Positions 1 to 64,000 of a DNA stretch of 64,000 nucleotides are shown in pieces. The DNA is from Vibrio splendidus (GTDB taxonomy: Bacteria; Pseudomonadota; Gammaproteobacteria; Enterobacterales; Vibrionaceae): positions 2,170,001-2,234,000 of the forward strand of contig NZ_AP025508.1 of assembly GCF_024347615.1 (NCBI RefSeq), in the 5' to 3' direction. Position 1 is the stretch's first letter. Each line of letters begins with the position of its first letter. Below the pieces are notes generated by a model. That model was not told the origin of the DNA. It saw nothing but the letters and a program-made list of their open reading frames with translations, and searched no databases. Position numbers and translations under genes: made by a program.

Positions 1-751
1 TATTAATAGAACGTAAAATTCCGTGCTTATCGATGCTCAGAATACCTTCTTTCACGGTACTCATAGTCACATCTAGCTCGACATACAGTCGGCCGATCTC
101 TTCGGGTTCAAAGCCTAAAATAGCGCGTTGAAAGCGACGAGACACATAGCTTGAAATCAAAGCGTTGACCGCAACCACCAGCAATGCCATGACGATCAAA
201 AAGGCTAAGTAAGGTTCAATTCTGTCTTGTAACGAGTCCAACAAGTAGCCAACCGACACCACGCCAATGACAGTGCCTTGTGGGTCTTTAACCGCGGATT
301 TCCCACGGACAGAAAAACCAAGTGATCCTTTGGCCGTCGACACATAAGATTCACCCAACACCAATGCTTTTTGGTTATCACCACCGCGCATGGGTTTACC
401 AAGCCGGTCATCATAAGGGTGAATCAGGCGGATACCTTTATCATCTCCCACAACGATAAACGCCGCGCCAATGAGCTGGGTAAGGTTTCGAAATTTAACT
501 TGAGTTTCTTCAGACAGAACGTAGGGAGCGCCATTAGGGTCCATCGTTCCATTTTCTTGAATAATGCTGGTGACAAGTGGCGATTCAGACAGAAATTCAG
601 CAACACCTAACGCTTTCAAACCCATCTCTTGTTCTTGAGATTGTTTGATATAATAAAACCCAGCCGCTGAAAGTATCAAAAGTTCAACAAGACCAGTGAC
701 CGTCATGATAATCAGCAGCCTTTTACGGAAGCTGATACTACTCCATTTCAT
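1..751 (-). CDS. Sensor histidine kinase, DcuS/CitA-like, partial (N-terminal part)
   Basis: The reading frame is open from the ATG at 751 down to the left edge, about 250 codons, so the kinase core lies outside the window. The protein starts with a short cytoplasmic stretch and a membrane segment (LLIIMTVTGLVELLILSAA). An extracytoplasmic sensor domain of about 130 residues follows, with the pattern GDDKGIRLIHPYDDRLGKP and later VRGKSAVKDPQG, typical of the Cache/PDC fold of DcuS, DpiB and CitA kinases. A second membrane segment and the start of a PAS-like region (GILSIDKHG) end the visible part. Family members sense C4-dicarboxylates or citrate and pair with a response regulator; the partner should lie to the left. 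Ligand specificity cannot be read here. Confidence 0.85.
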   Translation of the reverse strand, partial: MKWSSISFRKRLLIIMTVTGLVELLILSAAGFYYIKQSQEQEMGLKALGVAEFLSESPLVTSIIQENGTMDPNGAPYVLSEETQVKFRNLTQLIGAAFIVVGDDKGIRLIHPYDDRLGKPMRGGDNQKALVLGESYVSTAKGSLGFSVRGKSAVKDPQGTVIGVVSVGYLLDSLQDRIEPYLAFLIVMALLVVAVNALISSYVSRRFQRAILGFEPEEIGRLYVELDVTMSTVKEGILSIDKHGILRSIN

Positions 752-1368
752 ATTCCACCGTCCCTAGTGTTAGACGAGCAATGTTAACACCAAGTTAATT
801 AGATGACCTTTCTACATACGCGAATTTGTGACTGTTACTCAACTAAATAATTGAGCAGATTATTAATTGATAATCCTTTACGTTGTTCACCTCGATTAAT
901 CGTTCGCTTTTAGAACGGATTAGCTTAAAAATCAAAATAAACGAATAAATATTGAGCTAGATCACTAAGCTTTTAGGTGTTTTTTAGGTTGTTTAAAATA
1001 AATACAATTATAATAGTTGCATATGAAGAAGTTTATTGTTGCCAAGCCATAAGTCATGATTTTCAGACTATGCTTTAAATCGAAATTTCGGTTAACAAAA
1101 AGACAACAACTCTTCGCTCACTGGACGTATCTATAACGAAACGTTGCACGCTCGCCGCTAGGATTGTTGAACAAACAGGTTATCAACCTAACCTCATTCA
1201 TACATCTCTATTTACACTATAGGCCAGCATGACAACTCAGAGGTGCCTGATAAAGCAGCGCCCAATAATAAAACATTGATGAGCAGGAAGTATCGATCAG
1301 TGGCAACGTCCAATAGAAACAGGATTAAAAACATAACGTATAAACATTGTTGAAAAGGAAACCAGGCA
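752..1368. other. AT-rich intergenic region, no clear gene
   Basis: About 600 bases between the divergent sensor kinase and a small rightward ORF. It is AT-rich around 840-1050, which is plausible for promoters of the kinase. Only short fragmentary frames are present on either strand, with no good ribosome binding sites. I see no RNA gene or repeat. Confidence 0.5.
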
Positions 1369-1596
1369 ATGAAACGCGATAATTTTGGAATTTGTCTTAC
1401 TAAGACCATGCTGTTCAAACACTTGCAATCGACTTTTACTCACGTAAGAGCCTATGAGAAAGACGGTACCTCCCCTCTCGATCTCAAGGTATTGTTAGCG
1501 TTCCCGCAAATGTCGGGCAGAGATTTATTACAAACAATGCAAGGTTCAAGACAATTGGTGTGGCGCGCCGATCACCATTGTCCTGGCTTTAAATAA
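1369..1596 (+). CDS. Small hypothetical protein (75 aa)
   Basis: The ATG is preceded by a fair ribosome binding site (AAAGGAAACC, 5 bases upstream). A strong hairpin terminator follows 36 bases after the stop, which supports a transcribed unit. The product is basic and soluble, with no signal peptide or membrane segment, and carries one late CPGF stretch. I do not recognise a family. The start could be earlier, as the upstream frame is short and untidy. It may be a real Vibrio orphan gene or a decayed remnant. Confidence 0.4.
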   Translation: MKRDNFGICLTKTMLFKHLQSTFTHVRAYEKDGTSPLDLKVLLAFPQMSGRDLLQTMQGSRQLVWRADHHCPGFK

Positions 1597-1631
1597 GCCG
1601 CTTCATTTTGTAAAAACGCTTCTATACTGAA

Positions 1632-1663
1632 CTTAAAAAGCACGCTTATGCGTGCTTTTTAAG
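1632..1663 (+). terminator. Rho-independent terminator (14-bp stem)
   Basis: A perfect inverted repeat, 1632-1645 with 1650-1663, has a TTAT loop and an A/T-rich outer stem that gives a T run on either strand. It closes the small ORF ending at 1596 and separates it from the efflux operon. Confidence 0.85.
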
Positions 1664-1811
1664 TTTCATTTATCTCTGATATCTTCGTCACTCAATCCTA
1701 TTTACACTTGGTTAACGAGTTATGAGACTTTCTCTAAGTGTGAGAGAATCTAATCAAGACAAATGACTATTGCCCTGTTAACATTAGAGTTAATACTCTA
1801 ATTGGTATTTA

Positions 1812-3266
1812 ATGCAGATGACCAAACCAAAATTTCGATACCTTGCGATCGCCAGTATGCTTCTCGGCACCATGACTTCGCCAGGCTATGCTGCCCCGCT
1901 CACTTTTTCTGAAGCGTGGCAAATATTACAAGAAAACAACAACTCACTTGCGGCTCAACAAGCCAACGTTGAACGTTATCAACACCTTCAGAACTCAACG
2001 AGTAGCCTCAACTTGCCTTCTATCACCTTAGGGGCTAACTACACGCACCTTGATAGTGACGTGACGATTAATGGCGAACAGTTCACTGACAGCTTAAGTG
2101 GCGTGCCAAACTTAGGCGCAGTTGGAGGTATTCTTCAGCCTATATTAAGTGGGCTTGGCGGCGTTACCTCAACGATTACAGAACAAGACATCTTTAGCTC
2201 TTCTATTCGCGCGGTTTGGCCTATCTTCACAGGCGGGCGAATTACCGCGGCGCAAAATGCAGCTGAAGGTAAAAGCGAAGAAGCGCAAAGCCAGCTGTTG
2301 ATGGAAAGACAAGCTCGCTACGAAGACTTAAGTAAATATTACTTCTCGGTGATCTTAGCGGAAGACGTCGTGAAAACACGTCAAGCCGTTGAAGCTGGCT
2401 TAACTCAGCATCGTGATTTCGCCATCAAGCTTGAACAACAAGGGCAAATCGCACGAGTAGAACGCTTGCAAGCGGATGCGTCACTAGACAAAGCGGTTGT
2501 CGAGCGAACTAAAGCTCAAAACGATCTTAAGATTGCTCAATTAGCGCTTACTCAAATCCTTGGTCAGAGCCAAAGTGTAGAACCCTCAGAGCAACTGTTT
2601 ATCAATAAGAACCTGCCTCATATGGATGTGTTCATTGACCAAACACTCATGACCTATCCCGGCCTTAAGATTCTTGATGCAAAAGAGAAACAAGCAAGCA
2701 GCTTAATTAAGGCAGAGAAAGGTAAATACTATCCAGAAGTGTACCTTTACGGTGATTACAGCCTGTATGAAGATGACTCTCTCGCCAGCGAAATGAAACC
2801 CGATTGGTTAGTTGGCATTGGTGTGAATGTGCCGCTACTTGATACTTCTGGCCGTTCAGACAAAGTAGCCGCCGCTCACAGTGCTGTCTCACAGGTTCAA
2901 TTCCTGAAGTCGCAAGCTAAGCAAGACTTAACCGTGTTGGTACAGAAGACTTACCTTGAAGCGAACCAAGCAATTGAGGAGGTTCAAGGCCTGAACTCAA
3001 GCTTGGCTTTGGCTCAAGAAAACCTATTACTCCGTAAAAAAGCCTTCACTCAAGGACTTTCGAACTCGCTAGAAGTGGTTGATGCAGAGCTCTACCTTGC
3101 GAGCATCAAAACCCAGCAATCTGCTGCGCGATTCAAATACCTAATCTCTCTGAACAAGCTATTAGCGCTAACCAGCGAAATGAATGCTTACTCGAGTTAC
3201 TTAACCTCTTCTGTTCCGTCTGACTTCGACTCAAAAACAGACACCGATAGCCAGTCAAAAGGATAA
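1812..3266 (+). CDS. TolC-family outer membrane efflux protein
   Basis: The protein has 484 residues, the usual size for TolC/OEP proteins. A signal peptide (MLLGTMTSPGYAA) is followed by two repeats of long alpha-helical, Ala/Gln/Glu-rich sequence with the strand segments expected of a trimeric outer-membrane channel (SIRAVWPIFTGGRI, VGIGVNVPLLDTSGR). The C-terminus is a polar tail. It is the first gene of a four-gene operon with an HlyD-like adaptor 3 bases downstream and two ABC-2 permeases, so it should provide the outer-membrane exit duct. ATG 1818 is an equally good start. The exported substrate is unknown. Confidence 0.9.
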   Translation: MQMTKPKFRYLAIASMLLGTMTSPGYAAPLTFSEAWQILQENNNSLAAQQANVERYQHLQNSTSSLNLPSITLGANYTHLDSDVTINGEQFTDSLSGVPNLGAVGGILQPILSGLGGVTSTITEQDIFSSSIRAVWPIFTGGRITAAQNAAEGKSEEAQSQLLMERQARYEDLSKYYFSVILAEDVVKTRQAVEAGLTQHRDFAIKLEQQGQIARVERLQADASLDKAVVERTKAQNDLKIAQLALTQILGQSQSVEPSEQLFINKNLPHMDVFIDQTLMTYPGLKILDAKEKQASSLIKAEKGKYYPEVYLYGDYSLYEDDSLASEMKPDWLVGIGVNVPLLDTSGRSDKVAAAHSAVSQVQFLKSQAKQDLTVLVQKTYLEANQAIEEVQGLNSSLALAQENLLLRKKAFTQGLSNSLEVVDAELYLASIKTQQSAARFKYLISLNKLLALTSEMNAYSSYLTSSVPSDFDSKTDTDSQSKG

Positions 3267-3269
3267 TTC

Positions 3270-4244
3270 ATGAAACCTATTAAGCCCCTTCTTCTATCTT
3301 TAGTTGGTATCGGCGTTATTGGCTGGGTCGGATACAGTTTCTACCAAGCTTACCAACCTCAGCCGGTTAAGCTTCAAGGTCAAATCGATGCGCAGCAATA
3401 CAGTATCTCATCGAAAGTACCTGGCAGAATTGATGAAATATTCGTGCGTAAAGGCGATTCAGTTGAAAAAGGCGAATTGATCTTTTCTCTTCTTAGCCCT
3501 GAGATTGACGCGAAGCTAGAACAAGCAAAAGCAGGTCAAAAAGCGGCTGGCGCATTAGCAAAACAAGCAGAGAATGGTGCACGTACTCAACAGATCCAAG
3601 CTGCTAAAGACCAGTGGTTGAAGGCAAAAGCAGCAGCCGATCTCATGGACAAAACTTATCAACGTGTCAACAACCTTTACAACGATGGTGTGGTTGCCGA
3701 GCAAAAACGCGATGAAGCCAAAACACAGTGGCAAGCAGCGAAGTACACGGAAAGCGCTGCGTTCCAAATGTATCAATTAGCACGAGAAGGCGCTCGTGAC
3801 GAAACCAAAGTGGCAGCCGCTCAAAAAGCGTTGATGGCGGCAGGCGCGGTGGCGGAAGTTGAAGCTTACGCAAAAGACACGCAGATCCACAGCTGGTTTA
3901 ATGGCGAAGTCTCTCAGGTTCTATTGAGCAGCGGTGAACTCGCACCACAAGGCTTCCCTGTTGTGACTGTTATAGACACCAAGGATGCATGGGCAGTACT
4001 TAATGTGCGTGAAGATATGCTTAAGCATTTCGAGAAAGGCAGCCAGTTTGAGGCGTACCTACCGGCTCTGGATAAATCATTAACTTTCCAAGTGACTCAC
4101 ATCGCCGTAATGGGTGATTTCGCGACTTGGCGTTCAACAGACGCAGCACAAGGCTTCGACTTACGTACTTTTGAAGTAGAAGCGCACCCTGTTAATACTA
4201 GCGAAACACTGCGTATGGGCATGAGCCTTGTGGTTGAGCTTTAG
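3270..4244 (+). CDS. HlyD-family periplasmic adaptor (membrane fusion protein)
   Basis: This 324-residue protein has an N-terminal membrane anchor (LLLSLVGIGVIGWVGYSFY). A biotinyl-lipoyl half-motif (ISSKVPGRIDEIFVRKGDSV) follows, then a long alpha-helical hairpin of about 120 residues rich in Ala, Lys and Gln, a second lipoyl half (WFNGEVSQVLLSSGELAPQG) and a beta-barrel end. This is the YhiI/EmrA/HlyD architecture. It starts 3 bases after the TolC-like gene and is followed 7 bases later by an ABC-2 permease, so it should bridge inner-membrane permease and outer-membrane duct. Confidence 0.92.
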   Translation: MKPIKPLLLSLVGIGVIGWVGYSFYQAYQPQPVKLQGQIDAQQYSISSKVPGRIDEIFVRKGDSVEKGELIFSLLSPEIDAKLEQAKAGQKAAGALAKQAENGARTQQIQAAKDQWLKAKAAADLMDKTYQRVNNLYNDGVVAEQKRDEAKTQWQAAKYTESAAFQMYQLAREGARDETKVAAAQKALMAAGAVAEVEAYAKDTQIHSWFNGEVSQVLLSSGELAPQGFPVVTVIDTKDAWAVLNVREDMLKHFEKGSQFEAYLPALDKSLTFQVTHIAVMGDFATWRSTDAAQGFDLRTFEVEAHPVNTSETLRMGMSLVVEL

Positions 4245-4251
4245 GTGACGT

Positions 4252-5637
4252 ATGTCTGCTAACTTTCGATCTACAGGTTCGCAATCTAAAAGCTCACAAT
4301 CTAAAGGCTCGCAATCTACAGCCTCGCAATCAACTGAGCATCATAGAGCGAAGAATACCTTGCTTAGGCAGTGGGCGATTGTCCGCAAAGACAAATGGTT
4401 GTTGTCTTGCCTAACTTGGATACCTTTGCTTCTTGCTGCCAGTATTTGGCTGATTTTTTCGCAAGGGATCGCTCGTGACTTACCGGTTGCGGTTGTTGAC
4501 TTGGAACACAGCCAAATTTCGCAGCAGTTCACACGCCTTGTTGATGCGTCACCAACGCTGCGAGTTACTCAGAAATACAGCTCTGCGAGTGAAGCGGCGA
4601 AAGCGATGATTGAACGCGATATCTACGGTTATGTTGTGATACCAAGGTATTTTGACCGAGACCTTCTGCTCGGATTGAATCCGCAAGTGTCTGTGTTCTA
4701 CAACAGCCAATTTATCTTAATCGGTAAGCTAGTGAATTCCGCGTTGTTGCAGGCTCAGGGGACTTTTAACGCGCAACTTGAGGTCGTTAAGCAGTTATCA
4801 CACGGTGATACCACGGTGCAATCCGCATTAGGCCAAGCAGTAACAGTGCAAAGCCAGATCACGCCACTGTTCAACAAGAACACCAGTTATGCTCAGTTCT
4901 TGGTGTCTGCGGTTATTCCTGCACTGTGGCAGATCATGATTGTGGTGGGCACGATATTGGTTTTGACGGCGAACGTTAGAGCTCGTGGTCTTCATGCTTG
5001 GTTATCCAACGCCCCGATGAAATCACTAACATCAACACTAGCGCCCTACCTTGTCTTGTTTTTGATGTTTGGTATCGCGTTTAGCTTTTGGTTTTATGTG
5101 CTCTTAGACTGGCCATTTAACGGCAGCTTTGTGGCATTGACTGTCGCCCAGCTGCTTACCGTCATCAGCTGTATCATCATGGGTTGTTTGTTTTTCTTCT
5201 TAACACTTGATCCCGCAAGGGCGATGAGTTTCGCTGGCGCCTTTACGGCACCAAGTTTTGCATTCATGGGCATTACCTTTCCGGTGACAGACATGAACAC
5301 GGCAGCGCAAATCTGGAGAAGCTTATTGCCCGTGAGTCACTACATCGAAGTACAAACAGCACAATCAAGTTATGGCGCGAGCGCGGCACAGTCGCTTATC
5401 AGCCTCTCCTCGATGTTGTGGTATGCGATTCCTGCTTTCGTGGTGATGTTGTTGATTAAGAAACACTTGGCGCAATCGGCTCTGTCTGCACAAACGGAGC
5501 TAACAGCCCAAGCTGCTCTATCTGCAAAAGCGACGCCGTCTACACCTTCAACACCTTCAACACCTTCAACACCTTCAACACCTTCAACACAGCAAGAGAA
5601 ATCTGAACAATCAGCACCACAAGGAGTAAAACGATGA
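4252..5637 (+). CDS. ABC-2 type permease (YhhJ/YbhR-like)
   Basis: The protein has 461 residues. A first membrane helix (LSCLTWIPLLLAASIWLIF) is followed by a large extracytoplasmic domain (LPVAVVDLEHSQISQQFTR) and then five or so C-terminal membrane helices, the classic ABC-2 layout. Both ends are low in complexity. The N-terminus has a Ser/Gln-rich imperfect repeat of 5-residue units, and the C-terminus has five TPS units encoded by a 9-bp tandem repeat (5542-5586). It ends overlapping the next permease by 4 bases (ATGA), so the two are translationally coupled and probably form a heterodimer. No ATPase gene is in the operon. Confidence 0.9.
   Translation: MSANFRSTGSQSKSSQSKGSQSTASQSTEHHRAKNTLLRQWAIVRKDKWLLSCLTWIPLLLAASIWLIFSQGIARDLPVAVVDLEHSQISQQFTRLVDASPTLRVTQKYSSASEAAKAMIERDIYGYVVIPRYFDRDLLLGLNPQVSVFYNSQFILIGKLVNSALLQAQGTFNAQLEVVKQLSHGDTTVQSALGQAVTVQSQITPLFNKNTSYAQFLVSAVIPALWQIMIVVGTILVLTANVRARGLHAWLSNAPMKSLTSTLAPYLVLFLMFGIAFSFWFYVLLDWPFNGSFVALTVAQLLTVISCIIMGCLFFFLTLDPARAMSFAGAFTAPSFAFMGITFPVTDMNTAAQIWRSLLPVSHYIEVQTAQSSYGASAAQSLISLSSMLWYAIPAFVVMLLIKKHLAQSALSAQTELTAQAALSAKATPSTPSTPSTPSTPSTPSTQQEKSEQSAPQGVKR
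4276..4334 (+). repeat. 15-bp imperfect tandem repeat in permease N-terminus
   Basis: About four copies of a unit close to GCTCGCAATCTAAAA encode Ser-Gln-Ser-rich pentapeptides in the cytoplasmic N-terminus of the first permease. Copies differ at a few bases. Confidence 0.75.
5542..5586 (+). repeat. 9-bp tandem repeat (ACACCTTCA x5)
   Basis: Five perfect copies lie in frame and encode Thr-Pro-Ser repeats near the C-terminus of the first ABC-2 permease. A unit of 9 bases means copy-number changes would keep the frame. Confidence 0.9.
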
Positions 5638-6788
5638 GCTTTACTCAACTGCTCAAGCAAGAACTCTTAGCGGTATTGCGTAACCCTGTTGTACTTCTTA
5701 CGGTATTTGGTGGTGTGGTCTTCTATTCATTCTTGTATCCATTGCCTTACGCGCACCAAGTTCCTCAACAGCTTAAAGCTTCGGTAGTAAACTTGGACAA
5801 GAGTCAAAGCAGCTACCAATTAGAACGAATGGTGGATGCCACTTCTCAAATCGAGTTGGTACGTCGAGACTCCAGCATCGCTGATGCAAAACAAGCCGTA
5901 CTTAACCAAGAGATCGGTGGGTTCCTCGTCATCCCAGAGAACTTCTATAAAGACTTGCTCCTAGGTAAGAGCCCGACGCTTTCTTACGCCGGCGATGCTT
6001 CTTACTTCTTAGTGTACGGAACCATTGTTGAAGGGCTTGCCAAGGCAGGTGGCACGTTAGCTGCGCAAGTTAAGGTCAGTCACTTGTTAGTCGAAGGAGT
6101 GCCTTTAGAATCCGCAGCCAAAGGCTACAGCGCGTTTAGCCTGAACCTAAAACCAACGTTCAATAGCCGCATGGGATACATCGATTACGTAGTTCCAGCC
6201 GTCTTTGTGTTGATCCTGCAACAAACCTTAGCCATGGCTTCTGGTTTAGTTGGGGCAACCCAAAACGCTCAATCTACGTTTGGCTATTGGAGTAAGACCT
6301 CTCCAGTAAAACTGATGCTTGCTCGCTGTTGTACCTTGGTCGGCATTTATTACTTGTTGTCGATGTACTACTTCGGCGCGAGCTTTTCGATGTATGGAAT
6401 AAATTTGCTCGCCTCAACGACACAAATTTTGACCTTACTGCTGCCCTTCTTAATGGCCAGTTGTTTGATCGGGATTTTTATTGGTGAGCTAGTGCCAAGA
6501 AGAGAGTTAGTCACGGTTGTGGTGTTAATCAGTTCAATGCCGCTGATTTTCTCTTCAGGTTTTATCTGGCCTGTTGAAATGATGCCTGAATGGTTAGTAC
6601 TGCTGTCACAGTTATTCCCAAGCACACCAGCTATCCAAGGTTTCTTAGCGCTTAATCAGATGGGTGCATCTTGGCAAGAAGTGGCGTCTCAATGGACATT
6701 GCTATGGGGACAAGTCGCTTTATGGGGTTCGTTATTAGCACTTAAGCTTTACCACAAGTCGAGTAAACGTATCACTGGCTCGGTTTAA
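5634..6788 (+). CDS. ABC-2 type permease, second subunit
   Basis: The protein has 384 residues with the same layout as the preceding gene. An N-terminal helix (NPVVLLTVFGGVVFYSFLY) is followed by an extracytoplasmic domain (KASVVNLDKSQSSYQLERM) and five to six C-terminal helices ending near the stop. It overlaps the upstream permease by 4 bases. It resembles the YhhJ/YbhS permeases that normally work with RbbA- or YbhF-type ATPases, with HlyD and TolC partners. The energising ATPase must be encoded elsewhere or be absent. A terminator follows at 6867. Confidence 0.9.
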   Translation: MSFTQLLKQELLAVLRNPVVLLTVFGGVVFYSFLYPLPYAHQVPQQLKASVVNLDKSQSSYQLERMVDATSQIELVRRDSSIADAKQAVLNQEIGGFLVIPENFYKDLLLGKSPTLSYAGDASYFLVYGTIVEGLAKAGGTLAAQVKVSHLLVEGVPLESAAKGYSAFSLNLKPTFNSRMGYIDYVVPAVFVLILQQTLAMASGLVGATQNAQSTFGYWSKTSPVKLMLARCCTLVGIYYLLSMYYFGASFSMYGINLLASTTQILTLLLPFLMASCLIGIFIGELVPRRELVTVVVLISSMPLIFSSGFIWPVEMMPEWLVLLSQLFPSTPAIQGFLALNQMGASWQEVASQWTLLWGQVALWGSLLALKLYHKSSKRITGSV

Positions 6789-6810
6789 CTCTAGTCTCTA
6801 AACGCTCAGC

Positions 6811-6858
6811 CTCATGTTCATGCTCATGCTCATGCTCATGCTCATGCTCATGCTCATC
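6811..6858 (+). repeat. 6-bp tandem repeat (CTCATG, 8 copies)
   Basis: Eight units of CTCATG, with the second reading TTCATG and the last CTCATC, lie between the stop of the permease operon and its terminator. They are non-coding and a likely copy-number variable locus. Confidence 0.9.
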
Positions 6859-6866
6859 GTAACCCA

Positions 6867-6897
6867 TTAAAAAGGCTCTGATAAAGGGCCTTTTTAA
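6867..6897 (+). terminator. Terminator of the efflux operon
   Basis: The 10-bp stem TTAAAAAGGC / GCCTTTTTAA has a 11-base loop and a T run, and lies 78 bases after the last permease stop. Confidence 0.88.
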
Positions 6898-7378
6898 TGC
6901 CCTCAGGCCTGATTCCATCTTCAGCTATCAATTGTTTAAACACTTCACAAGCACATATCGAATATTCAAACTCGCCGACTTCCCTGTGATCCCGCACTAT
7001 ACTTCACCTTAACCCGTCGCTATAACCGCTACTGCATATGCCTTTTGCAACCTAAAAAGCATCGACTTATTCCAAAACAATGACAAAACCCGAACAATTG
7101 TAAATTTATTGTAAAAATTTCTTTGAGGGTATTATTTTTATGTATAGGATTATCAGTAGGGCTTGGTAGGCCGAATACCATAGTCTTATTGGTTCACATA
7201 CCAAAAGGATATCCATACAAAGCAAGATCAGTACTTATATTTATTTCGTTTTTCGACCTAGCTACAGCCGTTTATGTTGCCGTCGAATGAAGTAGATAAA
7301 TCACTGAAATGTAAAAAATCAAATAAAAAACAAACACAACAGCAGCAAACATAATTTAATAAAAAGACAGGGAAAACC
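6898..7378. other. Upstream region of the first symporter gene
   Basis: About 480 bases without a gene. The stretch 7080-7140 is AT-rich and promoter-like. A long 5' leader may precede the symporter ATG at 7379, but I could not recognise the conserved glycine-riboswitch core (GGAGAG, CGCCGAAG) that is clear before the second symporter. Confidence 0.45.
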
Positions 7379-8920
7379 ATGAAAAACTTACGTGAATTAT
7401 TTTTTGGGTTTATATTATTGTTTAGTTCCAGTGCATTTGCAGAAGAAGGATCATTTAGTCAAAGTATCAGTAACTTGAGCCAAAGTGTTGATGGTTTTTT
7501 CAATGACTACACAGGTTGGTTCGTTGGATTAATATTTAAAAGTGTTCCACTTGGTGAAGCAAACTTCCCAATCATTGTTGGCTGGCTATTGCTCGCCGCG
7601 ATTATCTTTACTGTTTATTTTGGCTTTGTTCAATTTAAACGTGTTGGCATGGCCATAGACATTATCAAAGGAAAGTATACCGACCCTAACTCCAAAGAGG
7701 ATGGCGAAGTTTCTCACTTTCAAGCGTTAACAACTGCGCTTTCTGGTACTGTCGGACTTGGTAATATTGCCGGGGTTGGTGCTGCACTTGCAATTGGTGG
7801 CCCTGGTGCGACATTCTGGATGATCTTGTGTGGTCTTCTGGGTATGGCGTCTAAATTCTGTGAGTGTACTTTAGGTGTAAAATACCGAACTATCTTACCT
7901 TCAGGTGTCGTTTCGGGTGGTCCAATGTACTACCTAAGCCAAGGTCTGAGCGAAAGAGGACTAGGTGGACTAGGTAAAGCCCTTGCAATTGGTTTTGCAT
8001 TAATGTGTATTTTAGGTGCGTTGGGCGGCGGTAACATGTTCCAAGCTAACCAAGCACATGCCATGTTAACTTACGCATTCGATGTACCAAGTGAATACGG
8101 TGTCATCACAGGGCTTGTACTCGCTACCTTAGTGTTTTCCGTTATCGTTGGCGGTATGCCTTCTATTGCGTCTGTAACAGAAAAAGTTGTTCCTTGGATG
8201 GCTGCTCTGTATATCGGTATGGCTCTGATTGTTATCGGTTCTAATCTTGATCAAGTTGGCCCTGCGTTCAGCGCAATCTTTACAGGTGCATTTACCGGTG
8301 AAGGTGTGGTTGGTGGATTCATTGGAGCCCTAATTCAAGGTCTAAAACGTGCAACATTCTCAAACGAAGCAGGTGTAGGTTCAGCAGCAATTGCTCACTC
8401 AGCAGTAAAAACAAAAGAACCAATCACTGAAGGTCTTGTATCACTACTAGAACCATTCGTTGATACGGTAATCATTTGTACAATGACGGCATTGGTCATC
8501 ACTATCGCTGGCTTAAACGTAGGTCCATATGATGGAACAGGTTTAACGGGTGTAACGCTTACTGCTGCATCGTTTACTGAAACGGCAGAAGTATTTAAAT
8601 ACACACTTGCTCTCGCGGTAATCATGTTTGCGTTCTCTACGATGATTTCTTGGTCGTACTACGGTCTTAAGGCTTGGACTTACCTATTTGGTGAAGGCAA
8701 AACAACGGAACTGATTTTTAAAGTGATGTTCTGTGTGTTTGTTGTTATTGGTGCGACGATTCAGTTTGGCGCGGTAATCGACTTCTCTGATGCGGCTATC
8801 TTTGCGATGTCTATCTTCAACATTCTTGGTCTGTACTTCCTAATGCCTGTTGTGAAGAAAGAACTGCAATCATTTGTTGCTCGTGTGAAATCAGGTGAAA
8901 TCAAAACTTACGATAAATAA
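7379..8920 (+). CDS. Sodium:alanine/glycine symporter (AGCS family), long form
   Basis: The protein has 513 residues, longer than typical AGCS proteins (about 450-480) because of an N-terminal signal-like segment (LFFGFILLFSSSAFAEEG) and an extra amphipathic stretch. Family motifs are clear: TALSGTVGLGNIAGVGAALA, GGPGATFWM, a GGPMYYLSQGL stretch and RATFSNEAGVGSAAIAHSA. About eleven membrane helices follow. It would co-import small neutral amino acids with Na+ across the inner membrane. It is paralogous to the gene at 11263. The ribosome binding site is AGGGAAAACC. Confidence 0.93.
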   Translation: MKNLRELFFGFILLFSSSAFAEEGSFSQSISNLSQSVDGFFNDYTGWFVGLIFKSVPLGEANFPIIVGWLLLAAIIFTVYFGFVQFKRVGMAIDIIKGKYTDPNSKEDGEVSHFQALTTALSGTVGLGNIAGVGAALAIGGPGATFWMILCGLLGMASKFCECTLGVKYRTILPSGVVSGGPMYYLSQGLSERGLGGLGKALAIGFALMCILGALGGGNMFQANQAHAMLTYAFDVPSEYGVITGLVLATLVFSVIVGGMPSIASVTEKVVPWMAALYIGMALIVIGSNLDQVGPAFSAIFTGAFTGEGVVGGFIGALIQGLKRATFSNEAGVGSAAIAHSAVKTKEPITEGLVSLLEPFVDTVIICTMTALVITIAGLNVGPYDGTGLTGVTLTAASFTETAEVFKYTLALAVIMFAFSTMISWSYYGLKAWTYLFGEGKTTELIFKVMFCVFVVIGATIQFGAVIDFSDAAIFAMSIFNILGLYFLMPVVKKELQSFVARVKSGEIKTYDK

Positions 8921-9055
8921 CGTTTAGTGGAATGATGTTGATCTAATAACTAATTTAGGTCTCATAACGATACAGTTCTAATAAACGAGACTGTTCTAAA
9001 AATTTTTGTAAGACCCTTTGCTTGAGAAAGCGAGAACAGGACTGCAACTTATCCA

Positions 9056-9088
9056 AATCCCTACTAGCTTTGCTTGTGGGGATTTTTT
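9056..9088 (+). terminator. Terminator downstream of the first symporter
   Basis: The 9-bp stem AATCCCTAC / GTGGGGATT is followed by a run of six T. It lies about 135 bases after the stop at 8920. Confidence 0.8.
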
Positions 9089-9105
9089 ATGTCTGAATGG
9101 TTGGG

Positions 9106-9315
9106 CTAGTTACTATCCTCAATGCCTTGCTCGCTCTTTTCACTCTTTTCACTCTTTTCACTCTTTTCACTCTTTTCACTCTTTTCATCATCGTGTTCAA
9201 CGTCGAAACGACGAACTAATTCTTCTACTTCGATCATATCTTTTTGCGCTAATGGCGAACAACAATCATCGAAACAATAAGCTATGGTGCAGTTCTCACA
9301 AAGATACTCTGGCAT
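9106..9315 (-). CDS. Small Cys-rich acidic protein with KSE repeats
   Basis: The 69-residue product begins MPEYLCENCTIAYCFDDCC, with a CxxC pair and further cysteines suggesting a small metal-binding knuckle. A helical segment follows, then an acidic low-complexity tail of Glu-Lys-Ser triplets encoded by a 9-bp tandem repeat. The ATG at 9315 has AAGGG eight bases upstream and is preferred over an upstream GTG at 9387. The family is unknown to me. Confidence 0.6.
   Translation of the reverse strand: MPEYLCENCTIAYCFDDCCSPLAQKDMIEVEELVRRFDVEHDDEKSEKSEKSEKSEKSEKSEQGIEDSN
9134..9187 (-). repeat. 9-bp tandem repeat (CTCTTTTCA x6)
   Basis: Six perfect copies in the 3' end of the small Cys-rich gene encode Glu-Lys-Ser triplets on the minus strand. 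In-frame copy-number variation is likely. Confidence 0.92.
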
Positions 9316-9559
9316 CACTTCATCCCTTGTCCTCAAAGCAGCCAAATGCGAGCTAGCATTCGACTGCGTGTTCATCCTGAACAACACTATTATGCAGCGA
9401 CTCTGATCTGAAAATATGTATGCAAAGTCATTTAATAGACAACAAGTAACATATCATTATGGATATACGTAACTAGTCACAAATATCTAAGCAAACAATG
9501 AAAACACTCAAATAATCAATAATGAGAAAGCACCGGATCTATGCTCCCGAGAAAACGCA

Positions 9560-9593
9560 AAACGCCCACATCACGTGTGTGATGTGGGCGTTT
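9560..9593 (-). terminator. Strong terminator (15-bp stem)
   Basis: The perfect inverted repeat 9560-9574 / 9579-9593 has a GC-rich core. On the minus strand it is followed by a short T-rich stretch and closes the coiled-coil gene that ends at 9639. Confidence 0.85.
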
Positions 9594-9638
9594 CAATATT
9601 TACTGCAAACTATCTTTGGGTTGATTAAAGCCTGTGGC

Positions 9639-10373
9639 TTATAGACCCATCTCTTCAGTGAGCGTTTTGATCTGCTTAAGATCCATGGTGTGGACTTCAA
9701 TCATTTGTCTGATATCACTCAGGCGAGAGTTCGCGTTATCCTGCTTCTCACACGCGTCAGATTTAGCATCCCATGATGTGCCATCTAAGAAAACGTCGCA
9801 CGCTTTCTTTAGAGAACCAAGGTTCTGTTCAAGTTCATTTTTTTCTTTCTCAAGCTTTTCAAGTTCTTGAGAGATCTGTAATTCTTTTCGGAAAACTTCA
9901 CGCGAACGCTCAAACAAGGTCGATTGCATGTCAGCCTGACGATTAAGTTTCTGGTTGTCTTGCTGAGTTTGCTCTAACGTTTGCTTCTGTTCGTTTAGCT
10001 GCTGCTCTAACGAGTAGTTCGCTTTCTCTAAAACCGAAGACTGCTTCGCTAGATCTTGGAGCTCTTTTTGATGTTCTTCTGTTTGTTTTACTAGAGCGGC
10101 TTCTACTTTTGCATCGATTTCGGTATCGACTTTTGCCACTTTAGTTTCAACGGATGTCATCAACTGTGTTTTGCTGTCGTGCAGTTCTTGATAACGAGTT
10201 TCGAGTACCTGATAAGTGGACTCCCACTTCGAAGCCGTGATTGTAGAACCGATCAAGCCACCTAACGCCAAACCTATAACCGCAGCAATGCCGATATAAA
10301 GCTGACTGCGCTTATCGCGTTCTTCAATAACAACCACTTCATCTTGTTCGCTTTGTCCAGATTGCTGGTTCAC
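9639..10373 (-). CDS. Membrane-anchored coiled-coil protein
   Basis: The protein has 244 residues. After a charged cytoplasmic N-terminus of about 24 residues comes one membrane helix (YIGIAAVIGLALGGLIGSTI), then about 150 residues of Glu/Gln/Lys-rich coiled coil, and a C-terminal part with two cysteines (KKACDVFL, SDACEKQ). Vibrio homologues are often labelled chromosome partitioning protein ParA, but no Walker motif or ParA fold is visible, so I do not use that name. It is probably an envelope-spanning structural or chaperone-like protein. It stands alone with its own terminator. Confidence 0.8.
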   Translation of the reverse strand: MNQQSGQSEQDEVVVIEERDKRSQLYIGIAAVIGLALGGLIGSTITASKWESTYQVLETRYQELHDSKTQLMTSVETKVAKVDTEIDAKVEAALVKQTEEHQKELQDLAKQSSVLEKANYSLEQQLNEQKQTLEQTQQDNQKLNRQADMQSTLFERSREVFRKELQISQELEKLEKEKNELEQNLGSLKKACDVFLDGTSWDAKSDACEKQDNANSRLSDIRQMIEVHTMDLKQIKTLTEEMGL

Positions 10374-10414
10374 TAGCGGGTACTCCCAAAAATTTGTTTA
10401 ACGTTACACGGTCA

Positions 10415-10456
10415 CTGATACTGATACTGATACTGATACTGATACTGATACTGATA
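10415..10456. repeat. 6-bp tandem repeat (CTGATA x7)
   Basis: Seven perfect copies lie 42 bases upstream of the start of the coiled-coil gene, in its probable promoter or leader. Variation here could change promoter spacing. Confidence 0.92.
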
Positions 10457-10540
10457 CTTTAAGCTCAGTTAAACTTATTGCCCAAGCCAGAAGCACTTGA
10501 GCTTTGCTAACACGTTTATCCTATCTGCTCACAGACAGAT

Positions 10541-10699
10541 TTAACGAGTTAACTCCGAAATCATCAGGCTGGCAGTATACAAAAGGAAGCTGCTAACGAT
10601 AACAATCACTACCCATTTTTGCAGTTTTTCGTTTGTCCGGTAACGAAACAGCACAAATGCCAAAGCCAATAAAAAAACAATCGCTATTAATCGAGTCAT
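10541..10699 (-). CDS. Small two-helix membrane protein (52 aa)
   Basis: The ATG at 10699 has an excellent ribosome binding site (AAGGAGG, 4 bases upstream), so it is preferred over the longer frame from 10771. The product has two membrane helices (LIAIVFLLALAFVLF and VVIVIVSSFLLYTASLMI) joined by a short basic loop (RYRTNEKLQK). The function is unknown. It lies between the coiled-coil membrane protein and the glycine riboswitch. Confidence 0.75.
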   Translation of the reverse strand: MTRLIAIVFLLALAFVLFRYRTNEKLQKWVVIVIVSSFLLYTASLMISELTR

Positions 10700-10872
10700 A
10701 ACTCCTCCTTGTTTCTCTATTTTATACCATTTAAATAAGCAAGTTACGTCAGAGACTCGTTGTTTGATCATTTAGTTGAACAACATTTGAGCAAACAGAT
10801 ATTTTGTAGCTGACATCACATTTCATATGATCTAGGATACGCCTACAGATTACCTAATTATTTAGGTAATTG

Positions 10873-11140
10873 TTCCGATGAAGACTGCAGGAGAGTGGTT
10901 TTTAACTAAATATTAACATTTAGTTAGATAAACCCGCCGAAGAAGTAAATCTTTCAGGCGCTTTGTGCTGGAGAAATCCAGAAAAGTGAGGACTGTCGTT
11001 GGAGGAACCTCTGGAGAGAACCGTACTACTTTTTTGTAGCAAGCGGTCGCCGAAGGAGCAAGCTTAGTGCCCGTTACTTATCTATAAGTGATTCGCTAAG
11101 TGAAACTCTCAGGCAAAAGGACAGAGGAGTGGAAAGCAAC
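10873..11140 (+). ncRNA. Tandem glycine riboswitch
   Basis: Two glycine aptamers lie side by side. The first has GGAGAG at about 10890, CCGCCGAAGAAG near 10936 and AGGC...GTGAGGACTG to about 11000. The second has GGAGAGAACCG at about 11013, GTCGCCGAAGGAGCAAGC near 11050 and CTCAGGCAAAAGGACAGAGG at about 11110-11130. This is the well known double-aptamer arrangement of V. cholerae VC1422, and like it the switch precedes a Na+/amino-acid symporter. Glycine binding should switch expression of the gene at 11263. Confidence 0.95.
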
Positions 11141-11229
11141 AGCCTTAATTAACAAAAGAATTCTATCTAGAAATCCGTATGTATTAAGTAGTGCTATCGA
11201 TCCCTGTGATCTGCACTGCCTTCCCTCTT

Positions 11230-11257
11230 CTCCTTAAATTTTTAATTTATTAAGGGG
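11230..11257 (+). promoter_or_regulatory. Hairpin that can hide the Shine-Dalgarno sequence
   Basis: CTCCTTAA (11230-11237) can pair with TTAAGGGG (11250-11257), which contains the ribosome binding site of the symporter ATG at 11263. It lies downstream of the aptamers and is a plausible translational expression platform. This is inference from base pairing only. Confidence 0.55.
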
Positions 11258-11262
11258 AAACT

Positions 11263-12633
11263 ATGAACCATCTACAAGCTACACTTCAAACCATCAACCA
11301 ATTCGTTTGGGGACCACCACTGCTTATTCTGCTAGTGGGAACGGGGATCTACTTTACTTTTCGCTTAGGCTTACTCCAGTTTAGACACCTTCCAACTGCA
11401 CTAAAAATGGTGTTCACCAAAGACAAGTCCGGTACGGGTGACGTATCGAGTTTCGCCGCTTTGTGTACAGCACTTTCCGCAACTATTGGTACAGGTAATA
11501 TCGTAGGTGTAGCGACCGCAATCAAGATTGGTGGCCCTGGTGCCCTATTCTGGATGTGGCTTGCCGCTGTATTTGGTATGGCGACCAAATACGCAGAATG
11601 TCTACTTGCCGTTAAATACCGTAGAACCGATAGCAATGGCGAAATGGTTGGCGGCCCAATGTACTACCTGCAATACGGTGTCGGCTCACGAATCTTAGCG
11701 GTAATGTTCGCTGTCTTCGCGTTAGGTGTTGCCTGCTTCGGTATTGGTACCTTCCCACAAGTCAACGCTATCTTAGACGCAACTCAAATTTCGTTTGGTG
11801 CTTCTCGTGAGATGTCTGCTGTCGTTCTTACTATATTGGTGGCAGTTGTAACCCTTGGTGGTATTCAATCTATCGCGAAGGTGGCAGGAAAAGTGGTTCC
11901 AACCATGGCAATTATGTACATCGTCGCGTGTTTGAGCGTGCTGGTTTCAAATGCCGACCAACTACTGAATGCCATTACCCTTGTGGTTACCTCTGCGTTT
12001 ACCAACACCGCTGCAACCGGTGGTTTCTTTGGTGCAAGCATCATGCTTGCTATCCAATCAGGTATCGCTCGTGGTGTATTCTCGAACGAATCAGGCCTAG
12101 GTAGTGCGCCTATGGCAGCAGCAGCGGCTAAAACGGACTCGTGCGTGAAGCAAGGCCTTATCTCGATGACAGGTACCTTCTTTGACACCATCATCATCTG
12201 TACGATGACAGGCTTGGCGCTTATCTTAACGGGTGCTTGGCAAACCGACCTCTCTGGTGCAGCGATGACCACTCATGCATTCGCTGTGGGTTTAAACGCC
12301 GATACTCTAGGTCCAATGTTAGTTTCGATTGGCTTAATCTTCTTTGCGTTTACAACGATTTTAGGCTGGAACTACTATGGTGAGCGCTGTGTTGTTTTCT
12401 TACTAGGTACCAAAGCCGTACTGCCTTACAAAATCATCTTCATTGCGTTGGTTGCCTCTGGTGCATTCCTAAAGCTCGACATGATCTGGCTGATGGCGGA
12501 TATCGTGAACGGCCTAATGGCTATTCCTAACCTAATCGGTCTTATCTTGTTACGCCACGTTGTCATCGAAGAAACAAAGCTATTCTTCAAACCTTTAACT
12601 TCTTCAAATGATTGTGAAGCCGTTAAAGCATAA
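11263..12633 (+). CDS. Sodium:alanine/glycine symporter (AGCS), riboswitch-controlled
   Basis: The protein has 456 residues, the standard AGCS length, with about eleven membrane helices. Family motifs are TALSATIGTGNIVGVATAI, GGPGALFWMW, GGPMYYLQYGV, RGVFSNESGLGSAPMAAAAA and WNYYGERC. It imports glycine or alanine with Na+. The tandem glycine riboswitch directly upstream points to glycine handling and matches V. cholerae VC1422. AAGGGG lies 5 bases before the ATG. It is a diverged paralogue of the gene at 7379, which lacks the extra N-terminal control. A terminator follows at 12652. Confidence 0.95.
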   Translation: MNHLQATLQTINQFVWGPPLLILLVGTGIYFTFRLGLLQFRHLPTALKMVFTKDKSGTGDVSSFAALCTALSATIGTGNIVGVATAIKIGGPGALFWMWLAAVFGMATKYAECLLAVKYRRTDSNGEMVGGPMYYLQYGVGSRILAVMFAVFALGVACFGIGTFPQVNAILDATQISFGASREMSAVVLTILVAVVTLGGIQSIAKVAGKVVPTMAIMYIVACLSVLVSNADQLLNAITLVVTSAFTNTAATGGFFGASIMLAIQSGIARGVFSNESGLGSAPMAAAAAKTDSCVKQGLISMTGTFFDTIIICTMTGLALILTGAWQTDLSGAAMTTHAFAVGLNADTLGPMLVSIGLIFFAFTTILGWNYYGERCVVFLLGTKAVLPYKIIFIALVASGAFLKLDMIWLMADIVNGLMAIPNLIGLILLRHVVIEETKLFFKPLTSSNDCEAVKA

Positions 12634-12651
12634 CTTGAATTGATTGAATAC

Positions 12652-12680
12652 AAAGCCCGCAATAAATGCGGGCTTTTTTA
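12652..12680 (+). terminator. Terminator of the riboswitch-controlled symporter
   Basis: The 10-bp stem AAAGCCCGCA / TGCGGGCTTT has an ATAAA loop and a T run. Confidence 0.92.
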
Positions 12681-12683
12681 TTG

Positions 12684-13009
12684 ATTCAACACTTAAAGTG
12701 ACTACATTATTACTTGCCCTATATACCCACAAATATAATAAGATATTTATTCGGCGACTGTTCTAATTAAAATAATGCAAAGACTAATAAAAAGGCCACT
12801 AATAAAACCAACGCTTAATTAGATGTTACTTATATTTAACAGGTTGTGTCTAAATAGCGTCATTTTTATCATAAACGAATAAGAAACATTTTGTTCCAAC
12901 CACACAAAAAGACACCATAATAAAATATGTAACTTTAATTCACATATGAGTCAGTTTATAGTCATCTACACTCTTGAGAGAATTATAATAAAAATAAAAT
13001 GTTGGCTAT
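12684..13009. other. AT-rich intergenic region before the ToxR-like gene
   Basis: About 325 bases, strongly AT-rich, with no ORF of note. It presumably holds the promoter of the ToxR-like regulator. No clear operator was recognised. Confidence 0.5.
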
Positions 13010-13852
13010 ATGATCAGATTTGACCCAATTAAAAACCGTATTTATAACGACGAACGTTCTATTAAAATAGGATATCGTGAGACTCGCGTTTTAGAGTTAT
13101 TACTTAAAAAATCTCCCGAAATTGTGCGCAAGCAAGATATTATTAGTTTCGCATGGGGAAGCGAATTCATTGGTGATACGTCACTAGCGAAATGTATCAG
13201 CTTGCTTCGCCAAGGATTCGTTAAGCTCGGTATCAAAGAGACGCCAATCGTGACTGTGCCAAAGGTTGGTTACCGCCTTATCGATGGTTGTGTCTTGATC
13301 GAATCGCAACCACAAATTGGAGCCACTATACCTCTCACTCCAGTGAGCGACCACATATCACTAAGTCATACCAGTTCACTAGGTAATCGCTGTTCACAAA
13401 GTCAAAGCAGTATTGCGCTCTCTCTTGCAAGTAGCCATGAATCTGAATCTAAACAGGCGACACCTGCTTATCATCAAGTCGGCTCATACCGAAATAGACT
13501 GTGTTATTTCACTACTGGATGTTTGCTGCTGGCATCTGCGTTGTTGGCTTTCGCTAAAGTTAATGAGAGAAACCTCAGTGATATCAACCCTGTTAATCGA
13601 CTCAACGAGCAGTGGATTGGTCAAGTACAAGTTTTCCAAGATCCTGAAATGGCGATGACTTCTGAGCTAGAAAGCATCCTCTATCAGTATCAATGTGATT
13701 GTGTGGCGTACGTTAGCGAAGAGCCCGGCTATTCAGAACTCTCCGTACTCAACAAAGCAACACGCCAGTCTGTCAATATCTTTTACACGTCAACACAATT
13801 GGATCAAGCCAGCACCGAGCTGGCGCTATTCTTAGAGAGAGGCCAGCTATGA
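13010..13852 (+). CDS. ToxR-like transmembrane transcription regulator
   Basis: The protein has 280 residues. Residues about 8-95 form an OmpR/PhoB-type winged helix (TRVLELLLKKSPEIVRKQDI, then SLAKCISLLRQ and TVPKVGYRL). A Ser/Gln-rich linker follows, then a single membrane helix (FTTGCLLLASALLAFAKV, about 165-183) and a periplasmic domain of about 95 residues containing a CDC pair. This is the ToxR/TcpP/CadC plan: DNA binding in the cytoplasm controlled from the periplasm. Overlapping it by 4 bases is a small membrane protein in the position of ToxS/TcpH. The toxin gene at 14867 is the obvious candidate target, but that link is inferred from position. Confidence 0.88.
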   Translation: MIRFDPIKNRIYNDERSIKIGYRETRVLELLLKKSPEIVRKQDIISFAWGSEFIGDTSLAKCISLLRQGFVKLGIKETPIVTVPKVGYRLIDGCVLIESQPQIGATIPLTPVSDHISLSHTSSLGNRCSQSQSSIALSLASSHESESKQATPAYHQVGSYRNRLCYFTTGCLLLASALLAFAKVNERNLSDINPVNRLNEQWIGQVQVFQDPEMAMTSELESILYQYQCDCVAYVSEEPGYSELSVLNKATRQSVNIFYTSTQLDQASTELALFLERGQL

Positions 13853-14310
13853 TGCCATTCGTTGCACTCATTTCCGCATTCGCTTTATTAATTGGTATAT
13901 GGAATATCCCTTCGCCCCAACCAAAAGAAGAGCATCGCTATCAACATAGCGTGGTGGACTTCATAGTGGATGACAATGTATTACGTACCGATGGATTAAC
14001 AAAAATAAGTAACAACGAAGTCCTGCACCTTATGTCAGTCCAGGATGACAACATGCCTAACCCGATTATCCTGAGATTCAAAGGAAAAGCTAACCCTTCT
14101 CAATCATTTTTCTTTTCTATATCTGGCACCATCGACTTAGTCTCTGTACAAAAAATAAATAAAACAATGAATGACAGCCTATTGTCACCTTATCTTTTAA
14201 TCAACAATGACCCATTAACGGTAAAGATTGATATCTTAAGTTCAAATGATTTATTTGCCATAATAAAAACGTGTAATACAGGCCGAACACAACTTCTGGC
14301 TAAGCGATAA
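13849..14310 (+). CDS. Membrane-anchored periplasmic partner of the ToxR-like regulator
   Basis: The 153-residue product starts within the stop of the regulator (ATGATG overlap), so it is co-translated. One N-terminal membrane helix (FVALISAFALLIGIWNI) is followed by about 125 periplasmic residues with predicted strands (FIVDDNVLRTDG, PIILRFKGKA, FFFSISGTIDLVSV). By position and topology it corresponds to ToxS/TcpH-type effector proteins that stabilise the regulator, but I see no clear sequence similarity to ToxS. Confidence 0.75.
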   Translation: MMPFVALISAFALLIGIWNIPSPQPKEEHRYQHSVVDFIVDDNVLRTDGLTKISNNEVLHLMSVQDDNMPNPIILRFKGKANPSQSFFFSISGTIDLVSVQKINKTMNDSLLSPYLLINNDPLTVKIDILSSNDLFAIIKTCNTGRTQLLAKR

Positions 14311-14866
14311 TTAGGAACAGTTTGGCCACCAGCAACGGCTACTTTATTATCAAATGACGATCCTTGTCGATATTACACATAGAAAACGGATGGTTATTTT
14401 TATTCATCTATCAGTAATACAATGACGACTTGATCCTGACTTAAAGTGTTTCAATGTTAAAAAGGTCGCACATCAAGATATCCAATCTAGATTTAGACTC
14501 CTTATGGTTAAATAACCGCCTTAAAGTTACGAACATTGTGAATGGTTATATCTAGCTTTCTACTTAACCATTCACATCAAGCGTAACGAAATAACATCAA
14601 AGCGTTTTGACGTTTAAGCCAAAATTATAACACTCTATTTTTCTAAAAACGGTTTGAGCCCCATCAAATAATTTCCTTTAAGTTGCACACACTTTCACCA
14701 TATAAACACATTCAACAATACAACCCGATGAATTAAAAGGGTAAATTAATTCAAGCCTTTTCAGTATCTATCTATTTATCAACATGAAAAAGTGAACTTG
14801 TCTTGTTAACTACACGGCACACAAAACATTATCAAAATAGAAAAATTACAAACGAGGGAATTGTTA
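14311..14866. other. Long AT-rich region upstream of the aerolysin gene
   Basis: About 550 bases without an ORF of note, AT-rich and with many T-tracts. It should contain the toxin promoter and regulator sites. The ToxR-like pair just upstream makes this the natural place to look for its binding sites. No specific operator could be assigned by eye. Confidence 0.5.
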
Positions 14867-16342
14867 ATGATTAGTATAAACAGAAGTCTCTTAGCAACCG
14901 CAGTGTTGTCTGTTCTATCAACCGGTGTAAACGCAAAGGTGTACCCGGACCAAATAGTGTTTGACCAACTTGGTGAAGATGTATGTCGCTCTGGTTATCG
15001 TCCTTTAGACCGCTATGAAGCCGAAGAGCAGAAGAGTGCTTTGGTCGCTCGTATGGGCACTTGGCAGATTACTGGGTTAAAAGGAAACTGGGTAATCATG
15101 GGGCCGGGTTATCATGGCGAAATTAAACAATCAAATAGCGGGTCGACGTTCTGTTATCCGAACAATGACCAATCTGAAATACCAAATTACTCTGCTAAAG
15201 CCGTCACAGAAGGCAGCGAGATAGACGTTGAATATGACTTAGTGAACAACCGCAATGATTTTGTACGCCCTCTTAGCTATCTAGCTCACAACCTAGGTTA
15301 TGCATGGGTTGGCGGTAACAACAGTCAGTATGTTGGTGAGGACATGACGATTAAGCGCTCGGGTGACTCTTGGGTAATACAAGGCAACAACAGTGGCTCT
15401 TGTGATGGTTATCGCTGTAACGAAAAGACTAAAATCACCGTCGACAACTTCACCTACACCGTTAATGACAATAACTTTTGGCACGGCGATGTCGTCGAGT
15501 CCGATCGTGAACTGGTTAAAACGGTTTACGCAACCGCGAGAAACAGAAGCGACATCGCGCAACAAGTCGTTGTCGACCTAAAAGTCGATGAGTCTACAAA
15601 TTGGTCGAAAACGAATAGCTACGGGTTCTCCGAAAGTGTTCAAACAGAGAATACATTCAAATGGCCTTTGGTTGGCGAGACTAAGCTAACGATTAAATTA
15701 GAAGCGAATCAGAGCTTCGCTGAAACCAATGGTAACTCCACGAGCGAGCAAGTCACACTTCAAGCTCGTCCTATGGTTCCAGCGAATTCAGAGCTTCCGA
15801 TTCGAGTTGAGTTGTATCGTTCAACCATTTCTTATCCGTACCGATTCAACGCCGACATCAGTTACGATGTTGAGTTTAACGGCTTCCTACGTTGGGGTGG
15901 TAACGCATGGCACAGCCATCCAGACAACCGCCCTTACAAAGTTCACACCTTCACTATGGGCCGCAGCAGCAATGAATCAGCCGATATTCGCTACCAATGG
16001 GATCACCGATACATTCCAGGCGAAACGAAATGGTGGGACTGGGGCTGGGCTATCAAAGAAGCCGGTTTATCAAGCATGCAGTACGCGACTGGAGGAAGCT
16101 TACGCCCATTCCACTCCTACGTATCCGGTGATTTCAACGCTGAATCTCAATTTGCAGGCACCATTGAGATTGGCCAAGCGACACCAATTACTAACAGTGT
16201 TCGAAGCAAAAGAAGCGTTGATTCAGTCAACGAAACCACTGAGCGTATTGGCGATATCGAAGTTACCACCAACTTTAATGCAGATGAGTTGAGTGACTTA
16301 GGTTTTGAAGGTGCTGAGATGAACATTAGCGTTGTTGAATAA
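14867..16342 (+). CDS. Aerolysin-family pore-forming toxin (proaerolysin-like)
   Basis: The 491-residue product matches Aeromonas proaerolysin along its whole length as I recall that sequence. A signal peptide (about 23 residues) is followed by VYPDQIVFDQLGEDVCRSGY, then GNWVIMGPGYHGEIK, SYLAHNLGYAWVGGNNSQYV, GSCDGYRC, TNWSKTNSYG, FKWPLVGET, SGFLRWGG-like GFLRWGGNAWHSHPDNRP, IRYQWDHRYIPGE and WWDWGWAI, and finally AESQFAGTIEIG. Disulfide cysteines are kept. After domain 4 comes a basic activation loop (VRSKRSVDS) and a C-terminal peptide of about 40 residues. The secreted protoxin would be cleaved in the loop and form heptameric pores in host membranes. GAGGGAATT before ATG 14867 decides the start. 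Confidence 0.96.
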   Translation: MISINRSLLATAVLSVLSTGVNAKVYPDQIVFDQLGEDVCRSGYRPLDRYEAEEQKSALVARMGTWQITGLKGNWVIMGPGYHGEIKQSNSGSTFCYPNNDQSEIPNYSAKAVTEGSEIDVEYDLVNNRNDFVRPLSYLAHNLGYAWVGGNNSQYVGEDMTIKRSGDSWVIQGNNSGSCDGYRCNEKTKITVDNFTYTVNDNNFWHGDVVESDRELVKTVYATARNRSDIAQQVVVDLKVDESTNWSKTNSYGFSESVQTENTFKWPLVGETKLTIKLEANQSFAETNGNSTSEQVTLQARPMVPANSELPIRVELYRSTISYPYRFNADISYDVEFNGFLRWGGNAWHSHPDNRPYKVHTFTMGRSSNESADIRYQWDHRYIPGETKWWDWGWAIKEAGLSSMQYATGGSLRPFHSYVSGDFNAESQFAGTIEIGQATPITNSVRSKRSVDSVNETTERIGDIEVTTNFNADELSDLGFEGAEMNISVVE

Positions 16343-16383
16343 CGCAGTGGCTCACATCTAACACACGATTTACCAGTAACAAA

Positions 16384-16426
16384 AAAGCCCACGGCAGTGT
16401 TTATATACAAACCTGACGTGGGCTTT
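16384..16426 (+). terminator. Terminator after the toxin gene
   Basis: The 10-bp stem AAAGCCCACG / CGTGGGCTTT is preceded by A and followed by a T-rich run, so it can serve both the toxin gene and the convergent exporter gene. Confidence 0.82.
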
Positions 16427-16496
16427 CTTCTTTTTAATTCAATTGTGTAAAGCCTTTAGGACGACTCTCAATAACCTATACCCAAAACGATTCAAG

Positions 16497-17132
16497 TTAT
16501 ACTGGCTCTTCCATCAGAAGCTTAACACCCAGCCCCACCAGCACCATGCCCGTCACACCTTCCATCCATTTCATAAAACTCGCGTTCTTGAGCAAGTTTT
16601 TAGCGGAGTTAAGTGCCCCAGCCAAGCCGCATTGCCACACCATCGCAATCATAAAGTGGACCGAAGCCATCAACATAGATTGCAATAAAGGCGAACCTTC
16701 AGGGTTTACAAATTGAGGTAAAAAGGCCAAATAGAAAACCGCTGTTTTGGGGTTAAGAACGTTAGACAAGAAGCCTTCACGCAAAGAACGTTTTGCACTG
16801 TATGCTTGCTGAGCTTGTTCACCAACCTTCAAACCACCACCGTTTTTCATCAACGCTCGTAAACTGCTTAAGCCAAGCCAGATGAGGTAAACTGCACCTA
16901 CCATCTTAACGGCTTGAAAGAGTTCAGCAGACTGGGCAAGAATTGCAGAAATACCCACAGCAGAGAAAAAGGCGTGTACATAAAGGCCGCTACAAATACC
17001 AAAGCTGGTCATTACACCGTCAGGTAAGCCCGAGCGGCTAGTGTTGCGAATCACCAAAGCCGTATCTAAGCCCGGCGTTAGCGTTAAAATAGTGATGGCA
17101 ATTAGAAATGCCTCAAAGTTCAAAATATCCAT
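16497..17132 (-). CDS. LysE/RhtB-family amino-acid exporter
   Basis: From the ATG at 17132 the product has 211 residues, the normal size for this family; a longer frame to 17279 adds an unlikely polar extension. It begins MDILNFEAFLIAITILTLTPGLDTA, with the family motif TPGLDTALV and conserved GICSGLYVHAFFSAVG. VYLIWLGLSSLR and the FLSNVLNPKTAVFYLAFLPQF signature follow. About six membrane helices are present. It probably exports a hydrophilic amino acid or homoserine-lactone-like compound. The substrate is not predictable. Confidence 0.92.
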   Translation of the reverse strand: MDILNFEAFLIAITILTLTPGLDTALVIRNTSRSGLPDGVMTSFGICSGLYVHAFFSAVGISAILAQSAELFQAVKMVGAVYLIWLGLSSLRALMKNGGGLKVGEQAQQAYSAKRSLREGFLSNVLNPKTAVFYLAFLPQFVNPEGSPLLQSMLMASVHFMIAMVWQCGLAGALNSAKNLLKNASFMKWMEGVTGMVLVGLGVKLLMEEPV

Positions 17133-17430
17133 ATTATTGTCATTGTTGTTCAGCGATCTATCATCAATACCGCTTATCTGAACAATTCGCAAGCAACAAT
17201 TGCCATCTGCTATACAAGTCACTGATTTTGTGCACAATGGAACAGTTTGATTTGTTAAGAAATAGTAAATTCTAGGCATCGTACTGCCTCATGCTTTTAT
17301 CGCTATATCTTCAACTCCGAAGGTCAGCGTCATTAAAAAGCAGAGCCATAATCAAAGTACATGAGAGATGAACCTTAAAGCTGACGCTGTCCTAGGGATC
17401 ATTTAAAGAAACCAAATTAAGAGTAGTCAA

Positions 17431-18963
17431 ATGAGCGCATTCAAAAAACTAGTCGAGCACTCTCAAAAATGTTCACGCTTTCAACACCTAGCCTCTATTT
17501 GTGGTTGGGACCAAGCTTCAATGATGCCTGCTGGTGGTAACCAAGCTCGTAGTGAAGCGATGGCCGAGCTTTCGGTTCATATTCACGGGTTGATGACACA
17601 ACCACAACTTGGTGATTGGATTGCAGACGCTGAAAACGAAGCGCTAAATGGCGAGCAACAATCGTCTCTGCGTGAAATTAAACGCCAATGGCAACAAGCT
17701 AACCTACTTCCAGAAAAACTGGTTGAAGCGAAATCTCTAGCGGGTTCAAAATGTGAACATGCATGGCGAAGCCAACGTGGTAACAACGACTGGGTTGGAT
17801 TCGAAAAGAACTGGCGTGAAGTGGTTGAGCTATCTCGTGAAGAAGCGCAGATCCGCGCCGACGCAGCGAACCTAACGCCTTATGATGCGATGCTGGATAT
17901 CTATGAACCGGGCACCAGCTCTGCTTCGCTTGATACCTTGTTTGCAGACGTTAAAACTTGGCTACCAAACCTGATTGACGAAGTGATCGAAAAACAGTCG
18001 AGCGAGCAATTTAATGCGCCATCTGGGATCTATTCGACCGAGAAACAGAAAGCACTTGGCTTAGAAGTCATGAAGCTACTTCAGTTCGACTTCGAACACG
18101 GCCGATTGGATGAAAGTGTTCACCCATTCTGTGGCGGCGTACCTTCAGACGTGCGCATCACAACCCGATACGACGAAGCGGAATTCGTTCAAAGCTTAAT
18201 GGGTATTGTGCATGAAACAGGACACGCACGTTACGAACAAGGCTTACCAAAGCACCTAGCAGGCCAACCAGCGGGTGAAGCGCGCTCTATGGGCATCCAC
18301 GAATCTCAATCTTTGTTCTTCGAGATGCAAGTCGGCCGCAGCGACCCATTCATTGGGCACTTAGCAAACTTGGCGGGTCAGCAATTCTCAGGCTCAGAGT
18401 TTGAGAAAGATAACTTCCAGAAGATCTACACTCGCGTGAAGAAAGACTTCATCCGTGTTGACGCTGATGAGCTTACCTACCCTGCACACGTTATCTTGCG
18501 CTACGAAATTGAACGTGACTTGATCAACGGTAAGATCAAACACACCGATGTGCCAGAACTATGGAATACCAAGATGCAGTCATACCTTGGTTTAAGCACT
18601 CAAGGCAACTTCACTAACGGCTGTATGCAAGATATCCACTGGACCGATAGCAAATGCACGGTGAATAACTACAGAGATGGATGCTTACAAGACATTCACT
18701 GGACTCAAGGCGCATTCGGTTACTTCCCGAGTTATACACTAGGGGCAATGTATGCGGCTCAGTTCATGACAGCAATGAAGAAGACTGTTGATGTTGATGG
18801 GGCTATTCGCTCCGGTGACTTGTCGCCAATCTTTAACTGGCTATCTGAGAAGATCTGGAGTAAAGGCAGTTTACTAACCACTGATGAATTAGTTAAACAA
18901 GCGACTGGTGAAACACTGAACGCGAACTACTTTAAAGAGCATTTAAAAAGTCGTTATCTATAA
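17431..18963 (+). CDS. M32 metallocarboxypeptidase, 3' end rebuilt by a mobile element
   Basis: This is a thermostable carboxypeptidase Taq/PfuCP-like zinc peptidase, 510 residues. The HETGH motif (VHETGHARYEQGL, about residue 261) supplies two zinc ligands, and MGIHESQSLFFEMQVGRS carries the third. It removes C-terminal residues from peptides in the cytoplasm. Near the end the segment CMQDIHWTD is followed by about 18 odd residues and then by a second CLQDIHWTQGAFGYFP. The normal protein should have this motif only once. The 3' end after about 18650 is therefore supplied by an integrated element, and the original 3' end lies displaced at 45.87 kb. The reading frame stays open, so the enzyme is probably made with a small insertion. 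Confidence 0.95.
   Translation: MSAFKKLVEHSQKCSRFQHLASICGWDQASMMPAGGNQARSEAMAELSVHIHGLMTQPQLGDWIADAENEALNGEQQSSLREIKRQWQQANLLPEKLVEAKSLAGSKCEHAWRSQRGNNDWVGFEKNWREVVELSREEAQIRADAANLTPYDAMLDIYEPGTSSASLDTLFADVKTWLPNLIDEVIEKQSSEQFNAPSGIYSTEKQKALGLEVMKLLQFDFEHGRLDESVHPFCGGVPSDVRITTRYDEAEFVQSLMGIVHETGHARYEQGLPKHLAGQPAGEARSMGIHESQSLFFEMQVGRSDPFIGHLANLAGQQFSGSEFEKDNFQKIYTRVKKDFIRVDADELTYPAHVILRYEIERDLINGKIKHTDVPELWNTKMQSYLGLSTQGNFTNGCMQDIHWTDSKCTVNNYRDGCLQDIHWTQGAFGYFPSYTLGAMYAAQFMTAMKKTVDVDGAIRSGDLSPIFNWLSEKIWSKGSLLTTDELVKQATGETLNANYFKEHLKSRYL
18630..18720 (+). other. Left attachment junction (attL) of the accessory region
   Basis: The chromosomal sequence GATATCCACTGGACCGAT (18631-18648) meets non-matching DNA, and 45 bases on a diverged copy of the same stretch begins (GACATTCACTGGACTCAAGG). 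The displaced right parts at 38155 and 45866 resume with GACAGACGGCGCATTCGG. The shared core is GAC-N-GA. This places the crossover at about 18643-18650. Confidence 0.75.
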
Positions 18964-19076
18964 AATAAACACTTGGTGTACCCTATAACTTCATGGGTTG
19001 TGTAAATATGGCATTGCTAAAACAGCAACTCTACAACGTCACTATAACCAATAATAATCAACTCTAAGGCAACACA

Positions 19077-20321
19077 ATGTCAGGCTACCTAACTAAAATT
19101 AAAACGAAGATTCCATACGCTAACAAAGAAGTAGATATCGACGTTAATGGTAAAACACTGATCTTGACAGGCGGCAACGGCTGCGGTAAGACTCAATTAC
19201 TGAAACTTATTTATGAAAAGCTGAAAACCTCTGTTGTTGACCGTCAAAACTTCAACTTAACAGACGTAAAAAATAATTTGAGACACCATCAAAATCAACT
19301 TAATAGCATAGGACCTGCTCATCAAAGCTATCAGCACTTCTTAAAACAAGTCGAAATATATACTCAACAGATTGAGAACATATCAAACCCGCCAATAGAA
19401 GTTCGTAACCTTGAAGAGTTTGTTGTGAACTACCAAGAACTAAAAGCTCTTTTAGTTGAGTTCGAAGCGATGAGGGAATCTAAAATTATTAAGCCGTCGT
19501 CTGTATCAAGCATTAATAGTTTGAGAGAACAAGACAAAAAAATCATTCAACAACACCAACTGAATAAAACCAGTACCTCAACATTGTTTGAACAGTTCCT
19601 AGTCACTAACAAAGCCAATCAAGCATTTTCCGAATCTGAGAAAATCAACAACAATCCAGAAGAAGCTGCACGAATTGATAAATGGTTTAATAAGATTGAG
19701 AGTGATTTAAGGGACCTTTTTGAAGACCAAGATCTTCAATTAGTTTTCCAATCAGAATCGTTTTCGTTCGAGATCCATCAACCACGCAAAGAGCCTTATA
19801 CATTTCAAACGTTGTCATCTGGCTTTTCATCCATTATGACAGTTTATGCAGATCTTATTACTAAAGTATCTTTGCGTTCAATAGACCCAGAAGAGTTAAC
19901 GGGTGTGGTATTGATTGATGAAATTGACGCTCACCTTCATGTGTCTCTTCAAAAGAAAATACTATCGTTTCTAACAACTGCATTCCCTAAAGTTCAGTAC
20001 ATCGTAACAACTCATTCACCGTTCGTTGTTTCATCTGTTAATGATGCTGTAATTTATGACCTTTCCAATCTAGAGCAAGTAGAAGACCTGTCGATGTACT
20101 CTTACGAAGCAGTACTTGAAGGTTTATTTGGTGTACTTCCAATTTCTAGTTCACTTAAAAAAAGCATCGATGATCTTGCGAAGCTGTTAGAAAAACGTCC
20201 GTTTGACCCTGAAAAAGTTCAATCACTTTTAGATAAACTACCACAAGAAGAATCATTGGATTCTGAATCACTTTACTTTGTTAATTCAGCAAAACTAGCA
20301 ATCAACAAAGCAAAGAGGTAG
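19077..20321 (+). CDS. ptuA: Septu-like AAA/ABC-type ATPase (PtuA-like)
   Basis: The 414-residue product has a Walker A GGNGCGKTQ near residue 33. A central region is helical and coiled. An ABC-type signature (LSSGFSS) follows, then Walker B GVVLIDEIDAHLH and a switch histidine in TTHSP. This is the OLD/RecF-like ATPase architecture of PtuA. Five bases downstream lies an HNH protein, which together make the two-gene Septu arrangement. In known Septu systems the ATPase controls the nuclease, and the pair blocks phage. It is the first gene after the attL junction. The symbol is assigned by architecture, not by alignment. Confidence 0.82.
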   Translation: MSGYLTKIKTKIPYANKEVDIDVNGKTLILTGGNGCGKTQLLKLIYEKLKTSVVDRQNFNLTDVKNNLRHHQNQLNSIGPAHQSYQHFLKQVEIYTQQIENISNPPIEVRNLEEFVVNYQELKALLVEFEAMRESKIIKPSSVSSINSLREQDKKIIQQHQLNKTSTSTLFEQFLVTNKANQAFSESEKINNNPEEAARIDKWFNKIESDLRDLFEDQDLQLVFQSESFSFEIHQPRKEPYTFQTLSSGFSSIMTVYADLITKVSLRSIDPEELTGVVLIDEIDAHLHVSLQKKILSFLTTAFPKVQYIVTTHSPFVVSSVNDAVIYDLSNLEQVEDLSMYSYEAVLEGLFGVLPISSSLKKSIDDLAKLLEKRPFDPEKVQSLLDKLPQEESLDSESLYFVNSAKLAINKAKR

Positions 20322-20325
20322 TAGC

Positions 20326-20994
20326 ATGTTCAATGTAGTTAGAAATGAACCCAGCCCTGCTTCGTTAACTGTTAAACGAAGATACGATTCAGAAGATGTC
20401 TGGAGTGCATTAAATAAGGTATTCCACAAGAAATGCTACATCTGCGAAACTAGTGAACCTCTAGAAATTAATGTTGAACACTTCGTGCCACATAGGGGAG
20501 ATGAAGACTTAAAATTTGATTGGAGTAACTTGTACTTCTCGTGTGGTCGTTGCAACAACATCAAACTTGCTAAGTATGATGACCTTCTCGACTGTTGTGA
20601 CCCAGAAATAGATGTTGTTCGGGCAGTGAAGCATTTACCACCATCAACTCCACGTGCTAAACACCTTGAAATTGAAGCTCAACATCAAGATGATACAACT
20701 AAGCTAACAGCTGAACTCCTAAATAAAGTCTTTAATAGTGATCACACACCCAACAAAGCGGTTACGGGTGCATCCTTAAGAAAGAGCGTGTTTTCTCAAT
20801 ACAATCTATTGTTACAGCAATTGAACGTTTTCTACGACCCAATAGCATTACCCCAAGAAAAAGATATTGCCGTAGAGCGGATAAAGCTACTTCTTAAAGC
20901 GACCTCTCCCTACAGTGCATTTATAAGTTGGTGCATTATGGAAGATGAAGAGCTAGCTCCGATGCTTCATGATTTTATTGGTGTAGCTGAATAG
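20326..20994 (+). CDS. ptuB: HNH endonuclease (PtuB-like)
   Basis: The 222-residue product has an N-terminal zinc-knuckle HNH domain. CYICE (about 38-42) and NVEHFVPHRG (His of the HNH) are followed by NLYFSCGRCNNIK (second CxxC with the Asn) and LLDCCDPE. The C-terminal half is helical. This matches PtuB, the DNA-cutting subunit of Septu. It begins 5 bases after the ATPase gene, so the two are co-expressed. A similar pair is the effector of some retrons, but no reverse transcriptase is nearby. Confidence 0.85.
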   Translation: MFNVVRNEPSPASLTVKRRYDSEDVWSALNKVFHKKCYICETSEPLEINVEHFVPHRGDEDLKFDWSNLYFSCGRCNNIKLAKYDDLLDCCDPEIDVVRAVKHLPPSTPRAKHLEIEAQHQDDTTKLTAELLNKVFNSDHTPNKAVTGASLRKSVFSQYNLLLQQLNVFYDPIALPQEKDIAVERIKLLLKATSPYSAFISWCIMEDEELAPMLHDFIGVAE

Positions 20995-21006
20995 ATTCAA
21001 AATAAA

Positions 21007-21029
21007 AGAGCTGGCAATAGGTCAGCTCT
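21007..21029 (+). terminator. Weak hairpin between convergent genes
   Basis: AGAGCTG / CAGCTCT with a 9-base loop lies between the HNH gene and the convergent GHKL gene. The T-tract is poor, so terminator activity is uncertain. Confidence 0.45.
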
Positions 21030-21071
21030 CTCCATCATTTGACCTCATTATCGCTAGGTTAAGAACGAATC

Positions 21072-23075
21072 TTAATTTGTTGATATTTTTTTGATCTGCG
21101 CCGTGATCATATCGGGGTTAGATTCATCTTTTTCTTCAAATTTTCGGTTTAAAGATTTGATAATATGACCATATCTCAGCTTATAATCACCTATTATCTG
21201 ACTCCATTCTTTTACCCAAATTCGCATGTTTCCTGTTTTAAGAACTAATCCTGACTTACCATGGATTTTATTACTATCTAACTCAGTTCTAATGCTGAAA
21301 TTATTTTGCGAATTTTTTGATATTTGGTTTCCAACTAATACAAAATCCCAGTGGTCATTCTCAGTATCAAAATGCTCCTCAGATCTAATAACATTCATGT
21401 AGTTTTTTATCTGCTGAAGTTCTTTATCTGTTAATTTCACAGATGGTCTCTTTAGCTCAATTACAGTATTTTTGAAGTAAGAGTCGCCTTGTAAATACAT
21501 TGGAGACTTTTGAGATGCAAGTATGTCCATTTCTTTATTTTTGTGTTTATGAACGATTGAGTACTTATCAAAATGTTTAGTAGGGAATATTTCATTATCA
21601 ATATCATCCTCAATTTCAAGATCTTCATCTTTGAATTTCAGATACTTCCTTAAGGCTTTATCAAATTTCTCTTCTTCAGTAGTTAATACATTAAATTCTT
21701 CACCAAAAATCCACATATTTGATTCTACTATTTTCTGAATATGGGCGACCTCGTAGGTGTCATTCTTATTCGTTAATAGCTTTTCAAACATATCTAAGAC
21801 TTCCAGTCTGCCCTCCAACTGCTTAATGGTTTGCACTATGTTGGTCATCGTGACTTTTTCTAAGGTGTTGGACAACATATTCATGTCACTTTCTGACAAA
21901 GATATAACACCATTTAAAACTTCAAATAGACTATCAGGGTCATCAGAATTAACTATTCTATCTATTAATTTCACCAAAATAGCTTTTTGCTTTTTATTTG
22001 CTAGCTCAGTAAATACTGAAGAGTCTGCTTGATAAATCACTTTAATAGCATCTTTTAATTGTTGACTTTTAAATTTATTCAATGGGTTAATTGAGTTCGA
22101 ATTAGATATAATTCCATCTCGTTCATACTCTTCAATCAGCTCATCAATAGCACTTCTTTTTAACTCAAGGTATTTTGAATCAAGACTGTTTTTTGCTATT
22201 TTTTTTATTTTAGTGAACTTTTCAGAATTCGTATCAACATTATTAGTTAGTAGTCCATCCTGGTTAGCTACAAATTGAGAAAACCACTCTGATTTGACAA
22301 TGCAAGAACAGCTAAACGAGTTCCTAGATTTATAACTAGCTTTAGCAACTACGTTATTTTTCAAGTCACAAAAATAGATATGTGGTTTTTCAGTAAGTAT
22401 CTTACTCTCCCAAACTACAACATTAAAATTAACATTTTCACCTAACACATTCTCGTTAAGTTCTGAATCATCAATCATGGATGGAGAGTTTAAGTTATGA
22501 CTATTTACCTTAATTTTAACATTTGGTTTTAGCTTAGTTATCCAGCAAACATTCGTCTCCAAATAGCTAACAAAAACGTCATTAAATTCATTGAGAGTCA
22601 AGTTCAATTCATTGAACGTTACGTTGGTACCTGTCGGATATACAATGGATTCATCGTCAATTGGTTCGATAATAAACTTATCCAGGGAGCCATCTGTAAT
22701 TTGTATCTGAATCGTTTCATCATTGTTCTTATGTTTACTAATCCATGAGGCTTGACGGCAAAACTTGAAAAAGCTCAACCGACCACGACCATGCTTACCT
22801 CTAATCAATGGATCATCGGAGTGTTTTTTAGAAGAGTTTTCGAATTCATCAAACGGAGATATACCTCTATTCACCTCAATGCCAGAACCATTATCAGAAA
22901 TAGTTATATCTGTTACTTGCTCAAGCTCATGATTAACTCGAACATTAATCTCTACCTCAGTAGCTCCTGAATCCAACGAATTCCAAACATACTCAGCAAA
23001 CGCTTTCGCTTTATTCGTTTTCTTAAACTTCCCCCTAACACCATTGTTAGAAGCAGATAATTTTTTTTCTGTCAT
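21072..23075 (-). CDS. GHKL (MORC-like) ATPase fused to a PD-(D/E)xK nuclease domain
   Basis: From the ATG at 23075 the product has 667 residues. The N-terminus is an Hsp90-type GHKL ATPase: FAEYVWNSLDSGA gives the Glu/Asn of the N box, ISDNGSGIE the G1 box and GKHGRGRLSFF the G2 box. A transducer-like region and a helical middle follow. Near residue 520-560, KEMDILASQ and NTVIELKRP give the D...ExK pattern of restriction-type nucleases. MORC/MutL-like ATPases joined to restriction endonuclease folds have been described by Aravind and colleagues as restriction-linked proteins. The single-gene form next to Septu suggests a self-contained anti-phage protein. The defence role is inference. Confidence 0.8.
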   Translation of the reverse strand: MTEKKLSASNNGVRGKFKKTNKAKAFAEYVWNSLDSGATEVEINVRVNHELEQVTDITISDNGSGIEVNRGISPFDEFENSSKKHSDDPLIRGKHGRGRLSFFKFCRQASWISKHKNNDETIQIQITDGSLDKFIIEPIDDESIVYPTGTNVTFNELNLTLNEFNDVFVSYLETNVCWITKLKPNVKIKVNSHNLNSPSMIDDSELNENVLGENVNFNVVVWESKILTEKPHIYFCDLKNNVVAKASYKSRNSFSCSCIVKSEWFSQFVANQDGLLTNNVDTNSEKFTKIKKIAKNSLDSKYLELKRSAIDELIEEYERDGIISNSNSINPLNKFKSQQLKDAIKVIYQADSSVFTELANKKQKAILVKLIDRIVNSDDPDSLFEVLNGVISLSESDMNMLSNTLEKVTMTNIVQTIKQLEGRLEVLDMFEKLLTNKNDTYEVAHIQKIVESNMWIFGEEFNVLTTEEEKFDKALRKYLKFKDEDLEIEDDIDNEIFPTKHFDKYSIVHKHKNKEMDILASQKSPMYLQGDSYFKNTVIELKRPSVKLTDKELQQIKNYMNVIRSEEHFDTENDHWDFVLVGNQISKNSQNNFSIRTELDSNKIHGKSGLVLKTGNMRIWVKEWSQIIGDYKLRYGHIIKSLNRKFEEKDESNPDMITAQIKKISTN

Positions 23076-23534
23076 TTTTAAACTCGTCTGATTGAGCAAT
23101 GTAACTTGTTGTATTTTCGACTATTAAATTAAATTCGTCAAACTTTCATTCAACACTTTTAAACATACACTCCAAATAAATTTTGCAATTAAAACCTACA
23201 ACGTAAAACTTAACGGCCTTCGTACTAATTTTATAACCTAGACATGAAGCTATACGCAAAAGCCAACCGTAAATTAGAAGAAGATAAAAAAGCTCTGTAA
23301 CCAGACAGCAGGCGCTCTCTTTGAAATAGCTAAGAACCCATCATAAAAGCAAAGCTCCACCCAGTCCTATTTATAAATGCTAGGGCTTTTTAGTGCTCAA
23401 AAACCTGCTCAAAAACTCTTTATAAATACTTGTATATGAGAAATGCATCTTCTCATGCACCCCTGATTCCTACTAGTAAGCCGTGCTAGTGGTGCAAAAG
23501 TCGGCAATTCTAAATTTACAAAAGGCAAGACAAT
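23076..23534. other. Non-coding stretch before the first small-gene operon
   Basis: About 460 bases. It should contain divergent promoters for the GHKL gene and for the rightward operon. A micro-ORF of 18 codons starts at about 23243 but has little support. A short inverted repeat with a T run near 23380-23400 (CTAGGGCTTTTTAG) may stop transcription. Nothing else was recognised. Confidence 0.45.
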
Positions 23535-23726
23535 ATGAGAAAGCACGCAGGTGGTAGACCGGAGCGATTTGATGAGACAGCCAGTATCGAACTGGCTATC
23601 TGGTCGTGCTTAGGTATCAAATCAATTAGTTCATTGGCTCGTGAAAACAATTGTTCACGAAACACAGTAAAGAAACACGTTAATCGATTCAAAGAACGTT
23701 TAGGAGTACTTGGTTATGCAAATTAA
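23535..23726 (+). CDS. Tiny helix-turn-helix protein (63 aa), operon head
   Basis: The product is almost only a helix-turn-helix: basic N-terminus (RKHAGGRPERFDE), then IKSISSLARENNCSRNTVKKHVNRF, which reads as a Hin/IS30-type recognition pair. AAAGGCAAGACAAT precedes the ATG. It overlaps the next gene by 11 bases. It resembles the DNA-binding end of a recombinase or transposase without the catalytic part, and may act as a regulator. A comparable 53-residue protein heads the second operon at 31521. Confidence 0.7.
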   Translation: MRKHAGGRPERFDETASIELAIWSCLGIKSISSLARENNCSRNTVKKHVNRFKERLGVLGYAN

Positions 23727-24186
23727 CTTGAATCACGTTCAACGTGATAGCTCAAACAAGTGGTTATTGAGTGCTGTTCTCGATGCCATCCAGTATCAAG
23801 ATCCACCAGCATTTCAAGCTGCTTGTCGAACTGCTGGTGGACTCAATCAATGGCTAGACGATGATGAGTTAGAAACGCTTCTATCTGCTCATGAGAACGA
23901 ACTTAAACAAGCTCAGCAACAGATGGACTATGCACAGCTCAAAAAGGCTAGAGAAGCTTCTCAAGTACTCTATGCCTACAGCAAAGCAAACGACGAACTT
24001 AAATACTCTGTTGGTCGTACGACCATTGACCGTGAACAAATGACTTTTACTAATTCTCAATTCAAGAGCTGGGTTCAACGTCAGTTAGATCGTAATGACA
24101 TTACGGTGTCACAAAGAGAAGATCTATTAGCCGCCAACTATTGGCTAGCAAAAGCCGAAACAATAATTATTAGAAACGGGATTTGA
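23716..24186 (+). CDS. Hypothetical protein, small-gene operon 1
   Basis: A 156-residue soluble, helical product, rich in Gln, Leu and Asp. One segment (FTNSQFKSWVQRQLDRNDIT) looks like an amphipathic helix pair. The ATG at 23716 overlaps the helix-turn-helix gene, and the stop overlaps the next gene region, so translation is coupled. No family recognised. Confidence 0.7.
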   Translation: MQINLNHVQRDSSNKWLLSAVLDAIQYQDPPAFQAACRTAGGLNQWLDDDELETLLSAHENELKQAQQQMDYAQLKKAREASQVLYAYSKANDELKYSVGRTTIDREQMTFTNSQFKSWVQRQLDRNDITVSQREDLLAANYWLAKAETIIIRNGI

Positions 24187-24188
24187 AT

Positions 24189-24557
24189 ATGTATTTCCAA
24201 GAAATGAAAAAAGCAGCTTCAGCATTAGATGGTGCTTTTTTTTACAGCGTAGTTAGTCGTCTAGTAACTTTAGAGCTTAAATCACCTAAGGCAACTAAAG
24301 CGTACCAGTCAAAATTTGAAAGTACTTTAGAGCTTAAAACAATCAATCAACTATCAAACACTGAACGTCGAATCGGCAGTAAAAACACAATGCAAGACCT
24401 TGCCGACGACATCAAGTACTTACTTCATGGGAAGCATTTAGACCAGTTCATGCGAGAAAACGAACACTACTCAAGCATGCCAAAGCCAGAAGTTAAAACT
24501 GACAGTCGTGCCTTTCGAGAGTGGCTTAAATCAAACAAATCAAACTTAGCGGTGTAG
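24189..24557 (+). CDS. Hypothetical protein, small-gene operon 1
   Basis: A 122-residue basic, helical product without membrane segments. It starts 2 bases after the preceding stop (ATG 24189; a TTG at 24183 is a weaker option) and ends 2 bases before the next start. No recognisable motif. Confidence 0.68.
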   Translation: MYFQEMKKAASALDGAFFYSVVSRLVTLELKSPKATKAYQSKFESTLELKTINQLSNTERRIGSKNTMQDLADDIKYLLHGKHLDQFMRENEHYSSMPKPEVKTDSRAFREWLKSNKSNLAV

Positions 24558-24559
24558 TA

Positions 24560-25171
24560 ATGAAGACGAAAGATCAGAAAATTGAAGAACTCGAAACTGC
24601 TTTAATAGCGGCTAAACTGAAGATTGAACGACTTACAGAAGAGCAAGACTATCAACCACCAATTGTATCGACTCTAGAAGTTGAACCAGTTGAATTAATC
24701 TCATTCAGACAACACTGCCGAGCAGTCGAAGAAGAGATCGAAAGCAGTAACTACTTGTCTAGTGGTGTATCAGATGCGTTAAGCGAGTTACGTTGGATGG
24801 TGATCAACTGTCAAAAAATCAGTCAAAGTATAGATTATGAAAAGCAACTAATGAGAACTAAAGCGGTGAATGCTTCAGACAAGTATACGGGTCAACTTGC
24901 ACGTGATATTGCTAAAAAGTCAGTACTTGGTTCGAAAGTCGCTACCCAACTAGCCGTTTTCAACGCTCTGTTTGAGTTGGACCGAATACAAGTAGAAATG
25001 GATATCACTGAGTTTGAAGAATATTTATTGAACCATGATGCAACTTCATTGCTTGCTAACTCAAGTGGTAAATTATCAGATTTAGTCGCTTTGAGAAAAG
25101 CGAAGATGAATGGCTCGTTTGATCAAATCGAAGAGATAATCGACAAGGTTCTGGATGGCGGAAGTGCTTGA
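24560..25171 (+). CDS. Hypothetical coiled-coil protein, small-gene operon 1
   Basis: The 203-residue product begins with a leucine-heptad helix (KIEELETALIAAKLKIERLTE). A longer helical body follows (FRQHCRAVEEEIES, VLGSKVATQLAVFNALFELDRIQ). Highly charged, no membrane segment, no enzyme motif seen. It overlaps the next gene by 17 bases. It may be a structural or DNA-binding accessory protein of the element. Confidence 0.7.
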   Translation: MKTKDQKIEELETALIAAKLKIERLTEEQDYQPPIVSTLEVEPVELISFRQHCRAVEEEIESSNYLSSGVSDALSELRWMVINCQKISQSIDYEKQLMRTKAVNASDKYTGQLARDIAKKSVLGSKVATQLAVFNALFELDRIQVEMDITEFEEYLLNHDATSLLANSSGKLSDLVALRKAKMNGSFDQIEEIIDKVLDGGSA

Positions 25172-25352
25172 TATTGAGCGAGAAGAGCTACTTGGTTTGA
25201 TACGAATTCATCAAGCTCTTATTGAAGAGCTAGACAACAACGACAATCTAGTATTGAAGTCTGCCGTCACAAGACGCAAGAAGAAAGTAAATGAACTTAC
25301 GAAAGAAGTTCACGCTATAGAAATGGCGATAAAAACGACAAAAGCGAGCTAG
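25155..25352 (+). CDS. Small coiled-coil protein (65 aa), end of operon 1
   Basis: Almost wholly helical, with two heptad stretches (REELLGLIRIHQALIEELD and RRKKKVNELTKEVHAIEM). It overlaps the previous gene by 17 bases in another frame and is followed directly by a terminator. Function unknown. Confidence 0.65.
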   Translation: MAEVLDIEREELLGLIRIHQALIEELDNNDNLVLKSAVTRRKKKVNELTKEVHAIEMAIKTTKAS

Positions 25353-25366
25353 TAGCTCGCTTTTTT
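25341..25366 (+). terminator. Terminator of small-gene operon 1
   Basis: The perfect 10-bp stem AAAGCGAGCT / AGCTCGCTTT has a 3-base loop and six T. The stop codon of the last gene lies inside it. Confidence 0.92.
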
Positions 25367-25544
25367 AGGTCTAATATGCATTAGCTCATACTCGTTCTGA
25401 CAGCTTTGCTGATAAATCACGATAAAATCGTACACACCTTCCGTTGGCATCGTGACTCAAAACTGGACAAAACCTTGTCAGCTTAAATGACTTAGTTGCA
25501 TCAAGATAAGATATGAAAAAGTATCTTGAAACTCTAGTCTCTTG

Positions 25545-26087
25545 TTATAGTCGCCCTGTCTTATTCGGGCATTGTTCATTACAAAAATCCCGTGCACCCG
25601 TAATTATTTCAACAACTGAAGTGCCATCACTACTTGCTATCTTTTGAGGACAAATCCAGTCATAAAAGCCAAGATAATCATTCGCGACAATCTTGGTTAA
25701 GCGCTCGTAACCTTCATTTAGCGACAATGGCTTCTTAGACAGTACTTTCCGACCTTGTCGCTCCTCTTTAAATGCATGTCCAACATATATACTACGAAAT
25801 TTATAGATGTTTCTTATCTCAACCTCCTTCTTGACCCGCTTCAAGTCTTCATACAAAGGCTTTGGCATAGCTTTAAATTCTTTAGAGTATTCTACGAAAA
25901 TTTCATCGAATTTACATAATGCAATTATGATATGTGACAAACACATTCTATTAATTGCTAAATATGTTGGATTCTCAGGAACAAATTCAGGGAATTGATC
26001 AAATTCTTTAAATACAGCAGAAGGAGCAGTCATATCAACCAACAGGTCAGTTAATAACCACGACATTTCTTCGTATCTTCGACTCAT
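25545..26087 (-). CDS. HEPN-like cassette protein
   Basis: The ATG at 26087 has AAGGAAAATTT upstream and is preferred over an extended frame to 26216 that would run through the neighbouring attC. The 180-residue product is helical, with NRMCLSHIIIALCKFDEIF and later RNIYKFRSIYVGHAF. The R-x5-H spacing in RSIYVGH is what HEPN ribonuclease domains such as AbiU2-like proteins show. The gene lies on the minus strand like the other cassette genes and its stop (TATAACAA) resembles the start of an attC, but no complete attC follows. It is the truncated last cassette of the array. RNase or abortive-infection activity is inference. Confidence 0.65.
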   Translation of the reverse strand: MSRRYEEMSWLLTDLLVDMTAPSAVFKEFDQFPEFVPENPTYLAINRMCLSHIIIALCKFDEIFVEYSKEFKAMPKPLYEDLKRVKKEVEIRNIYKFRSIYVGHAFKEERQGRKVLSKKPLSLNEGYERLTKIVANDYLGFYDWICPQKIASSDGTSVVEIITGARDFCNEQCPNKTGRL

Positions 26088-26104
26088 AAATTTTCCTTGT
26101 AGGC

Positions 26105-26227
26105 TATAACGCTTTGTTAAGTTGCAGCTAACTGCCACTACACTCAAGCAAAGCACCGTAATCACTAAACTCAAACCGAACCAAAAATGCCATAGGTTAG
26201 CTGTCAGCTTGAACAATTTGTTATGTT
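26105..26227 (-). repeat. Integron attC site 1
   Basis: The ends are GCGTTATA (R' core, read on the minus strand at 26105-26112) and CATAACAAAT (R'' end, 26219-26227). Between them lie inverted arms (GCAGCTAAC near 26125 and GTTAGCTGTC near 26196) with an unpaired middle. This is the layout of Vibrio VCR-like attC sites, oriented leftward. Confidence 0.75.
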
Positions 26228-26253
26228 GGATTGGAGGCTATCGGAGGGTTTAT

Positions 26254-26281
26254 AAAGAGGAGGATTACAACCCTCCTCTTT
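26254..26281 (-). terminator. Terminator inside cassette 4
   Basis: The 10-bp stem AAAGAGGAGG / CCTCCTCTTT has an 8-base loop. It sits between the small cassette ORF and its attC, supporting a leftward transcript. Confidence 0.75.
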
Positions 26282-26286
26282 AAAGG

Positions 26287-26475
26287 TCACATAAATAGAA
26301 CAATAATTAAAGCTGATGCTCTAATTATTGCTGCGATATCAATAGCAACCTGTAAGTTCCGAGTTTTCACAGTAAACATAAGTTTCGCCTGATAGTACTC
26401 GAGCCGGCTCAAGATGGAATCCTGAGATTTACGTGGCTGGCCACCACGCACATTAGATGATTTGCGATCAATCAA
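26287..26475 (-). CDS. Possible small cassette ORF (62 aa)
   Basis: This is the only sizeable leftward frame in the cassette between attC 1 and attC 2. It starts with a TTG, has a basic N-terminus and a C-terminal hydrophobic helix (IAAIIRASALIIVLFM). No good ribosome binding site was seen. A terminator follows 6 bases later. It could be a small membrane protein or toxin-like peptide, or the cassette may carry no protein gene. Confidence 0.35.
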   Translation of the reverse strand: MIDRKSSNVRGGQPRKSQDSILSRLEYYQAKLMFTVKTRNLQVAIDIAAIIRASALIIVLFM

Positions 26476-26656
26476 ATGCGATTTTTGCTTTCAGTACGAG
26501 TAAAAGCATCAGAGTGTCGTACCACCTAAATCAAAGGTACTAGGCACAGCCCCTCCCAAAAACCGATGCACTCCTAGTGTCAGTCAAAGCCCATGCCTTC
26601 AGACACCTAACTCGATTATACCTTTACTGCCTCTGTATGCAACTCCATTAGTAAAA

Positions 26657-26781
26657 CATAACGCCCTGTCAAGGTGTGAGCAACGCAATACTGGAGTTCC
26701 CGCAAAACACCTTAAACACAAAACGCAACGCATGGCAAAAATGCCAAGCGTTGCGAATCACTCTTAAACAGATTGTTATGT
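26657..26781 (-). repeat. Integron attC site 2
   Basis: The site reads leftward from CATAACAATCTG to GGGCGTTATG. The internal arms GAGCAACGC (about 26681) and GCGTTGCGAA (about 26749) pair. It lies immediately 3' of the cassette gene at 26785 and closely matches attC 3. Strong VCR-like site. Confidence 0.9.
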
Positions 26782-26784
26782 TGC

Positions 26785-27255
26785 TTATCGTGTTACCTTC
26801 GTTTGCCACACTCTAATAGGTTCACCGGTAGAATGATCAACACTATCTAATGTCGAGTCACCAAACAATTTCTGAGCTACAGCTAAAGAGGCTTCGTTAG
26901 AAATATCGACACTAGTTTCAATGTAATATTCCTTGAGTTTTTGACCTTTTTTGAACTCTTCTAGAACTTTCTCAATATATGGAACTGTAACGCCCGTACC
27001 GCGGAGTTCTTCTAGTGTTCCATAGTAGAGAGAGAAACACGGTAAACCATTTAGCTCTTCTGTACCGTTGAATACAACAGTCTGGAGAACTTTAAGTTTG
27101 GCTAGACGAGCGTATGTATAACGGAAATAGCCGAGCGCTCTATCACGGACAAAGTATATGTCATCAGTAAAAGGAACTCGCTTCATGCGGAAGCCTTGTG
27201 AAAACGCCAACTCTAATGTTTTGAACCCTGTCATAGGGTTTTGTAATTCATTCAT
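26785..27255 (-). CDS. Hypothetical integron cassette protein
   Basis: A 156-residue soluble product with one gene per cassette. The ATG at 27255 follows GGTGAGTTGT. Sequence features: FRMKRVPFTDDIYFVRDRAL, then a basic YFRYTYARLAKLK, an alpha/beta body and a C-terminal VWQTKVTR. No family recognised. The stop lies 3 bases before the attC end, as usual for cassettes. Cassette products of Vibrio arrays often act in defence or toxin-antitoxin roles, but nothing here shows it. Confidence 0.75.
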   Translation of the reverse strand: MNELQNPMTGFKTLELAFSQGFRMKRVPFTDDIYFVRDRALGYFRYTYARLAKLKVLQTVVFNGTEELNGLPCFSLYYGTLEELRGTGVTVPYIEKVLEEFKKGQKLKEYYIETSVDISNEASLAVAQKLFGDSTLDSVDHSTGEPIRVWQTKVTR

Positions 27256-27410
27256 ACAACTCACCGATCAAAACGAGAAGCATATCATATAGTTGCACAT
27301 TAAGCCTTGTTTTATTTGTGGGAATTGAATTGCTACATAACGAATGACATGGATTCCCCCTACCGAGGATCTGCCACACTTATGTGGTACTTAAATGCAT
27401 CGGAGGCACC

Positions 27411-28436
27411 ATGTCTGATTATTCTTATTTCTGCGGTATCGACCTAGCTAAAAACCACTTTAGTCTTCATGCCGTAGACCAAAATGGTAAGGTCATACTT
27501 CATAAGTCGGTAACTCGCTCTAAACTACTGACTACAATAGCAAATATGCCACTCATGCGTATAGGCGTTGAAGCGTGTGGTGGTGCACATTATTGGGCAA
27601 GAACACTCAATAAACTCGGGCACGACGCCCGCATTATGGCTGTTAAATACGTAATTCCTTATCGAACTAAGGGAAAGAACGACCTTAATGATGCTGTTGC
27701 TATCTGCGAAGCTGTTCAGCGACCATCTACTCGCTTTGTGCCTGTAAAATCCCCCGAGCAACAAGCCATCTTATCGGTACATAGAATGAGAGAGCATTGG
27801 GTTCGTGAGCGCACCGCGCTTATGAATCGCATGCGTGCCCTACTTTCTGAGTTCGGGTTAACCATTCCTGTTGGCCGCTCTTCATTAATGAAACAGGTTC
27901 CCTTAATGCTGGAAGACGCAGAAAATGAACTACCACACCTCGCGAGAACAGTGATTGCCGATGCTTATCGCCACCTTGGTGAATTGAATCAACGTATCGC
28001 CGATACTGAACAAGTCTTCGATTCTTTTGCTAAGGTCAGCACTAATGTTCAACGAGTGATGAAAGTTCGGGGCATTGGACCGCAAACCGCTACTGCGATA
28101 CTTGCTTCGATAGGTAACGGCTCTCAATTTGATAAAAGCCGTGATTTCTCTGCTTGGCTAGGACTCGTACCAAAACAATATTCGACGGGAGGAAAGCCAC
28201 GCTTAGGTCGGATAACCAAACATGGCGATAAATACTTACGAACACTATTAGTTCATGGCGCAAGGACCGTAATTGCCAACCTTGGCGACAAGCAAGATAA
28301 GTTAAGTCAGTGGTGTCGAGGCGTTCTAGAACGAAGAGGAATGAACCGAGCGATAGTGGCACTTGCCGCGAAGAACGCACGAATTATATGGTCGCTTTTA
28401 CACAATCAAACAGAATACGAAAACTATGCTGCTTAA
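27411..28436 (+). CDS. IS110-family transposase (IS1111 group)
   Basis: The ATG at 27411 follows CGGAGGCACC. The 341-residue product has the RuvC-like N-terminal domain (FCGIDLAKNHFSLHAVD, then IGVEACGGAHYWARTL and the GKNDLNDAVAI motif) giving the DEDD residues. The C-terminal transposase_20 region (VRGIGPQTATAILASIG, DFSAWLGLVPKQYSTGGK, GDKYLRTLLVHGAR) holds the nucleophilic serine region. It appears intact. These enzymes work with an RNA guide encoded in the element. Confidence 0.95.
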   Translation: MSDYSYFCGIDLAKNHFSLHAVDQNGKVILHKSVTRSKLLTTIANMPLMRIGVEACGGAHYWARTLNKLGHDARIMAVKYVIPYRTKGKNDLNDAVAICEAVQRPSTRFVPVKSPEQQAILSVHRMREHWVRERTALMNRMRALLSEFGLTIPVGRSSLMKQVPLMLEDAENELPHLARTVIADAYRHLGELNQRIADTEQVFDSFAKVSTNVQRVMKVRGIGPQTATAILASIGNGSQFDKSRDFSAWLGLVPKQYSTGGKPRLGRITKHGDKYLRTLLVHGARTVIANLGDKQDKLSQWCRGVLERRGMNRAIVALAAKNARIIWSLLHNQTEYENYAA

Positions 28437-28686
28437 GTAAAAAACTAAGCAGCATAAAGAGTTAAACCCACCGGGTCATTGCAGACGCTAATAATGGAGA
28501 TAGGTTAAGACCACTTGCGGAGAGCCTGTTAATGCGGCGGACACACTAGATGTCATCTAACGAATAAGGCACCGCAGTCGCGCAAGTCATCAGGGCCACG
28601 ACGTATGCGAATCGTCGATAAGTAGGCCGAATGTAGAGCGGCAGTCCAAAACCCATCAACATAAGTTTAGCGGATGTTTGACAACC
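28437..28686 (+). ncRNA. Candidate seekRNA/bridge RNA region of the IS1111 element
   Basis: IS1111 elements encode their guide RNA in the non-coding 3' end. Here 250 bases follow the transposase. Within them, CCTGTTAA (28525-28532) matches the right insertion flank (28704-28711), and TAACGAAT (28558-28565) matches the left junction (27338-27345), of which TAAC is attC target and the rest the IS end. The guide-like matches support an RNA that targets attC. Exact ends and fold are not determined. Confidence 0.55.
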
Positions 28687-28701
28687 GGGGGAATCCATGT
28701 A

Positions 28702-28820
28702 GCCCTGTTAAGGTGTGAGCAACGCAATACTGATGCCTCCGCATACCACCTTAACCACAAAACCTAACGCATAGTAAAAATGCCACGCGTTGCGAATCAT
28801 TCTTAAACAGTTTGTTAAAT
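28702..28820 (-). repeat. Integron attC site 3, split by the IS
   Basis: The body of the attC lies here; its outer core bases (CATAAC) are at 27336-27341 on the far side of the IS. The arms GAGCAACGC and GCGTTGCGAA match attC 2 nearly base for base. It lies directly 3' of the cassette gene at 28825. Confidence 0.88.
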
Positions 28821-28824
28821 TGCT

Positions 28825-29727
28825 TCAATCAAATTGTTGTGGAAGGTTGATTAAGCCTGTTTGAATAATAACTGTACTAATAGGTAATGCAGATAATTTA
28901 AAGTTCAATAGGCGGGGTTCGTTAATTCTGTTTACTTTCGTCGCATTATAACTCGAGTCATCAAGCAACAGATCCCAGCAAACTTTACACCATTCCGAGT
29001 ATTTGGGGTGTTTTGTATCATAAAACTGTTGCCCAGTATCACCAGATAAAAAATCTAATAAAGCCTTTGACAATGGGTTATCTATTTTCAGAGAACCACT
29101 CGCTTGGGCGATATTGAAAGAAGTATTATTTTTGAAGCCATTAATTTGATGCGTGCCATACTGCTTTAAGTTTCCGTGAAGCAATAGGTATTGTGCACCA
29201 TCAAACGCCTTTTTAGGTGTAACATCCCGACCCACGATTTTCTGAGGTCTTGCATAATCAAATTTCGGCCATTTTTCATATAAGTGCAACTGGTGCTGAT
29301 CACCTTTACCAACATTAGTCGTGTCACCTTTTGCGCTCGATACCTTTGCCTGTAACAACAAAGAGTTCATGTAAACAGAGAGATTGTTATCATAATGCAT
29401 ATGCACTACAAACAAATCACCTAATTCAGGGTTCTTTGGAGCGCCGTTCCAAGTAACTATCGGACGTTGATGACAAAAATGCCCTTGAATTTGAGCCGTA
29501 ACCCCTGTTTGGTTCAAGTAAAAATTTAATACACGCTGTATTTCAGGTAGCGAATATTGAAACAAGCTTGAGACAATCGCTGGCTCATCGAGCTTCTGAT
29601 AGCTCTTTACTGAGCCATACAGCGTTGAACGGTGCCCTAGCCCAACTCCGTCTATAAGAGCAAATTCAATATCTGGTTGAATAGCTATCCTAGTGTTCTG
29701 TAGATTTGATTTTATTGGGCTAGACAT
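28825..29727 (-). CDS. Hypothetical integron cassette protein, nuclease-like pattern
   Basis: The 300-residue product fills its cassette. In the middle, ELGDLFVVHMHYDN and SLLLQAKVSSAKG give a D...QxK strand pattern reminiscent of PD-(D/E)xK-type folds, though the catalytic Glu is Gln. A WCKVCWDLLLDD segment lies near the C-terminus. The start ATG 29727 has only a weak ribosome binding site (AGGAGTAAAAATG lies close, AGGAG 5 bases upstream, which is good). No named family is known to me. A role in DNA defence is a guess from the fold hint and the setting. Confidence 0.7.
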   Translation of the reverse strand: MSSPIKSNLQNTRIAIQPDIEFALIDGVGLGHRSTLYGSVKSYQKLDEPAIVSSLFQYSLPEIQRVLNFYLNQTGVTAQIQGHFCHQRPIVTWNGAPKNPELGDLFVVHMHYDNNLSVYMNSLLLQAKVSSAKGDTTNVGKGDQHQLHLYEKWPKFDYARPQKIVGRDVTPKKAFDGAQYLLLHGNLKQYGTHQINGFKNNTSFNIAQASGSLKIDNPLSKALLDFLSGDTGQQFYDTKHPKYSEWCKVCWDLLLDDSSYNATKVNRINEPRLLNFKLSALPISTVIIQTGLINLPQQFD

Positions 29728-29757
29728 TTTTACTCCTATCTAGAAATTTTAGGGCAA

Positions 29758-29881
29758 TTTAACGCCCAATTAAGTAGCTGACAACGCTACCAAGAAACTC
29801 AAATTTACCACCTAAATCACTGAAGCTAAGCCGAGTTGAAAATGACAAGCGTTGACAGTCTGCTTAAATTGCTTGTTATGT
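29758..29881 (-). repeat. Integron attC site 4
   Basis: Read leftward it runs from CATAACAAGC to GGGCGTTAAAT. The arms GACAACGC (about 29783) and GCGTTGACAG (about 29850) pair. The stop codon of the cassette gene at 29876 overlaps the R'' end. Confidence 0.85.
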
Positions 29882-30181
29882 ATCGGTGGTTTTAGCAAAG
29901 TGGTTGCTTAATATTGACAGAACCCTAAGAACCGATGCAAAAAGTAACAATTGGCTTGGGTAAGCTAAAATGAACCCAACTTGTTTTATACTCTCGATAT
30001 GAGAAAGCCAGTAAATAACCCACCCCGCTGATACAAAAATAGACAAGTAAAATGAAGTTTTACTGACTTTTTCAAACTTTACGGAAGGCTCTTTTTCTGA
30101 TGAAAAAACAAGATAAGATGCAACTACTATCAGTAACATGCTTAATACAGAACTCAACTCAATAAACATAGATAAATGCAT
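29876..30181 (-). CDS. Small membrane protein in integron cassette
   Basis: The 101-residue product has three membrane helices (SVLSMLLIVVASYLVF, FYLSIFVSAGWVIYWL, VGFILAYPSQLLLFASVLRVL). Its stop lies in attC 4, so it belongs to a cassette. It is the most upstream gene of the array; no attI or integrase lies beyond it. Function unknown. Confidence 0.7.
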   Translation of the reverse strand: MHLSMFIELSSVLSMLLIVVASYLVFSSEKEPSVKFEKVSKTSFYLSIFVSAGWVIYWLSHIESIKQVGFILAYPSQLLLFASVLRVLSILSNHFAKTTDT

Positions 30182-30332
30182 TCTTTAGTACTCATATATA
30201 GGCGAACTTAAAGAACGACACTAAACGATAATTCAGACATAGAGCAATAAGAAACCAAAGCTATATGTAAGGATTATTTACATAAAATCAATAATTTGTA
30301 TACTTCCGATAGATACATAACAGCTATATTAG

Positions 30333-30370
30333 ACAGAATAATTCTGTACTTAAATATAGAATTATTCTGT
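30333..30370. repeat. 13-bp inverted repeat of near-palindromic units
   Basis: ACAGAATAATTCT (30333-30345) is repeated in inverse at 30358-30370. Because each arm is itself almost palindromic, the arrangement equals two similar operator-like sites with centres 25 bases apart. Confidence 0.75.
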
Positions 30371-30528
30371 TTAGTATCTTAATTACGTAAACGATACATC
30401 TTTTTTACTATAACTAACAATGATTTAAGATCTACATTTCTGTGCCTACATAACTAAACACAGACTTTTTCTGTATAACATGAATTGATATGCCAAACAA
30501 ATATGTCACAGCCTGCTGTACGAATAAG

Positions 30529-30547
30529 TGTTGGCAATTTGCCAACA
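30529..30547. promoter_or_regulatory. Perfect 19-base palindrome, possible operator
   Basis: TGTTGGCAA-T-TTGCCAACA lies in the non-coding region between the cassette array and the small minus-strand gene at 30678. It may bind a dimeric regulator; the partner is unknown. Confidence 0.6.
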
Positions 30548-30677
30548 AGCTGTAGCCAAAATAGTTCTTATGATAGCTTCATGCGCTCTCAACACACTTT
30601 GGGGGCATAAATGAGGTAGGAGTAATCTGTCAGATCAGATTAAACCTTGAATTGAAAAGTAACAGAGTGTGTCCTGA

Positions 30678-30950
30678 CTAATCCATCGAATACCCTCGTA
30701 TTACCTTTCTGAACTCAATCGGATCCGAGGCCAGATCAAGTAGTTCTTCATCACTCCAATTTCTGATTACAGACATAAGCTTTTCGAAATAATCAAAGTC
30801 TCGATCAGTTAAACCACTAACTCTCTTTCTATCTGTTTCTAGTATTTTAGCCCAGAGTTTGTTGATTAATAGTTCTCGGTCTATTTGTTGGTCGGAAAGA
30901 TACGTTTCTGGATCGACGTTTTGACTTGATAATAAGCTTGGACAAAGCAT
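30678..30950 (-). CDS. Small acidic hypothetical protein (90 aa)
   Basis: The ATG at 30950 has AGAGGTG 8 bases upstream. The product is helical and charged (INKLWAKILETDRKRVSGLTDRD, WSDEELLDLASDPIEFRK). No family recognised. It is divergent from a possible micro-gene at 31045 with which it shares a 13-bp inverted repeat around the ribosome binding sites. Confidence 0.6.
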   Translation of the reverse strand: MLCPSLLSSQNVDPETYLSDQQIDRELLINKLWAKILETDRKRVSGLTDRDFDYFEKLMSVIRNWSDEELLDLASDPIEFRKVIRGYSMD

Positions 30951-30959
30951 TGAAGACAC

Positions 30960-31039
30960 CTCTTGTTAGTTTGATGTATTTATGACTTTTCTATATCAAA
31001 AAAAGCAGCCTTTACGGCTGTCAATTAAACTAACAAGAG
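30960..31039. repeat. 13-bp inverted repeat flanking a hairpin
   Basis: CTCTTGTTAGTTT (30960-30972) and AAACTAACAAGAG (31027-31039) are exact complements. Each covers the leader of a divergent small gene, and between them lies the hairpin GCAGCC / GGCTGT. The symmetric placement suggests a shared control site. Confidence 0.7.
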
Positions 31040-31044
31040 ATGTT

Positions 31045-31140
31045 ATGATTTTAGATAATCATATTTATACAGTTCTACACCATTCAATGACTCTAAAATC
31101 GTTTCTAAGCGGTTTAAAAGAACATGCCAGCAAAACATAA
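31045..31140 (+). CDS. Possible 31-residue peptide
   Basis: The ATG at 31045 follows AAGAGATGTT. The short frame (MILDNHIYTVLHH...) ends at 31140. The evidence is only the leader similarity to the divergent gene at 30950; it may be spurious. Confidence 0.3.
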   Translation: MILDNHIYTVLHHSMTLKSFLSGLKEHASKT

Positions 31141-31520
31141 TACTAGCCAGTTAAAACCATCTTAGAAGCGCATTTAAGAGGAATAGCTTGCGCTATACAA
31201 GTCAAATACAACCTAGTAGACAATCAAAAACTAAACTGTCCGGTGGCACGAAGTGCAGTCGAAAGACGGTGACTCACGAAGTGAGTCTCTTAGTCATCTA
31301 GTAGAAGCAACGTCAAGACCATCTACTTGTACAAGCGAAGCGATAAAAAACTCGCCTTACAGAAACCGGAGGATTTCTTCTAGCGTTCTACCTTTCTAGC
31401 ATTCTATCTTTCTAGTATTCAGACATTCGATTATTCGTTTTTTAAATAATTGAAGAAAAACCCTCAATCCCGATTTCTACTCTTATAAATAAAAGTGAGA
31501 AATAAAAATAGAGAAGAATT
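31141..31520. other. Non-coding region upstream of small-gene operon 2
   Basis: 380 bases with a GACTCAC-GAA-GTGAGTC hairpin near 31270-31287 and three imperfect 16-bp direct repeats at 31378-31425. It holds the promoter of operon 2. It could also encode a structured RNA. Confidence 0.5.
31378..31425 (+). repeat. Three 16-bp direct repeats (TTCTAGYRTTCTAYCT-like)
   Basis: Copies at 31378-31393, 31394-31409 and 31410-31425, the third diverging at its end. They lie about 95 bases upstream of the helix-turn-helix gene at 31521 and could be binding iterons. Confidence 0.7.
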
Positions 31521-31682
31521 ATGAAAACAAGACGCAATAGAAAGCCAAGACGTTCACTTGAAGAGCAACGACGCATTTATGACGAGTTCATGGACGGTGC
31601 GACATACCATTCCCTTGTTAACAAGTACATGATCAGTTCAACGACGATCAGCAAGATAATCAAACACTTTGAGGAATCGTAA
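31521..31682 (+). CDS. Tiny helix-turn-helix protein (53 aa), head of operon 2
   Basis: AGAAGAATT precedes the ATG. The product is very basic at its start (KTRRNRKPRRSLEEQRR) and then forms a helix-turn-helix (HSLVNKYMISSTTISKIIKHF). Like the 63-residue protein at 23535, it resembles the DNA-binding end of a resolvase alone. Its stop overlaps the start of the next gene (TAATG). Confidence 0.65.
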   Translation: MKTRRNRKPRRSLEEQRRIYDEFMDGATYHSLVNKYMISSTTISKIIKHFEES

Positions 31683-31858
31683 TGAGCAGATATCTAAACG
31701 AAACAAACAATACTCGGCAAGTAAGAATAAAACTTAGAAAAGATCTACTTGATGAATTTGACATCATTTCAAATGATTCATTAAACACAACACTTAATCA
31801 ATTACTACAAGCTCATATAGCGGCTCACAAGGAAAAACAATGCAGACACAAATACTAA
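31682..31858 (+). CDS. Small ribbon-helix-helix-like protein (58 aa)
   Basis: It starts on the last base of the previous stop. The sequence TRQVRIKLRKDLLDEFD followed by NTTLNQLLQAHIAAH fits an Arc/CopG ribbon-helix-helix: a basic strand, a helix, a turn and a second helix. It overlaps the next gene by 19 bases in another frame. Probably a repressor or copy-number type DNA-binding protein of the element. Confidence 0.6.
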   Translation: MSRYLNETNNTRQVRIKLRKDLLDEFDIISNDSLNTTLNQLLQAHIAAHKEKQCRHKY

Positions 31859-32757
31859 CTTCTGGCGTTAATGAATTCACAGCTCCATCAACTTCTAACT
31901 TTCACAGTGGCAGCTTTACTAACTTAGTTCACACAATCACTCATAACACCAGTGAAGAAAAGATTGATAAGTTTGGCGAGTACGTGTGTGAGATAGACTT
32001 TTCGCATCAAGACGTTTCAAAGAAGGTTAAAGACAAAAACAACATCGAACGCACATTAATTGGTGGCATTGACACTCGCCTACGTTCAATCATCAACTTT
32101 CAACCAAAAGTAGCTGGTTTGAACCTAATGTACGATGCGTTAAGAAATAAAAAGAAAGACACTTCATTTCTAATCTCAGCCAAGAATCAATTCAAGAAAA
32201 GACTAGATGAAATAAAAGAGGAAATGGGACTACGTTCTCGTCCTGTGTGTTTTACTGGTGGCATAAAACATAAAACTTCGGGTGGTCAATATCTTGAAAA
32301 AGCTGTTGCTATGGTAGTCGAGTTGGACAATGAAATGTTGTTCATTGCCAAGATTGGTGAATATGAATATGAGTTCAAATTTACAACTGAGGCTAATTCA
32401 AAAAGTGGGTTAATGAAAGCACATAAAACAGTTTACCCACAAGCAAGTTCAGAACAATGTTTTGACGGTGACAACTGGGAAGACGATGAAGAAAGCACTA
32501 AGATACCGAATCGAGTATCTGTTGAATCAAACCTAGAAGTAGCCTTTCAAGTACGTCAACCCGTTGAAACAAAGTTAGTTATTCTATCTGAAATTAAACA
32601 AGGTAATGATAAATGCATCACTGTAGCTCAATTGCCAGATGATCTTAAGACAGTTCTTGCTTCATTAGACGATGAATTTGAACAAATGATGATAGAAGAA
32701 GATGCTCGAAAACAACGATTTAATATAAACAGAAACTCATATGCAGGAGCAATTTAA
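31840..32757 (+). CDS. Hypothetical protein (305 aa), operon 2
   Basis: AAGGAAAAACA precedes the ATG. The soluble, charged product contains a central domain (RSRPVCFTGGIKHKTSGGQYLEKAVAMVVELD, too mixed to assign) and an acidic C-terminal half (DGDNWEDDEEST). It is the largest gene of operon 2. Its stop overlaps the following start (TAATGA). No family recognised; a single-strand-binding or replication accessory role would fit the setting but is a guess. Confidence 0.7.
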   Translation: MQTQILTSGVNEFTAPSTSNFHSGSFTNLVHTITHNTSEEKIDKFGEYVCEIDFSHQDVSKKVKDKNNIERTLIGGIDTRLRSIINFQPKVAGLNLMYDALRNKKKDTSFLISAKNQFKKRLDEIKEEMGLRSRPVCFTGGIKHKTSGGQYLEKAVAMVVELDNEMLFIAKIGEYEYEFKFTTEANSKSGLMKAHKTVYPQASSEQCFDGDNWEDDEESTKIPNRVSVESNLEVAFQVRQPVETKLVILSEIKQGNDKCITVAQLPDDLKTVLASLDDEFEQMMIEEDARKQRFNINRNSYAGAI

Positions 32758-32809
32758 TGATTGCAAAGTACAACAAACTTAAAGAACCAAGTTGATGGAG
32801 AGACAGAAC

Positions 32810-33001
32810 ATGCCGTTCTCAATTACGCCATTTATTTCCCCAAGTGGCGTGGGTTCAATCTGGCTTCGATTAGTACACATAATGGCATTCCTTTACGATA
32901 AAGGAATACGTACTGTACCTTGTAAGTTCACTTTAGACGAAGTCACTCTAAACTATCCTAATATGTTCAATGACGATAACTTTCAGCCGAATCATCACTG
33001 A
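32810..33001 (+). CDS. Small hypothetical protein (63 aa), operon 2
   Basis: ATG 32810 has GGAGAGACAG upstream. The product (MPFSITPFISPSGVGSIWLR, then IRTVPCKFTLDEVTLNYP) has no recognisable motif. A 12-codon ORF (32757-32795) lies between it and the previous gene. The operon's terminator follows about 70 bases later. Confidence 0.5.
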   Translation: MPFSITPFISPSGVGSIWLRLVHIMAFLYDKGIRTVPCKFTLDEVTLNYPNMFNDDNFQPNHH

Positions 33002-33073
33002 GCAAGCGCAACATGAACGTAACTCTTGTGTCAAAAGCAGCTTTGCTGCGGCAACGCCTTAAGTGATTTATTA

Positions 33074-33100
33074 TGCACACTCTTCAGTGTGCACGTTTTT
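33074..33100 (+). terminator. Terminator of small-gene operon 2
   Basis: The 8-bp stem TGCACACT / AGTGTGCA has a CTTC loop and is followed by CG and five T. Confidence 0.85.
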
Positions 33101-33114
33101 GTGTATAGATTCAG

Positions 33115-33546
33115 CTACCAGTTACAATTCTCAATACTCTCTGAACAATACTTGTTTTTTAGCTTACCGCGAGTGATAACTGTTTCAATGTCATATTTAA
33201 AACTATCGAAGTTGCATTCTTCGCTTTTAGAACTCTTGACGTAGTCTCTCATTTCTTTTGAACTAGAATACGCACTCAAAAGAGTATTATGATAACTTTC
33301 TAAAGCAACTTCACTGTCATCAAAGTAGCTGAACCACTTCACGTAGTTTTCTAGAATATCGTCAGCATGCATTTGTGTGAACCAATATATTTTAGAGTTG
33401 TAGTCTAAGCCGACGTCATTACAGTTATGTGTTTTCCAAGATTTATACTTCTTTTTTTGTCTTGGATCTGAAGCTAATCGCTTAACATGACGTCGTTTCA
33501 AAGCGTTTAGATTTCGCGCTAGCTTTAAAGCTATTTTATCAAACAT
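33115..33546 (-). CDS. Basic hypothetical protein (143 aa)
   Basis: The N-terminus is very basic (LKRRHVKRLASDPRQKKKYKSW), then come aromatic segments (KIYWFTQMHADDILENYVKWFSYFDD) and a Ser/Glu-rich end. The start ATG 33546 follows AGGGAGACACTGATA. It looks like a small nucleic-acid-binding protein of the element. No family recognised. Confidence 0.6.
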   Translation of the reverse strand: MFDKIALKLARNLNALKRRHVKRLASDPRQKKKYKSWKTHNCNDVGLDYNSKIYWFTQMHADDILENYVKWFSYFDDSEVALESYHNTLLSAYSSSKEMRDYVKSSKSEECNFDSFKYDIETVITRGKLKNKYCSESIENCNW

Positions 33547-33639
33547 TATCAGTGTCTCCCTTTGTGTGAGAGTACTTTAATCCGAAAAAAACTCGTTCTA
33601 AACACTAATTTCTATTTAATTGTTAATACAACAAGTCAT

Positions 33640-34176
33640 TTATTTTGCTCTTTGTACTGTTGATACGCCAACGCCTAGTCTCTTAGCTGTTTTGCGAATC
33701 GATAGCCCACTAGAAAGGCAATCAAGTATTGCTTGCTGATCTACTGTCGCAGCGCGCCCCTTGTACTTCCCTGCTGCTTTAGCTTTCGCTATCCCCTCAG
33801 CTTGTCTTTCAAGCAGCATTTGACGCTCAAACTGATATACAGATCCTAGCAAGTTAAGCAACAACTCATTCATTGGGTTACTTTTGTCGGCACTAAAGAT
33901 CATGTTCTCTTTGATAAATTGAACTGCAACCGATTTAGAGTTAAAGAACTCGACCAATGCAAGCAAGTCTTTCATATCACGAGCAAGGCGAGATATGTCA
34001 TGAACAACCAAAGTGTCGCCTTCGCGGACATACTCTTTCAATCTACGAAGTTCTTCTCTGTCCGTTGTCGAACCACTGCATTTTTCAACAAACACTTTAT
34101 CAATTTCAATACCATCAAGCTGTCTAACCGTGTTCTGCTGCACTGTAGAAACTCGAATGTAACCAACTATGCTCAT
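33640..34176 (-). CDS. Serine resolvase/invertase
   Basis: The 178-residue product is full length for the Tn3/Hin type. The catalytic Ser10 lies in YIRVSTVQQ. DTLVVHDISRLARD carries the active-site Arg residues, and FIKENMIFSADKS and LLGSVYQFERQMLLERQ belong to the dimer helix. The C-terminal helix-turn-helix is RKTAKRLGVGVSTVQRA. AAGGTGGTAT precedes the ATG. Repeats resembling a res site lie directly upstream. It probably resolves multimers of the element rather than integrating it. Confidence 0.93.
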   Translation of the reverse strand: MSIVGYIRVSTVQQNTVRQLDGIEIDKVFVEKCSGSTTDREELRRLKEYVREGDTLVVHDISRLARDMKDLLALVEFFNSKSVAVQFIKENMIFSADKSNPMNELLLNLLGSVYQFERQMLLERQAEGIAKAKAAGKYKGRAATVDQQAILDCLSSGLSIRKTAKRLGVGVSTVQRAK

Positions 34177-34188
34177 ATACCACCTTCT

Positions 34189-34307
34189 GTATTCATTTAA
34201 CTCTAGATGAGACTACAATAGGCTGTGTTCATAGCAGATAGCAACCTAATTGAATACAGTTAGCGTATTCATTCAAATGTGTTCTTAAACAGTAGTCAAA
34301 TGAATAC
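34189..34307. promoter_or_regulatory. Resolvase-binding-like region (four TGAATAC half-sites)
   Basis: TGAATAC or its complement GTATTCA occurs at 34189-34195, 34251-34257, 34265-34271 and 34301-34307, between the resolvase start and a terminator. The middle pair forms an inverted repeat with a 7-base gap. The spacing suggests a res-type site with an operator function. Confidence 0.55.
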
Positions 34308-34310
34308 AAA

Positions 34311-34336
34311 AAAGCCCCCGTATCTCTACGAGGGCT
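34311..34336 (-). terminator. Terminator between small operon 3 and the resolvase
   Basis: AAAGCCC...GGGCTTT stem with TACGG pairing inside, closing the leftward operon that ends at 34341. Confidence 0.8.
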
Positions 34337-34340
34337 TTCT

Positions 34341-34574
34341 TTAATCGATAAGTAGCTTTTCAAGTGACTCTATTCGCTCACCGTTTTGTATACTTGTTTG
34401 TTTAATTGACTCAATATCTTTCAAGAAAACATCCGTTCTTTCAATCATCAATCCTTGCTGTACAACCAAAGTATCTAAAGTCGAGTTTAACTCACCGTAG
34501 TTGCTTGAGAATGATATGTTTGAAATTGCTAACGGCATTAGCATGATAATAAGTCCTGATAATAGCTTATTCAT
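34341..34574 (-). CDS. Small exported or membrane-anchored coiled-coil protein (77 aa)
   Basis: An N-terminal hydrophobic segment (LLSGLIIMLMPLAISNISF) works as signal or anchor. The rest is a heptad-like helix (LKDIESIKQTSIQNGERIESLEKLL). It overlaps the preceding gene by 8 bases and is the last of three coupled small genes. Function unknown. Confidence 0.6.
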   Translation of the reverse strand: MNKLLSGLIIMLMPLAISNISFSSNYGELNSTLDTLVVQQGLMIERTDVFLKDIESIKQTSIQNGERIESLEKLLID

Positions 34575-34863
34575 TCGTGCCGCCTAGTTGTTCCAACTCA
34601 TCCCTACGCTTTTTTTGACTTCTAGACTGCTCAAGCAAAGCTTCTTCTTGTGAAGCAAGACGAGTTTGTTCATGTTGCCTCATGTTTTCTCGAATCTCAT
34701 TGATTCGTTTATCTGCCTCTTCTTGATATTCTCGGTCTTTAAGCAATTCTCGTTGATGCTCGTCTAAAGAACCAACTTCACGAAGAAGATCAAGATGTGT
34801 CAATTCACAATAAGCCGAGTCCGAGCCCGAGCCTTGTTGCACTTTCTTAACTGGCTTAAGCAT
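34567..34863 (-). CDS. Charged coiled-coil protein (98 aa)
   Basis: ATG 34863 overlaps the previous stop by 8 bases. The product has a short Ser/Gly-rich start and then about 70 residues of Glu/Arg/Gln-rich helix (HQRELLKDREYQEEADKRI). Cytoplasmic. Middle gene of operon 3; unknown function. Confidence 0.6.
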   Translation of the reverse strand: MLKPVKKVQQGSGSDSAYCELTHLDLLREVGSLDEHQRELLKDREYQEEADKRINEIRENMRQHEQTRLASQEEALLEQSRSQKKRRDELEQLGGTNE

Positions 34864-35158
34864 TATGTGACTCCATGATTCGTTCAAGTTCGTTCCTTGA
34901 TAATGTCTTCAAGTAAGCAGCCGATACAAGGTCTTCTTCATCGAGTCTCTGTTTTAACAGTCTGTCTTTTTGCTTAAGATGGTATTGAACTAACATCAAC
35001 AACACTTGTCTCTGTGTTATCGCACCGTAATCACCGTTTAACGCATTCTTTGTTAGTTCTTCATCGTCGAGTGTTGAATCGATGACTAGTTTCTTTGCCG
35101 ATGTTCTTCTAGACTTTCGACCAGCTTCAGAAGCTGATTGTGAATTGAATAATGTCAT
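34856..35158 (-). CDS. Small helical protein (100 aa), head of operon 3
   Basis: The N-terminus is Ser/Arg/Lys-rich (SASEAGRKSRRTSAKK); the rest is helical and acidic (STLDDEELTKNAL, QRQVLLMLVQYHLKQKDRLL). It overlaps the next gene by 8 bases. No family recognised; it could bind DNA through its basic tail. Confidence 0.6.
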   Translation of the reverse strand: MTLFNSQSASEAGRKSRRTSAKKLVIDSTLDDEELTKNALNGDYGAITQRQVLLMLVQYHLKQKDRLLKQRLDEEDLVSAAYLKTLSRNELERIMESHNA

Positions 35159-35264
35159 TGTTCCGTTATCCCGTTATTTCTATTGTTATTTTCTTTTATT
35201 TATGGAGTTAACAGATACAAAAAAGGAGCTATCAGCTCCTTTCAACGTTGTTCAATTAGGTTTT

Positions 35265-36137
35265 TTATTTGTTCGTTTCTGAGTCAACGACATTACGAAG
35301 ACTAGCGCACGCGTCAGAAAAACTCAGATAATCATTGTCCCATACACTTCTAACCATAGTAAAAGCTGATTGTCGACGTTGTTGATAAAAGGATTCATCC
35401 CAATAATGTTTTCCATCAACTTTCGAATATATGTCATTTCTGGCATACGACTTCCAATCATTGATTACTTTTTTTGCTCGTCGATCTGTTGGTAGAAAGT
35501 ACGTGCCTTTTTCCATACACACTTCAATGCCAACGATAGCAAAAGCCATATCGCTTAATTCATTTTTATGCCAGTTCGCTAGTTGATCTTGTTTCTCTTT
35601 CTCAATAGCTGCCTTCTTAGATGCCTCTTCCGCTTGCTGCTTTAATTTGCCTTGTTCACGTGTCAATTCAATCAACTTCGGTAAAACTGTATCGGAAAAC
35701 GTTTTCGTTAGTCTAGTTTTAGGCACAAACACATGATACGTTTCCAAATACGGACGACACTCTGAAACATCTAGTTCATCACTACTTACATAGCCAAGTA
35801 TTCTAGTTTTCCCTTGCCCATACTGTACAAATGATTCGGCTTTAGCTATATGAAGTGTACCTGTCTTCCCTTTAGTCTTTGAGTCAAACAAGCCACATGT
35901 TAAAGTGTCGTCAAGTGATACTTCAAACAGTATTGGCTCATCAATCTCGACTGATATCCATCTCCGTCCCCATTCAATGTTCTTAGACTCGGGAAGCAAC
36001 TCAGTTACCTCCGTTTTAGTAACAGCATTCAATTTTTCTACTGCCTGATTTTGCTCACTTGTTGTTTGACAGCCAGCCAATACGGCCATTGATAATACGC
36101 CAAGTACACTTACTGATTTGTTTATGTTTTTACTCAT
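35265..36137 (-). CDS. Lipoprotein of the mobile element
   Basis: From ATG 36137 (GAGGATGCT upstream) the product has 290 residues. A signal peptide with a lipobox (VLSMAVLAGC, Cys near residue 22) directs lipid anchoring. Mature sequence: a beta-rich part (WISVEIDEPILFEVSLDDTL), a Lys/Glu/Ala coiled-coil linker (KQQAEEASKKAAIEKEKQDQ) and a C-terminal helical part with two Cys. The gene is divergent from the XRE regulator, sharing two palindromic operators. It could alter the cell surface, for example phage adsorption, but that is a guess. Confidence 0.75.
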   Translation of the reverse strand: MSKNINKSVSVLGVLSMAVLAGCQTTSEQNQAVEKLNAVTKTEVTELLPESKNIEWGRRWISVEIDEPILFEVSLDDTLTCGLFDSKTKGKTGTLHIAKAESFVQYGQGKTRILGYVSSDELDVSECRPYLETYHVFVPKTRLTKTFSDTVLPKLIELTREQGKLKQQAEEASKKAAIEKEKQDQLANWHKNELSDMAFAIVGIEVCMEKGTYFLPTDRRAKKVINDWKSYARNDIYSKVDGKHYWDESFYQQRRQSAFTMVRSVWDNDYLSFSDACASLRNVVDSETNK

Positions 36138-36162
36138 AGCATCCTCAAATAAAATCACACCA

Positions 36163-36178
36163 GCACCCATATGGGTGC
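36163..36178. promoter_or_regulatory. Perfect palindromic operator O1
   Basis: GCACCCATATGGGTGC, a perfect 16-bp palindrome, lies in the divergent region between the lipoprotein and the XRE gene. It shares GCACC-N6-GGTGC with O2. Confidence 0.8.
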
Positions 36179-36210
36179 AACCTGCTTTTATCTTATATGC
36201 AATCCTATTT

Positions 36211-36226
36211 GCACCTATAATGGTGC
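36211..36226. promoter_or_regulatory. Operator O2 overlapping a -10 box
   Basis: GCACCTATAATGGTGC has the same GCACC-N6-GGTGC frame as O1, 48 bases away. Its centre TATAAT (36216-36221) is a perfect -10 box 16 bases before the XRE ATG at 36237, so binding would repress the regulator's own promoter. Confidence 0.78.
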
Positions 36227-36236
36227 AGATAAAAGC

Positions 36237-36467
36237 ATGAACGAAGTCACAAAACGTAAGAACATTACTGGCTGTAGAATCAAAGAGATAAGATTAAGTA
36301 AAGGTTGGGCTCAGGCTGACGTAGAGCGTGAGTGCAGTTTGCTTGGTATTGATATAACTCGCAGCAAACTTGCCAAGATAGAAAGCGGAATGGTTCGTGT
36401 CACTGACGAGATGATCAGGGATTTGTGTGTCGTGCTAGGCGCCGATGCTAATTCGTTATTTGAGTAG
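36237..36467 (+). CDS. XRE-family helix-turn-helix regulator
   Basis: The 76-residue product has one Cro/CI-type domain (IKEIRLSKGWAQADVERECS, then ITRSKLAKIESGMVRV). It starts at ATG 36237; an upstream frame would run through the operators. The twin palindromes before it fit an auto-repressing switch that also controls the divergent lipoprotein gene. It probably maintains the element in a quiet state. Confidence 0.85.
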   Translation: MNEVTKRKNITGCRIKEIRLSKGWAQADVERECSLLGIDITRSKLAKIESGMVRVTDEMIRDLCVVLGADANSLFE

Positions 36468-36480
36468 CCCTATTAAAACT

Positions 36481-36508
36481 AAAAAGGGAAGATGTTTACT
36501 TCCCCTTT
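36481..36508. terminator. Bidirectional terminator
   Basis: AAAAAGGGAAG / CTTCCCCTTT stem lies between the convergent XRE gene and the large serine recombinase gene. Confidence 0.78.
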
Positions 36509-36521
36509 AACACTACACTCA

Positions 36522-38114
36522 TCATTCTGTAAGTAACGGCTGTAGTCTTCGATTAACTGCCATATCATTGTCGACAAATCGTACAGCACCGCCCTTTCCG
36601 ACTTTAAACTCAAACTGCTCATCAGTAACAAATGTCATCGTAATTAATGGCTCAGATTTTAAATCATGCCCCCGTAACTGAATCACAATGCTCTTACAAA
36701 CGCTGTTAATTAGAGTTCTACACTTCAACCTAGCTTCTTTATTATCAGCTCGTGCTTTGTCAGCTAATTCGATAAGTTTTTCTACCCATTTTTGAACGTC
36801 ACTTTGATTAACATCTGGCTTTTGTGAGTCACGTTCTTTAATCAGCTTCTGTTTTTCTGAGTTCAGTCTATCGTGAGAGTCTTTAAACAAGTGCCAAGGC
36901 GCACCTGCTGTAACCTGCTCGACAATATGTTTAACTTTGTTTTCTACTTCTTCGATTAAAGCAGAGTAGTTAACATTGTTAACTGTAGGCACTAAAGACT
37001 GAGGCTCAACTCCGATACAAGCAGCAAACAATACTGCATTCTCTATTGGTTCTAGAAACACAGACGAACAACAAGAGCTTGTTTCTTTGTGTGTTAAACA
37101 ATGTAATCGTGTAACAGTTTTACTGTATTCGCCAGAACGCTTGTATTGCTTTTGTGTCTGAGCACCTAGACCACCTCCGCAATAGCCGCAAGTCGTAAAC
37201 CCTTTGCCATGACCAGTAATCAAATGAACAGTTTCACCACGCCCATGCATGGACTTACTTCGTTTAGTTCGATGCTGTTGTAGTGCTAACCACTTTGATT
37301 TTGTAATCAACGCGGGATAGAAATCTTCAAGATCGTAGTCAACACCTTGAACGTTGATTCTCTTCATTCCATATAGAGCATGAGACTTAACGATATTTGC
37401 AACTGTTGTCTGTCCCCAAGCATTACGCTTGCCTGATAGTGTCGGTATGCTTTCTTCTGTCAGTTGTCTAGCTATCTTTAGAGAGCCAAAACCCTGATTG
37501 TATAGACCAAGAATTTGACGAATCACTTCTATACGTTCATTAAACGAGTACGTACCATCATCTTTGTTAAAATCAAGCCAACTAGGATCAGCGCCTAGTC
37601 GCCGAACCTTCCCATTTGTTTGATATTGATTTAACGCACTCTTTAAGAAAGCATTCGAGCGACGCTGTTTAGTTTCAGACTCTTCGTTTGCCCGAATCAT
37701 CACAACTAAAGACATGATTAGCTTAAAAGGGTTTTGTTGAATCTCTTCCCGAGAATAGACTTGATTATCTGCGGCAGTTACAACAGTAATACCAGACAGA
37801 ATCAAGTCACTTAATGCTGATTGAGCTATTAACGGATCTTCTCGACTAAGACGATCTAGTGATTCAACGACTAATACAGAGCCAGATTTAACCTTGCCTG
37901 CTGTTACCGCTGCTAAAAATTGCCCGAAAGCACCTTTTGTTTTATGCACACCATGAAACGCACTGAGCCCCTTATCCATCATGGTTAAGCTTTTATCTAG
38001 CTCAAATCCATGCTCAAGCGCGTATTGTTCAGCAAAATGTGACTGACGTTCGATTGATGTGCCCTTAGCCTGTTCTGGGCGGCTAAATCGCATATAACTG
38101 TATACTTTTCTCAT
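36522..38114 (-). CDS. Large serine recombinase (integrase of unit A)
   Basis: The 530-residue product has an N-terminal resolvase domain with catalytic Ser11 (YSYMRFSRPEQA). LVVESLDRLSRED carries the active-site Arg. A recombinase domain follows (LGADPSWLDF, ERIEVIRQILGLYNQGFGSLKIARQL). A zinc-ribbon-like CGYCGGGLG leads into a long coiled coil. Large serine integrases join attP and attB in one direction. The gene starts 41 bases from the attR junction at 38155, the usual place for an integrase, so it is the likely enzyme that inserted unit A into the carboxypeptidase gene. Confidence 0.93.
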   Translation of the reverse strand: MRKVYSYMRFSRPEQAKGTSIERQSHFAEQYALEHGFELDKSLTMMDKGLSAFHGVHKTKGAFGQFLAAVTAGKVKSGSVLVVESLDRLSREDPLIAQSALSDLILSGITVVTAADNQVYSREEIQQNPFKLIMSLVVMIRANEESETKQRRSNAFLKSALNQYQTNGKVRRLGADPSWLDFNKDDGTYSFNERIEVIRQILGLYNQGFGSLKIARQLTEESIPTLSGKRNAWGQTTVANIVKSHALYGMKRINVQGVDYDLEDFYPALITKSKWLALQQHRTKRSKSMHGRGETVHLITGHGKGFTTCGYCGGGLGAQTQKQYKRSGEYSKTVTRLHCLTHKETSSCCSSVFLEPIENAVLFAACIGVEPQSLVPTVNNVNYSALIEEVENKVKHIVEQVTAGAPWHLFKDSHDRLNSEKQKLIKERDSQKPDVNQSDVQKWVEKLIELADKARADNKEARLKCRTLINSVCKSIVIQLRGHDLKSEPLITMTFVTDEQFEFKVGKGGAVRFVDNDMAVNRRLQPLLTE

Positions 38115-38149
38115 AGTTACACCATACTACAAAATGTAAGTTAGCACTA

Positions 38150-38175
38150 TACATTAGACAGACGGCGCATTCGGT
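38150..38175 (+). other. Attachment junction between unit A and unit B
   Basis: Element sequence ends and carboxypeptidase coding sequence resumes at TTAGACAGACGGCGCATTCG. The core GAC-N-GA is shared with attL at 18643 and the junction at 45868. Confidence 0.75.
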
Positions 38176-38418
38176 TACTTCCCATCTTACACACTAGGTG
38201 CGATGTACGCGGCTCAGTTCATGGCTTCAATGAAGAAAACAGTGGATGTGAACGCTGTGATTGAAAGTGGCGACCTATCACCTATCTTCACTTGGTTAGA
38301 ATCGAATATTTGGAGTAAAGGCAGCCTGCTTAACACCGATGACTTGGTGAAAGGCGCAACCGGTGAAACCTTGAATGCGCAATACTTCAAAGATCATTTG
38401 AGAAGTCGTTACCTTTAA
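38156..38418 (+). pseudogene. Displaced 3' end of the M32 carboxypeptidase gene (copy 2)
   Basis: This fragment encodes the last 86 or so residues of the carboxypeptidase in frame (DGAFGYFPSYTLGAMYAA to the end RSRYL) without a start region. It differs from copy 3 (45868-46129) only near its two ends and is identical over about 190 bases in the middle. It differs much more from the copy now fused to the live gene (18700-18963). It is a remnant of earlier integration. Confidence 0.92.
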
Positions 38419-38477
38419 TAAAACATCAAATTAGATATAGAGCAGCACAAGAAAGTGCTGCTCTTTGCTACTTTCGA

Positions 38478-39320
38478 TTAGAACAACCACCTACTAACTT
38501 CGTCATAGTTTTCTAGGTACAAAGGCCGTATCGTAGGATCATCTGATTCTGATCGTTCATGCTTATCAATAAGGTGAAATTGTAAGTAGTACTCGGCCAT
38601 AGCTGCTCGTATACTTACCTCATAGAAGTCCCCTTCTCCCTTATCCATCATAATCACACGTTTCTGTTCAACAGTTAGCGCTGGTTGAGGAGAAATTCTC
38701 AAAGTGATTGTCTGCATCCAACAGTCGTCATCCTTGGCAGTCCAAGACGAGTTTCCAGCAATAGCTACATCCTTCATACGACTTACATTGAAATCTCTAA
38801 ATTCTTTCCTGTACTCATCGTAAGCTCGGCAATGCCACCTGAGTCCACTGTTTGCCATTGCAATTGGATGTAATCTTCTTTTCATTCCTTCTGGATGACT
38901 AAGAGAATAGTATGTCACTTGGATAGCGAGATTTTTTGCTATTGCCTGTGTAAGAATGCGACTTACTTGTGGGTCAACATGACTCGAAATCGCAGGCCCA
39001 AAATCAATGGTATTTTCACCCCATAGCGTTGAAGAGTAGCTAACGTTATTTAGTCTCAGGAACGCAGTATACTCCCCCCATGAACCGTCAATATACTGGA
39101 GATGAAACTCACTAGTTGGTTCGAATCTTTTCTCACTCTTATTGTAAGAAAGTGAGTCTGGATATTCTTTTCGATACTCTGCTAAGCTCTTAGTAATATT
39201 GTTTACTGTTACCTGAAACAACACTGCTAGCTTAGAGGCATTAACCATCCCTTCCCAATAAGCGAGTAATTCGATAACTCTAAAACGAGCTTCTTTTGTA
39301 CTAAGACCTCCTCCAATCAT
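38478..39320 (-). CDS. WYL-domain transcription regulator
   Basis: The 280-residue product has an N-terminal winged helix (RFRVIELLAYWEGMVNASKLAVLF), then a WYL domain with VTYYSLSHPEGMKRRLHPIA and SGLRWHCRAYDEYRKEFRDFNVSRM, and a C-terminal WCX-like part. WYL regulators often control defence islands and may sense nucleic acid. It overlaps the Toprim gene by 4 bases at the end of the SMC operon, and may control the operon promoter at 45777. Confidence 0.88.
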   Translation of the reverse strand: MIGGGLSTKEARFRVIELLAYWEGMVNASKLAVLFQVTVNNITKSLAEYRKEYPDSLSYNKSEKRFEPTSEFHLQYIDGSWGEYTAFLRLNNVSYSSTLWGENTIDFGPAISSHVDPQVSRILTQAIAKNLAIQVTYYSLSHPEGMKRRLHPIAMANSGLRWHCRAYDEYRKEFRDFNVSRMKDVAIAGNSSWTAKDDDCWMQTITLRISPQPALTVEQKRVIMMDKGEGDFYEVSIRAAMAEYYLQFHLIDKHERSESDDPTIRPLYLENYDEVSRWLF

Positions 39321-40189
39321 CGCTTAATCTCCAGATTCTCTATCACTTTTAATTGTGCTTTATGTACCACCAGGTGTTCTTGTGTAATTGCCAAACGTTC
39401 CAATTTCATTTTCATCAAGTGCTCTCTAACTACCTCTGGTGTGTGAGGATCCTTTAATCGCCTTAATAGCTGAGGCTGCTGCTTGTGGAATTCCTTAAGC
39501 TTACTCAACTTTAGTATTTCTGGAGATAAGCTTGTTGGTACTATTAGATCGATGGGTCTTACCTCTGCTACCTTTAGAGCCATATCAATACCTGCAGCAT
39601 CGTAGTCAAAGAAGATTGCAACTTTTGCTGAATTACCTAAACTATTAATCACTTCCATCACAATTGACTGGTTATCACCATGCCCTTTATAGATCATTAC
39701 CGCCTCCTTATATTCAGAAGGTATACGGTCGATGACTTCCTCCCAGTAAACCAAGGTTTCTCCGTTTTCTAAGATTATCAACTGCTTTATGCGTTCGACA
39801 TCCAGATGACCTTTTCTTACAGATACTACAGTACCAACGGGCGTTGATATTTCCTCGTTACCTACCAAGGGAATTGATGATGCGAGGCTAGACATATTTA
39901 TCATAGATTTAAATACGTCTCCTTTTGCCCATTTTTCATCAGGTACTGTTTTTGATGCATCCATTCGGTTATCAAACTCAAGAGATAGATCTATTACTGA
40001 TTTACCAAATATTTCATCAAGAAAGTTTTCCAGTTTTCTCAACTCATAAGAGCTTAAATGAATTTTGCCACTTCGATAATCGCCTATACCAACTTCATCA
40101 CAAATCTGTCTATAAGAAGGTTTGTCTGGAAGCTGTCTTTTTGATGACTTAACTATTTGGAGTGCAAGTTTAAAAACTTTCTTATTCAC
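39317..40189 (-). CDS. Toprim-domain protein, JetD/MksG-like
   Basis: GTG 40189 overlaps the previous stop by 8 bases and has AGGAAAAG upstream, so I prefer it to an ATG at 40249. The 290-residue product has an N-terminal helical DNA-binding-like part, then a Toprim domain: the acidic strand ILENGETLVYW and the DxD motif in IFFDYDAAGIDMA. In Wadjet (JetD) and MksG the Toprim subunit cuts DNA loaded by the SMC complex. At 290 residues it is shorter than typical JetD (roughly 380-400). Its setting with SMC, MukE-like and MukF-like genes supports the nuclease role. Confidence 0.8.
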   Translation of the reverse strand: MNKKVFKLALQIVKSSKRQLPDKPSYRQICDEVGIGDYRSGKIHLSSYELRKLENFLDEIFGKSVIDLSLEFDNRMDASKTVPDEKWAKGDVFKSMINMSSLASSIPLVGNEEISTPVGTVVSVRKGHLDVERIKQLIILENGETLVYWEEVIDRIPSEYKEAVMIYKGHGDNQSIVMEVINSLGNSAKVAIFFDYDAAGIDMALKVAEVRPIDLIVPTSLSPEILKLSKLKEFHKQQPQLLRRLKDPHTPEVVREHLMKMKLERLAITQEHLVVHKAQLKVIENLEIKR

Positions 40190-41423
40190 GATTACTTTTC
40201 CTGAAAACCATATCCTTGATATACAAAGTACCGTCAAAAGGCTGAACAATATCTCTGACTTCTTCGACAGTTACATATCTGGAAATTGATTTTTTCTGTG
40301 CTTCATAATAGCTCATCACCATGATCATCCAATCTTCAGGCAGAGCTTCAACACCGAGAACTCCATAAGCATTCATTGCTGAAATATCTTCTTTGTGGGA
40401 TGTGTCGGTAATAGCCTGAAATAGTAGCTCAACATTTTCTGTTAGAGGATCAAGAACATTTTCTAGAGTTCCTCCTCTTGCATCGGAGATTTTCTCTTCA
40501 ATTTCTTCTGGTTGCTCAATATTCGGCTCTGGTTGAACCTTTTCCAAAGTATCCAGTGCCATATCCATCAGGAGCTCTTCATCCCTTGCACTACTGATAT
40601 CAGCATATCCCCCCAAACGTTGTCTTTCAGCAAGAGAGGCGCAAGTTGGCAGCTCCATGATTCCTGATATATCGGGTCGATAGCCTGGTTGTTCTTTGAA
40701 CTTGCTCGAGAAGATATCAATCAGCATGTTAAGCCGACGAACTGCTTTATCTTTTTGCAGTTTTTCTACCATACTGTTTAGCTTGCGATTGGTCGCTGCT
40801 AAGTCTTTTAAACAACGATCAATATGAGCTTTAAAGACTTTCATTAGTAAACGTTCAAGCAGTAAATCAGTTCCAACCCACTCTCTTATCTTTACCACAC
40901 TTAAGTGGCTGATTGTCGTTCGGAGCTTATAGCACTCATCTTTGCAGCGGGTTGTCTGTCTTATACGTTCATCAATATCAGACACAACACTAAATTCATC
41001 AGAAACAATATGGTGATACATGCTTAACGCATCTGTAAGCATGTCCATTATTTCCATAACTATCTCTCTGATTTCATCAAAGTATTGCTCGTGAGTAGTA
41101 TGTGTCCTGACCTTCGATTTCTTGTAGCTCTCTATATTAAATTCTAAATCTTCAATAAGGCTGGAATATGCTCCAACTTTTTCTCTAAACCTATATCTGC
41201 TAGTAACATGATCTAACAAATTCCTAACTTTACTGTGAACCTGCACACCAAGGTTGTCATCTACATAGTAAGCTAATCGGTTCTTTTCTAAGGCTGTTAT
41301 TGCAGATTCATTTTCAGGTGTGTCCTCAATTTGACCAGCAGTGACATAGCAGCTTTCATCAACTACTTCTATATGCTTACTTAGTGCACGAATCGCTGAT
41401 TTAGAATCTTCTTTACGCCCCAT
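40182..41423 (-). CDS. Kleisin/MukF-like subunit (JetA-like)
   Basis: The 413-residue helical product has an N-terminal winged-helix-like part (SKHIEVVDESCYVTAGQI, ALEKNRLAYYVDD), a middle helical bundle (FREKVGAYSSLIEDLEFNIESYK) and an acidic linker (EQPEEIEEKISD) before a C-terminal winged helix (YVTVEEVRDIVQPFDGTLYI). That plan is that of kleisins MukF/MksF/JetA, which bridge the SMC heads. Its ATG shares one base with the stop of the MukE-like gene. The assignment is by size, fold hints and operon, not by clear sequence identity. Confidence 0.65.
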   Translation of the reverse strand: MGRKEDSKSAIRALSKHIEVVDESCYVTAGQIEDTPENESAITALEKNRLAYYVDDNLGVQVHSKVRNLLDHVTSRYRFREKVGAYSSLIEDLEFNIESYKKSKVRTHTTHEQYFDEIREIVMEIMDMLTDALSMYHHIVSDEFSVVSDIDERIRQTTRCKDECYKLRTTISHLSVVKIREWVGTDLLLERLLMKVFKAHIDRCLKDLAATNRKLNSMVEKLQKDKAVRRLNMLIDIFSSKFKEQPGYRPDISGIMELPTCASLAERQRLGGYADISSARDEELLMDMALDTLEKVQPEPNIEQPEEIEEKISDARGGTLENVLDPLTENVELLFQAITDTSHKEDISAMNAYGVLGVEALPEDWMIMVMSYYEAQKKSISRYVTVEEVRDIVQPFDGTLYIKDMVFRKSNRE

Positions 41424-42055
41424 CAGAAGAGCTCCTGCTGAGGTTCTGGTTCATCATCTGGTAATTCGTAACCTTCAAATGAGTGGATAAATTCTAATTG
41501 ATCAAATAATAAAGACCATTTAGCTGTTGCTTTATACACTGCACCAGAACCACCAATCGATAGTAAATATCCATTTTCAGATAAATAAGTCAGAACAGAC
41601 CTCAGCTTGGTTTTTGTTTCAACAGACCTTGAAACTTTTCTAAATTTAGAAGCAATCTGGCTCAACAGTTCAGACATAGAGGAAGACTCTTCTATTGCAG
41701 ATAGTAGCTCTGACTCGGAGATTCTTGTACCTGCTTCTATTGGGCGAGATTCCGCATCTACATTTCTTACTAATCTAAGCCAATCTATCAACGGTTCTAG
41801 GTCGGTGAGCATATGAGAGAACTGTTTCGTCGCTTTTTTTCGTCTCTTTGGATCTTCCAATGTCTCATATGAACAATAATAACCTTTACTGTCTTTCGTC
41901 TTTCCAACTTGTCTGGAAACTCGATGCAGAAATGCATTAACTTCGGAACGATTTATAGAGTCCTGGAGGAATCGAAAAGCTTCGGGATAAGAAGCTTCAC
42001 ATATCACTTTTTCATCAAGCAGATATTCAACCGTAATTTCAAATCTGGTGCTCAT
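41423..42055 (-). CDS. MukE-like winged-helix subunit (JetB-like)
   Basis: The 210-residue product has helical N-terminal sequence (FRFLQDSINRSEVNAFLHRV) and a C-terminal winged helix (KTKLRSVLTYLSENGYLLSI, GAVYKATAKWSLLFDQLEFI), ending in an acidic tail. The size and winged helices fit KITE proteins MukE/MksE/JetB. It starts 2 bases after the SMC stop and its stop codon shares a base with the next start. Confidence 0.65.
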   Translation of the reverse strand: MSTRFEITVEYLLDEKVICEASYPEAFRFLQDSINRSEVNAFLHRVSRQVGKTKDSKGYYCSYETLEDPKRRKKATKQFSHMLTDLEPLIDWLRLVRNVDAESRPIEAGTRISESELLSAIEESSSMSELLSQIASKFRKVSRSVETKTKLRSVLTYLSENGYLLSIGGSGAVYKATAKWSLLFDQLEFIHSFEGYELPDDEPEPQQELF

Positions 42056-42057
42056 GA

Positions 42058-45000
42058 TTACTTGCCCTCTTTTTCAGGTAATAAAGGATTTTTCTTATCA
42101 CCTTTTATTGAAACATAACGTTTAATACCTAAGTTTTTGTCTACATAATTCTTGGTGGTAAAGTAGCGGAGTAATACAGGTGATGGGTTAGGCTGAGCAC
42201 AAAACAGCGAGATGTTATGTTCATCCATCAATTCGAATAGGATAATCACGTTTTCGTCTGAAATTTTACCAAGTTCATCTAATGGCCAATGTATCCTCAC
42301 ATTATTGTCTTTACATAAGTAACGTGTCATTCCGCAGAACACAACAATCACTGCCAAAGTAGATATACCTTCACTACTAAGCCCCTTAAGATCTGCATCG
42401 GTTCTTATATTTACAGGTCGACCATTTTCTCTCATCGAGATATCAATATCGACTAAAGACTCTATATCATTACTTATCTGACAACTACGTAAAGAGTCTG
42501 TCGTACTTTGGAATATTGTGACAAATTCTTTACTAGGAAGAACATTCCGTTCGTTTTCCACCCAGTTAGACCAGACTTCACTAAACGCCTTTAAATCTTT
42601 CCATATATCAAATTCATCGACTTTTGATACCAACTCTATATTAATGTCGCTTAGTGCTTCAAAGTGATTTGTTGTATTTATCTCTTCACCAAGTGTTGAG
42701 GAAATTGATCTCACTTTTCTATTTAATGTGTCCAATGAATGGTAGAAACGCACATATCGTTCACCTACAGTTTTGAGTGACTCTAGGGTGACTTCTCTGA
42801 TGTCGGGGATGGCTACCTCCAACAGACGTTTTACATCATCGACACCCTCAATTAAGAAATTTTCAGTGTAATTGGCGTGAATCGAACGACGACTTCTGTC
42901 TTGTTCCATGTTCTCCCACAAAACATAGATTTTATTTTTTGAACCTATACTTGTTAGCACCTCTCCCACTTTCTTTACTGCATCAGCGATGCTTCGACGC
43001 AATACTTTAATCCTATTAATGTTCTTTGTTAGTCGTTCAAGTAGCAGCTCTAAAGATAAATTATCTCTTATTTCGGATGATTCATGTGTAGCAGGGACTT
43101 TATCAAGTGCATCATTAACATCTGCATAGGCGTTATTTACACTCTTGAACTCCTTCTCTAACCGACCTAGCTTCGTTTTTTGTTCTTTGATCTTGGCCTC
43201 TAGTTCTTTCAATCGCTCTTGGTGATTTTTCTTTTTTTCGTCAAGCTGACTAGATAGGCGAGCAACTGATACTGAAAGTTCAGTTGCTTCTTTTTCATGC
43301 TTATTTATATGTACCCACAACGATTTTTCCCAGCTACGATAGTCGTTGATTAGCTGTGCGTAGCTTTTTATTAGTTCATATTCACTCTTAGACTTGACCG
43401 CCCTTTCTTTAGCTACTTGCTCAGTCAAAGGATCGATATCTTTATTTTTCAATACCGCCTCAAAGATCTTCTCGAGCTCTTTACGTTGATTATCCGCAGT
43501 ATCTTTAATGCCTGTAATTAATTGATCTTTCAGATCGATTTGCTCTTGAATTGCTGCTTCTACAACCGAAGCGTTGGCTTTCAAAGTTAGTATCCCTTGC
43601 CTGGCAGTTTCTTCTAACTTTTCAACATCACTATCCGTTTCATGATCATATGCTTTTAGCTCTAAAATACTCTGCTGAATACGTTTATCAATTTCCCAAA
43701 CCCTATTGGTTATGGTCTTCTCTATATCAATTTTTTTTGCTTTTATTGATAGACCTATCTCTTTTTTTTCAGTGTTCAATCTGTCTTCTTCTCTTCCCAG
43801 TTGAGATAGTTCCTTTTCGGACTGGGAGACCTGCTTGTTAAATTTTCCAAGTTCTGTTTTTATACGAGTTATATCTTCTTCATAATTAAGGATATCTTTT
43901 TTTAGAACTTCTCTTTGTTGCTTTAGCTGATTCTCAGACTTAGTAAACTCGTTCGGTTCAACAAGGTTGAGGTTTATTTCGAGTCCATACAGAGCTTGGG
44001 AACTTTCCCCACCGACTAATTGAGGGTTTAAATTCTTCTGGCTAAGGAGCTCAGGTCGAATCACTTTCCCTATTGTGTCTCTCCAAGCGTATTTCGTTTC
44101 ATTCAAAAATTCATGCAAACTATCAGGCTCAGGATTTAACTGCCTAGTTATTTTCTCTCTTTCTTTTTCCGTCTTACCCAGTGCTTTCTTTTTGAGTTCT
44201 AGTTCATCTAGTTTGCCGTCCTGAAGCTTTTTATCACTATCAAGTTGTCTTCGTTTCTCCGATATATCTTTAGCTTGCTTTACTAGTTGTTCTTCAATTT
44301 CATTAATCTGGTTTTCATATAAATTTATTTCTTTATTCTCGTCTTCAGAATACAACGAAGCCTCTGTTTTATCAGCGTAGAGCGCTTGAACATCATCATT
44401 AATACGTTGTTTTTCTGAGGTTCGACTTTTTAAAAATTCACGAATTTGCGCATGCATTTCGTCAGAGCAATCACTTTCCCTTTGCAGAGTAAGCCTCAAA
44501 TGCTTAGACATTGAGTTATCTAATGAGGATCGCTCTTCCTTTGCCTTGCTTAACTTATTCGTTGTATCTGTTTCCAGTTGACCAATTTTTTTTTGGTGGG
44601 CATCAGCCTGCTGTGATACCGCTTCTAATAAACCTGTGTAGTGGTTACTATCACTGCTCATTTTGGCTTCATAGCCAGACAATTCTTCATACTGGGATAT
44701 CTTGGTTGTAATGTTCTCCTTCCCGTCCCACCGTTCTCTTTCATCATATATCGTCTGAATTAGGCTATTTTTACCCTCTAGGTTATTAGACTCGTTGTTA
44801 TAACGTTCTCTTAATGCGGCTGTTTTACTTTTATAATCATCTTCCAGATCACCTGTTTGAATTTCCAAGTCTTTTATTAAAGCCTCTGTAGTACTCAGGT
44901 TTAATCCCACTTCAGAAGCAGCTTGGTCTAACTGTTTTTTATAGGCTAGCAATAACGACCATTGTTCTTTGAGTTCTACATCTTTATCCAAAGCGCCATG

Positions 45001-45759
45001 AAACGTAGCGCTATGCTTTTCAATCTCAACCAATACATTAAGGCTGTTGATATATTCTGCATCGTCCTTGTGGAAAGGCGCATCTCCGATATCTATCTGG
45101 TCAGATAAAAAGCTGTCTACCACCATCGTTTTAAATTGAGCAAGGAGCTTATCGTGTCTCAACATTACTGCTGTCAAAGAATCGATATGCTGCATCTGGG
45201 TGTCGTTTGTACAAAGTGAAAACTGGTAAGCAGTTGAGGATAATGATTGATGAGACTTACGTTTCTTTTGCAGGCGCTTTTTATCGTTTAGTAGAACTGC
45301 TCGGTAATCAATTGAACTTCCAATCTGATTACTTACATAAAAGTGTTTAGATACAACGTGTTTCAACCAATCATGCGCATCGTTAGTGCTGGCCAACTGA
45401 TCCATAAGATGTTGTTGAAACAAGCCACCTTCTGCACTGCAATCAACAAATCGATAAGCTACCGATTTCTTCGACTTATACATTACAACGCACTTGAGTT
45501 CATCCAAACGCTTATACTCAAAAATCAACATTGACCGCGCTGATGGTAACAAAAAATCAGCAAATGCTTTTTTCTCTCCAGCTCGATTTACCAGTGAGCT
45601 CGGTTCTTTACCATAGAAAAAAGGAATAAGGCTAAGCATGGTCGATTTACCAGCACCGTTTGTACCCATATTGTTTGTATGTCCAACACACTCAACTTCT
45701 GTGAATTTTCCTTTGAAGTAACTGTGGTGAAGGTAGATCTTCTGAAGTCCGCTTTCCAT
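42058..45759 (-). CDS. SMC/MukB-like ATPase (JetC/MksB-like)
   Basis: The 1233-residue product has Walker A GTNGAGKST at residues 32-40. About 1,000 residues of coiled coil follow, broken by a hinge-like region near the middle (EPDSLHEFLNETKYAW). The C-terminal head has the signature LSSEGIST and a Walker B-like VRIHWPLDELGKIS, then SLFCAQPN. This is the SMC/MukB plan; the E in DELG is the catalytic acid. SMC proteins of Wadjet recognise and extrude circular DNA. ATG 45759 is 18 bases after a -10 box; a TTG at 45771 is the alternative. It is the first gene of a five-gene operon with all genes touching. Confidence 0.88.
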   Translation of the reverse strand: MESGLQKIYLHHSYFKGKFTEVECVGHTNNMGTNGAGKSTMLSLIPFFYGKEPSSLVNRAGEKKAFADFLLPSARSMLIFEYKRLDELKCVVMYKSKKSVAYRFVDCSAEGGLFQQHLMDQLASTNDAHDWLKHVVSKHFYVSNQIGSSIDYRAVLLNDKKRLQKKRKSHQSLSSTAYQFSLCTNDTQMQHIDSLTAVMLRHDKLLAQFKTMVVDSFLSDQIDIGDAPFHKDDAEYINSLNVLVEIEKHSATFHGALDKDVELKEQWSLLLAYKKQLDQAASEVGLNLSTTEALIKDLEIQTGDLEDDYKSKTAALRERYNNESNNLEGKNSLIQTIYDERERWDGKENITTKISQYEELSGYEAKMSSDSNHYTGLLEAVSQQADAHQKKIGQLETDTTNKLSKAKEERSSLDNSMSKHLRLTLQRESDCSDEMHAQIREFLKSRTSEKQRINDDVQALYADKTEASLYSEDENKEINLYENQINEIEEQLVKQAKDISEKRRQLDSDKKLQDGKLDELELKKKALGKTEKEREKITRQLNPEPDSLHEFLNETKYAWRDTIGKVIRPELLSQKNLNPQLVGGESSQALYGLEINLNLVEPNEFTKSENQLKQQREVLKKDILNYEEDITRIKTELGKFNKQVSQSEKELSQLGREEDRLNTEKKEIGLSIKAKKIDIEKTITNRVWEIDKRIQQSILELKAYDHETDSDVEKLEETARQGILTLKANASVVEAAIQEQIDLKDQLITGIKDTADNQRKELEKIFEAVLKNKDIDPLTEQVAKERAVKSKSEYELIKSYAQLINDYRSWEKSLWVHINKHEKEATELSVSVARLSSQLDEKKKNHQERLKELEAKIKEQKTKLGRLEKEFKSVNNAYADVNDALDKVPATHESSEIRDNLSLELLLERLTKNINRIKVLRRSIADAVKKVGEVLTSIGSKNKIYVLWENMEQDRSRRSIHANYTENFLIEGVDDVKRLLEVAIPDIREVTLESLKTVGERYVRFYHSLDTLNRKVRSISSTLGEEINTTNHFEALSDINIELVSKVDEFDIWKDLKAFSEVWSNWVENERNVLPSKEFVTIFQSTTDSLRSCQISNDIESLVDIDISMRENGRPVNIRTDADLKGLSSEGISTLAVIVVFCGMTRYLCKDNNVRIHWPLDELGKISDENVIILFELMDEHNISLFCAQPNPSPVLLRYFTTKNYVDKNLGIKRYVSIKGDKKNPLLPEKEGK

Positions 45760-45776
45760 GTTTAAACTCAACTCAA

Positions 45777-45806
45777 ATTATACACACCAAATCAATGTAC
45801 ACCAAA
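45777..45806 (-). promoter_or_regulatory. Promoter of the SMC operon with repeated half-sites
   Basis: On the minus strand there is a TTGGTG -35 (45805-45800), a 17-base spacer and a perfect TATAAT -10 (45782-45777). Two direct repeats TTTGGTGTRYA (45806-45796 and 45791-45781) overlap the -35 and the spacer, a plausible operator for the WYL regulator. The leader is very short. Confidence 0.7.
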
Positions 45807-45861
45807 ACGATGTATATTGTGAGGTGTATTTTTGTACAGCAGTCGTTGACATTACCATTGC

Positions 45862-45885
45862 TAGCTGGACAGACGGCGCATTCGG
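45862..45885 (+). other. Right attachment junction (attR) of the accessory region
   Basis: CTGGACAGACGGCGCATTCG resumes the carboxypeptidase coding sequence. The core GAC-N-GA matches attL (18643) and the 38155 junction. Everything to the right is core chromosome. Confidence 0.78.
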
Positions 45886-46129
45886 TTGCTTCCCATCGTA
45901 CACACTAGGTGCGATATACGCGGCTCAGTTCATGGCTTCAATGAAGAAAACAGTGGATGTGAACGCTGTGATTGAAAGTGGCGACCTATCACCTATCTTC
46001 ACTTGGTTAGAATCGAATATTTGGAGTAAAGGCAGCCTGCTTAACACCGATGACTTGGTGAAAGGCGCAACCGGTGAAACCTTGAATGCGCAATACTTCA
46101 AAGACCACCTAAGAAGCCGTTACCTTTAA
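45868..46129 (+). pseudogene. Original 3' end of the M32 carboxypeptidase gene (copy 3)
   Basis: In-frame coding sequence for the last residues of the carboxypeptidase (DGAFGCFPSYTLGAIYAA to RSRYL), with no 5' part. Position next to core genes suggests this is the displaced native end. An open frame of 123 codons that joins it to upstream DNA is accidental. GCFPS instead of GYFPS suggests decay. Confidence 0.9.
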
Positions 46130-46179
46130 TGTTTTATTAAAGAGTTTTCGAACAAAGAAAACTAGGTAATAGACGAATA

Positions 46180-46215
46180 AAAAAGGCTGAGCAGATTATC
46201 TGACTCAGCCTTTTT
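46180..46215. terminator. Bidirectional terminator
   Basis: AAAAAGGCTGAG / CTCAGCCTTTTT stem between the carboxypeptidase 3' end and the convergent membrane protein gene. It was probably the native terminator of the carboxypeptidase gene. Confidence 0.88.
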
Positions 46216-46231
46216 ACTGTTTAAAACTAGC

Positions 46232-47236
46232 TCATTTATCGCCAGTAAGCATACCGAAGAAGATCTGTCTCGACTCAGGTGTGTTGTCTCTATGAGTTTC
46301 GTATCTTACATGCATGTTTGCATCAACAGTTTTTGATAGCTTGATGCTCCATAGTGCTTTCATTTGATTCGGTACAATTGAATATCGGACATCGATAATA
46401 CGTAGCTCGTCTGTTGGGTCCTGAGCAATATAACCATTTGAAAACCAGCGGAAACGTTCAATGTCTTTGGCTTGTTGAGAATCAGGATCGAGCCAAGGCA
46501 AACCCCTGCCAACATTCAGTTTCGTAATCGACTCTCCGGGATATACATTTACCGATGTGCCAACCCGCACTGCGTCTACATAATATTGAGCCTCTGTTTC
46601 GTACACCACTTTCCACACCAAGATATTAGCGAAGCTTGGTTTTGCCTCTAATCGGATCGGCGTGTGTTGTCTTTCTTCCGCTAATTGCCAGCCAACCGCC
46701 TCTGCCCTGTCTCGCTGAATCATCCCTAATGTTGGATAAATTAACGCCCAAGCAAACGCAACACGCGCTAGCCAAGGTGCTCGTTTCAACGTAGCAAACA
46801 CAAGCAACACTAAGATGGGCAGCGTATAAACAGGATCGATGATTGATATGGTATTCCAAGCAAAACGTGCGTTGATGAAAGGCCAAAGTAGCTGCGTGCC
46901 ATAAGTGGTACAAGCGTCTAACAGTGCATGAGTGCCATAACCCAGAGCACAAAACAGCCAACTTTGTTTGAAAGAAAGCCCACGCCTTTTTGCAATCAGG
47001 TGGTGTAGAACTAAAGCACAGATCAAACTGCCAATGGGAATAAAGAAGAGTGAATGGGTAAATTGTCGATGAAACTCCAAAGCCAACAAAGGGTCACTTT
47101 GAGACTTAATCAGTGCATCCAAATCTGGTGCCAACCCGGAGAGCAGCCCTAATACCCCAGCAACAACCAAATGTTGTTTTTTGCTGGCCGATTGTGACAA
47201 AGAAGCGCCTAACACGCCCTGCGTTAAAGGATCCAT
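46232..47236 (-). CDS. YdjM-like membrane protein (DUF457 metal-dependent hydrolase)
   Basis: The 334-residue product begins MDPLTQGVLGASLSQSA, the typical start of the LexA-regulated YdjM family, so ATG 47236 is chosen. GLAPDLDALI and FHRQFTHSLFFIPIG give the Asp/His set of a metal-binding membrane hydrolase. Five or so membrane helices follow, then a periplasmic C-terminal domain of about 150 residues with a strand-rich pattern. In vivo function is unknown. Confidence 0.88.
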   Translation of the reverse strand: MDPLTQGVLGASLSQSASKKQHLVVAGVLGLLSGLAPDLDALIKSQSDPLLALEFHRQFTHSLFFIPIGSLICALVLHHLIAKRRGLSFKQSWLFCALGYGTHALLDACTTYGTQLLWPFINARFAWNTISIIDPVYTLPILVLLVFATLKRAPWLARVAFAWALIYPTLGMIQRDRAEAVGWQLAEERQHTPIRLEAKPSFANILVWKVVYETEAQYYVDAVRVGTSVNVYPGESITKLNVGRGLPWLDPDSQQAKDIERFRWFSNGYIAQDPTDELRIIDVRYSIVPNQMKALWSIKLSKTVDANMHVRYETHRDNTPESRQIFFGMLTGDK

Positions 47237-47370
47237 AAACCACTCATTGATAGCATTCCGTTGAATCAAACAAGATACATTTAGCTATAGCGGTGAACTG
47301 TTCATAACTAAACGGTTTTATCAATATACTCATGTACATAGCTGTATAAGCATAGACCGATAAACAAAAA

Positions 47371-47396
47371 AAGAGCAGTTATGAAACTGCCCTTTT
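47371..47396 (-). terminator. Terminator of the TauE/SafE gene
   Basis: AAAAGAGCAGTT / AACTGCCCTTTT stem with an ATGA loop; on the minus strand it ends in a T run. Confidence 0.8.
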
Positions 47397-47463
47397 CTAA
47401 TTATTGGTGGTTGATCAATTTATTCGTTTTTGTTCTATATATTCACACTTGAACGATCTTCAA

Positions 47464-48282
47464 TTAACGAGCAACCATGCTTGCAGCAATAACCACCAGC
47501 AGTACTGAGAAGATTTTCTTAATCGTTGGAACCGGTAAATGATTGGTGGCTTTTGCGCCTAAAGGAGCCGTAAACCAAGACGTGCACACAATACCCAGCA
47601 GCGCAGGCAGATAAACAAAGCCAGCAAAGCCGTCTGATAGAGCAAAGTGGCTGCTGCCTGAACTGATGTAACCTATCGAGCCAAACAACGCGATGACAAT
47701 GCCACAAGCTGAGGCACAGCCTATGGCCTTTTTCATATCGACAGAGAAGAACGTTAATAGCGGAACCAGCAATGCACCACCACCAATGCCTATCATGGCA
47801 GACAAGCCACCCGTAATGGTTGTCAGCACCGTTAGCACGCCCTTGTTTGGCAGTTTTCGTTCCTTAGGTGCATCATTTTTACTGCTTAAGAACATCTTGA
47901 TCGCAATAAGAATCACACTCACGGCAAACACAATACGAACGACTTTTTCCGGCAACAGAGCCGCCATAAAGCCACTAACCAGTGCACCCAGAGCAACACC
48001 GAGCATGATCCAAGGCGCCAGATCCCAAGGCACGTTTCCATTCTTGTGGTGAGCAAGTGCAGAAGAAGTTGAGGTGAACAGTATCGATGCCAACGAAGTA
48101 GCGATAGCCGCAACAACCACTTGATCCGCAGGTAGGATCTCTAAGTGAAGTAAAATGCTGCTTAGAACCGGAACAATGATCAGCCCTCCGCCAATCCCCA
48201 AAAGCCCGGCAAGAAAACCAACACCACTGCCTAATAATGCACAGTATAAAATCAACAACAGCAATTCACTCATTTCATCCAT
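47464..48282 (-). CDS. TauE/SafE (TSUP) family exporter
   Basis: The 272-residue product has eight membrane helices in two repeats. Each repeat carries the family motif: GFLAGLLGIGGGLIIVPVL near the N-terminus and TGGLSAMIGIGGGALLVPLL in the second half. Family members export sulfite, sulfoacetate or other organosulfur anions. It is divergent from mesX-mesD, a sulfur amino-acid pathway, which may hint at sulfur metabolism. ATG 48273 is an alternative start. Confidence 0.9.
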   Translation of the reverse strand: MDEMSELLLLILYCALLGSGVGFLAGLLGIGGGLIIVPVLSSILLHLEILPADQVVVAAIATSLASILFTSTSSALAHHKNGNVPWDLAPWIMLGVALGALVSGFMAALLPEKVVRIVFAVSVILIAIKMFLSSKNDAPKERKLPNKGVLTVLTTITGGLSAMIGIGGGALLVPLLTFFSVDMKKAIGCASACGIVIALFGSIGYISSGSSHFALSDGFAGFVYLPALLGIVCTSWFTAPLGAKATNHLPVPTIKKIFSVLLVVIAASMVAR

Positions 48283-48616
48283 CTCTTAATTAAATTAATC
48301 GTCTTAAATAACACACTATTAATGTGGTTATATTTCCATCAAGCTAATTAATATAACTGACACCGGCTTAAATATTCAAACAGAATAGATCATGAATATT
48401 CCTCATGTTCAATGTGAAGTAATACCATTGTTAATGGTGAACCTATCAACGTATAAAAACTTTAAGCGATTAACTTTATACGACATTAATTCTGCTAAGC
48501 ATTAATGTCAGACAGCATAGCCTTCGATTCTTAATCCGGTCACAAGCAAAAAATAAAAGCCGTTTTAATACTAAAGACCGAGAGAATCAGAAAACAAATT
48601 GGGATACCAAATCAGC
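48283..48616. other. Divergent promoter region, TauE/SafE versus mesX
   Basis: About 330 AT-rich bases. An imperfect palindrome ATGAATATTCCTCAT lies near 48391, which could be a MetR-type site, but the match is weak. No SAM riboswitch was recognised. Confidence 0.4.
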
Positions 48617-49594
48617 ATGAATAAAGAATTTAATTTTACGATTAAGAGCATTAGCCTCGACGAAAACTACCAGCCTGCAGACAGCACGCGTATCACAACC
48701 AACTTTGCTAACCTGGCTCGCGGTGACAGCCGCCAAGCGAACTTGCGTAATGCGCTACAAATGATCGATAACAGTTTCAACGCGTTAGCACACTGGGACA
48801 ATCCTAAGGGCGACCGTTACTCTGTTGAGCTTGAAATCATTTCTGTTGATATGGATATTGAAAGCAACGGCGAAGCATTCCCTTCAATTGAAGTACTGAA
48901 AACCAATATCCTGGACCGAAAAACGAACGAGCGTATTGAAGGTATTATCGGAAATAACTTCTCTTCTTATGTTCGAGATTATGACTTTAGCGTACGTCTA
49001 TTGGATCATAATAAAGGCCAAGATAAATTCAGCATTCCAGAAGATTTTGGTGATTTACACGGCAAGCTATTTAAATATTTCGTTAACTCTGACGCTTACA
49101 AAAAGAACTTTAATAAGCCACCTGTTATTTGCTTAAGCGTGTCAGATAATAAAACCTATTACCGCACTGAAAACCAACACCCAGTATTAGGTTTTGAATA
49201 CCAACCGAATGAGTCTTCTTTAACTGAGCAATATTTTAAGAAGATGGGCTTACAGGTTCGTTATTTCATGCCGCCAAACAGTGTTGCACCTTTGGCCTTC
49301 TATTTCTTTGGTGATCTGCTGAACGATTACTCTAACCTAGAGCTTATCAGCACCATCAGCACCATGGGTACGTTCCAGAAAATCTACCGACCTGAGATTT
49401 ACAACGCGAACGCGGTTGCGGGCAACTGTTACCAACCAAACTTGAAAAACTTGGATCACTCGCTAACTCAAATCGTGTACGACCGTGAAGAACGAAGCCA
49501 GCTAGCTGTTGAACAAGGTAAATTCGCAGAAGAGAAGTTCATTAAGCCATACCAATCAGTTCTAGAGAACTGGTCGGCAAATTACGCACTTTAA
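48617..49594 (+). CDS. mesX: MesX, partner of methionine synthase MesD (DUF1852)
   Basis: From ATG 48617 the product has 325 residues and starts MNKEFNFTIKSISLDENYQ, the typical DUF1852 beginning. The gene is 45 bases upstream of a short MetE-like methionine synthase. DUF1852 proteins (MesX) were reported by Price and co-workers as required with oxygen for function of the MesD type of folate-independent methionine synthase. No catalytic motif is obvious. It may make or deliver the methyl donor. Confidence 0.88.
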   Translation: MNKEFNFTIKSISLDENYQPADSTRITTNFANLARGDSRQANLRNALQMIDNSFNALAHWDNPKGDRYSVELEIISVDMDIESNGEAFPSIEVLKTNILDRKTNERIEGIIGNNFSSYVRDYDFSVRLLDHNKGQDKFSIPEDFGDLHGKLFKYFVNSDAYKKNFNKPPVICLSVSDNKTYYRTENQHPVLGFEYQPNESSLTEQYFKKMGLQVRYFMPPNSVAPLAFYFFGDLLNDYSNLELISTISTMGTFQKIYRPEIYNANAVAGNCYQPNLKNLDHSLTQIVYDREERSQLAVEQGKFAEEKFIKPYQSVLENWSANYAL

Positions 49595-49639
49595 TCGTCT
49601 ATTGCGCTCTCAAACCACCCAAGGATAGGCAGTATTATT

Positions 49640-50668
49640 ATGAAAACACTATTACCGACTTCAACAGCGGGCAGCTTGCCGAAACCGTCTTGGCTTGCAC
49701 AACCAGAGACGCTTTGGTCGCCATGGAAACTTCAAGGCGCTGAACTCACAGATGGCAAACAAGATGCGCTGCGTGTCTCTCTGCACGAGCAGCAGCAAGC
49801 AGGCATTGATATTGTGAGTGACGGTGAGCAAACACGTCAGCATTTTGTAACGACCTTCATTGAACATCTGAATGGCGTTGATTTTGAAAAGCGTGAAACC
49901 GTTAAAATCCGCGACCGTTACGATGCAAGTGTGCCTACAGTGGTTGGCCCTGTTTCTCGCCAAAAATCCGTATTTGTAGAAGATGCGAAATTCTTACGTC
50001 AACAAACTGATCAACCGATTAAATGGGCTCTGCCGGGGCCTATGACGATGATAGATACACTTTACGATGCGCATTACCAAAGCCGTGAAAAACTGGCGTG
50101 GGAATTTGCGAAGATCCTCAACGAAGAAGCGAAAGAGTTAGAGGCTGCAGGCGTTGATATTATTCAGTTCGATGAACCTGCGTTTAACGTGTTTTTTGAT
50201 GAAGTGAATGATTGGGGCATCGCGTGCTTAGAAAGAGCCATTGAAGGGCTTAAGTGCGAAACAGCAGTGCATATTTGTTATGGCTACGGCATTAAAGCGA
50301 ATACGGATTGGAAAAAAACGTTAGGCACCGAGTGGCGCCAATACGAAGAAGTGTTTCCTAAGCTGCAGCAATCGAATATCGATATCATCTCTTTAGAGTG
50401 TCACAACTCTCATGTACCTCTTGAGCTACTTGAACTGGTACGAGGTAAGAAAGTGATGGTCGGTGCAATCGATGTGGCTACCGATTCCATTGAAACACCA
50501 GAAGAAGTGGCTAACACTCTACGAGAAACACTTAAGTACGTTGATGCCGATAAGCTCTACCCTTGCACCAACTGTGGCATGGCTCCCCTGCCTCGCGAAA
50601 TTGCCTCAGCGAAGCTTAATGCGCTCAGTGCTGGCGCAGAGATCGTTCGTAAAGAGCTTTCAGCGTAA
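49640..50668 (+). CDS. mesD: MesD-type folate-independent methionine synthase
   Basis: The 342-residue product corresponds only to the C-terminal catalytic half of MetE. It begins LLPTSTAGSLPKPSWL, and has QQAGIDIVSDGEQTRQHF, IIQFDEPAFN, VHICYGYG, ISLECHNSH and TNCGMAPL, which supply the zinc ligands (His, Cys, Cys) and homocysteine site. Lacking the N-terminal domain that binds methyl-tetrahydrofolate, it must use another methyl source. With mesX directly upstream it fits MesD. Confidence 0.9.
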   Translation: MKTLLPTSTAGSLPKPSWLAQPETLWSPWKLQGAELTDGKQDALRVSLHEQQQAGIDIVSDGEQTRQHFVTTFIEHLNGVDFEKRETVKIRDRYDASVPTVVGPVSRQKSVFVEDAKFLRQQTDQPIKWALPGPMTMIDTLYDAHYQSREKLAWEFAKILNEEAKELEAAGVDIIQFDEPAFNVFFDEVNDWGIACLERAIEGLKCETAVHICYGYGIKANTDWKKTLGTEWRQYEEVFPKLQQSNIDIISLECHNSHVPLELLELVRGKKVMVGAIDVATDSIETPEEVANTLRETLKYVDADKLYPCTNCGMAPLPREIASAKLNALSAGAEIVRKELSA

Positions 50669-50696
50669 CGCTTTCCTAAAGAACAAAAGTTATCCC

Positions 50697-50731
50697 CTGA
50701 AGCCTAAGTATCATATCGATGCTTAGGTTTC
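50697..50731 (+). terminator. Possible terminator after mesD
   Basis: AAGCCTAAG / CTTAGGTTT with a 13-base loop, 30 bases after the mesD stop. T-tract weak. Confidence 0.6.
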
Positions 50732-50755
50732 CGTACTCTTCTCAACTTCCACTCT

Positions 50756-50790
50756 CTATTTATCTATTTATCTATTTATCTATTTATCTA
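50756..50790. repeat. 8-bp tandem repeat (CTATTTAT x4)
   Basis: Four copies plus a partial unit straddle the 3' end of the MarR gene, whose stop codon lies inside the repeat. Copy-number change would alter only the downstream region. Confidence 0.88.
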
Positions 50791-51217
50791 AGAAGGTAGC
50801 CATCTTCTTCAAAGTGATTAGCGCCTTATCAAGCTCGTCTCTTTCAATGCTTTCAGCGCCACTTTCAGCCCATACTTCCTGTTTTTTATCTAATAGCGAA
50901 TACGCTTCCTTGCCCTTTTCAGTCATGTTAACCAACTTTGCTTTTTTGTGATTCGGGTTATCAAGCCAAGTTAGCAGGCCATCTTTCACCATGATGTCGG
51001 TAACACGCTGAGTCGCTTGTCTGCTTTGCCCCATAATACGAGCAATTTGAGAAACGGTGACCAGATCATCGGACTTCTCGATCGCACCCATCACCTTCCA
51101 TCTGGCACTGCTTAACCCTAACTCTTCGGTTAATTTGTCACCCTCAGCATTCAATAGACCACTGACCTTAAAGATCTCTAGTGCGATCTTTGTGAAAACT
51201 TCTCCATTCGTATCCAT
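50780..51217 (-). CDS. MarR-family transcription regulator
   Basis: The 145-residue product has the MarR winged helix: LTEELGLSSARWKVMGAIE, then VTVSQIARIMGQSRQATQRVTDIMVKDGLL and a wing (NPNHKKAKLVNMTEKG). It is divergent from a membrane protein gene, and the intergenic region holds two copies of TTGACAACATG, one close to its own start. It probably represses both. ATG 51217 is preferred; GTG 51226 is an alternative. Confidence 0.92.
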   Translation of the reverse strand: MDTNGEVFTKIALEIFKVSGLLNAEGDKLTEELGLSSARWKVMGAIEKSDDLVTVSQIARIMGQSRQATQRVTDIMVKDGLLTWLDNPNHKKAKLVNMTEKGKEAYSLLDKKQEVWAESGAESIERDELDKALITLKKMATFLDK

Positions 51218-51227
51218 AACACTCACT

Positions 51228-51283
51228 TTGACAACATGCTGTCATTAAATTAGACTTAAACCAAATTGACAACATGTTACCAA
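51228..51283. promoter_or_regulatory. Twin MarR operators
   Basis: TTGACAACATGCTGTCA (51228-51244) is a palindrome-like site; TTGACAACATGTTACCAA (51266-51283) repeats its left half exactly. The sites are 38 bases apart, one beside each divergent start. Likely binding sites of the MarR protein. Confidence 0.75.
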
Positions 51284-51301
51284 ATTAAAGGCGCAAATGA
51301 T

Positions 51302-51748
51302 ATGAAACCAATAATCCACAAAACAGCGGCATTAACAGCAACACTGTGTGTCGCGACATTCTTTACCAGCACATTGCTTGTAGAACTGTTTGGTACTTTG
51401 GAATCAGTGAAGCTAGTCAAGTCGATGATCGTTTTTCCGGGCTTGTTTATTCTTGTCCCAGCCATTGCGATCACTGGTGCGACCGGTGCAGCTATGGCAA
51501 AACAACGTAAAGGGAAAATAGTTGAGCGTAAGAGTAAACGCATGCCAATTATCGCGTTCAACGGGATCGTTATTTTGATTCCGGCCGCTTACTTTTTAAA
51601 TCAGTGGGCAAGTTTAGGAGAGTTCGACTCAGTGTTTTATGGCGTTCAGGTTTTAGAACTGATAGCAGGCGCGACCAACCTAACACTGATGTCTTTGAAT
51701 ATCATGGACGGCAGAAAGTTTCGTCCTAAGAAGGCAACACAAGGCTAA
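51302..51748 (+). CDS. Four-helix membrane protein under MarR control
   Basis: The 148-residue product has four membrane helices (LCVATFFTSTLLVELF, MIVFPGLFILVPAIAITGA, IIAFNGIVILIPAAYFL, a C-terminal amphipathic one). A basic loop (KQRKGKIVERKSKR) separates the pairs. Its start ATG 51302 lies 19 bases beyond the second operator. No family name; it may be a small transporter or stress membrane protein. Confidence 0.75.
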   Translation: MKPIIHKTAALTATLCVATFFTSTLLVELFGTLESVKLVKSMIVFPGLFILVPAIAITGATGAAMAKQRKGKIVERKSKRMPIIAFNGIVILIPAAYFLNQWASLGEFDSVFYGVQVLELIAGATNLTLMSLNIMDGRKFRPKKATQG

Positions 51749-51791
51749 GCTCATCGTGTTTAAGCAAACAGATGAGCTTTATACGCGGCTG

Positions 51792-52274
51792 TTACCAGGT
51801 TTTATCTAAGTCTTGAGCATATAAAGAGATCGCTCGTTGGTACTCTTTGATCGCTTCGCTATTCGTCGTGGAAACTAAAAGCTCAAGTAACAGCGATGTC
51901 GCCTCTTTATGGCGACCTAAATTGTACAAACACATTGCGTAGAAAGGTTTCACTTCTATCGAGTCAGGATACTCAGCCATAGTCTGTTCGAAATAGCCTA
52001 AAGCCTCTGCATAAAGGCCAAGGCTTCGATAAGTACTCGCCAAGCCGAACAGTGCATCAAAACGCTCTACTGAAGAAAGCACGCCAGACAGAGACTGCAC
52101 ATAGTGATCAATCGCCTGTTGCTCTTTGCCTTGGTTGTCGTAAGACCACGCAATCTGCAAATGAGCTTTCGCCGCATAGTTTTCATCAGTGAGTAGCGCT
52201 GCCAACAAGTCACGCGACTCTTGATACTTTTCTTCTTTTCGCAACTCGATGGCTTGTTTGATAATGGTGTCCAT
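51792..52274 (-). CDS. Tetratricopeptide-repeat protein
   Basis: The 160-residue product consists of about four TPR units (AHLQIAWSYDNQGKEQQAIDHY, FGLASTYRSLGLYAEALGYFE, PFYAMCLYNLGRHKEA). AGGGAGAGTT precedes the ATG. A cytoplasmic protein-protein interaction module; partner unknown. It is close to the CYTH gene and probably co-transcribed with it. Confidence 0.88.
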   Translation of the reverse strand: MDTIIKQAIELRKEEKYQESRDLLAALLTDENYAAKAHLQIAWSYDNQGKEQQAIDHYVQSLSGVLSSVERFDALFGLASTYRSLGLYAEALGYFEQTMAEYPDSIEVKPFYAMCLYNLGRHKEATSLLLELLVSTTNSEAIKEYQRAISLYAQDLDKTW

Positions 52275-52301
52275 AACTCTCCCTTACGCTTAAGCGCTGT
52301 A

Positions 52302-52853
52302 CTATGCGTTCATTTCTTCGAACATCTGTTTGTAAGACTGAGTTTGCAGTTCCGATTCAGTCAACCCGAATTTATTGGCTAACAACTCAAGCTCACTTTT
52401 ATACACAGACAACTTAGATTCATCGTCCGTCATGATAGCAAACTCAGCAAAATCGCCGATACCCGCAAGAGAATCGACCGTGATATGGAACTCTCCAACA
52501 AAGTAAATACTGCGAGTTTTCTGCGCTTTAAGAATTACTTCGTACCCCAGGTTCTTTAGCATACTCTTAGCATTCGACGCATTGGTGATGTTTGTCGCTT
52601 CACATCGATCAGACTCAGGGCCTTTTACGATCCATAGTTTGATGCCCGACGGCTCCATAGTGCGAATACACAAGCTTTTGTTCTGAGCTTGTAAGCTTCT
52701 ATCAGGGCTATCGAAATACCAATCACATTCTTGATTGTCTTGCAGCATTACTTCATGAGCAATTAGGTTCAACGTTTTCAAGAACTCAGACTTAGAGCTA
52801 AGTCGGTACTTCAGCTCAACCTCATATTTGCCTTTGAAATGATCGTTAGTCAT
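52302..52853 (-). CDS. CYTH-domain protein (class IV adenylate cyclase/CyaB-like)
   Basis: The 183-residue product starts with the CYTH signature VELKYRLSS (ExExK-like: YEVELKYR). QECDWYFDSPDRSL, LCIRTMEP, KLWIVKGP and FHITVDSLAGIGDFAEFAI supply the acidic and basic residues lining the tunnel. Family members bind triphosphates or make cAMP; which reaction cannot be told. Confidence 0.88.
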   Translation of the reverse strand: MTNDHFKGKYEVELKYRLSSKSEFLKTLNLIAHEVMLQDNQECDWYFDSPDRSLQAQNKSLCIRTMEPSGIKLWIVKGPESDRCEATNITNASNAKSMLKNLGYEVILKAQKTRSIYFVGEFHITVDSLAGIGDFAEFAIMTDDESKLSVYKSELELLANKFGLTESELQTQSYKQMFEEMNA

Positions 52854-52949
52854 AGATTAGCTCAATGCAAAAAAGGCGATACTAGCACACCAACCAAATA
52901 CGAAATACGAAATACGGACTGGGACACAACACCACTTAAAACAGCCAAA

Positions 52950-53342
52950 CTATGCACGACAAGCTAATACACGCTGCCATTCATCTTGGTTCATGGCTCC
53001 TTTCGGAAGGTAAATATTGCGTTTTTGCATCGCACCTTTTGTGTAGGAAAGCTTGATAACTGACCCGATCCCAAAAGGAAGAATATTTCCCTGTAACTTG
53101 ATATCGCAAGCGTGACCATCGAAACAAACATGGTTGTTCGATATTTCAAAAGAGCGATTGCGGAACTGCCACCATAACGTGACGACTTTTAATACCGCAA
53201 CAGCACTGAACATCAACCCAATAGTAGGTAGTGATTGAGGGTTATCACCAAATAGCCAATAAATAGACACTAATAAGAACGCAGCAAGTACGAACTCAAG
53301 CAGTGTATATTTAACAAAATTTAATCGGATACGGTTATCCAT
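52950..53342 (-). CDS. Hypothetical membrane protein (130 aa)
   Basis: Two membrane helices near the N-terminus (YTLLEFVLAAFLLVSIYWLF and IGLMFSAVAVLKVVTLWW) are followed by a small cytoplasmic PH-like domain (ISNNHVCFDGHACDIKLQGNI, LPFGIGSVIKLSY). It overlaps the GNAT gene by 8 bases, so the two are coupled. Function unknown. Confidence 0.72.
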   Translation of the reverse strand: MDNRIRLNFVKYTLLEFVLAAFLLVSIYWLFGDNPQSLPTIGLMFSAVAVLKVVTLWWQFRNRSFEISNNHVCFDGHACDIKLQGNILPFGIGSVIKLSYTKGAMQKRNIYLPKGAMNQDEWQRVLACRA

Positions 53343-53784
53343 GACACCCTCTCAATGATGTTCCTAAAAGCAGCTCCATTTCAACAAGCCCCTTCACTTC
53401 AGACAACTTAGTAAAACCTTTTGATTGATAAAGCTTAATCGCGGGATTCTCACTGAACACGCGCAACACTAACTGAGCCGATGATTGATTGTTCGCATGT
53501 TCAATAGCTAAATCGAGACACTTAGAGCCAAAGCCTCTACCTTGATAGTCAGCTAATACCTGCAAGTCCCGAAGAAACGTTGTATCACTGGTGTAACTGA
53601 AGCGGATAACACCAATACGGCTATCCCCTACATAAATTTCATAGTTATCCAGTTCATTCCAGCTACGTAAAAACTGACTATGACCCCAAGCGATTCCGCG
53701 AGCTTGATAGTAACTCGCCATATTCGTTTTGGTGATCGATTCAGCGAACTTAGGATCGGAACCTTTGACCAACCTTACTTCCAT
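53335..53784 (-). CDS. GNAT-family N-acetyltransferase
   Basis: The 149-residue product has the acetyl-CoA motif A (LQVLADYQGRGFGSKCLDLAIEHA, Q-x-x-G-x-G/A) and motif B (LRVFSENPAIKLYQSKGFTKL). AAAGGACACAAT precedes the ATG. Substrate unknown. Confidence 0.9.
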   Translation of the reverse strand: MEVRLVKGSDPKFAESITKTNMASYYQARGIAWGHSQFLRSWNELDNYEIYVGDSRIGVIRFSYTSDTTFLRDLQVLADYQGRGFGSKCLDLAIEHANNQSSAQLVLRVFSENPAIKLYQSKGFTKLSEVKGLVEMELLLGTSLRGCHG

Positions 53785-53869
53785 ATTGTGTCCTTTGTTT
53801 CTAAATCAAACATTGAGCAATACGTAATTTAAGTACCAAGAGTATTGCATCGTGTTTGAACCATCCTAA

Positions 53870-54376
53870 TCAATCTGGTTCCTTGTTTAACGCCTTCTCT
53901 AACCACATTGAACTGATGTATTGACCGTTTTTCTTCGCATATTCATTGAACACTCCGACTTCTCGAAATCCAAAACGTTTATGAAGTGCTATTGAAGCCT
54001 CATTAGGTAAAGCAACACCTGAGAGTACGCGGTGAACACCATAATCACTAATCGATGCAAATAGCTGAGAATAAAGCTTGGAGCCTAAACCTTTACCTTG
54101 AGCTTCTGCCGCAAGATAAATAGTGACCTCTGCGGTATCTTCAAATGCCGACATAACCCGGTATTGCTGAGAACACGCGAAGCCTAATAACGCATCACCT
54201 TCTGTCGCAACATACAGTTGATATTTGCTTTGGCTCGAAAATTGAGAAAACCACTGCTGACGATTTTCCAACGACAACTTCTCTTCTTCAAAGCGCGCAT
54301 TGGTATGTTCAATATAGAAGTTGAAGATATCGGTGATGCCTGCAATATCAGGTAATGTCCCTACTCTGATTTCCAT
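53870..54376 (-). CDS. GNAT acetyltransferase, phosphinothricin/Pat-like
   Basis: From ATG 54376 (AAAGGACATTAC upstream) the product has 168 residues. IFNFYIEHTNARFEEE and ATEGDALLGFACSQQ match the Pat/Bar and methionine-sulfoximine acetyltransferase group. Motif A is VTIYLAAEAQGKGLGSKLY, and SGVALPNEASIALHKRFGF follows. It probably acetylates an amino-acid-like compound. The frame upstream of 54376 overlaps the next gene and is not used. Confidence 0.9.
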   Translation of the reverse strand: MEIRVGTLPDIAGITDIFNFYIEHTNARFEEEKLSLENRQQWFSQFSSQSKYQLYVATEGDALLGFACSQQYRVMSAFEDTAEVTIYLAAEAQGKGLGSKLYSQLFASISDYGVHRVLSGVALPNEASIALHKRFGFREVGVFNEYAKKNGQYISSMWLEKALNKEPD

Positions 54377-54422
54377 GTAATGTCCTTTTAATTGTCTATT
54401 TTGAATGACTAGTAAACAGGCA

Positions 54423-54890
54423 TCAATAGTGACTGCAGAACTGACTCTCGCAAGGAATACCATCACGATCACCATCTATTTTCACATTGGGACAGTTTGC
54501 CAAATAAAACTTTGCTTCATCGCAAGATAGCATCTCACTACAATGCGTTTTACCTTGGCAACTAAATCCCATGTTCTCATATGCAGGATTTAACTTAGGC
54601 TCCAATACCAAAAGATACAAGCCTGCGCCAATAAGCCCGACGAAAAGTGCAGACAAAATAATTGAAAGAGGGTTAGATTTGGATGTTTCTATACCAACTA
54701 GTTTAGCACTCAAAGCGCTGAGTTTAGAGCCACTATTCGATAATTGAAATTCAACTTCATCCCCAACTTGAGGACGACGATAACCGTCCGTAAACTTCGA
54801 TATATGAACAAAAACATCTCCCTCTAATTCATCTGAATTGATGAAGCCAAAACCTCTCTCATCAACCCAGCGAACAATTTTTCCATTCAT
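54423..54890 (-). CDS. Cold-shock domain, membrane helix, Excalibur domain fusion
   Basis: The 155-residue product has an N-terminal cold-shock domain with RNP1-like RGFGFINSD and VFVHISKF. One membrane helix follows (SIILSALFVGLIGAGLYLL). The C-terminus is an Excalibur domain: CDEAKFYLANCP and the calcium loop DGDRDGIPCE. The first part should bind nucleic acid in the cytoplasm, the last bind Ca2+ outside the membrane. AAGGGATAGCT precedes the ATG. Confidence 0.9.
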   Translation of the reverse strand: MNGKIVRWVDERGFGFINSDELEGDVFVHISKFTDGYRRPQVGDEVEFQLSNSGSKLSALSAKLVGIETSKSNPLSIILSALFVGLIGAGLYLLVLEPKLNPAYENMGFSCQGKTHCSEMLSCDEAKFYLANCPNVKIDGDRDGIPCESQFCSHY

Positions 54891-55106
54891 AGCTATCCCT
54901 TCTTCAAACCGCTTTCAACTCTTGACTCATATCACCAACAATATGCAGATTACATTATGACAGCTTAATGTGGGGGCAAATTACTCGATGGACTCTTAAC
55001 TTTACTCATTTTAGTCAGAATGTCTTTGCCCTTCTCATAAACAAGAGATAAACCAAAGTAGACTGAAACCCACAAGACAAAATCAAGATCAGCGAACTTG
55101 ACGTAT

Positions 55107-55766
55107 TCACCATCGCTTTAACAATCGCACCGCATTTTGGTAACTCACCCGTGGGTTGTGTCCCCAGTACGCCAAGGAGTAAACACCTAGTACCTGTGAA
55201 GTCCAAAGCAATGCCGATATCAGACAAGTGCTATAAACCTCGGGCAGAATAGCCATTGCCTTGTGATATTTTTCGTCTGGAATTGTCCCTTGCACTTCCA
55301 TGATGCTCAAGGTGACATTAATCGGGGTATAACCTATCCAAAATAAGATCCATGAGCCAGCAGCAACAGGAGATAAGAACAGAAACGGCTTTAACCATCG
55401 GTGGGGAAACAAGAAATATAAAAGCATGAACACATACAATACACCAAGAAACAGAGCCCAAGAGCGCACGTTAATATTGGCAATCCAATAACTTTCCTTT
55501 GCATACATAAACAAAACAACTGTTCCCAAAATACTCGCAAACATAAGTTTGCCGATATTAGTCGTCCTCTTTATCCGAAATAGTACATAACTTAGTACGG
55601 TAACCAAGACGGCAAACCACGCCATAATGTCCCAGTCCATTGAGAAAAAGCGTGGAGCATAAATGTTGTTAAGTATGACAACGCCCAGCAACACTCCAAT
55701 TGATAAGTACGCGATGACCAGCCGAACCATGAACCAACCTAGCTTTTTCATTACTTCATTATTCAT
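55107..55766 (-). CDS. Polytopic membrane protein, unknown function
   Basis: The 219-residue product has six or so membrane helices (VRLVIAYLSIGVLLGVVI, MAWFAVLVTVLSYVLF, LMFASILGTVVLFMY, ALFLGVLYVFMLLYFLF, FLFLSPVAAGSWILFWIGY, a last one). No family motif. ATG 55766 is chosen; ATG 55751 is also possible. Confidence 0.75.
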   Translation of the reverse strand: MNNEVMKKLGWFMVRLVIAYLSIGVLLGVVILNNIYAPRFFSMDWDIMAWFAVLVTVLSYVLFRIKRTTNIGKLMFASILGTVVLFMYAKESYWIANINVRSWALFLGVLYVFMLLYFLFPHRWLKPFLFLSPVAAGSWILFWIGYTPINVTLSIMEVQGTIPDEKYHKAMAILPEVYSTCLISALLWTSQVLGVYSLAYWGHNPRVSYQNAVRLLKRW

Positions 55767-55878
55767 CAGCACCGATCATCCCCAATTTAAAACGAAAAGA
55801 GATAATGCCTCTAAAGTAATCACCTTCTGCAAGTACGCATCGAAAGTACCAAATGTTGGATATCATGAAAATTGTCCT

Positions 55879-56334
55879 TTACTCATCAACGCCAAAACTA
55901 TCACCCAGCTTTTCTATAAACCAAGTTCCTTGGCACGGGCCATTGGTTAAGTGCCAACGGCCGTCAAATCTATTGCTACTTCCATGTGCTGAAAAACGAT
56001 AATCCCATCGGCGATGTTTGGCATATAAACGTAAGTCGCCGCTTTCCGTCACCCAGCCCTCTAAAGGTGTTCCATTGTAGGTAAGCCTTAGGGTAACTTT
56101 ACCCTCACGAATAGTTCCGTTGATGGTTGTGCGTTCACACATATTATTGCCAGTGATGTTAATGCGACGGCCTAGCCACTCACCGTCGAAATCGGTAGAA
56201 GGAACAAATTGGGGACTATCAGGAAGTTTAGGAAACGACTCGGAATTACTGGACCCGAACCACTGAAGTTCACGACCAACGAGAAAGAAGACAACAAAAC
56301 CGATTGATATCGCTATCAAAAATCCCTTTTTCAT
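55879..56334 (-). CDS. Exported or anchored beta-rich protein (151 aa)
   Basis: An N-terminal hydrophobic helix (FLIAISIGFVVFFLVG) is followed by a Ser/Pro linker and a beta-rich domain (FDGEWLGRRINITGNNMCERT, GKVTLRLTYNGTPLEGWV, FDGRWHLTNGPCQGTWFIEKL) with two cysteines that may pair. Periplasmic, function unknown. Confidence 0.75.
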   Translation of the reverse strand: MKKGFLIAISIGFVVFFLVGRELQWFGSSNSESFPKLPDSPQFVPSTDFDGEWLGRRINITGNNMCERTTINGTIREGKVTLRLTYNGTPLEGWVTESGDLRLYAKHRRWDYRFSAHGSSNRFDGRWHLTNGPCQGTWFIEKLGDSFGVDE

Positions 56335-56479
56335 GAGCCTCTTCCCTAATCAGCTGACCTTAAGAAAAGAACCCTAACATAATGAAAAGTAATAATTCAG
56401 TATCAATTAAATTAACTTTGATATATTCCACAAATTGCATTCAAATGTTGAATATAGAGAAATCGGCATCGTACGAAGT

Positions 56480-56545
56480 TCTGCTGCATGTTCAGGGAAT
56501 CGTTCGTGAAGAAAACACAATGCATCCGCTGGCGTTACCTGGAGG
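56480..56545 (-). pseudogene. Decayed fragment of the orphan gene at 60472
   Basis: About 62 bases (56480-56541) match 60518-60579 with about six mismatches in the same orientation. In the intact gene this is the segment near the C-terminus (CFLHERFPVHGAEL). Nothing else of the gene is present, so it is a leftover copy. The rightward ORF over it (56382-56633) is not supported. Confidence 0.75.
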
Positions 56546-56817
56546 CAGGAACGGCACTAATGTGGTGTATAAAGACTATGCATTAACTTCAATTTTGGTT
56601 GGCGTTGGCGTTGGCGTAGCGCATGAATTTTAGCTGAAGCCTGCTACCAGTGTGTTAATAACTGAGTACTAAAACCTGAACTACTAAAAGAGATAGGTAA
56701 TATATGTACCGAAAGATTACATCTCTCAAAGAAAAAATCCCTCAGAAAGCTTCCTTCGGTGCATATAATTTCAAGCGACTGACATAAGTGACTAGCGTAA
56801 GTCGCTAACATAAGAGA

Positions 56818-57297
56818 CTAACGCAAGCGTCTCAACACAACTTGCTGGTCGAGCTCATTCTGATAGTCCGTGTAATCAAGCCCTTGATCAAATATGTACT
56901 CAGTGACAAGAGTGCGAATGCATTCAACTAACGTGCTTGCTTGCCAAGGCTTTTCAAAGTAACGGTCGATACCTGCTGCATTAATCGCATTGATGGTATC
57001 GGTGTGAGTGGCCTGCCCCGTAAGAAGAATTTTCTTTGTATTCGGAAAGCGGCTGTCATGGAACACTTCAGTGAGTAACTCCACGCCCGTTTTCCCTGGC
57101 ATCACATGATCAGACACGATGACGGTAATGTGTTCGCCTTCTGCGTCAAGTTCATCAATGAGATCAAGCACTTCTTGCGCTGATTCACAATCTTCAATAT
57201 TCAGCCAACTCGCCAGCGGCTCTAAATCTTGTACCACTGCGCTCAGTACTTCTCTCTGGTCATCGACACAGATTAAATTAAGCTTCTCCATGTTCAC
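56818..57297 (-). CDS. Response regulator receiver protein
   Basis: The 159-residue product is a receiver domain without output domain: acidic pair LICVDDQREV, phosphoacceptor Asp in TVIVSDHVMPGKTG, Thr in ILLTGQATH and Lys in YFEKPWQ. The ~25-residue C-terminal tail has no domain. It overlaps the kinase gene by 20 bases, so kinase and receiver are coupled. As a stand-alone receiver it probably acts by protein contact. Confidence 0.92.
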   Translation of the reverse strand: MNMEKLNLICVDDQREVLSAVVQDLEPLASWLNIEDCESAQEVLDLIDELDAEGEHITVIVSDHVMPGKTGVELLTEVFHDSRFPNTKKILLTGQATHTDTINAINAAGIDRYFEKPWQASTLVECIRTLVTEYIFDQGLDYTDYQNELDQQVVLRRLR

Positions 57298-58633
57298 CCT
57301 CTATTGGTAACTTGATTCTAAATACAGTTTTAGAAGCATCACTTTTCACAATGATACTTCCACCATAACCCGCCACGATCCGCTTAACTATTGATAGACC
57401 CAAGCCCAATCCAAACGATAAACCACCTTTTTTAGTGGTGAAGTTGGGCTGAAATACCTTTCTACGAGTCACCTCGTCTATCTCAGGGCCGTTATTAGTG
57501 ATCGTAACTAATATTCTTTTCTTACTTAATCTGGTTTGAATTTCTATTGCAGCATCGTCTGAATTCGACATTGCATCACAAGCATTCTTTACAATGTTGA
57601 CCCAAATCTGAACGAGCTCTGTTTTCGATCCTTTAAAAGTCGGCAAATCTGCAGGGCTCAATCGCACAGATACTCTACGTAACTCACTTTGTAACAACGA
57701 TAAGGCATGGTTAATGGAGTCATTAATATCAACCGCTTCTTCGGTGTCAATATCAACTCTGCCAAGTTGTTTAACCGATTTTACGATGCCAACGGTGTGT
57801 CTAGATGCCAAACGTAAATCATGTAAATCACAGCCCATCTGCCAAAAGCGAATCGCTTCTTCTGGGTTTTTCAGCCAATGTTTTGAAATAACGTCTGTTG
57901 CATATGAAGTGTCAATTGGAATCGCCTTTGCAAGAGAGCGAGCAATGTTCTTGTCTAAACCATATTTTCTTTCAAATTGTCGCCCACGTGTTCGCGCTTC
58001 TGACGACGACGTTTTCTGACCATGCATTAACCCAAAATCGAAAAATTGACTGGCTTCTGGATGCACTTCTTCAAGTAGATCCATGATGACCGTTTCAAGT
58101 CGGCCAGATTTACTATTAACTACACCAATAGCGTTGTTAAGCTCATGGGCAATCCCTGCAGCCAATTGACCCAAGGTTGTCATTTGCTCAGCAGTATGTA
58201 ACTTCTCTAGCGCTTTTTGTTTCGCTATCGCTTCTTGTGTTGCACGGCGTTGACGACGCGACAACTCGTTGACGATCACAGGTGTGAACTGTGCGGTAAG
58301 AGGGCCAAAGTTACGTTCATCTTCTGCAGGCGTGTCTTTATCGATCCACGCTAACTCAACATCGGTTTTAGCAACAACCGTTGAAGATGCTGTACAATTA
58401 CCTGAAAAGAAGCTATGAACGCCTATAAAAGCTCCACTACCCGCGCTAAATACTCGCACTTGCGGTGTATTCGCTTCGGAATAAAACCCTTCCAGTTCTC
58501 CACTAAACACATAATATAAACGAGTGTTTAACGCTGATTGTTCAATAATGGTGTTACCGGCACGGCACGTCACCCGACGCTCTGTCTGATTAAAATAACG
58601 ATCGATAAGTGCTTCTAGCTTTTGTTGATACAC
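57278..58633 (-). CDS. Histidine kinase with N-terminal cyclic-nucleotide-binding-like domain
   Basis: The 451-residue product starts with a CRP-type domain (IIEQSALNTRLYYVFSGELEG, GSGAFIGVHSFFSG). A coiled linker leads to the H box AAGIAHELNNAIGVV. A long insertion follows, then N box WVNIVKNACDAM and G boxes TNNGPEID and GLGLGLSIVKRI. No membrane segment, so it is cytoplasmic. A DASS transporter gene ends 6 bases upstream, so the three genes form an operon. The transported acid may be linked to signalling. Confidence 0.9.
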   Translation of the reverse strand: MYQQKLEALIDRYFNQTERRVTCRAGNTIIEQSALNTRLYYVFSGELEGFYSEANTPQVRVFSAGSGAFIGVHSFFSGNCTASSTVVAKTDVELAWIDKDTPAEDERNFGPLTAQFTPVIVNELSRRQRRATQEAIAKQKALEKLHTAEQMTTLGQLAAGIAHELNNAIGVVNSKSGRLETVIMDLLEEVHPEASQFFDFGLMHGQKTSSSEARTRGRQFERKYGLDKNIARSLAKAIPIDTSYATDVISKHWLKNPEEAIRFWQMGCDLHDLRLASRHTVGIVKSVKQLGRVDIDTEEAVDINDSINHALSLLQSELRRVSVRLSPADLPTFKGSKTELVQIWVNIVKNACDAMSNSDDAAIEIQTRLSKKRILVTITNNGPEIDEVTRRKVFQPNFTTKKGGLSFGLGLGLSIVKRIVAGYGGSIIVKSDASKTVFRIKLPIEGEHGEA

Positions 58634-58639
58634 GTATCG

Positions 58640-60058
58640 TTATCCTATGTGACCAATTGAATGTAGCACCCACACCATAACAAAACTCAGTAGCACACCA
58701 ACCACACCCAAAATAATACCGATTCTGGCCATTTGATTACTTTGCACATGACCAGTGGCATGAGCCAACGCATTCGGTGGCGTACTGATTGGCAGTGACA
58801 TACCTAATGAAGCGGCAAAAGTCACAACCAGAATTAACGTTAACTCACCGCCTAGTGGCGTGAGTGAAGCCATAGACGAACCTAATGCAGCCATAATTGG
58901 CATTAACAAGTTAGCCGTTGCGGTATGAGACATAAAGTTTGCCATTACCAAACACAAGAACGCCGCTCCGAACAACACCACATAGGGTGAGTAGGAATCA
59001 AACGGAATGCTGTGTACCACGAGCCTTGCTAAGCCAGTTTTATCGAGAGCTAAACCAAGCGCAATACCACCTGATACAAGCCACAGTACGTCCCAAGAAA
59101 TCTTTTTCAGGTCTTCTTTATTGATGATCCCTGTGAGTGAGAACACAGCGACAGGAATAAGAGCGACGGTATAAGAGTTCATGCCATGGCTTGAGCCCAT
59201 TAACCAAAGAATGATGGTCAGCGCAAAAGTGACGTATACCGCAATGGCTTTGGGCGTTTTAAGGAATTTACCTTTGATGCTTAGCTCGATTTTCTTTTGG
59301 TCAGCTTTGTACATAAAGCCGATTAAAAACCACGCTAACGCCATCATAATAACGACAAACGGCACACCAAATGCCATCCATTCACCGAACGTAATGAGGT
59401 TATCGCCAACTAAATATTTAAGTGCGATAGCGTTCGGCGGGGTACCGATTGGGGTACCAATTCCGCCGATATTTGCGGCAACAGGGATACAAAGCGCAAA
59501 CGCTATACGACCGGGGTCTTTCGGGCCAAACACAGCCAGTACCGGCGTTAAAATAGATAGCATCATCGCCGTTGTTGCCGTGTTAGACATAAACATCGAA
59601 AAGATACCAGTGATCAACATTAAGCCGAGCATCACAAACTTCGGGTCTTGTCCAAATGGCTTCAATAATACACGGGCTAAGTTTACGTCTAATCGATACT
59701 TAGTGGCGGCCATCGCTAAGAAAAAACCGCCTAAAAACAGCATGATGATTGGACTGGCGAATGTCGCCATGATGTCGCTGTATTTTAACAACTCACCAAA
59801 ATGTTCCTGCCCATGCTCAAACCTTAAAAAGATCAGCCCTTTATCCGACAACATCAATAATTGCAGAACGATAATAACAACAGACGTCGCGTAGATCGGG
59901 ATAGGCTCGAACACCCAGCACAATGCCGCTAATAAAAAGATCGCGATAACGCGTTGTTGAATAATCGTAAGGCCTTCAAATGGAAACGCTGATAGCGGCA
60001 TTACGAGGATAATGAAAGGAATTAAAATAGGGATAATGTATTTAATATAGGGGCGCAT
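58640..60058 (-). CDS. DASS/SLC13-family sodium:dicarboxylate transporter
   Basis: The 472-residue product has about eleven membrane helices. Two SNT-type motifs are present: MFMSNTATTAMML and FMSHTATANLL, with NIGGIGTPIGTPPNAIALKY and MSLPISTPPNALAHATG, the two substrate-binding hairpins of VcINDY-like proteins. It imports C4-dicarboxylates or related acids with Na+. It is the first gene of an operon with a kinase and receiver. Confidence 0.94.
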   Translation of the reverse strand: MRPYIKYIIPILIPFIILVMPLSAFPFEGLTIIQQRVIAIFLLAALCWVFEPIPIYATSVVIIVLQLLMLSDKGLIFLRFEHGQEHFGELLKYSDIMATFASPIIMLFLGGFFLAMAATKYRLDVNLARVLLKPFGQDPKFVMLGLMLITGIFSMFMSNTATTAMMLSILTPVLAVFGPKDPGRIAFALCIPVAANIGGIGTPIGTPPNAIALKYLVGDNLITFGEWMAFGVPFVVIMMALAWFLIGFMYKADQKKIELSIKGKFLKTPKAIAVYVTFALTIILWLMGSSHGMNSYTVALIPVAVFSLTGIINKEDLKKISWDVLWLVSGGIALGLALDKTGLARLVVHSIPFDSYSPYVVLFGAAFLCLVMANFMSHTATANLLMPIMAALGSSMASLTPLGGELTLILVVTFAASLGMSLPISTPPNALAHATGHVQSNQMARIGIILGVVGVLLSFVMVWVLHSIGHIG

Positions 60059-60471
60059 AGCACAAAAACTCTTCCTGAGATAACAACTACTTAGAAATTA
60101 GATTTAAAGTTCTAATTTAGTCCGACAACGAATTATCGACCTCTTATCACTATCTCACTATCGGCTAGATCAATGATTCCGTAATCGCGATATCCCCTTT
60201 TTCGATTCTGTGCGCTACCTCTACGTTTGTATGTCACTTACTGTTGTAATTAAATTCCGAGAAACAAAAGGCAAACGTTCGCCTTTGCATGGGAGACCCG
60301 TAATATGTGAGCCATATTTGACACCGGACTGGTTTTCAGAAGTAAAGAGCATAGCTGCATTATCGAGTAGCTCTTTTTTTCAATTTGAGATCTGATTAAC
60401 GTGTAAGTTGTACTTCTGCGCTAACTAGACTGATAACGTTGCATAAGTTAAATGCAACGTCCTAATTAAAC
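60059..60471. other. Intergenic region upstream of the DASS operon
   Basis: About 410 bases. It carries the DASS promoter on the left and a terminator on the right (60436-60460). A rightward 61-codon frame in between has no ribosome binding site and is not called. Confidence 0.5.
60436..60460 (-). terminator. Terminator of the orphan gene at 60472
   Basis: The 9-bp stem ACGTTGCAT / ATGCAACGT has a 7-base loop, 12 bases beyond the stop of the leftward gene. Confidence 0.75.
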
Positions 60472-61362
60472 TCACTGTTCTAACAAACGACACTGATACT
60501 CTGCGACACATGTTAGCTCTGCTCCATGTACAGGGAATCGTTCGTGAAGAAAGCACAATGCATCCGCTAGGGTTATCTGATGTAGATTCGACGTATACCC
60601 AAAAACCAATCGGTGGACATTGTCATAGAGCTCATCTGAATTATCTGAGCTTTGACACTGCGCTAAGATAGCTTGATCAATCTCATCGTCAGGGTCTTCC
60701 AATGGGCTATTGGCCTGACGATAAAGATTAGAAAGCATCGAGTCATATTGCTCTTTCGACAGCTCTTCCTTGCAACGCATTATCCACGCAAGCGTAATTA
60801 GGTTGTGCCCAAAGAAACCAAACTGTTTTAAGCATGCTTGTAATACCTTATCGAGATCTACAACTTCACTTGTGTCAGTGCTTCGGTCGCCGTCAGAACG
60901 GGTCGATGTGACAAATTCAGTGAAGCGGTTAAGGAATACTGGTACTTGAGACGGCTCTAACTCACGGTAAACACGATTCAGCGCCAATAAAATAGTCACA
61001 TTGTGGGAAAGGTATTCGCTTGTTTGAGAAGCCTGCGAAACGTAATGCGCGAAGATGTCTTGAAAGCCCTTGTTTTCATGCCACTGCGTTAAAGCAGCAT
61101 ACGCCGCTGGGTATACCCCGTTATCCAATATCCTGTGAATACGAAAATCCGTAAACTTAGGCGCTTGCAGCGTTGCAGAGTACTCGCCTAAAACTTCAAT
61201 CTCAGTTTTATCTATCAACACACTCGTTTTAAGCCACACATTACCTGATTTAGCGAAATACCCATTTAGATAATTCGCAGCCAAATAAGCTTTTAAAGAA
61301 TGAGGTTGATGGATGCTGGCACTGCTATAAAGTGCCTTTTCCAATAGTTGGTCGCTTGTCAT
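60472..61362 (-). CDS. Hypothetical protein (296 aa)
   Basis: ATG 61362 has GGAGGAAAC just upstream and decides the start. The product is soluble and helical, with SLKAYLAANYLNGYFAKSG and FGFFGHNLITLAWIMRCKEELS resembling alpha/alpha-toroid proteins. I do not recognise a family. A decayed copy of its 3' end lies at 56480, so the gene has been duplicated locally before. Confidence 0.8.
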   Translation of the reverse strand: MTSDQLLEKALYSSASIHQPHSLKAYLAANYLNGYFAKSGNVWLKTSVLIDKTEIEVLGEYSATLQAPKFTDFRIHRILDNGVYPAAYAALTQWHENKGFQDIFAHYVSQASQTSEYLSHNVTILLALNRVYRELEPSQVPVFLNRFTEFVTSTRSDGDRSTDTSEVVDLDKVLQACLKQFGFFGHNLITLAWIMRCKEELSKEQYDSMLSNLYRQANSPLEDPDDEIDQAILAQCQSSDNSDELYDNVHRLVFGYTSNLHQITLADALCFLHERFPVHGAELTCVAEYQCRLLEQ

Positions 61363-61503
61363 GTTTCCTCCGTGAAACTGACGTTTGATGAGAGAGTCAA
61401 GACAGCTCAACACCGAACGTCCAAATACACATCATATGCTTATCGTAATGCACGGAAAAATACCATGCATTACGATTCAACCTAAAGCTATTATCTAAGT
61501 GGC

Positions 61504-62268
61504 CTATTTGCTCAGGTTGTTCGGAAATACGTTCGTTTTGACTTCCGTAGCAAACTCATTTGCTGCGTCAAAGATAGTTTGGCTGCAATGGGCGTACTGT
61601 TTTGAAAACGGAGGCCATCGGTTACCAAGTCCAAGTGCATCATTGATAACTAACACCTGCCCATCACAATCGGCTCCCGCACCAATCCCAATTGTAGGAA
61701 TGCTTACCTCTTGAGTAATCGATTCGCCAAGTGAAGAAGGTATGTGCTCAAGCACCAACATAAACGCACCGGCCTCTTGAATCGCTTTTGCTTCCTCGCT
61801 AACGGTTTGAGCATCTTCAGCAGATTGCCCTACTTTCTTGAAGTTTGTTGCCGTTTGCGGAGTTAACCCCGTGTGGCCAACAACTGGGATATTGTTTGCT
61901 ACAAGGTGAGCAATCACATCGAGTTTTGCACCTTCCAGCTTTATGCTGTCGGCACCTGCCTGCATCAACCTTTTAGCATTAAATAACGCTACTTCAGGAG
62001 AACGATCGGTTAAGTATGGGAGGTCACCAATAATGTGAGTATTTGGAGCACCTCGACGCACTGCCCCTACATGATATTCCATGTGCTCAATGGTCACATC
62101 TCGCGTACTGCTAAAGCCCATTTCAACCATGCCAACAGTGTCACCAACGAGAATAATAGGTATCCCAGCAGATTCGATACTTGCAGCCACTGGGAATGTA
62201 TAAGCGGTCAACATCGGAATACGTTGTTTCCCTTTCATTTCCACAAAAGAACTTGGAGTGTGTTTCAT
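61504..62268 (-). CDS. panB: PanB-like ketopantoate hydroxymethyltransferase, divergent
   Basis: The 254-residue product has the PanB barrel motifs: PMLTAYTFPVAASIESAGI, ILVGDTVGMVEMGFSSTRDVT (metal ligand Asp), IGDLPYLTD, SIKLEGAKLD, VVGHTGLTPQ, LVLEHIPSSL (catalytic Glu) and TIGIGAGADCDGQVLVINDALG. The reaction makes ketopantoate for pantothenate/CoA. It lacks the usual panC neighbour and differs from canonical enterobacterial/Vibrio PanB in several positions (VGMVEMGFSS), so it may be a paralogue with another substrate. Confidence 0.85.
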   Translation of the reverse strand: MKHTPSSFVEMKGKQRIPMLTAYTFPVAASIESAGIPIILVGDTVGMVEMGFSSTRDVTIEHMEYHVGAVRRGAPNTHIIGDLPYLTDRSPEVALFNAKRLMQAGADSIKLEGAKLDVIAHLVANNIPVVGHTGLTPQTATNFKKVGQSAEDAQTVSEEAKAIQEAGAFMLVLEHIPSSLGESITQEVSIPTIGIGAGADCDGQVLVINDALGLGNRWPPFSKQYAHCSQTIFDAANEFATEVKTNVFPNNLSK

Positions 62269-62386
62269 GTTCTTGCTCTCATTAAATCATGTGTTATTAA
62301 AGCACTGATACTATCTAGCTTAAATTTTACTAGGGAAAAGTCACCACGTGTTACGAATCGTATATCAATGTTCGACTAAGTGATCT

Positions 62387-62758
62387 CTAAAGACGTTCTA
62401 CTAAATTAAACTTCTTTAGAAAATCTGAAAAGTCTAAAGTTGCTAAATCCTTAAATTCGCCTGCGTCATAGAAACGCCCTTTACATGTAGGGCAACTCTC
62501 AAACCAGATATGAGGTTGCTTTGGATCAACTAACCGCAGCATTTTATTGTTCGGACAAACTGGGCAACTAATGCGATCAATCACGTTGAACGTTTTACCC
62601 ACTTCTTCGTCTCCAGAATCGATGACATCCGCTAGAGGCTTCATCGCTTCAACTTCATAGGCATCAATCCACAACCCTTTACATTCAGTACACCTTTCAA
62701 CATCACCTAATGGAGTCTGAAGCTGTTCAAAATTTGAATTACATTTCGGACATTTCAT
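62387..62758 (-). CDS. Zinc-ribbon (zf-TFIIB type) protein
   Basis: The 123-residue product has two zinc knuckles: MKCPKCNS with CTECKGLWIDAYEVE, and CPVCPNNK with CPTCKGRFYDAGEFKDL. The CKGxWxD-type helices are those of the zf-TFIIB family. AGAAGGAAACGAA precedes the ATG. The two ribbons are separated by about 25 residues. Function unknown. Confidence 0.9.
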   Translation of the reverse strand: MKCPKCNSNFEQLQTPLGDVERCTECKGLWIDAYEVEAMKPLADVIDSGDEEVGKTFNVIDRISCPVCPNNKMLRLVDPKQPHIWFESCPTCKGRFYDAGEFKDLATLDFSDFLKKFNLVERL

Positions 62759-62908
62759 TTCGTTTCCTTCTGTATATTATTTATTTACTATTTTTAGTAA
62801 CACCACACTTGCAAGCTAGTCCAATACGCTAGTATTTCGAGATTATCTTTGTTCTCATAAATCAAACATCGTTATAGAAAATTCTAACTAAACGGCACAC
62901 TCTTATAC

Positions 62909-63364
62909 TCAACTTATACCGGTATGTTCCTCTAAATAATCCAAAAGATCACCCAGCCTTTCAACATGGAGTGAAATGTAAACTTTGCCATATGAGCCAG
63001 CTTCAACCACTACAGATTGAAGAGCGTCATTTTTTGCTAGATAGATCTGTTCAATATATTTTATTGGTATGTTTCTTTTTATCATCCATATATTAGGAGC
63101 AATTAAACAACCACCTTTAACCTCAACGCCTGACAATCTATAAATAAGAGCAACTAAAAGAGACAAAACTACTGAAATCATGAAAATGCCAAGAAAGAAA
63201 AATGGTAGTTGAGCAATAGTTATGTATTCAAAAGTTGCTTCTGCACTCATATCACTTTTAAAAAATCGAATAATAATCAATGAAACAAAAGTCAAAGACA
63301 GACTTTTATTCATGATTTTGGATAGTTCTTTCCATATTTTCACCCACAAAATTGGATACTTCAC
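62909..63364 (-). CDS. Hypothetical membrane protein (151 aa)
   Basis: Two membrane helices (LSLTFVSLIIIRFF and LPFFFLGIFMISVVLSLLVALIY) are followed by a PH-like domain (VKGGCLIAPNIWMIKRNIPIKYIEQIYL, VYISLHVERLGDLLDYL). GGGGGG lies just before the GTG start; ATG 63313 is possible. The organisation is like the protein at 52950. Function unknown. Confidence 0.7.
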   Translation of the reverse strand: MKYPILWVKIWKELSKIMNKSLSLTFVSLIIIRFFKSDMSAEATFEYITIAQLPFFFLGIFMISVVLSLLVALIYRLSGVEVKGGCLIAPNIWMIKRNIPIKYIEQIYLAKNDALQSVVVEAGSYGKVYISLHVERLGDLLDYLEEHTGIS

Positions 63365-63462
63365 TTCCCCCCCTTGTTTTTATGATAAATAACCCACAAA
63401 AAACAATGTCTTATTAGATTGTAACTTACTGTAAATCAAGTAGTATGACACATTATTTAGAT

Positions 63463-64000
63463 CTATTTCCGCCCCATAATACGAACAATTCTTAAGAATA
63501 AGTTAATGATGTCCATGTAGAGAGCTGCTGCACTATCAACCGCATTATCTAAGGTTTTGGGTATTCGATTTGCACGCCCCCAATCATAACCTATGTACCC
63601 GCAGAATATGATGACGACCGCCCAATCCAACCACTCTTGATGGATACCAAGCACAAATACCTGGAAAAGTTCAACGACAATAACTGCTATTAATGAAATC
63701 GCTAGCACTCCAGAAATTCTCTGAAAAAAAACAGGGAATATTGTACCGAGCAACATCATGATACCTGTCACTAAGCCTGTCACCTTAATAGCATCAAGAA
63801 CCAAAGATGGAGAGTAGTTAGATACGACCATATTTATAATAAGCCCAAAAGGGACAACTACGAAATTGTAACCAACAAAACTAACCAGTGGGTTTGATGA
63901 CTTGCTAAACAGATAGATTCCGAAGAAGCAACTTGTAAAGTAACCTATAAAAAATATCCAAGGGTTGAACGCAGTTATAGATTCAACCGGTATACTCGAT
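63463..64000 (-). CDS. BI-1/YccA-family membrane protein, 5' end outside window
   Basis: The frame is open from the right edge to the stop at 63463, about 178 codons. ESITAFNPWIFFIGYFTSCFFG and the C-terminal IGYDWGRANRIPKTLDNAVD with ALYMDIINLFLRIVRIMGRK are the hallmarks of the Bax-inhibitor-1 like YbhL/YccA group. Five or so membrane helices are visible. The start codon lies beyond 64000. These proteins act as membrane pH-sensitive ion leak channels or protease modulators. Confidence 0.88.
   Translation of the reverse strand, partial: SSIPVESITAFNPWIFFIGYFTSCFFGIYLFSKSSNPLVSFVGYNFVVVPFGLIINMVVSNYSPSLVLDAIKVTGLVTGIMMLLGTIFPVFFQRISGVLAISLIAVIVVELFQVFVLGIHQEWLDWAVVIIFCGYIGYDWGRANRIPKTLDNAVDSAAALYMDIINLFLRIVRIMGRK

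Follow-up and report, generated by a model that had tools for sequence, protein, structure and literature searches.

Does a compact operon in Vibrio splendidus, found in a 64-kb stretch of DNA that was analysed as a whole (hereafter, the window), encode a DNA-cutting SMC complex of the Wadjet kind, and, if so, does it belong to a subtype that has already been named? The original prediction was of a gapless SMC-MukE-MukF-Toprim-WYL operon. Examination of the ORF list bore this out, with all five ORFs being intact, close-packed and on the minus strand between positions 38478 and 45759. In the order of transcription, these correspond to an SMC/JetC-like ATPase assigned to Pfam DUF3584 (42058..45759; 1233 aa from a conserved ATG), a MukE/MksE/JetB-like KITE subunit (41423..42055; 210 aa), a MukF/JetA-like kleisin (40182..41423; 413 aa), a JetD/MksG-like Toprim nuclease assigned to DUF7281 (39317..40189; 290 aa) and a WYL-domain regulator (38478..39320; 280 aa). 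The SMC and KITE genes are separated by a 2-nt gap, while the KITE/kleisin, kleisin/Toprim and Toprim/WYL pairs overlap by 1, 8 and 4 nt, respectively. For the SMC gene, the ATG at 45759 was preferred over an upstream TTG at 45771 (1237 aa) because L043 and L031, both relatives of the locus, share this start, reading MESGLQ and METGLE, respectively, while the Toprim start, GTG at 40189, matches those of homologues P0017 and P0019. The Pfam scores for DUF3584, DUF7281 and WYL, together with a gene order kept in relatives, argue that the operon is more than a chance assembly.

The SMC protein matched PF12128 (DUF3584) at 485 bits, and the three motifs that had been predicted for it were all located, namely Walker A (GTNGAGKST, residue 36), the LSSEG signature (residue 1131) and Walker B (WPLDELG, residue 1162; numbering of the 1237-aa ORF). 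The GK of Walker A and the DE of Walker B were invariant in the 21 SMC proteins compared. In a tree of SMC heads that included a single type II row, and neither a Pseudomonas aeruginosa sequence nor a type III reference locus, window-type proteins formed a clade of their own with good support, separate from type I, type II and MukB, in agreement with the suggestion that the SMC-first order belongs to a separate branch. DUF3584 matched the SMC proteins of this clade, whereas the type I, type II and MukB proteins tested gave no match. The clade joins, with support of 100/99, a set of short MksB-like SMC proteins that also carry DUF7281, yet lies outside that group, which itself has support of 88/70 and long branches. 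No significant match of the window SMC to PDB sequences was obtained.

The Toprim protein, of the JetD/MksG/TopoVI-A type, matched DUF7281 at 129 bits and comprises an N-terminal winged helix followed by a Toprim domain with residues E141, D195 and D197, each invariant in 31 Toprim proteins. Judged by these residues, the gene encodes a nuclease with a complete active site. At 290 aa, the protein is as short as had been noted. Foldseek alone returned nothing under E 0.001 for the Toprim model (best match, Spo11, 2.2e-3), JetD was absent among the best 50 Foldseek matches listed, and neither the Toprim protein nor three profiles gave a significant match to PDB sequences.

The 210- and 413-residue proteins had been proposed to be the KITE and kleisin subunits, and both assignments were supported. 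The window KITE scored 23.4 bits against PF21980 (MksE), under the cut-off of 27, while relatives exceeded it (L045, 28.7 bits; L126, 27.8 bits); in total, the MksE domain was detected in 21 of 56 KITE homologues. When the whole host genome was searched with MksE, the host MukE was found and the window KITE was not recovered. The predicted model of the kleisin presents the layout of MukF, that is, an N-terminal winged helix, a helical bundle, a linker and a C-terminal winged helix. MukF ranked first, if weakly, in both fold lists (best Foldseek E 6.8e-3), tying in the VIA list with STAT, syntaxin and CtMrs2, which are unrelated helical bundles. Identifying the kleisin by profile-profile comparison was attempted and abandoned; values of <1% were obtained against type I, type II, L099/L100-type and MukF references, and because the control pair, type I kleisin and MukF, failed as well, the test is powerless. 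The kleisin was instead assigned by fold search and a Mks-like HMM. Against short Mks-like kleisins, the kleisin profile reached 13% in HHalign, and 29.7% with more sequences. With its predicted layout, fold ranking and Mks-like sequence link as evidence, the kleisin is the least secure of the four core-subunit assignments.

The SMC-first order was likewise upheld, with SMC-KITE-kleisin-Toprim being seen in 26 of 26 loci with a readable core four, several of which are near copies. Outside this count are L017 and L128, in which a KITE was not called; L019, L026 and L032, which lie at contig ends; L020, in which no SMC gene was seen next to kleisin-Toprim; L029, with a DUF7281 fragment; the decayed loci L044, L051 and L057; and the short-SMC loci L023, L024, L025, L027 and L028. 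SMC-KITE-kleisin sets free of the nuclease occur at six further loci (L123, L124, L126, L132, L133 and L134). As these do not group in a single clade, loss or gain of the nuclease occurred on more than one occasion. Of the two trees that included nuclease-free loci, the first left out near copies L043, L046-L049, L053 and L055, two of five short, five of seven type I and all L099, L100, type II and MukB rows, and the second left out L130, 16 of 21 older clade rows and all outgroups. One scan of genome contigs returned three named loci only. The Toprim was not found in any phage record, nor was a relative in either of two viral-contig scans, results that are silent as to targets.

Comparison with known systems began from Wadjet type I and the MksBEFG system of Corynebacterium (JetABCD; DUF3375, DUF4194, JetC1 and DUF3322-DUF2220), with which the window operon shares four activities and the JetD/MksG fold of the Toprim protein. 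The profiles of the window family are related to those of type I for SMC (HHalign 92%, E 6e-7) and Toprim (82%, E 1e-5). By contrast, type I genes are arranged kleisin-KITE-SMC-Toprim (A-B-C-D) and those of the window C-B-A-D, type I reference Toprim proteins span 375-431 aa as opposed to ~290 aa, the SMC heads fall into different clades, and the type I JetC proteins tested carry no DUF3584. Type I models (JetA1-D1, DUF3375, DUF4194 and JetD_C) matched none of the five proteins at E values up to 1; relatives gave only weak scores, such as 19 bits for JetC1 in L022, with JetC1 exceeding 1500 bits in reference SMC proteins L104, L106 and L078 in PADLOC. L099 and L100, labelled 'Mks' in the profile comparison and SMC tree, were treated as type I relatives since the similar locus L106 is JetC1 by PADLOC. 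Type II (TIGR02677-02680; Neobacillus vireti JetABC, 9qe0/9qe1) is distant in the SMC tree, where it is represented by one row. Its reference L098 matched 9qe0 at E 8e-73 and JetC2 at 1486 bits, whereas the window SMC found no PDB sequence and reached only 16 bits with JetC2; nor did the window SMC match TIGR02680 in NCBIfam. None of the five proteins received a type III label from PADLOC; relative L022 scored 13.9 bits for JetD3. Three weak PDLC00591 matches in 185 genomes were considered as type III references and rejected, L104 and L106 being JetC1 and L105 resembling L106.

The nearest relatives found are instead short systems resembling MksBEF of the P. aeruginosa type (NCBIfam NF040857-9). 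Their SMC heads join the window clade, and some of the loci, L023 among them, also include a DUF7281 Toprim. HHalign values between the two sets of profiles were 99.8% for SMC, 94.6% for Toprim, 89.5% for KITE (E 2e-6) and the above-mentioned 29.7% for kleisin. DUF7281 scored 37.8 bits in L023 and 20.6 bits, under the cut-off, in L027. The two groups differ in SMC length (917-956 aa, as compared with about 1230 in the window) and in gene order, being A-B-C-D in L023 and L027 and yet another in L028, versus C-B-A-D. NCBIfam Mks models matched L027 under their cut-offs, and the MksB/E/F models matched none of the window proteins, four L045 proteins or the L056 kleisin and Toprim. With MukBEF, the operon shares a kleisin model resembling MukF, and the MksE Pfam model also matches in E. 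coli and next to mukB in the host. MukB, however, contains PF04310 and not DUF3584, the window SMC lacks PF04310, and E. coli mukFEB (A-B-C) includes no nuclease gene. Lamassu/ABC-three-component systems likewise combine an SMC-like ATPase with an effector, but LmuA, LmuB and LmuC models do not match the window five, which include a KITE and a kleisin. Thus, of the proposed Wadjet-like kinship, the four shared activities stand, while the closest relatives found are short MksBEF-like systems and not Wadjet I or II. With PADLOC 2.0.0, none of the five proteins was convincingly matched to Wadjet I-III, and neither PADLOC, NCBIfam nor a search of literature listings provided a named Wadjet subtype to which the operon could be assigned. 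As judged from sequences and models, the operon fits the broad definition of Wadjet, comprising SMC, kleisin, KITE and a JetD-type Toprim with intact sites, and seems to represent a branch of SMC-nuclease systems that has so far gone without a name.

The surroundings of the operon were also considered. Two plus-strand copies of an M32 carboxypeptidase 3' end bound a cassette on its WYL side (38157..38419; direct repeat D1) and its SMC side (45868..46130). The repeat is 263 bp long, the copies are 97% identical, and the ORF holding the second matched PF02074 at 96 bits. These flanking repeats did not figure in the original prediction. The cassette is 96.6% identical to one at the same M32 carboxypeptidase gene in Aliivibrio and adjoins a Septu island. 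Such sequence comparison indicates that the cassette is mobile and passes between genera. When 33 relative loci were searched, M32 was found only at L030 and L043, so that other relatives reside at other sites. Movement of the cassette by an adjoining serine recombinase gained no support, as no homologue of the recombinase was found in the 33 loci, and site-specific exchange with cassette-borne M32 ends does not readily account for each M32 end following the host, in Vibrio as in Aliivibrio. In a survey of 95 of 96 neighbours (the L030 M32 gene being omitted), RM and PD-Lambda-1 models were matched near relatives, and housekeeping genes (glycine cleavage, SHMT) also adjoined relatives; TmtA is a further anti-phage system seen in an island with a relative.

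The regulator matched PF13280 at 48 bits and the PADLOC WYL model at 62 bits. Its predicted translational coupling agrees with the overlap with the Toprim gene in the window, although across relatives a WYL gene is limited to some sub-branches, in which it is frequently found divergently oriented upstream of the operon. A candidate operator, unstranded, is marked by four TRTACA/TGTAYA hexamers in the region upstream of the SMC gene (45771..45850). This is the densest such site in the 64 kb, holding 4 of 48 hexamers in 80 bp, with the motif having been picked after viewing the sequence. Hexamers were counted upstream of the SMC gene in L030 (3), L043 (4), L031 (2) and L044 (2), and none in the eight divergent WYL-SMC spacers listed. 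Promoter- and terminator-like sites were not commoner than in shuffled sequence.

Taken together, the operon probably specifies, along with a regulator, a nuclease that senses DNA shape in the manner of Wadjet and belongs to a branch as yet unnamed, and would most likely restrict circular foreign DNA by the Wadjet mechanism, by analogy with characterized systems. An SMC-kleisin-KITE motor, dimerized via the kleisin N-terminal domain, would load on DNA and extrude loops. On a small circle, where the two motors run into each other, a Toprim dimer would be released and cut both strands, such that plasmids and circular phage or element DNA would be removed and the chromosome spared. The repeats ahead of the SMC gene are the probable site from which the WYL protein keeps the operon repressed, until foreign DNA or DNA damage lifts the repression.

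WYL regulators accompany many phage defence systems, and PADLOC labels list WYL with CRISPR-Cas. These labels, islands shared with Septu, TmtA, and RM and PD-Lambda-1 models near relatives, and the existence of plasmid-borne members, from which it follows that the system does not exclude every plasmid, would suit a role in which phage or mobile elements, and not plasmids, are the main target, with replicating or injected phage DNA being attacked, perhaps through abortive infection. That role is nonetheless considered unlikely, given that the closest biochemically studied relatives, JetABCD and MksBEFG, target plasmids according to PMC10586767 and PMC10123090. The SMC core is not tied to defence, since related nuclease-free complexes exist in the same clade. 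In one family, 71 of 147 genomes carry the kleisin, a count in which armed and unarmed forms were not told apart, with canonical SMC being present in all seven kleisin-positive genomes tested, and PMC7485682 links P. aeruginosa MksBEF to chromosome segregation. Still, that the operon serves as a chromosome-organizing condensin, with a Toprim partner that manages the topology of chromosomal DNA, is yet more doubtful, seeing that the window version retains an intact nuclease, is patchy across its genus and has moved between genera, that ORFs are broken in relatives L044, L051 and L057, and that the host has MukB, encoded elsewhere. Least probable is a passenger or addiction-like module mainly guarding its own mobile element against competitors at the same site, for while the cassette does occupy a recurrent insertion site, flanked by two M32 3' ends and beside another island, the ORF list shows no conspicuous integrase-like or toxin-antitoxin-like gene between these ends, and relatives, L030 and L043 apart, occupy sites other than M32.

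Read as a Wadjet-like nuclease, the operon illustrates how an SMC-nuclease may travel as a compact cassette, possibly under WYL control. Such systems are missed by PADLOC 2.0.0 and go unnamed in RefSeq records such as L102 and L103, and a meaning is suggested here for Pfam DUF3584 and DUF7281, both families of unknown function. More tentatively, and at somewhat less than even odds, DUF3584 may define a separate MukBEF/MksBEF-like lineage that switches between an armed form with DUF7281, often mobile, partly WYL-controlled and restricting foreign DNA, and a disarmed chromosomal condensin found beside Smc, with the nuclease having been lost or gained several times. If so, condensin and DNA-defence functions would interconvert through the addition or loss of one gene, an idea that the clade, in which the same SMC, KITE and kleisin occur with and without the nuclease, makes testable by one-gene gain or loss.

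Examination of the window's ORF list revealed that neighboring ORFs of the five-gene minus-strand set abut or overlap. The product of the SMC gene (42058-45759, minus strand, or to 45771 when read from an upstream TTG) matched the Pfam family DUF3584 at 485 bits over nearly its full length, while the Toprim protein (39317-40189, minus strand) matched DUF7281 at 129 bits and the WYL protein (38478-39320, minus strand) matched both PF13280, at 48 bits, and the PADLOC WYL model. The 210-residue KITE protein (41423-42055, minus strand) matched Pfam MksE at 23.4 bits, below the cut-off of 27, and the 413-residue kleisin (40182-41423, minus strand) gave only sub-threshold Pfam matches to unrelated families. 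In PADLOC, the SMC matched JetC2 at 16 bits, the KITE and Toprim proteins gave weak matches to unrelated models and the kleisin gave none; NCBIfam yielded only sub-threshold matches. The host was treated as Vibrio-like on the basis of the closest named homologs of its proteins and of its two contigs.

Phylogenetic analysis of the SMC heads placed the 21 SMCs of the window operon type in a single group (support 100/99), which joined five short SMCs (100/99; support for the short group itself, 88/70). Both lay apart from type I (seven rows, plus L099 and L100, treated as type I relatives), type II (one) and MukB (one), in a tree for which the program warned that several long branches meet. Because the root was placed at the midpoint, describing the short SMCs as 'sister' depends on that root. 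DUF3584 matched the SMCs of the window, L045, L056 and L126 (1066 bits), with no match in the type I references L078 and L106, the type II reference L098, E. coli MukB or the short-SMC loci L027 and L028; in four control genomes, none of its matches was above cut-off. Comparison with Wadjet type III was by PADLOC models only. DUF7281 passed at the short-SMC locus L023 (37.8 bits) and scored 20.6 bits, below the cut-off of 27, at L027. The latter was Mks-like in NCBIfam, at 342, 79 and 160 bits, each below the equivalog cut-off. The names of NF040857 and NF040859 look swapped, since at L027 the model called 'MksF' picks up the SMC and the one called 'MksB' picks up the kleisin.

The order SMC-KITE-kleisin-Toprim was found in all 26 loci with four readable genes, namely, the window, L018, L021, L022, L030, L031, L043, L045-L050, L052-L056, L102, L103, L122, L125, L127 and L129-L131. 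These are not independent, since several groups are near copies (window/L030/L043, L045-L050, L052/L053, L054/L055 and L122/L125). L102 and L103 are plasmids, where genes were assigned from position and alignment. L017 and L128 agree with this order, though the KITE was uncalled in both, and order is kept in L044, L051 and L057, where ORFs are broken. At L020, kleisin and Toprim are present and the SMC is not adjacent; contig ends interrupt L019, L026 and L032. The WYL gene is co-directional and 3' of the operon in the window, L030, L031, L032, L043 and L044, and upstream and divergent in L045-L050, L056 and L057, as well as divergent at L027. None was found in the inspected neighborhoods of the remaining relatives.

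A search of 398 genomes from the phylum with a diverse kleisin profile yielded 22 positives; in one family, the kleisin was present in 71 of 147 genomes, nuclease-armed and unarmed forms pooled. Sixteen of the 22 neighborhoods were inspected (13 new loci, L122-L134, together with the window, L022 and L048), with G348, G752, G828, G884, G897 and G910 falling outside this count. Six of the 13 new loci (L123, L124, L126, L132, L133 and L134) comprised SMC, KITE and kleisin with no Toprim gene in the stretch considered, L126 and L132 lying on chromosome-sized contigs. Genome-wide searches of G139, which carries L134, and of G348 returned no DUF7281 match. Grouping the nuclease-free SMCs in one clade was rejected (AU p 8e-35, for a group chosen after the first tree had been seen). 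Canonical SMC was above cut-off in 19 of the 22 kleisin-positive genomes and MukB in two, both of the window's genus. Thus, a nuclease-free, condensin-like form of the same core complex exists. G706 (locus L130; completeness 100%) encodes an armed complex, yet neither MukB nor canonical SMC was above cut-off there.

The cassette is flanked by two M32 carboxypeptidase 3' ends (38157-38419 and 45868-46130) that are 97% identical to each other; the live M32 gene (17431-18963) is completed by a third, divergent 3' end (71-73% identity). The live gene also contains a short in-frame duplication (GCMQDIHWTD ... GCLQDIHWTQ). The Aliivibrio finisterrensis cassette (L030) shares 96.6% identity with that of the window across 7704 bp, and its site is the same M32 gene. 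The window's M32 ends (38157 and 45868) and those of L030 share 62-67% identity, as compared to 96 and 91% inside each host. Within the genus, M32 was detected in 142 of 148 genomes, with more than one match in 20 of 148, some being a single gene read as two pieces. As such, the M32 3' end looks like a recurrent insertion site. Elsewhere, a gene encoding 954-973 residues adjoins the operon in L047, L050 and L057, and three of 95 neighbor proteins, scanned as a pool, match glycine dehydrogenase; together, these suggest a second insertion site.

Between the live M32 gene and the cassette lies an island with a complete Septu system directly downstream of the former (19077-20994; PtuA 472 bits, PtuB 282 bits in PADLOC) and a large serine recombinase of 530 residues (36522-38114; Pfam) adjoining the M32 repeat. 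Either this recombinase or a small resolvase-like ORF noted by inspection (33640-34176) is a possible integrase of the left island. A 675-residue protein with the look of a GHKL-type ATPase (21072-23099), seen by inspection and giving no PADLOC match, may possibly be a further defense gene. An imperfect 124 bp direct repeat (26663-26786 and 28702-28825; 85%) flanks a transposase ORF (27384-28436) assigned by inspection to the IS110-like family.

Defense systems adjoin the operon or its relatives (PADLOC; among the matches listed, 25 of 193 families, 95 neighbors), and housekeeping genes are also among the relatives' neighbors. In Shewanella chilikensis (L031:11741-17259) and Catenovulum (L032:1963-7481), the operon is followed by a protein of 363 or 344 residues and one of 1476 residues; of the L031 copies, the former had no Pfam match and the latter matched TmtA at 1124 bits. 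DUF7281 was not mentioned in the literature searched, most subscription papers and bioRxiv lying outside its reach. Five papers mention DUF3584, with no SMC or defense-system topic in their titles or abstract starts. Among the matches listed, the titles and abstract starts of the Wadjet, MksBEF and M32-hotspot literature contained nothing on this branch.

TRTACA/TGTAYA hexamers are clustered upstream of the SMC gene (45771-45850) and offer a candidate WYL operator. For the operon, we infer function, complex formation and regulation. Occurrence is patchy (16 of 196 genomes, one of these at E 8e-4). Because of this distribution, the conserved active sites and the broken copies, along with intergenus transfer, plasmid carriage and defense neighbors, we favor a role in which the operon would act as a restriction system against foreign DNA, using the Wadjet mechanism set out in PMC10586767.
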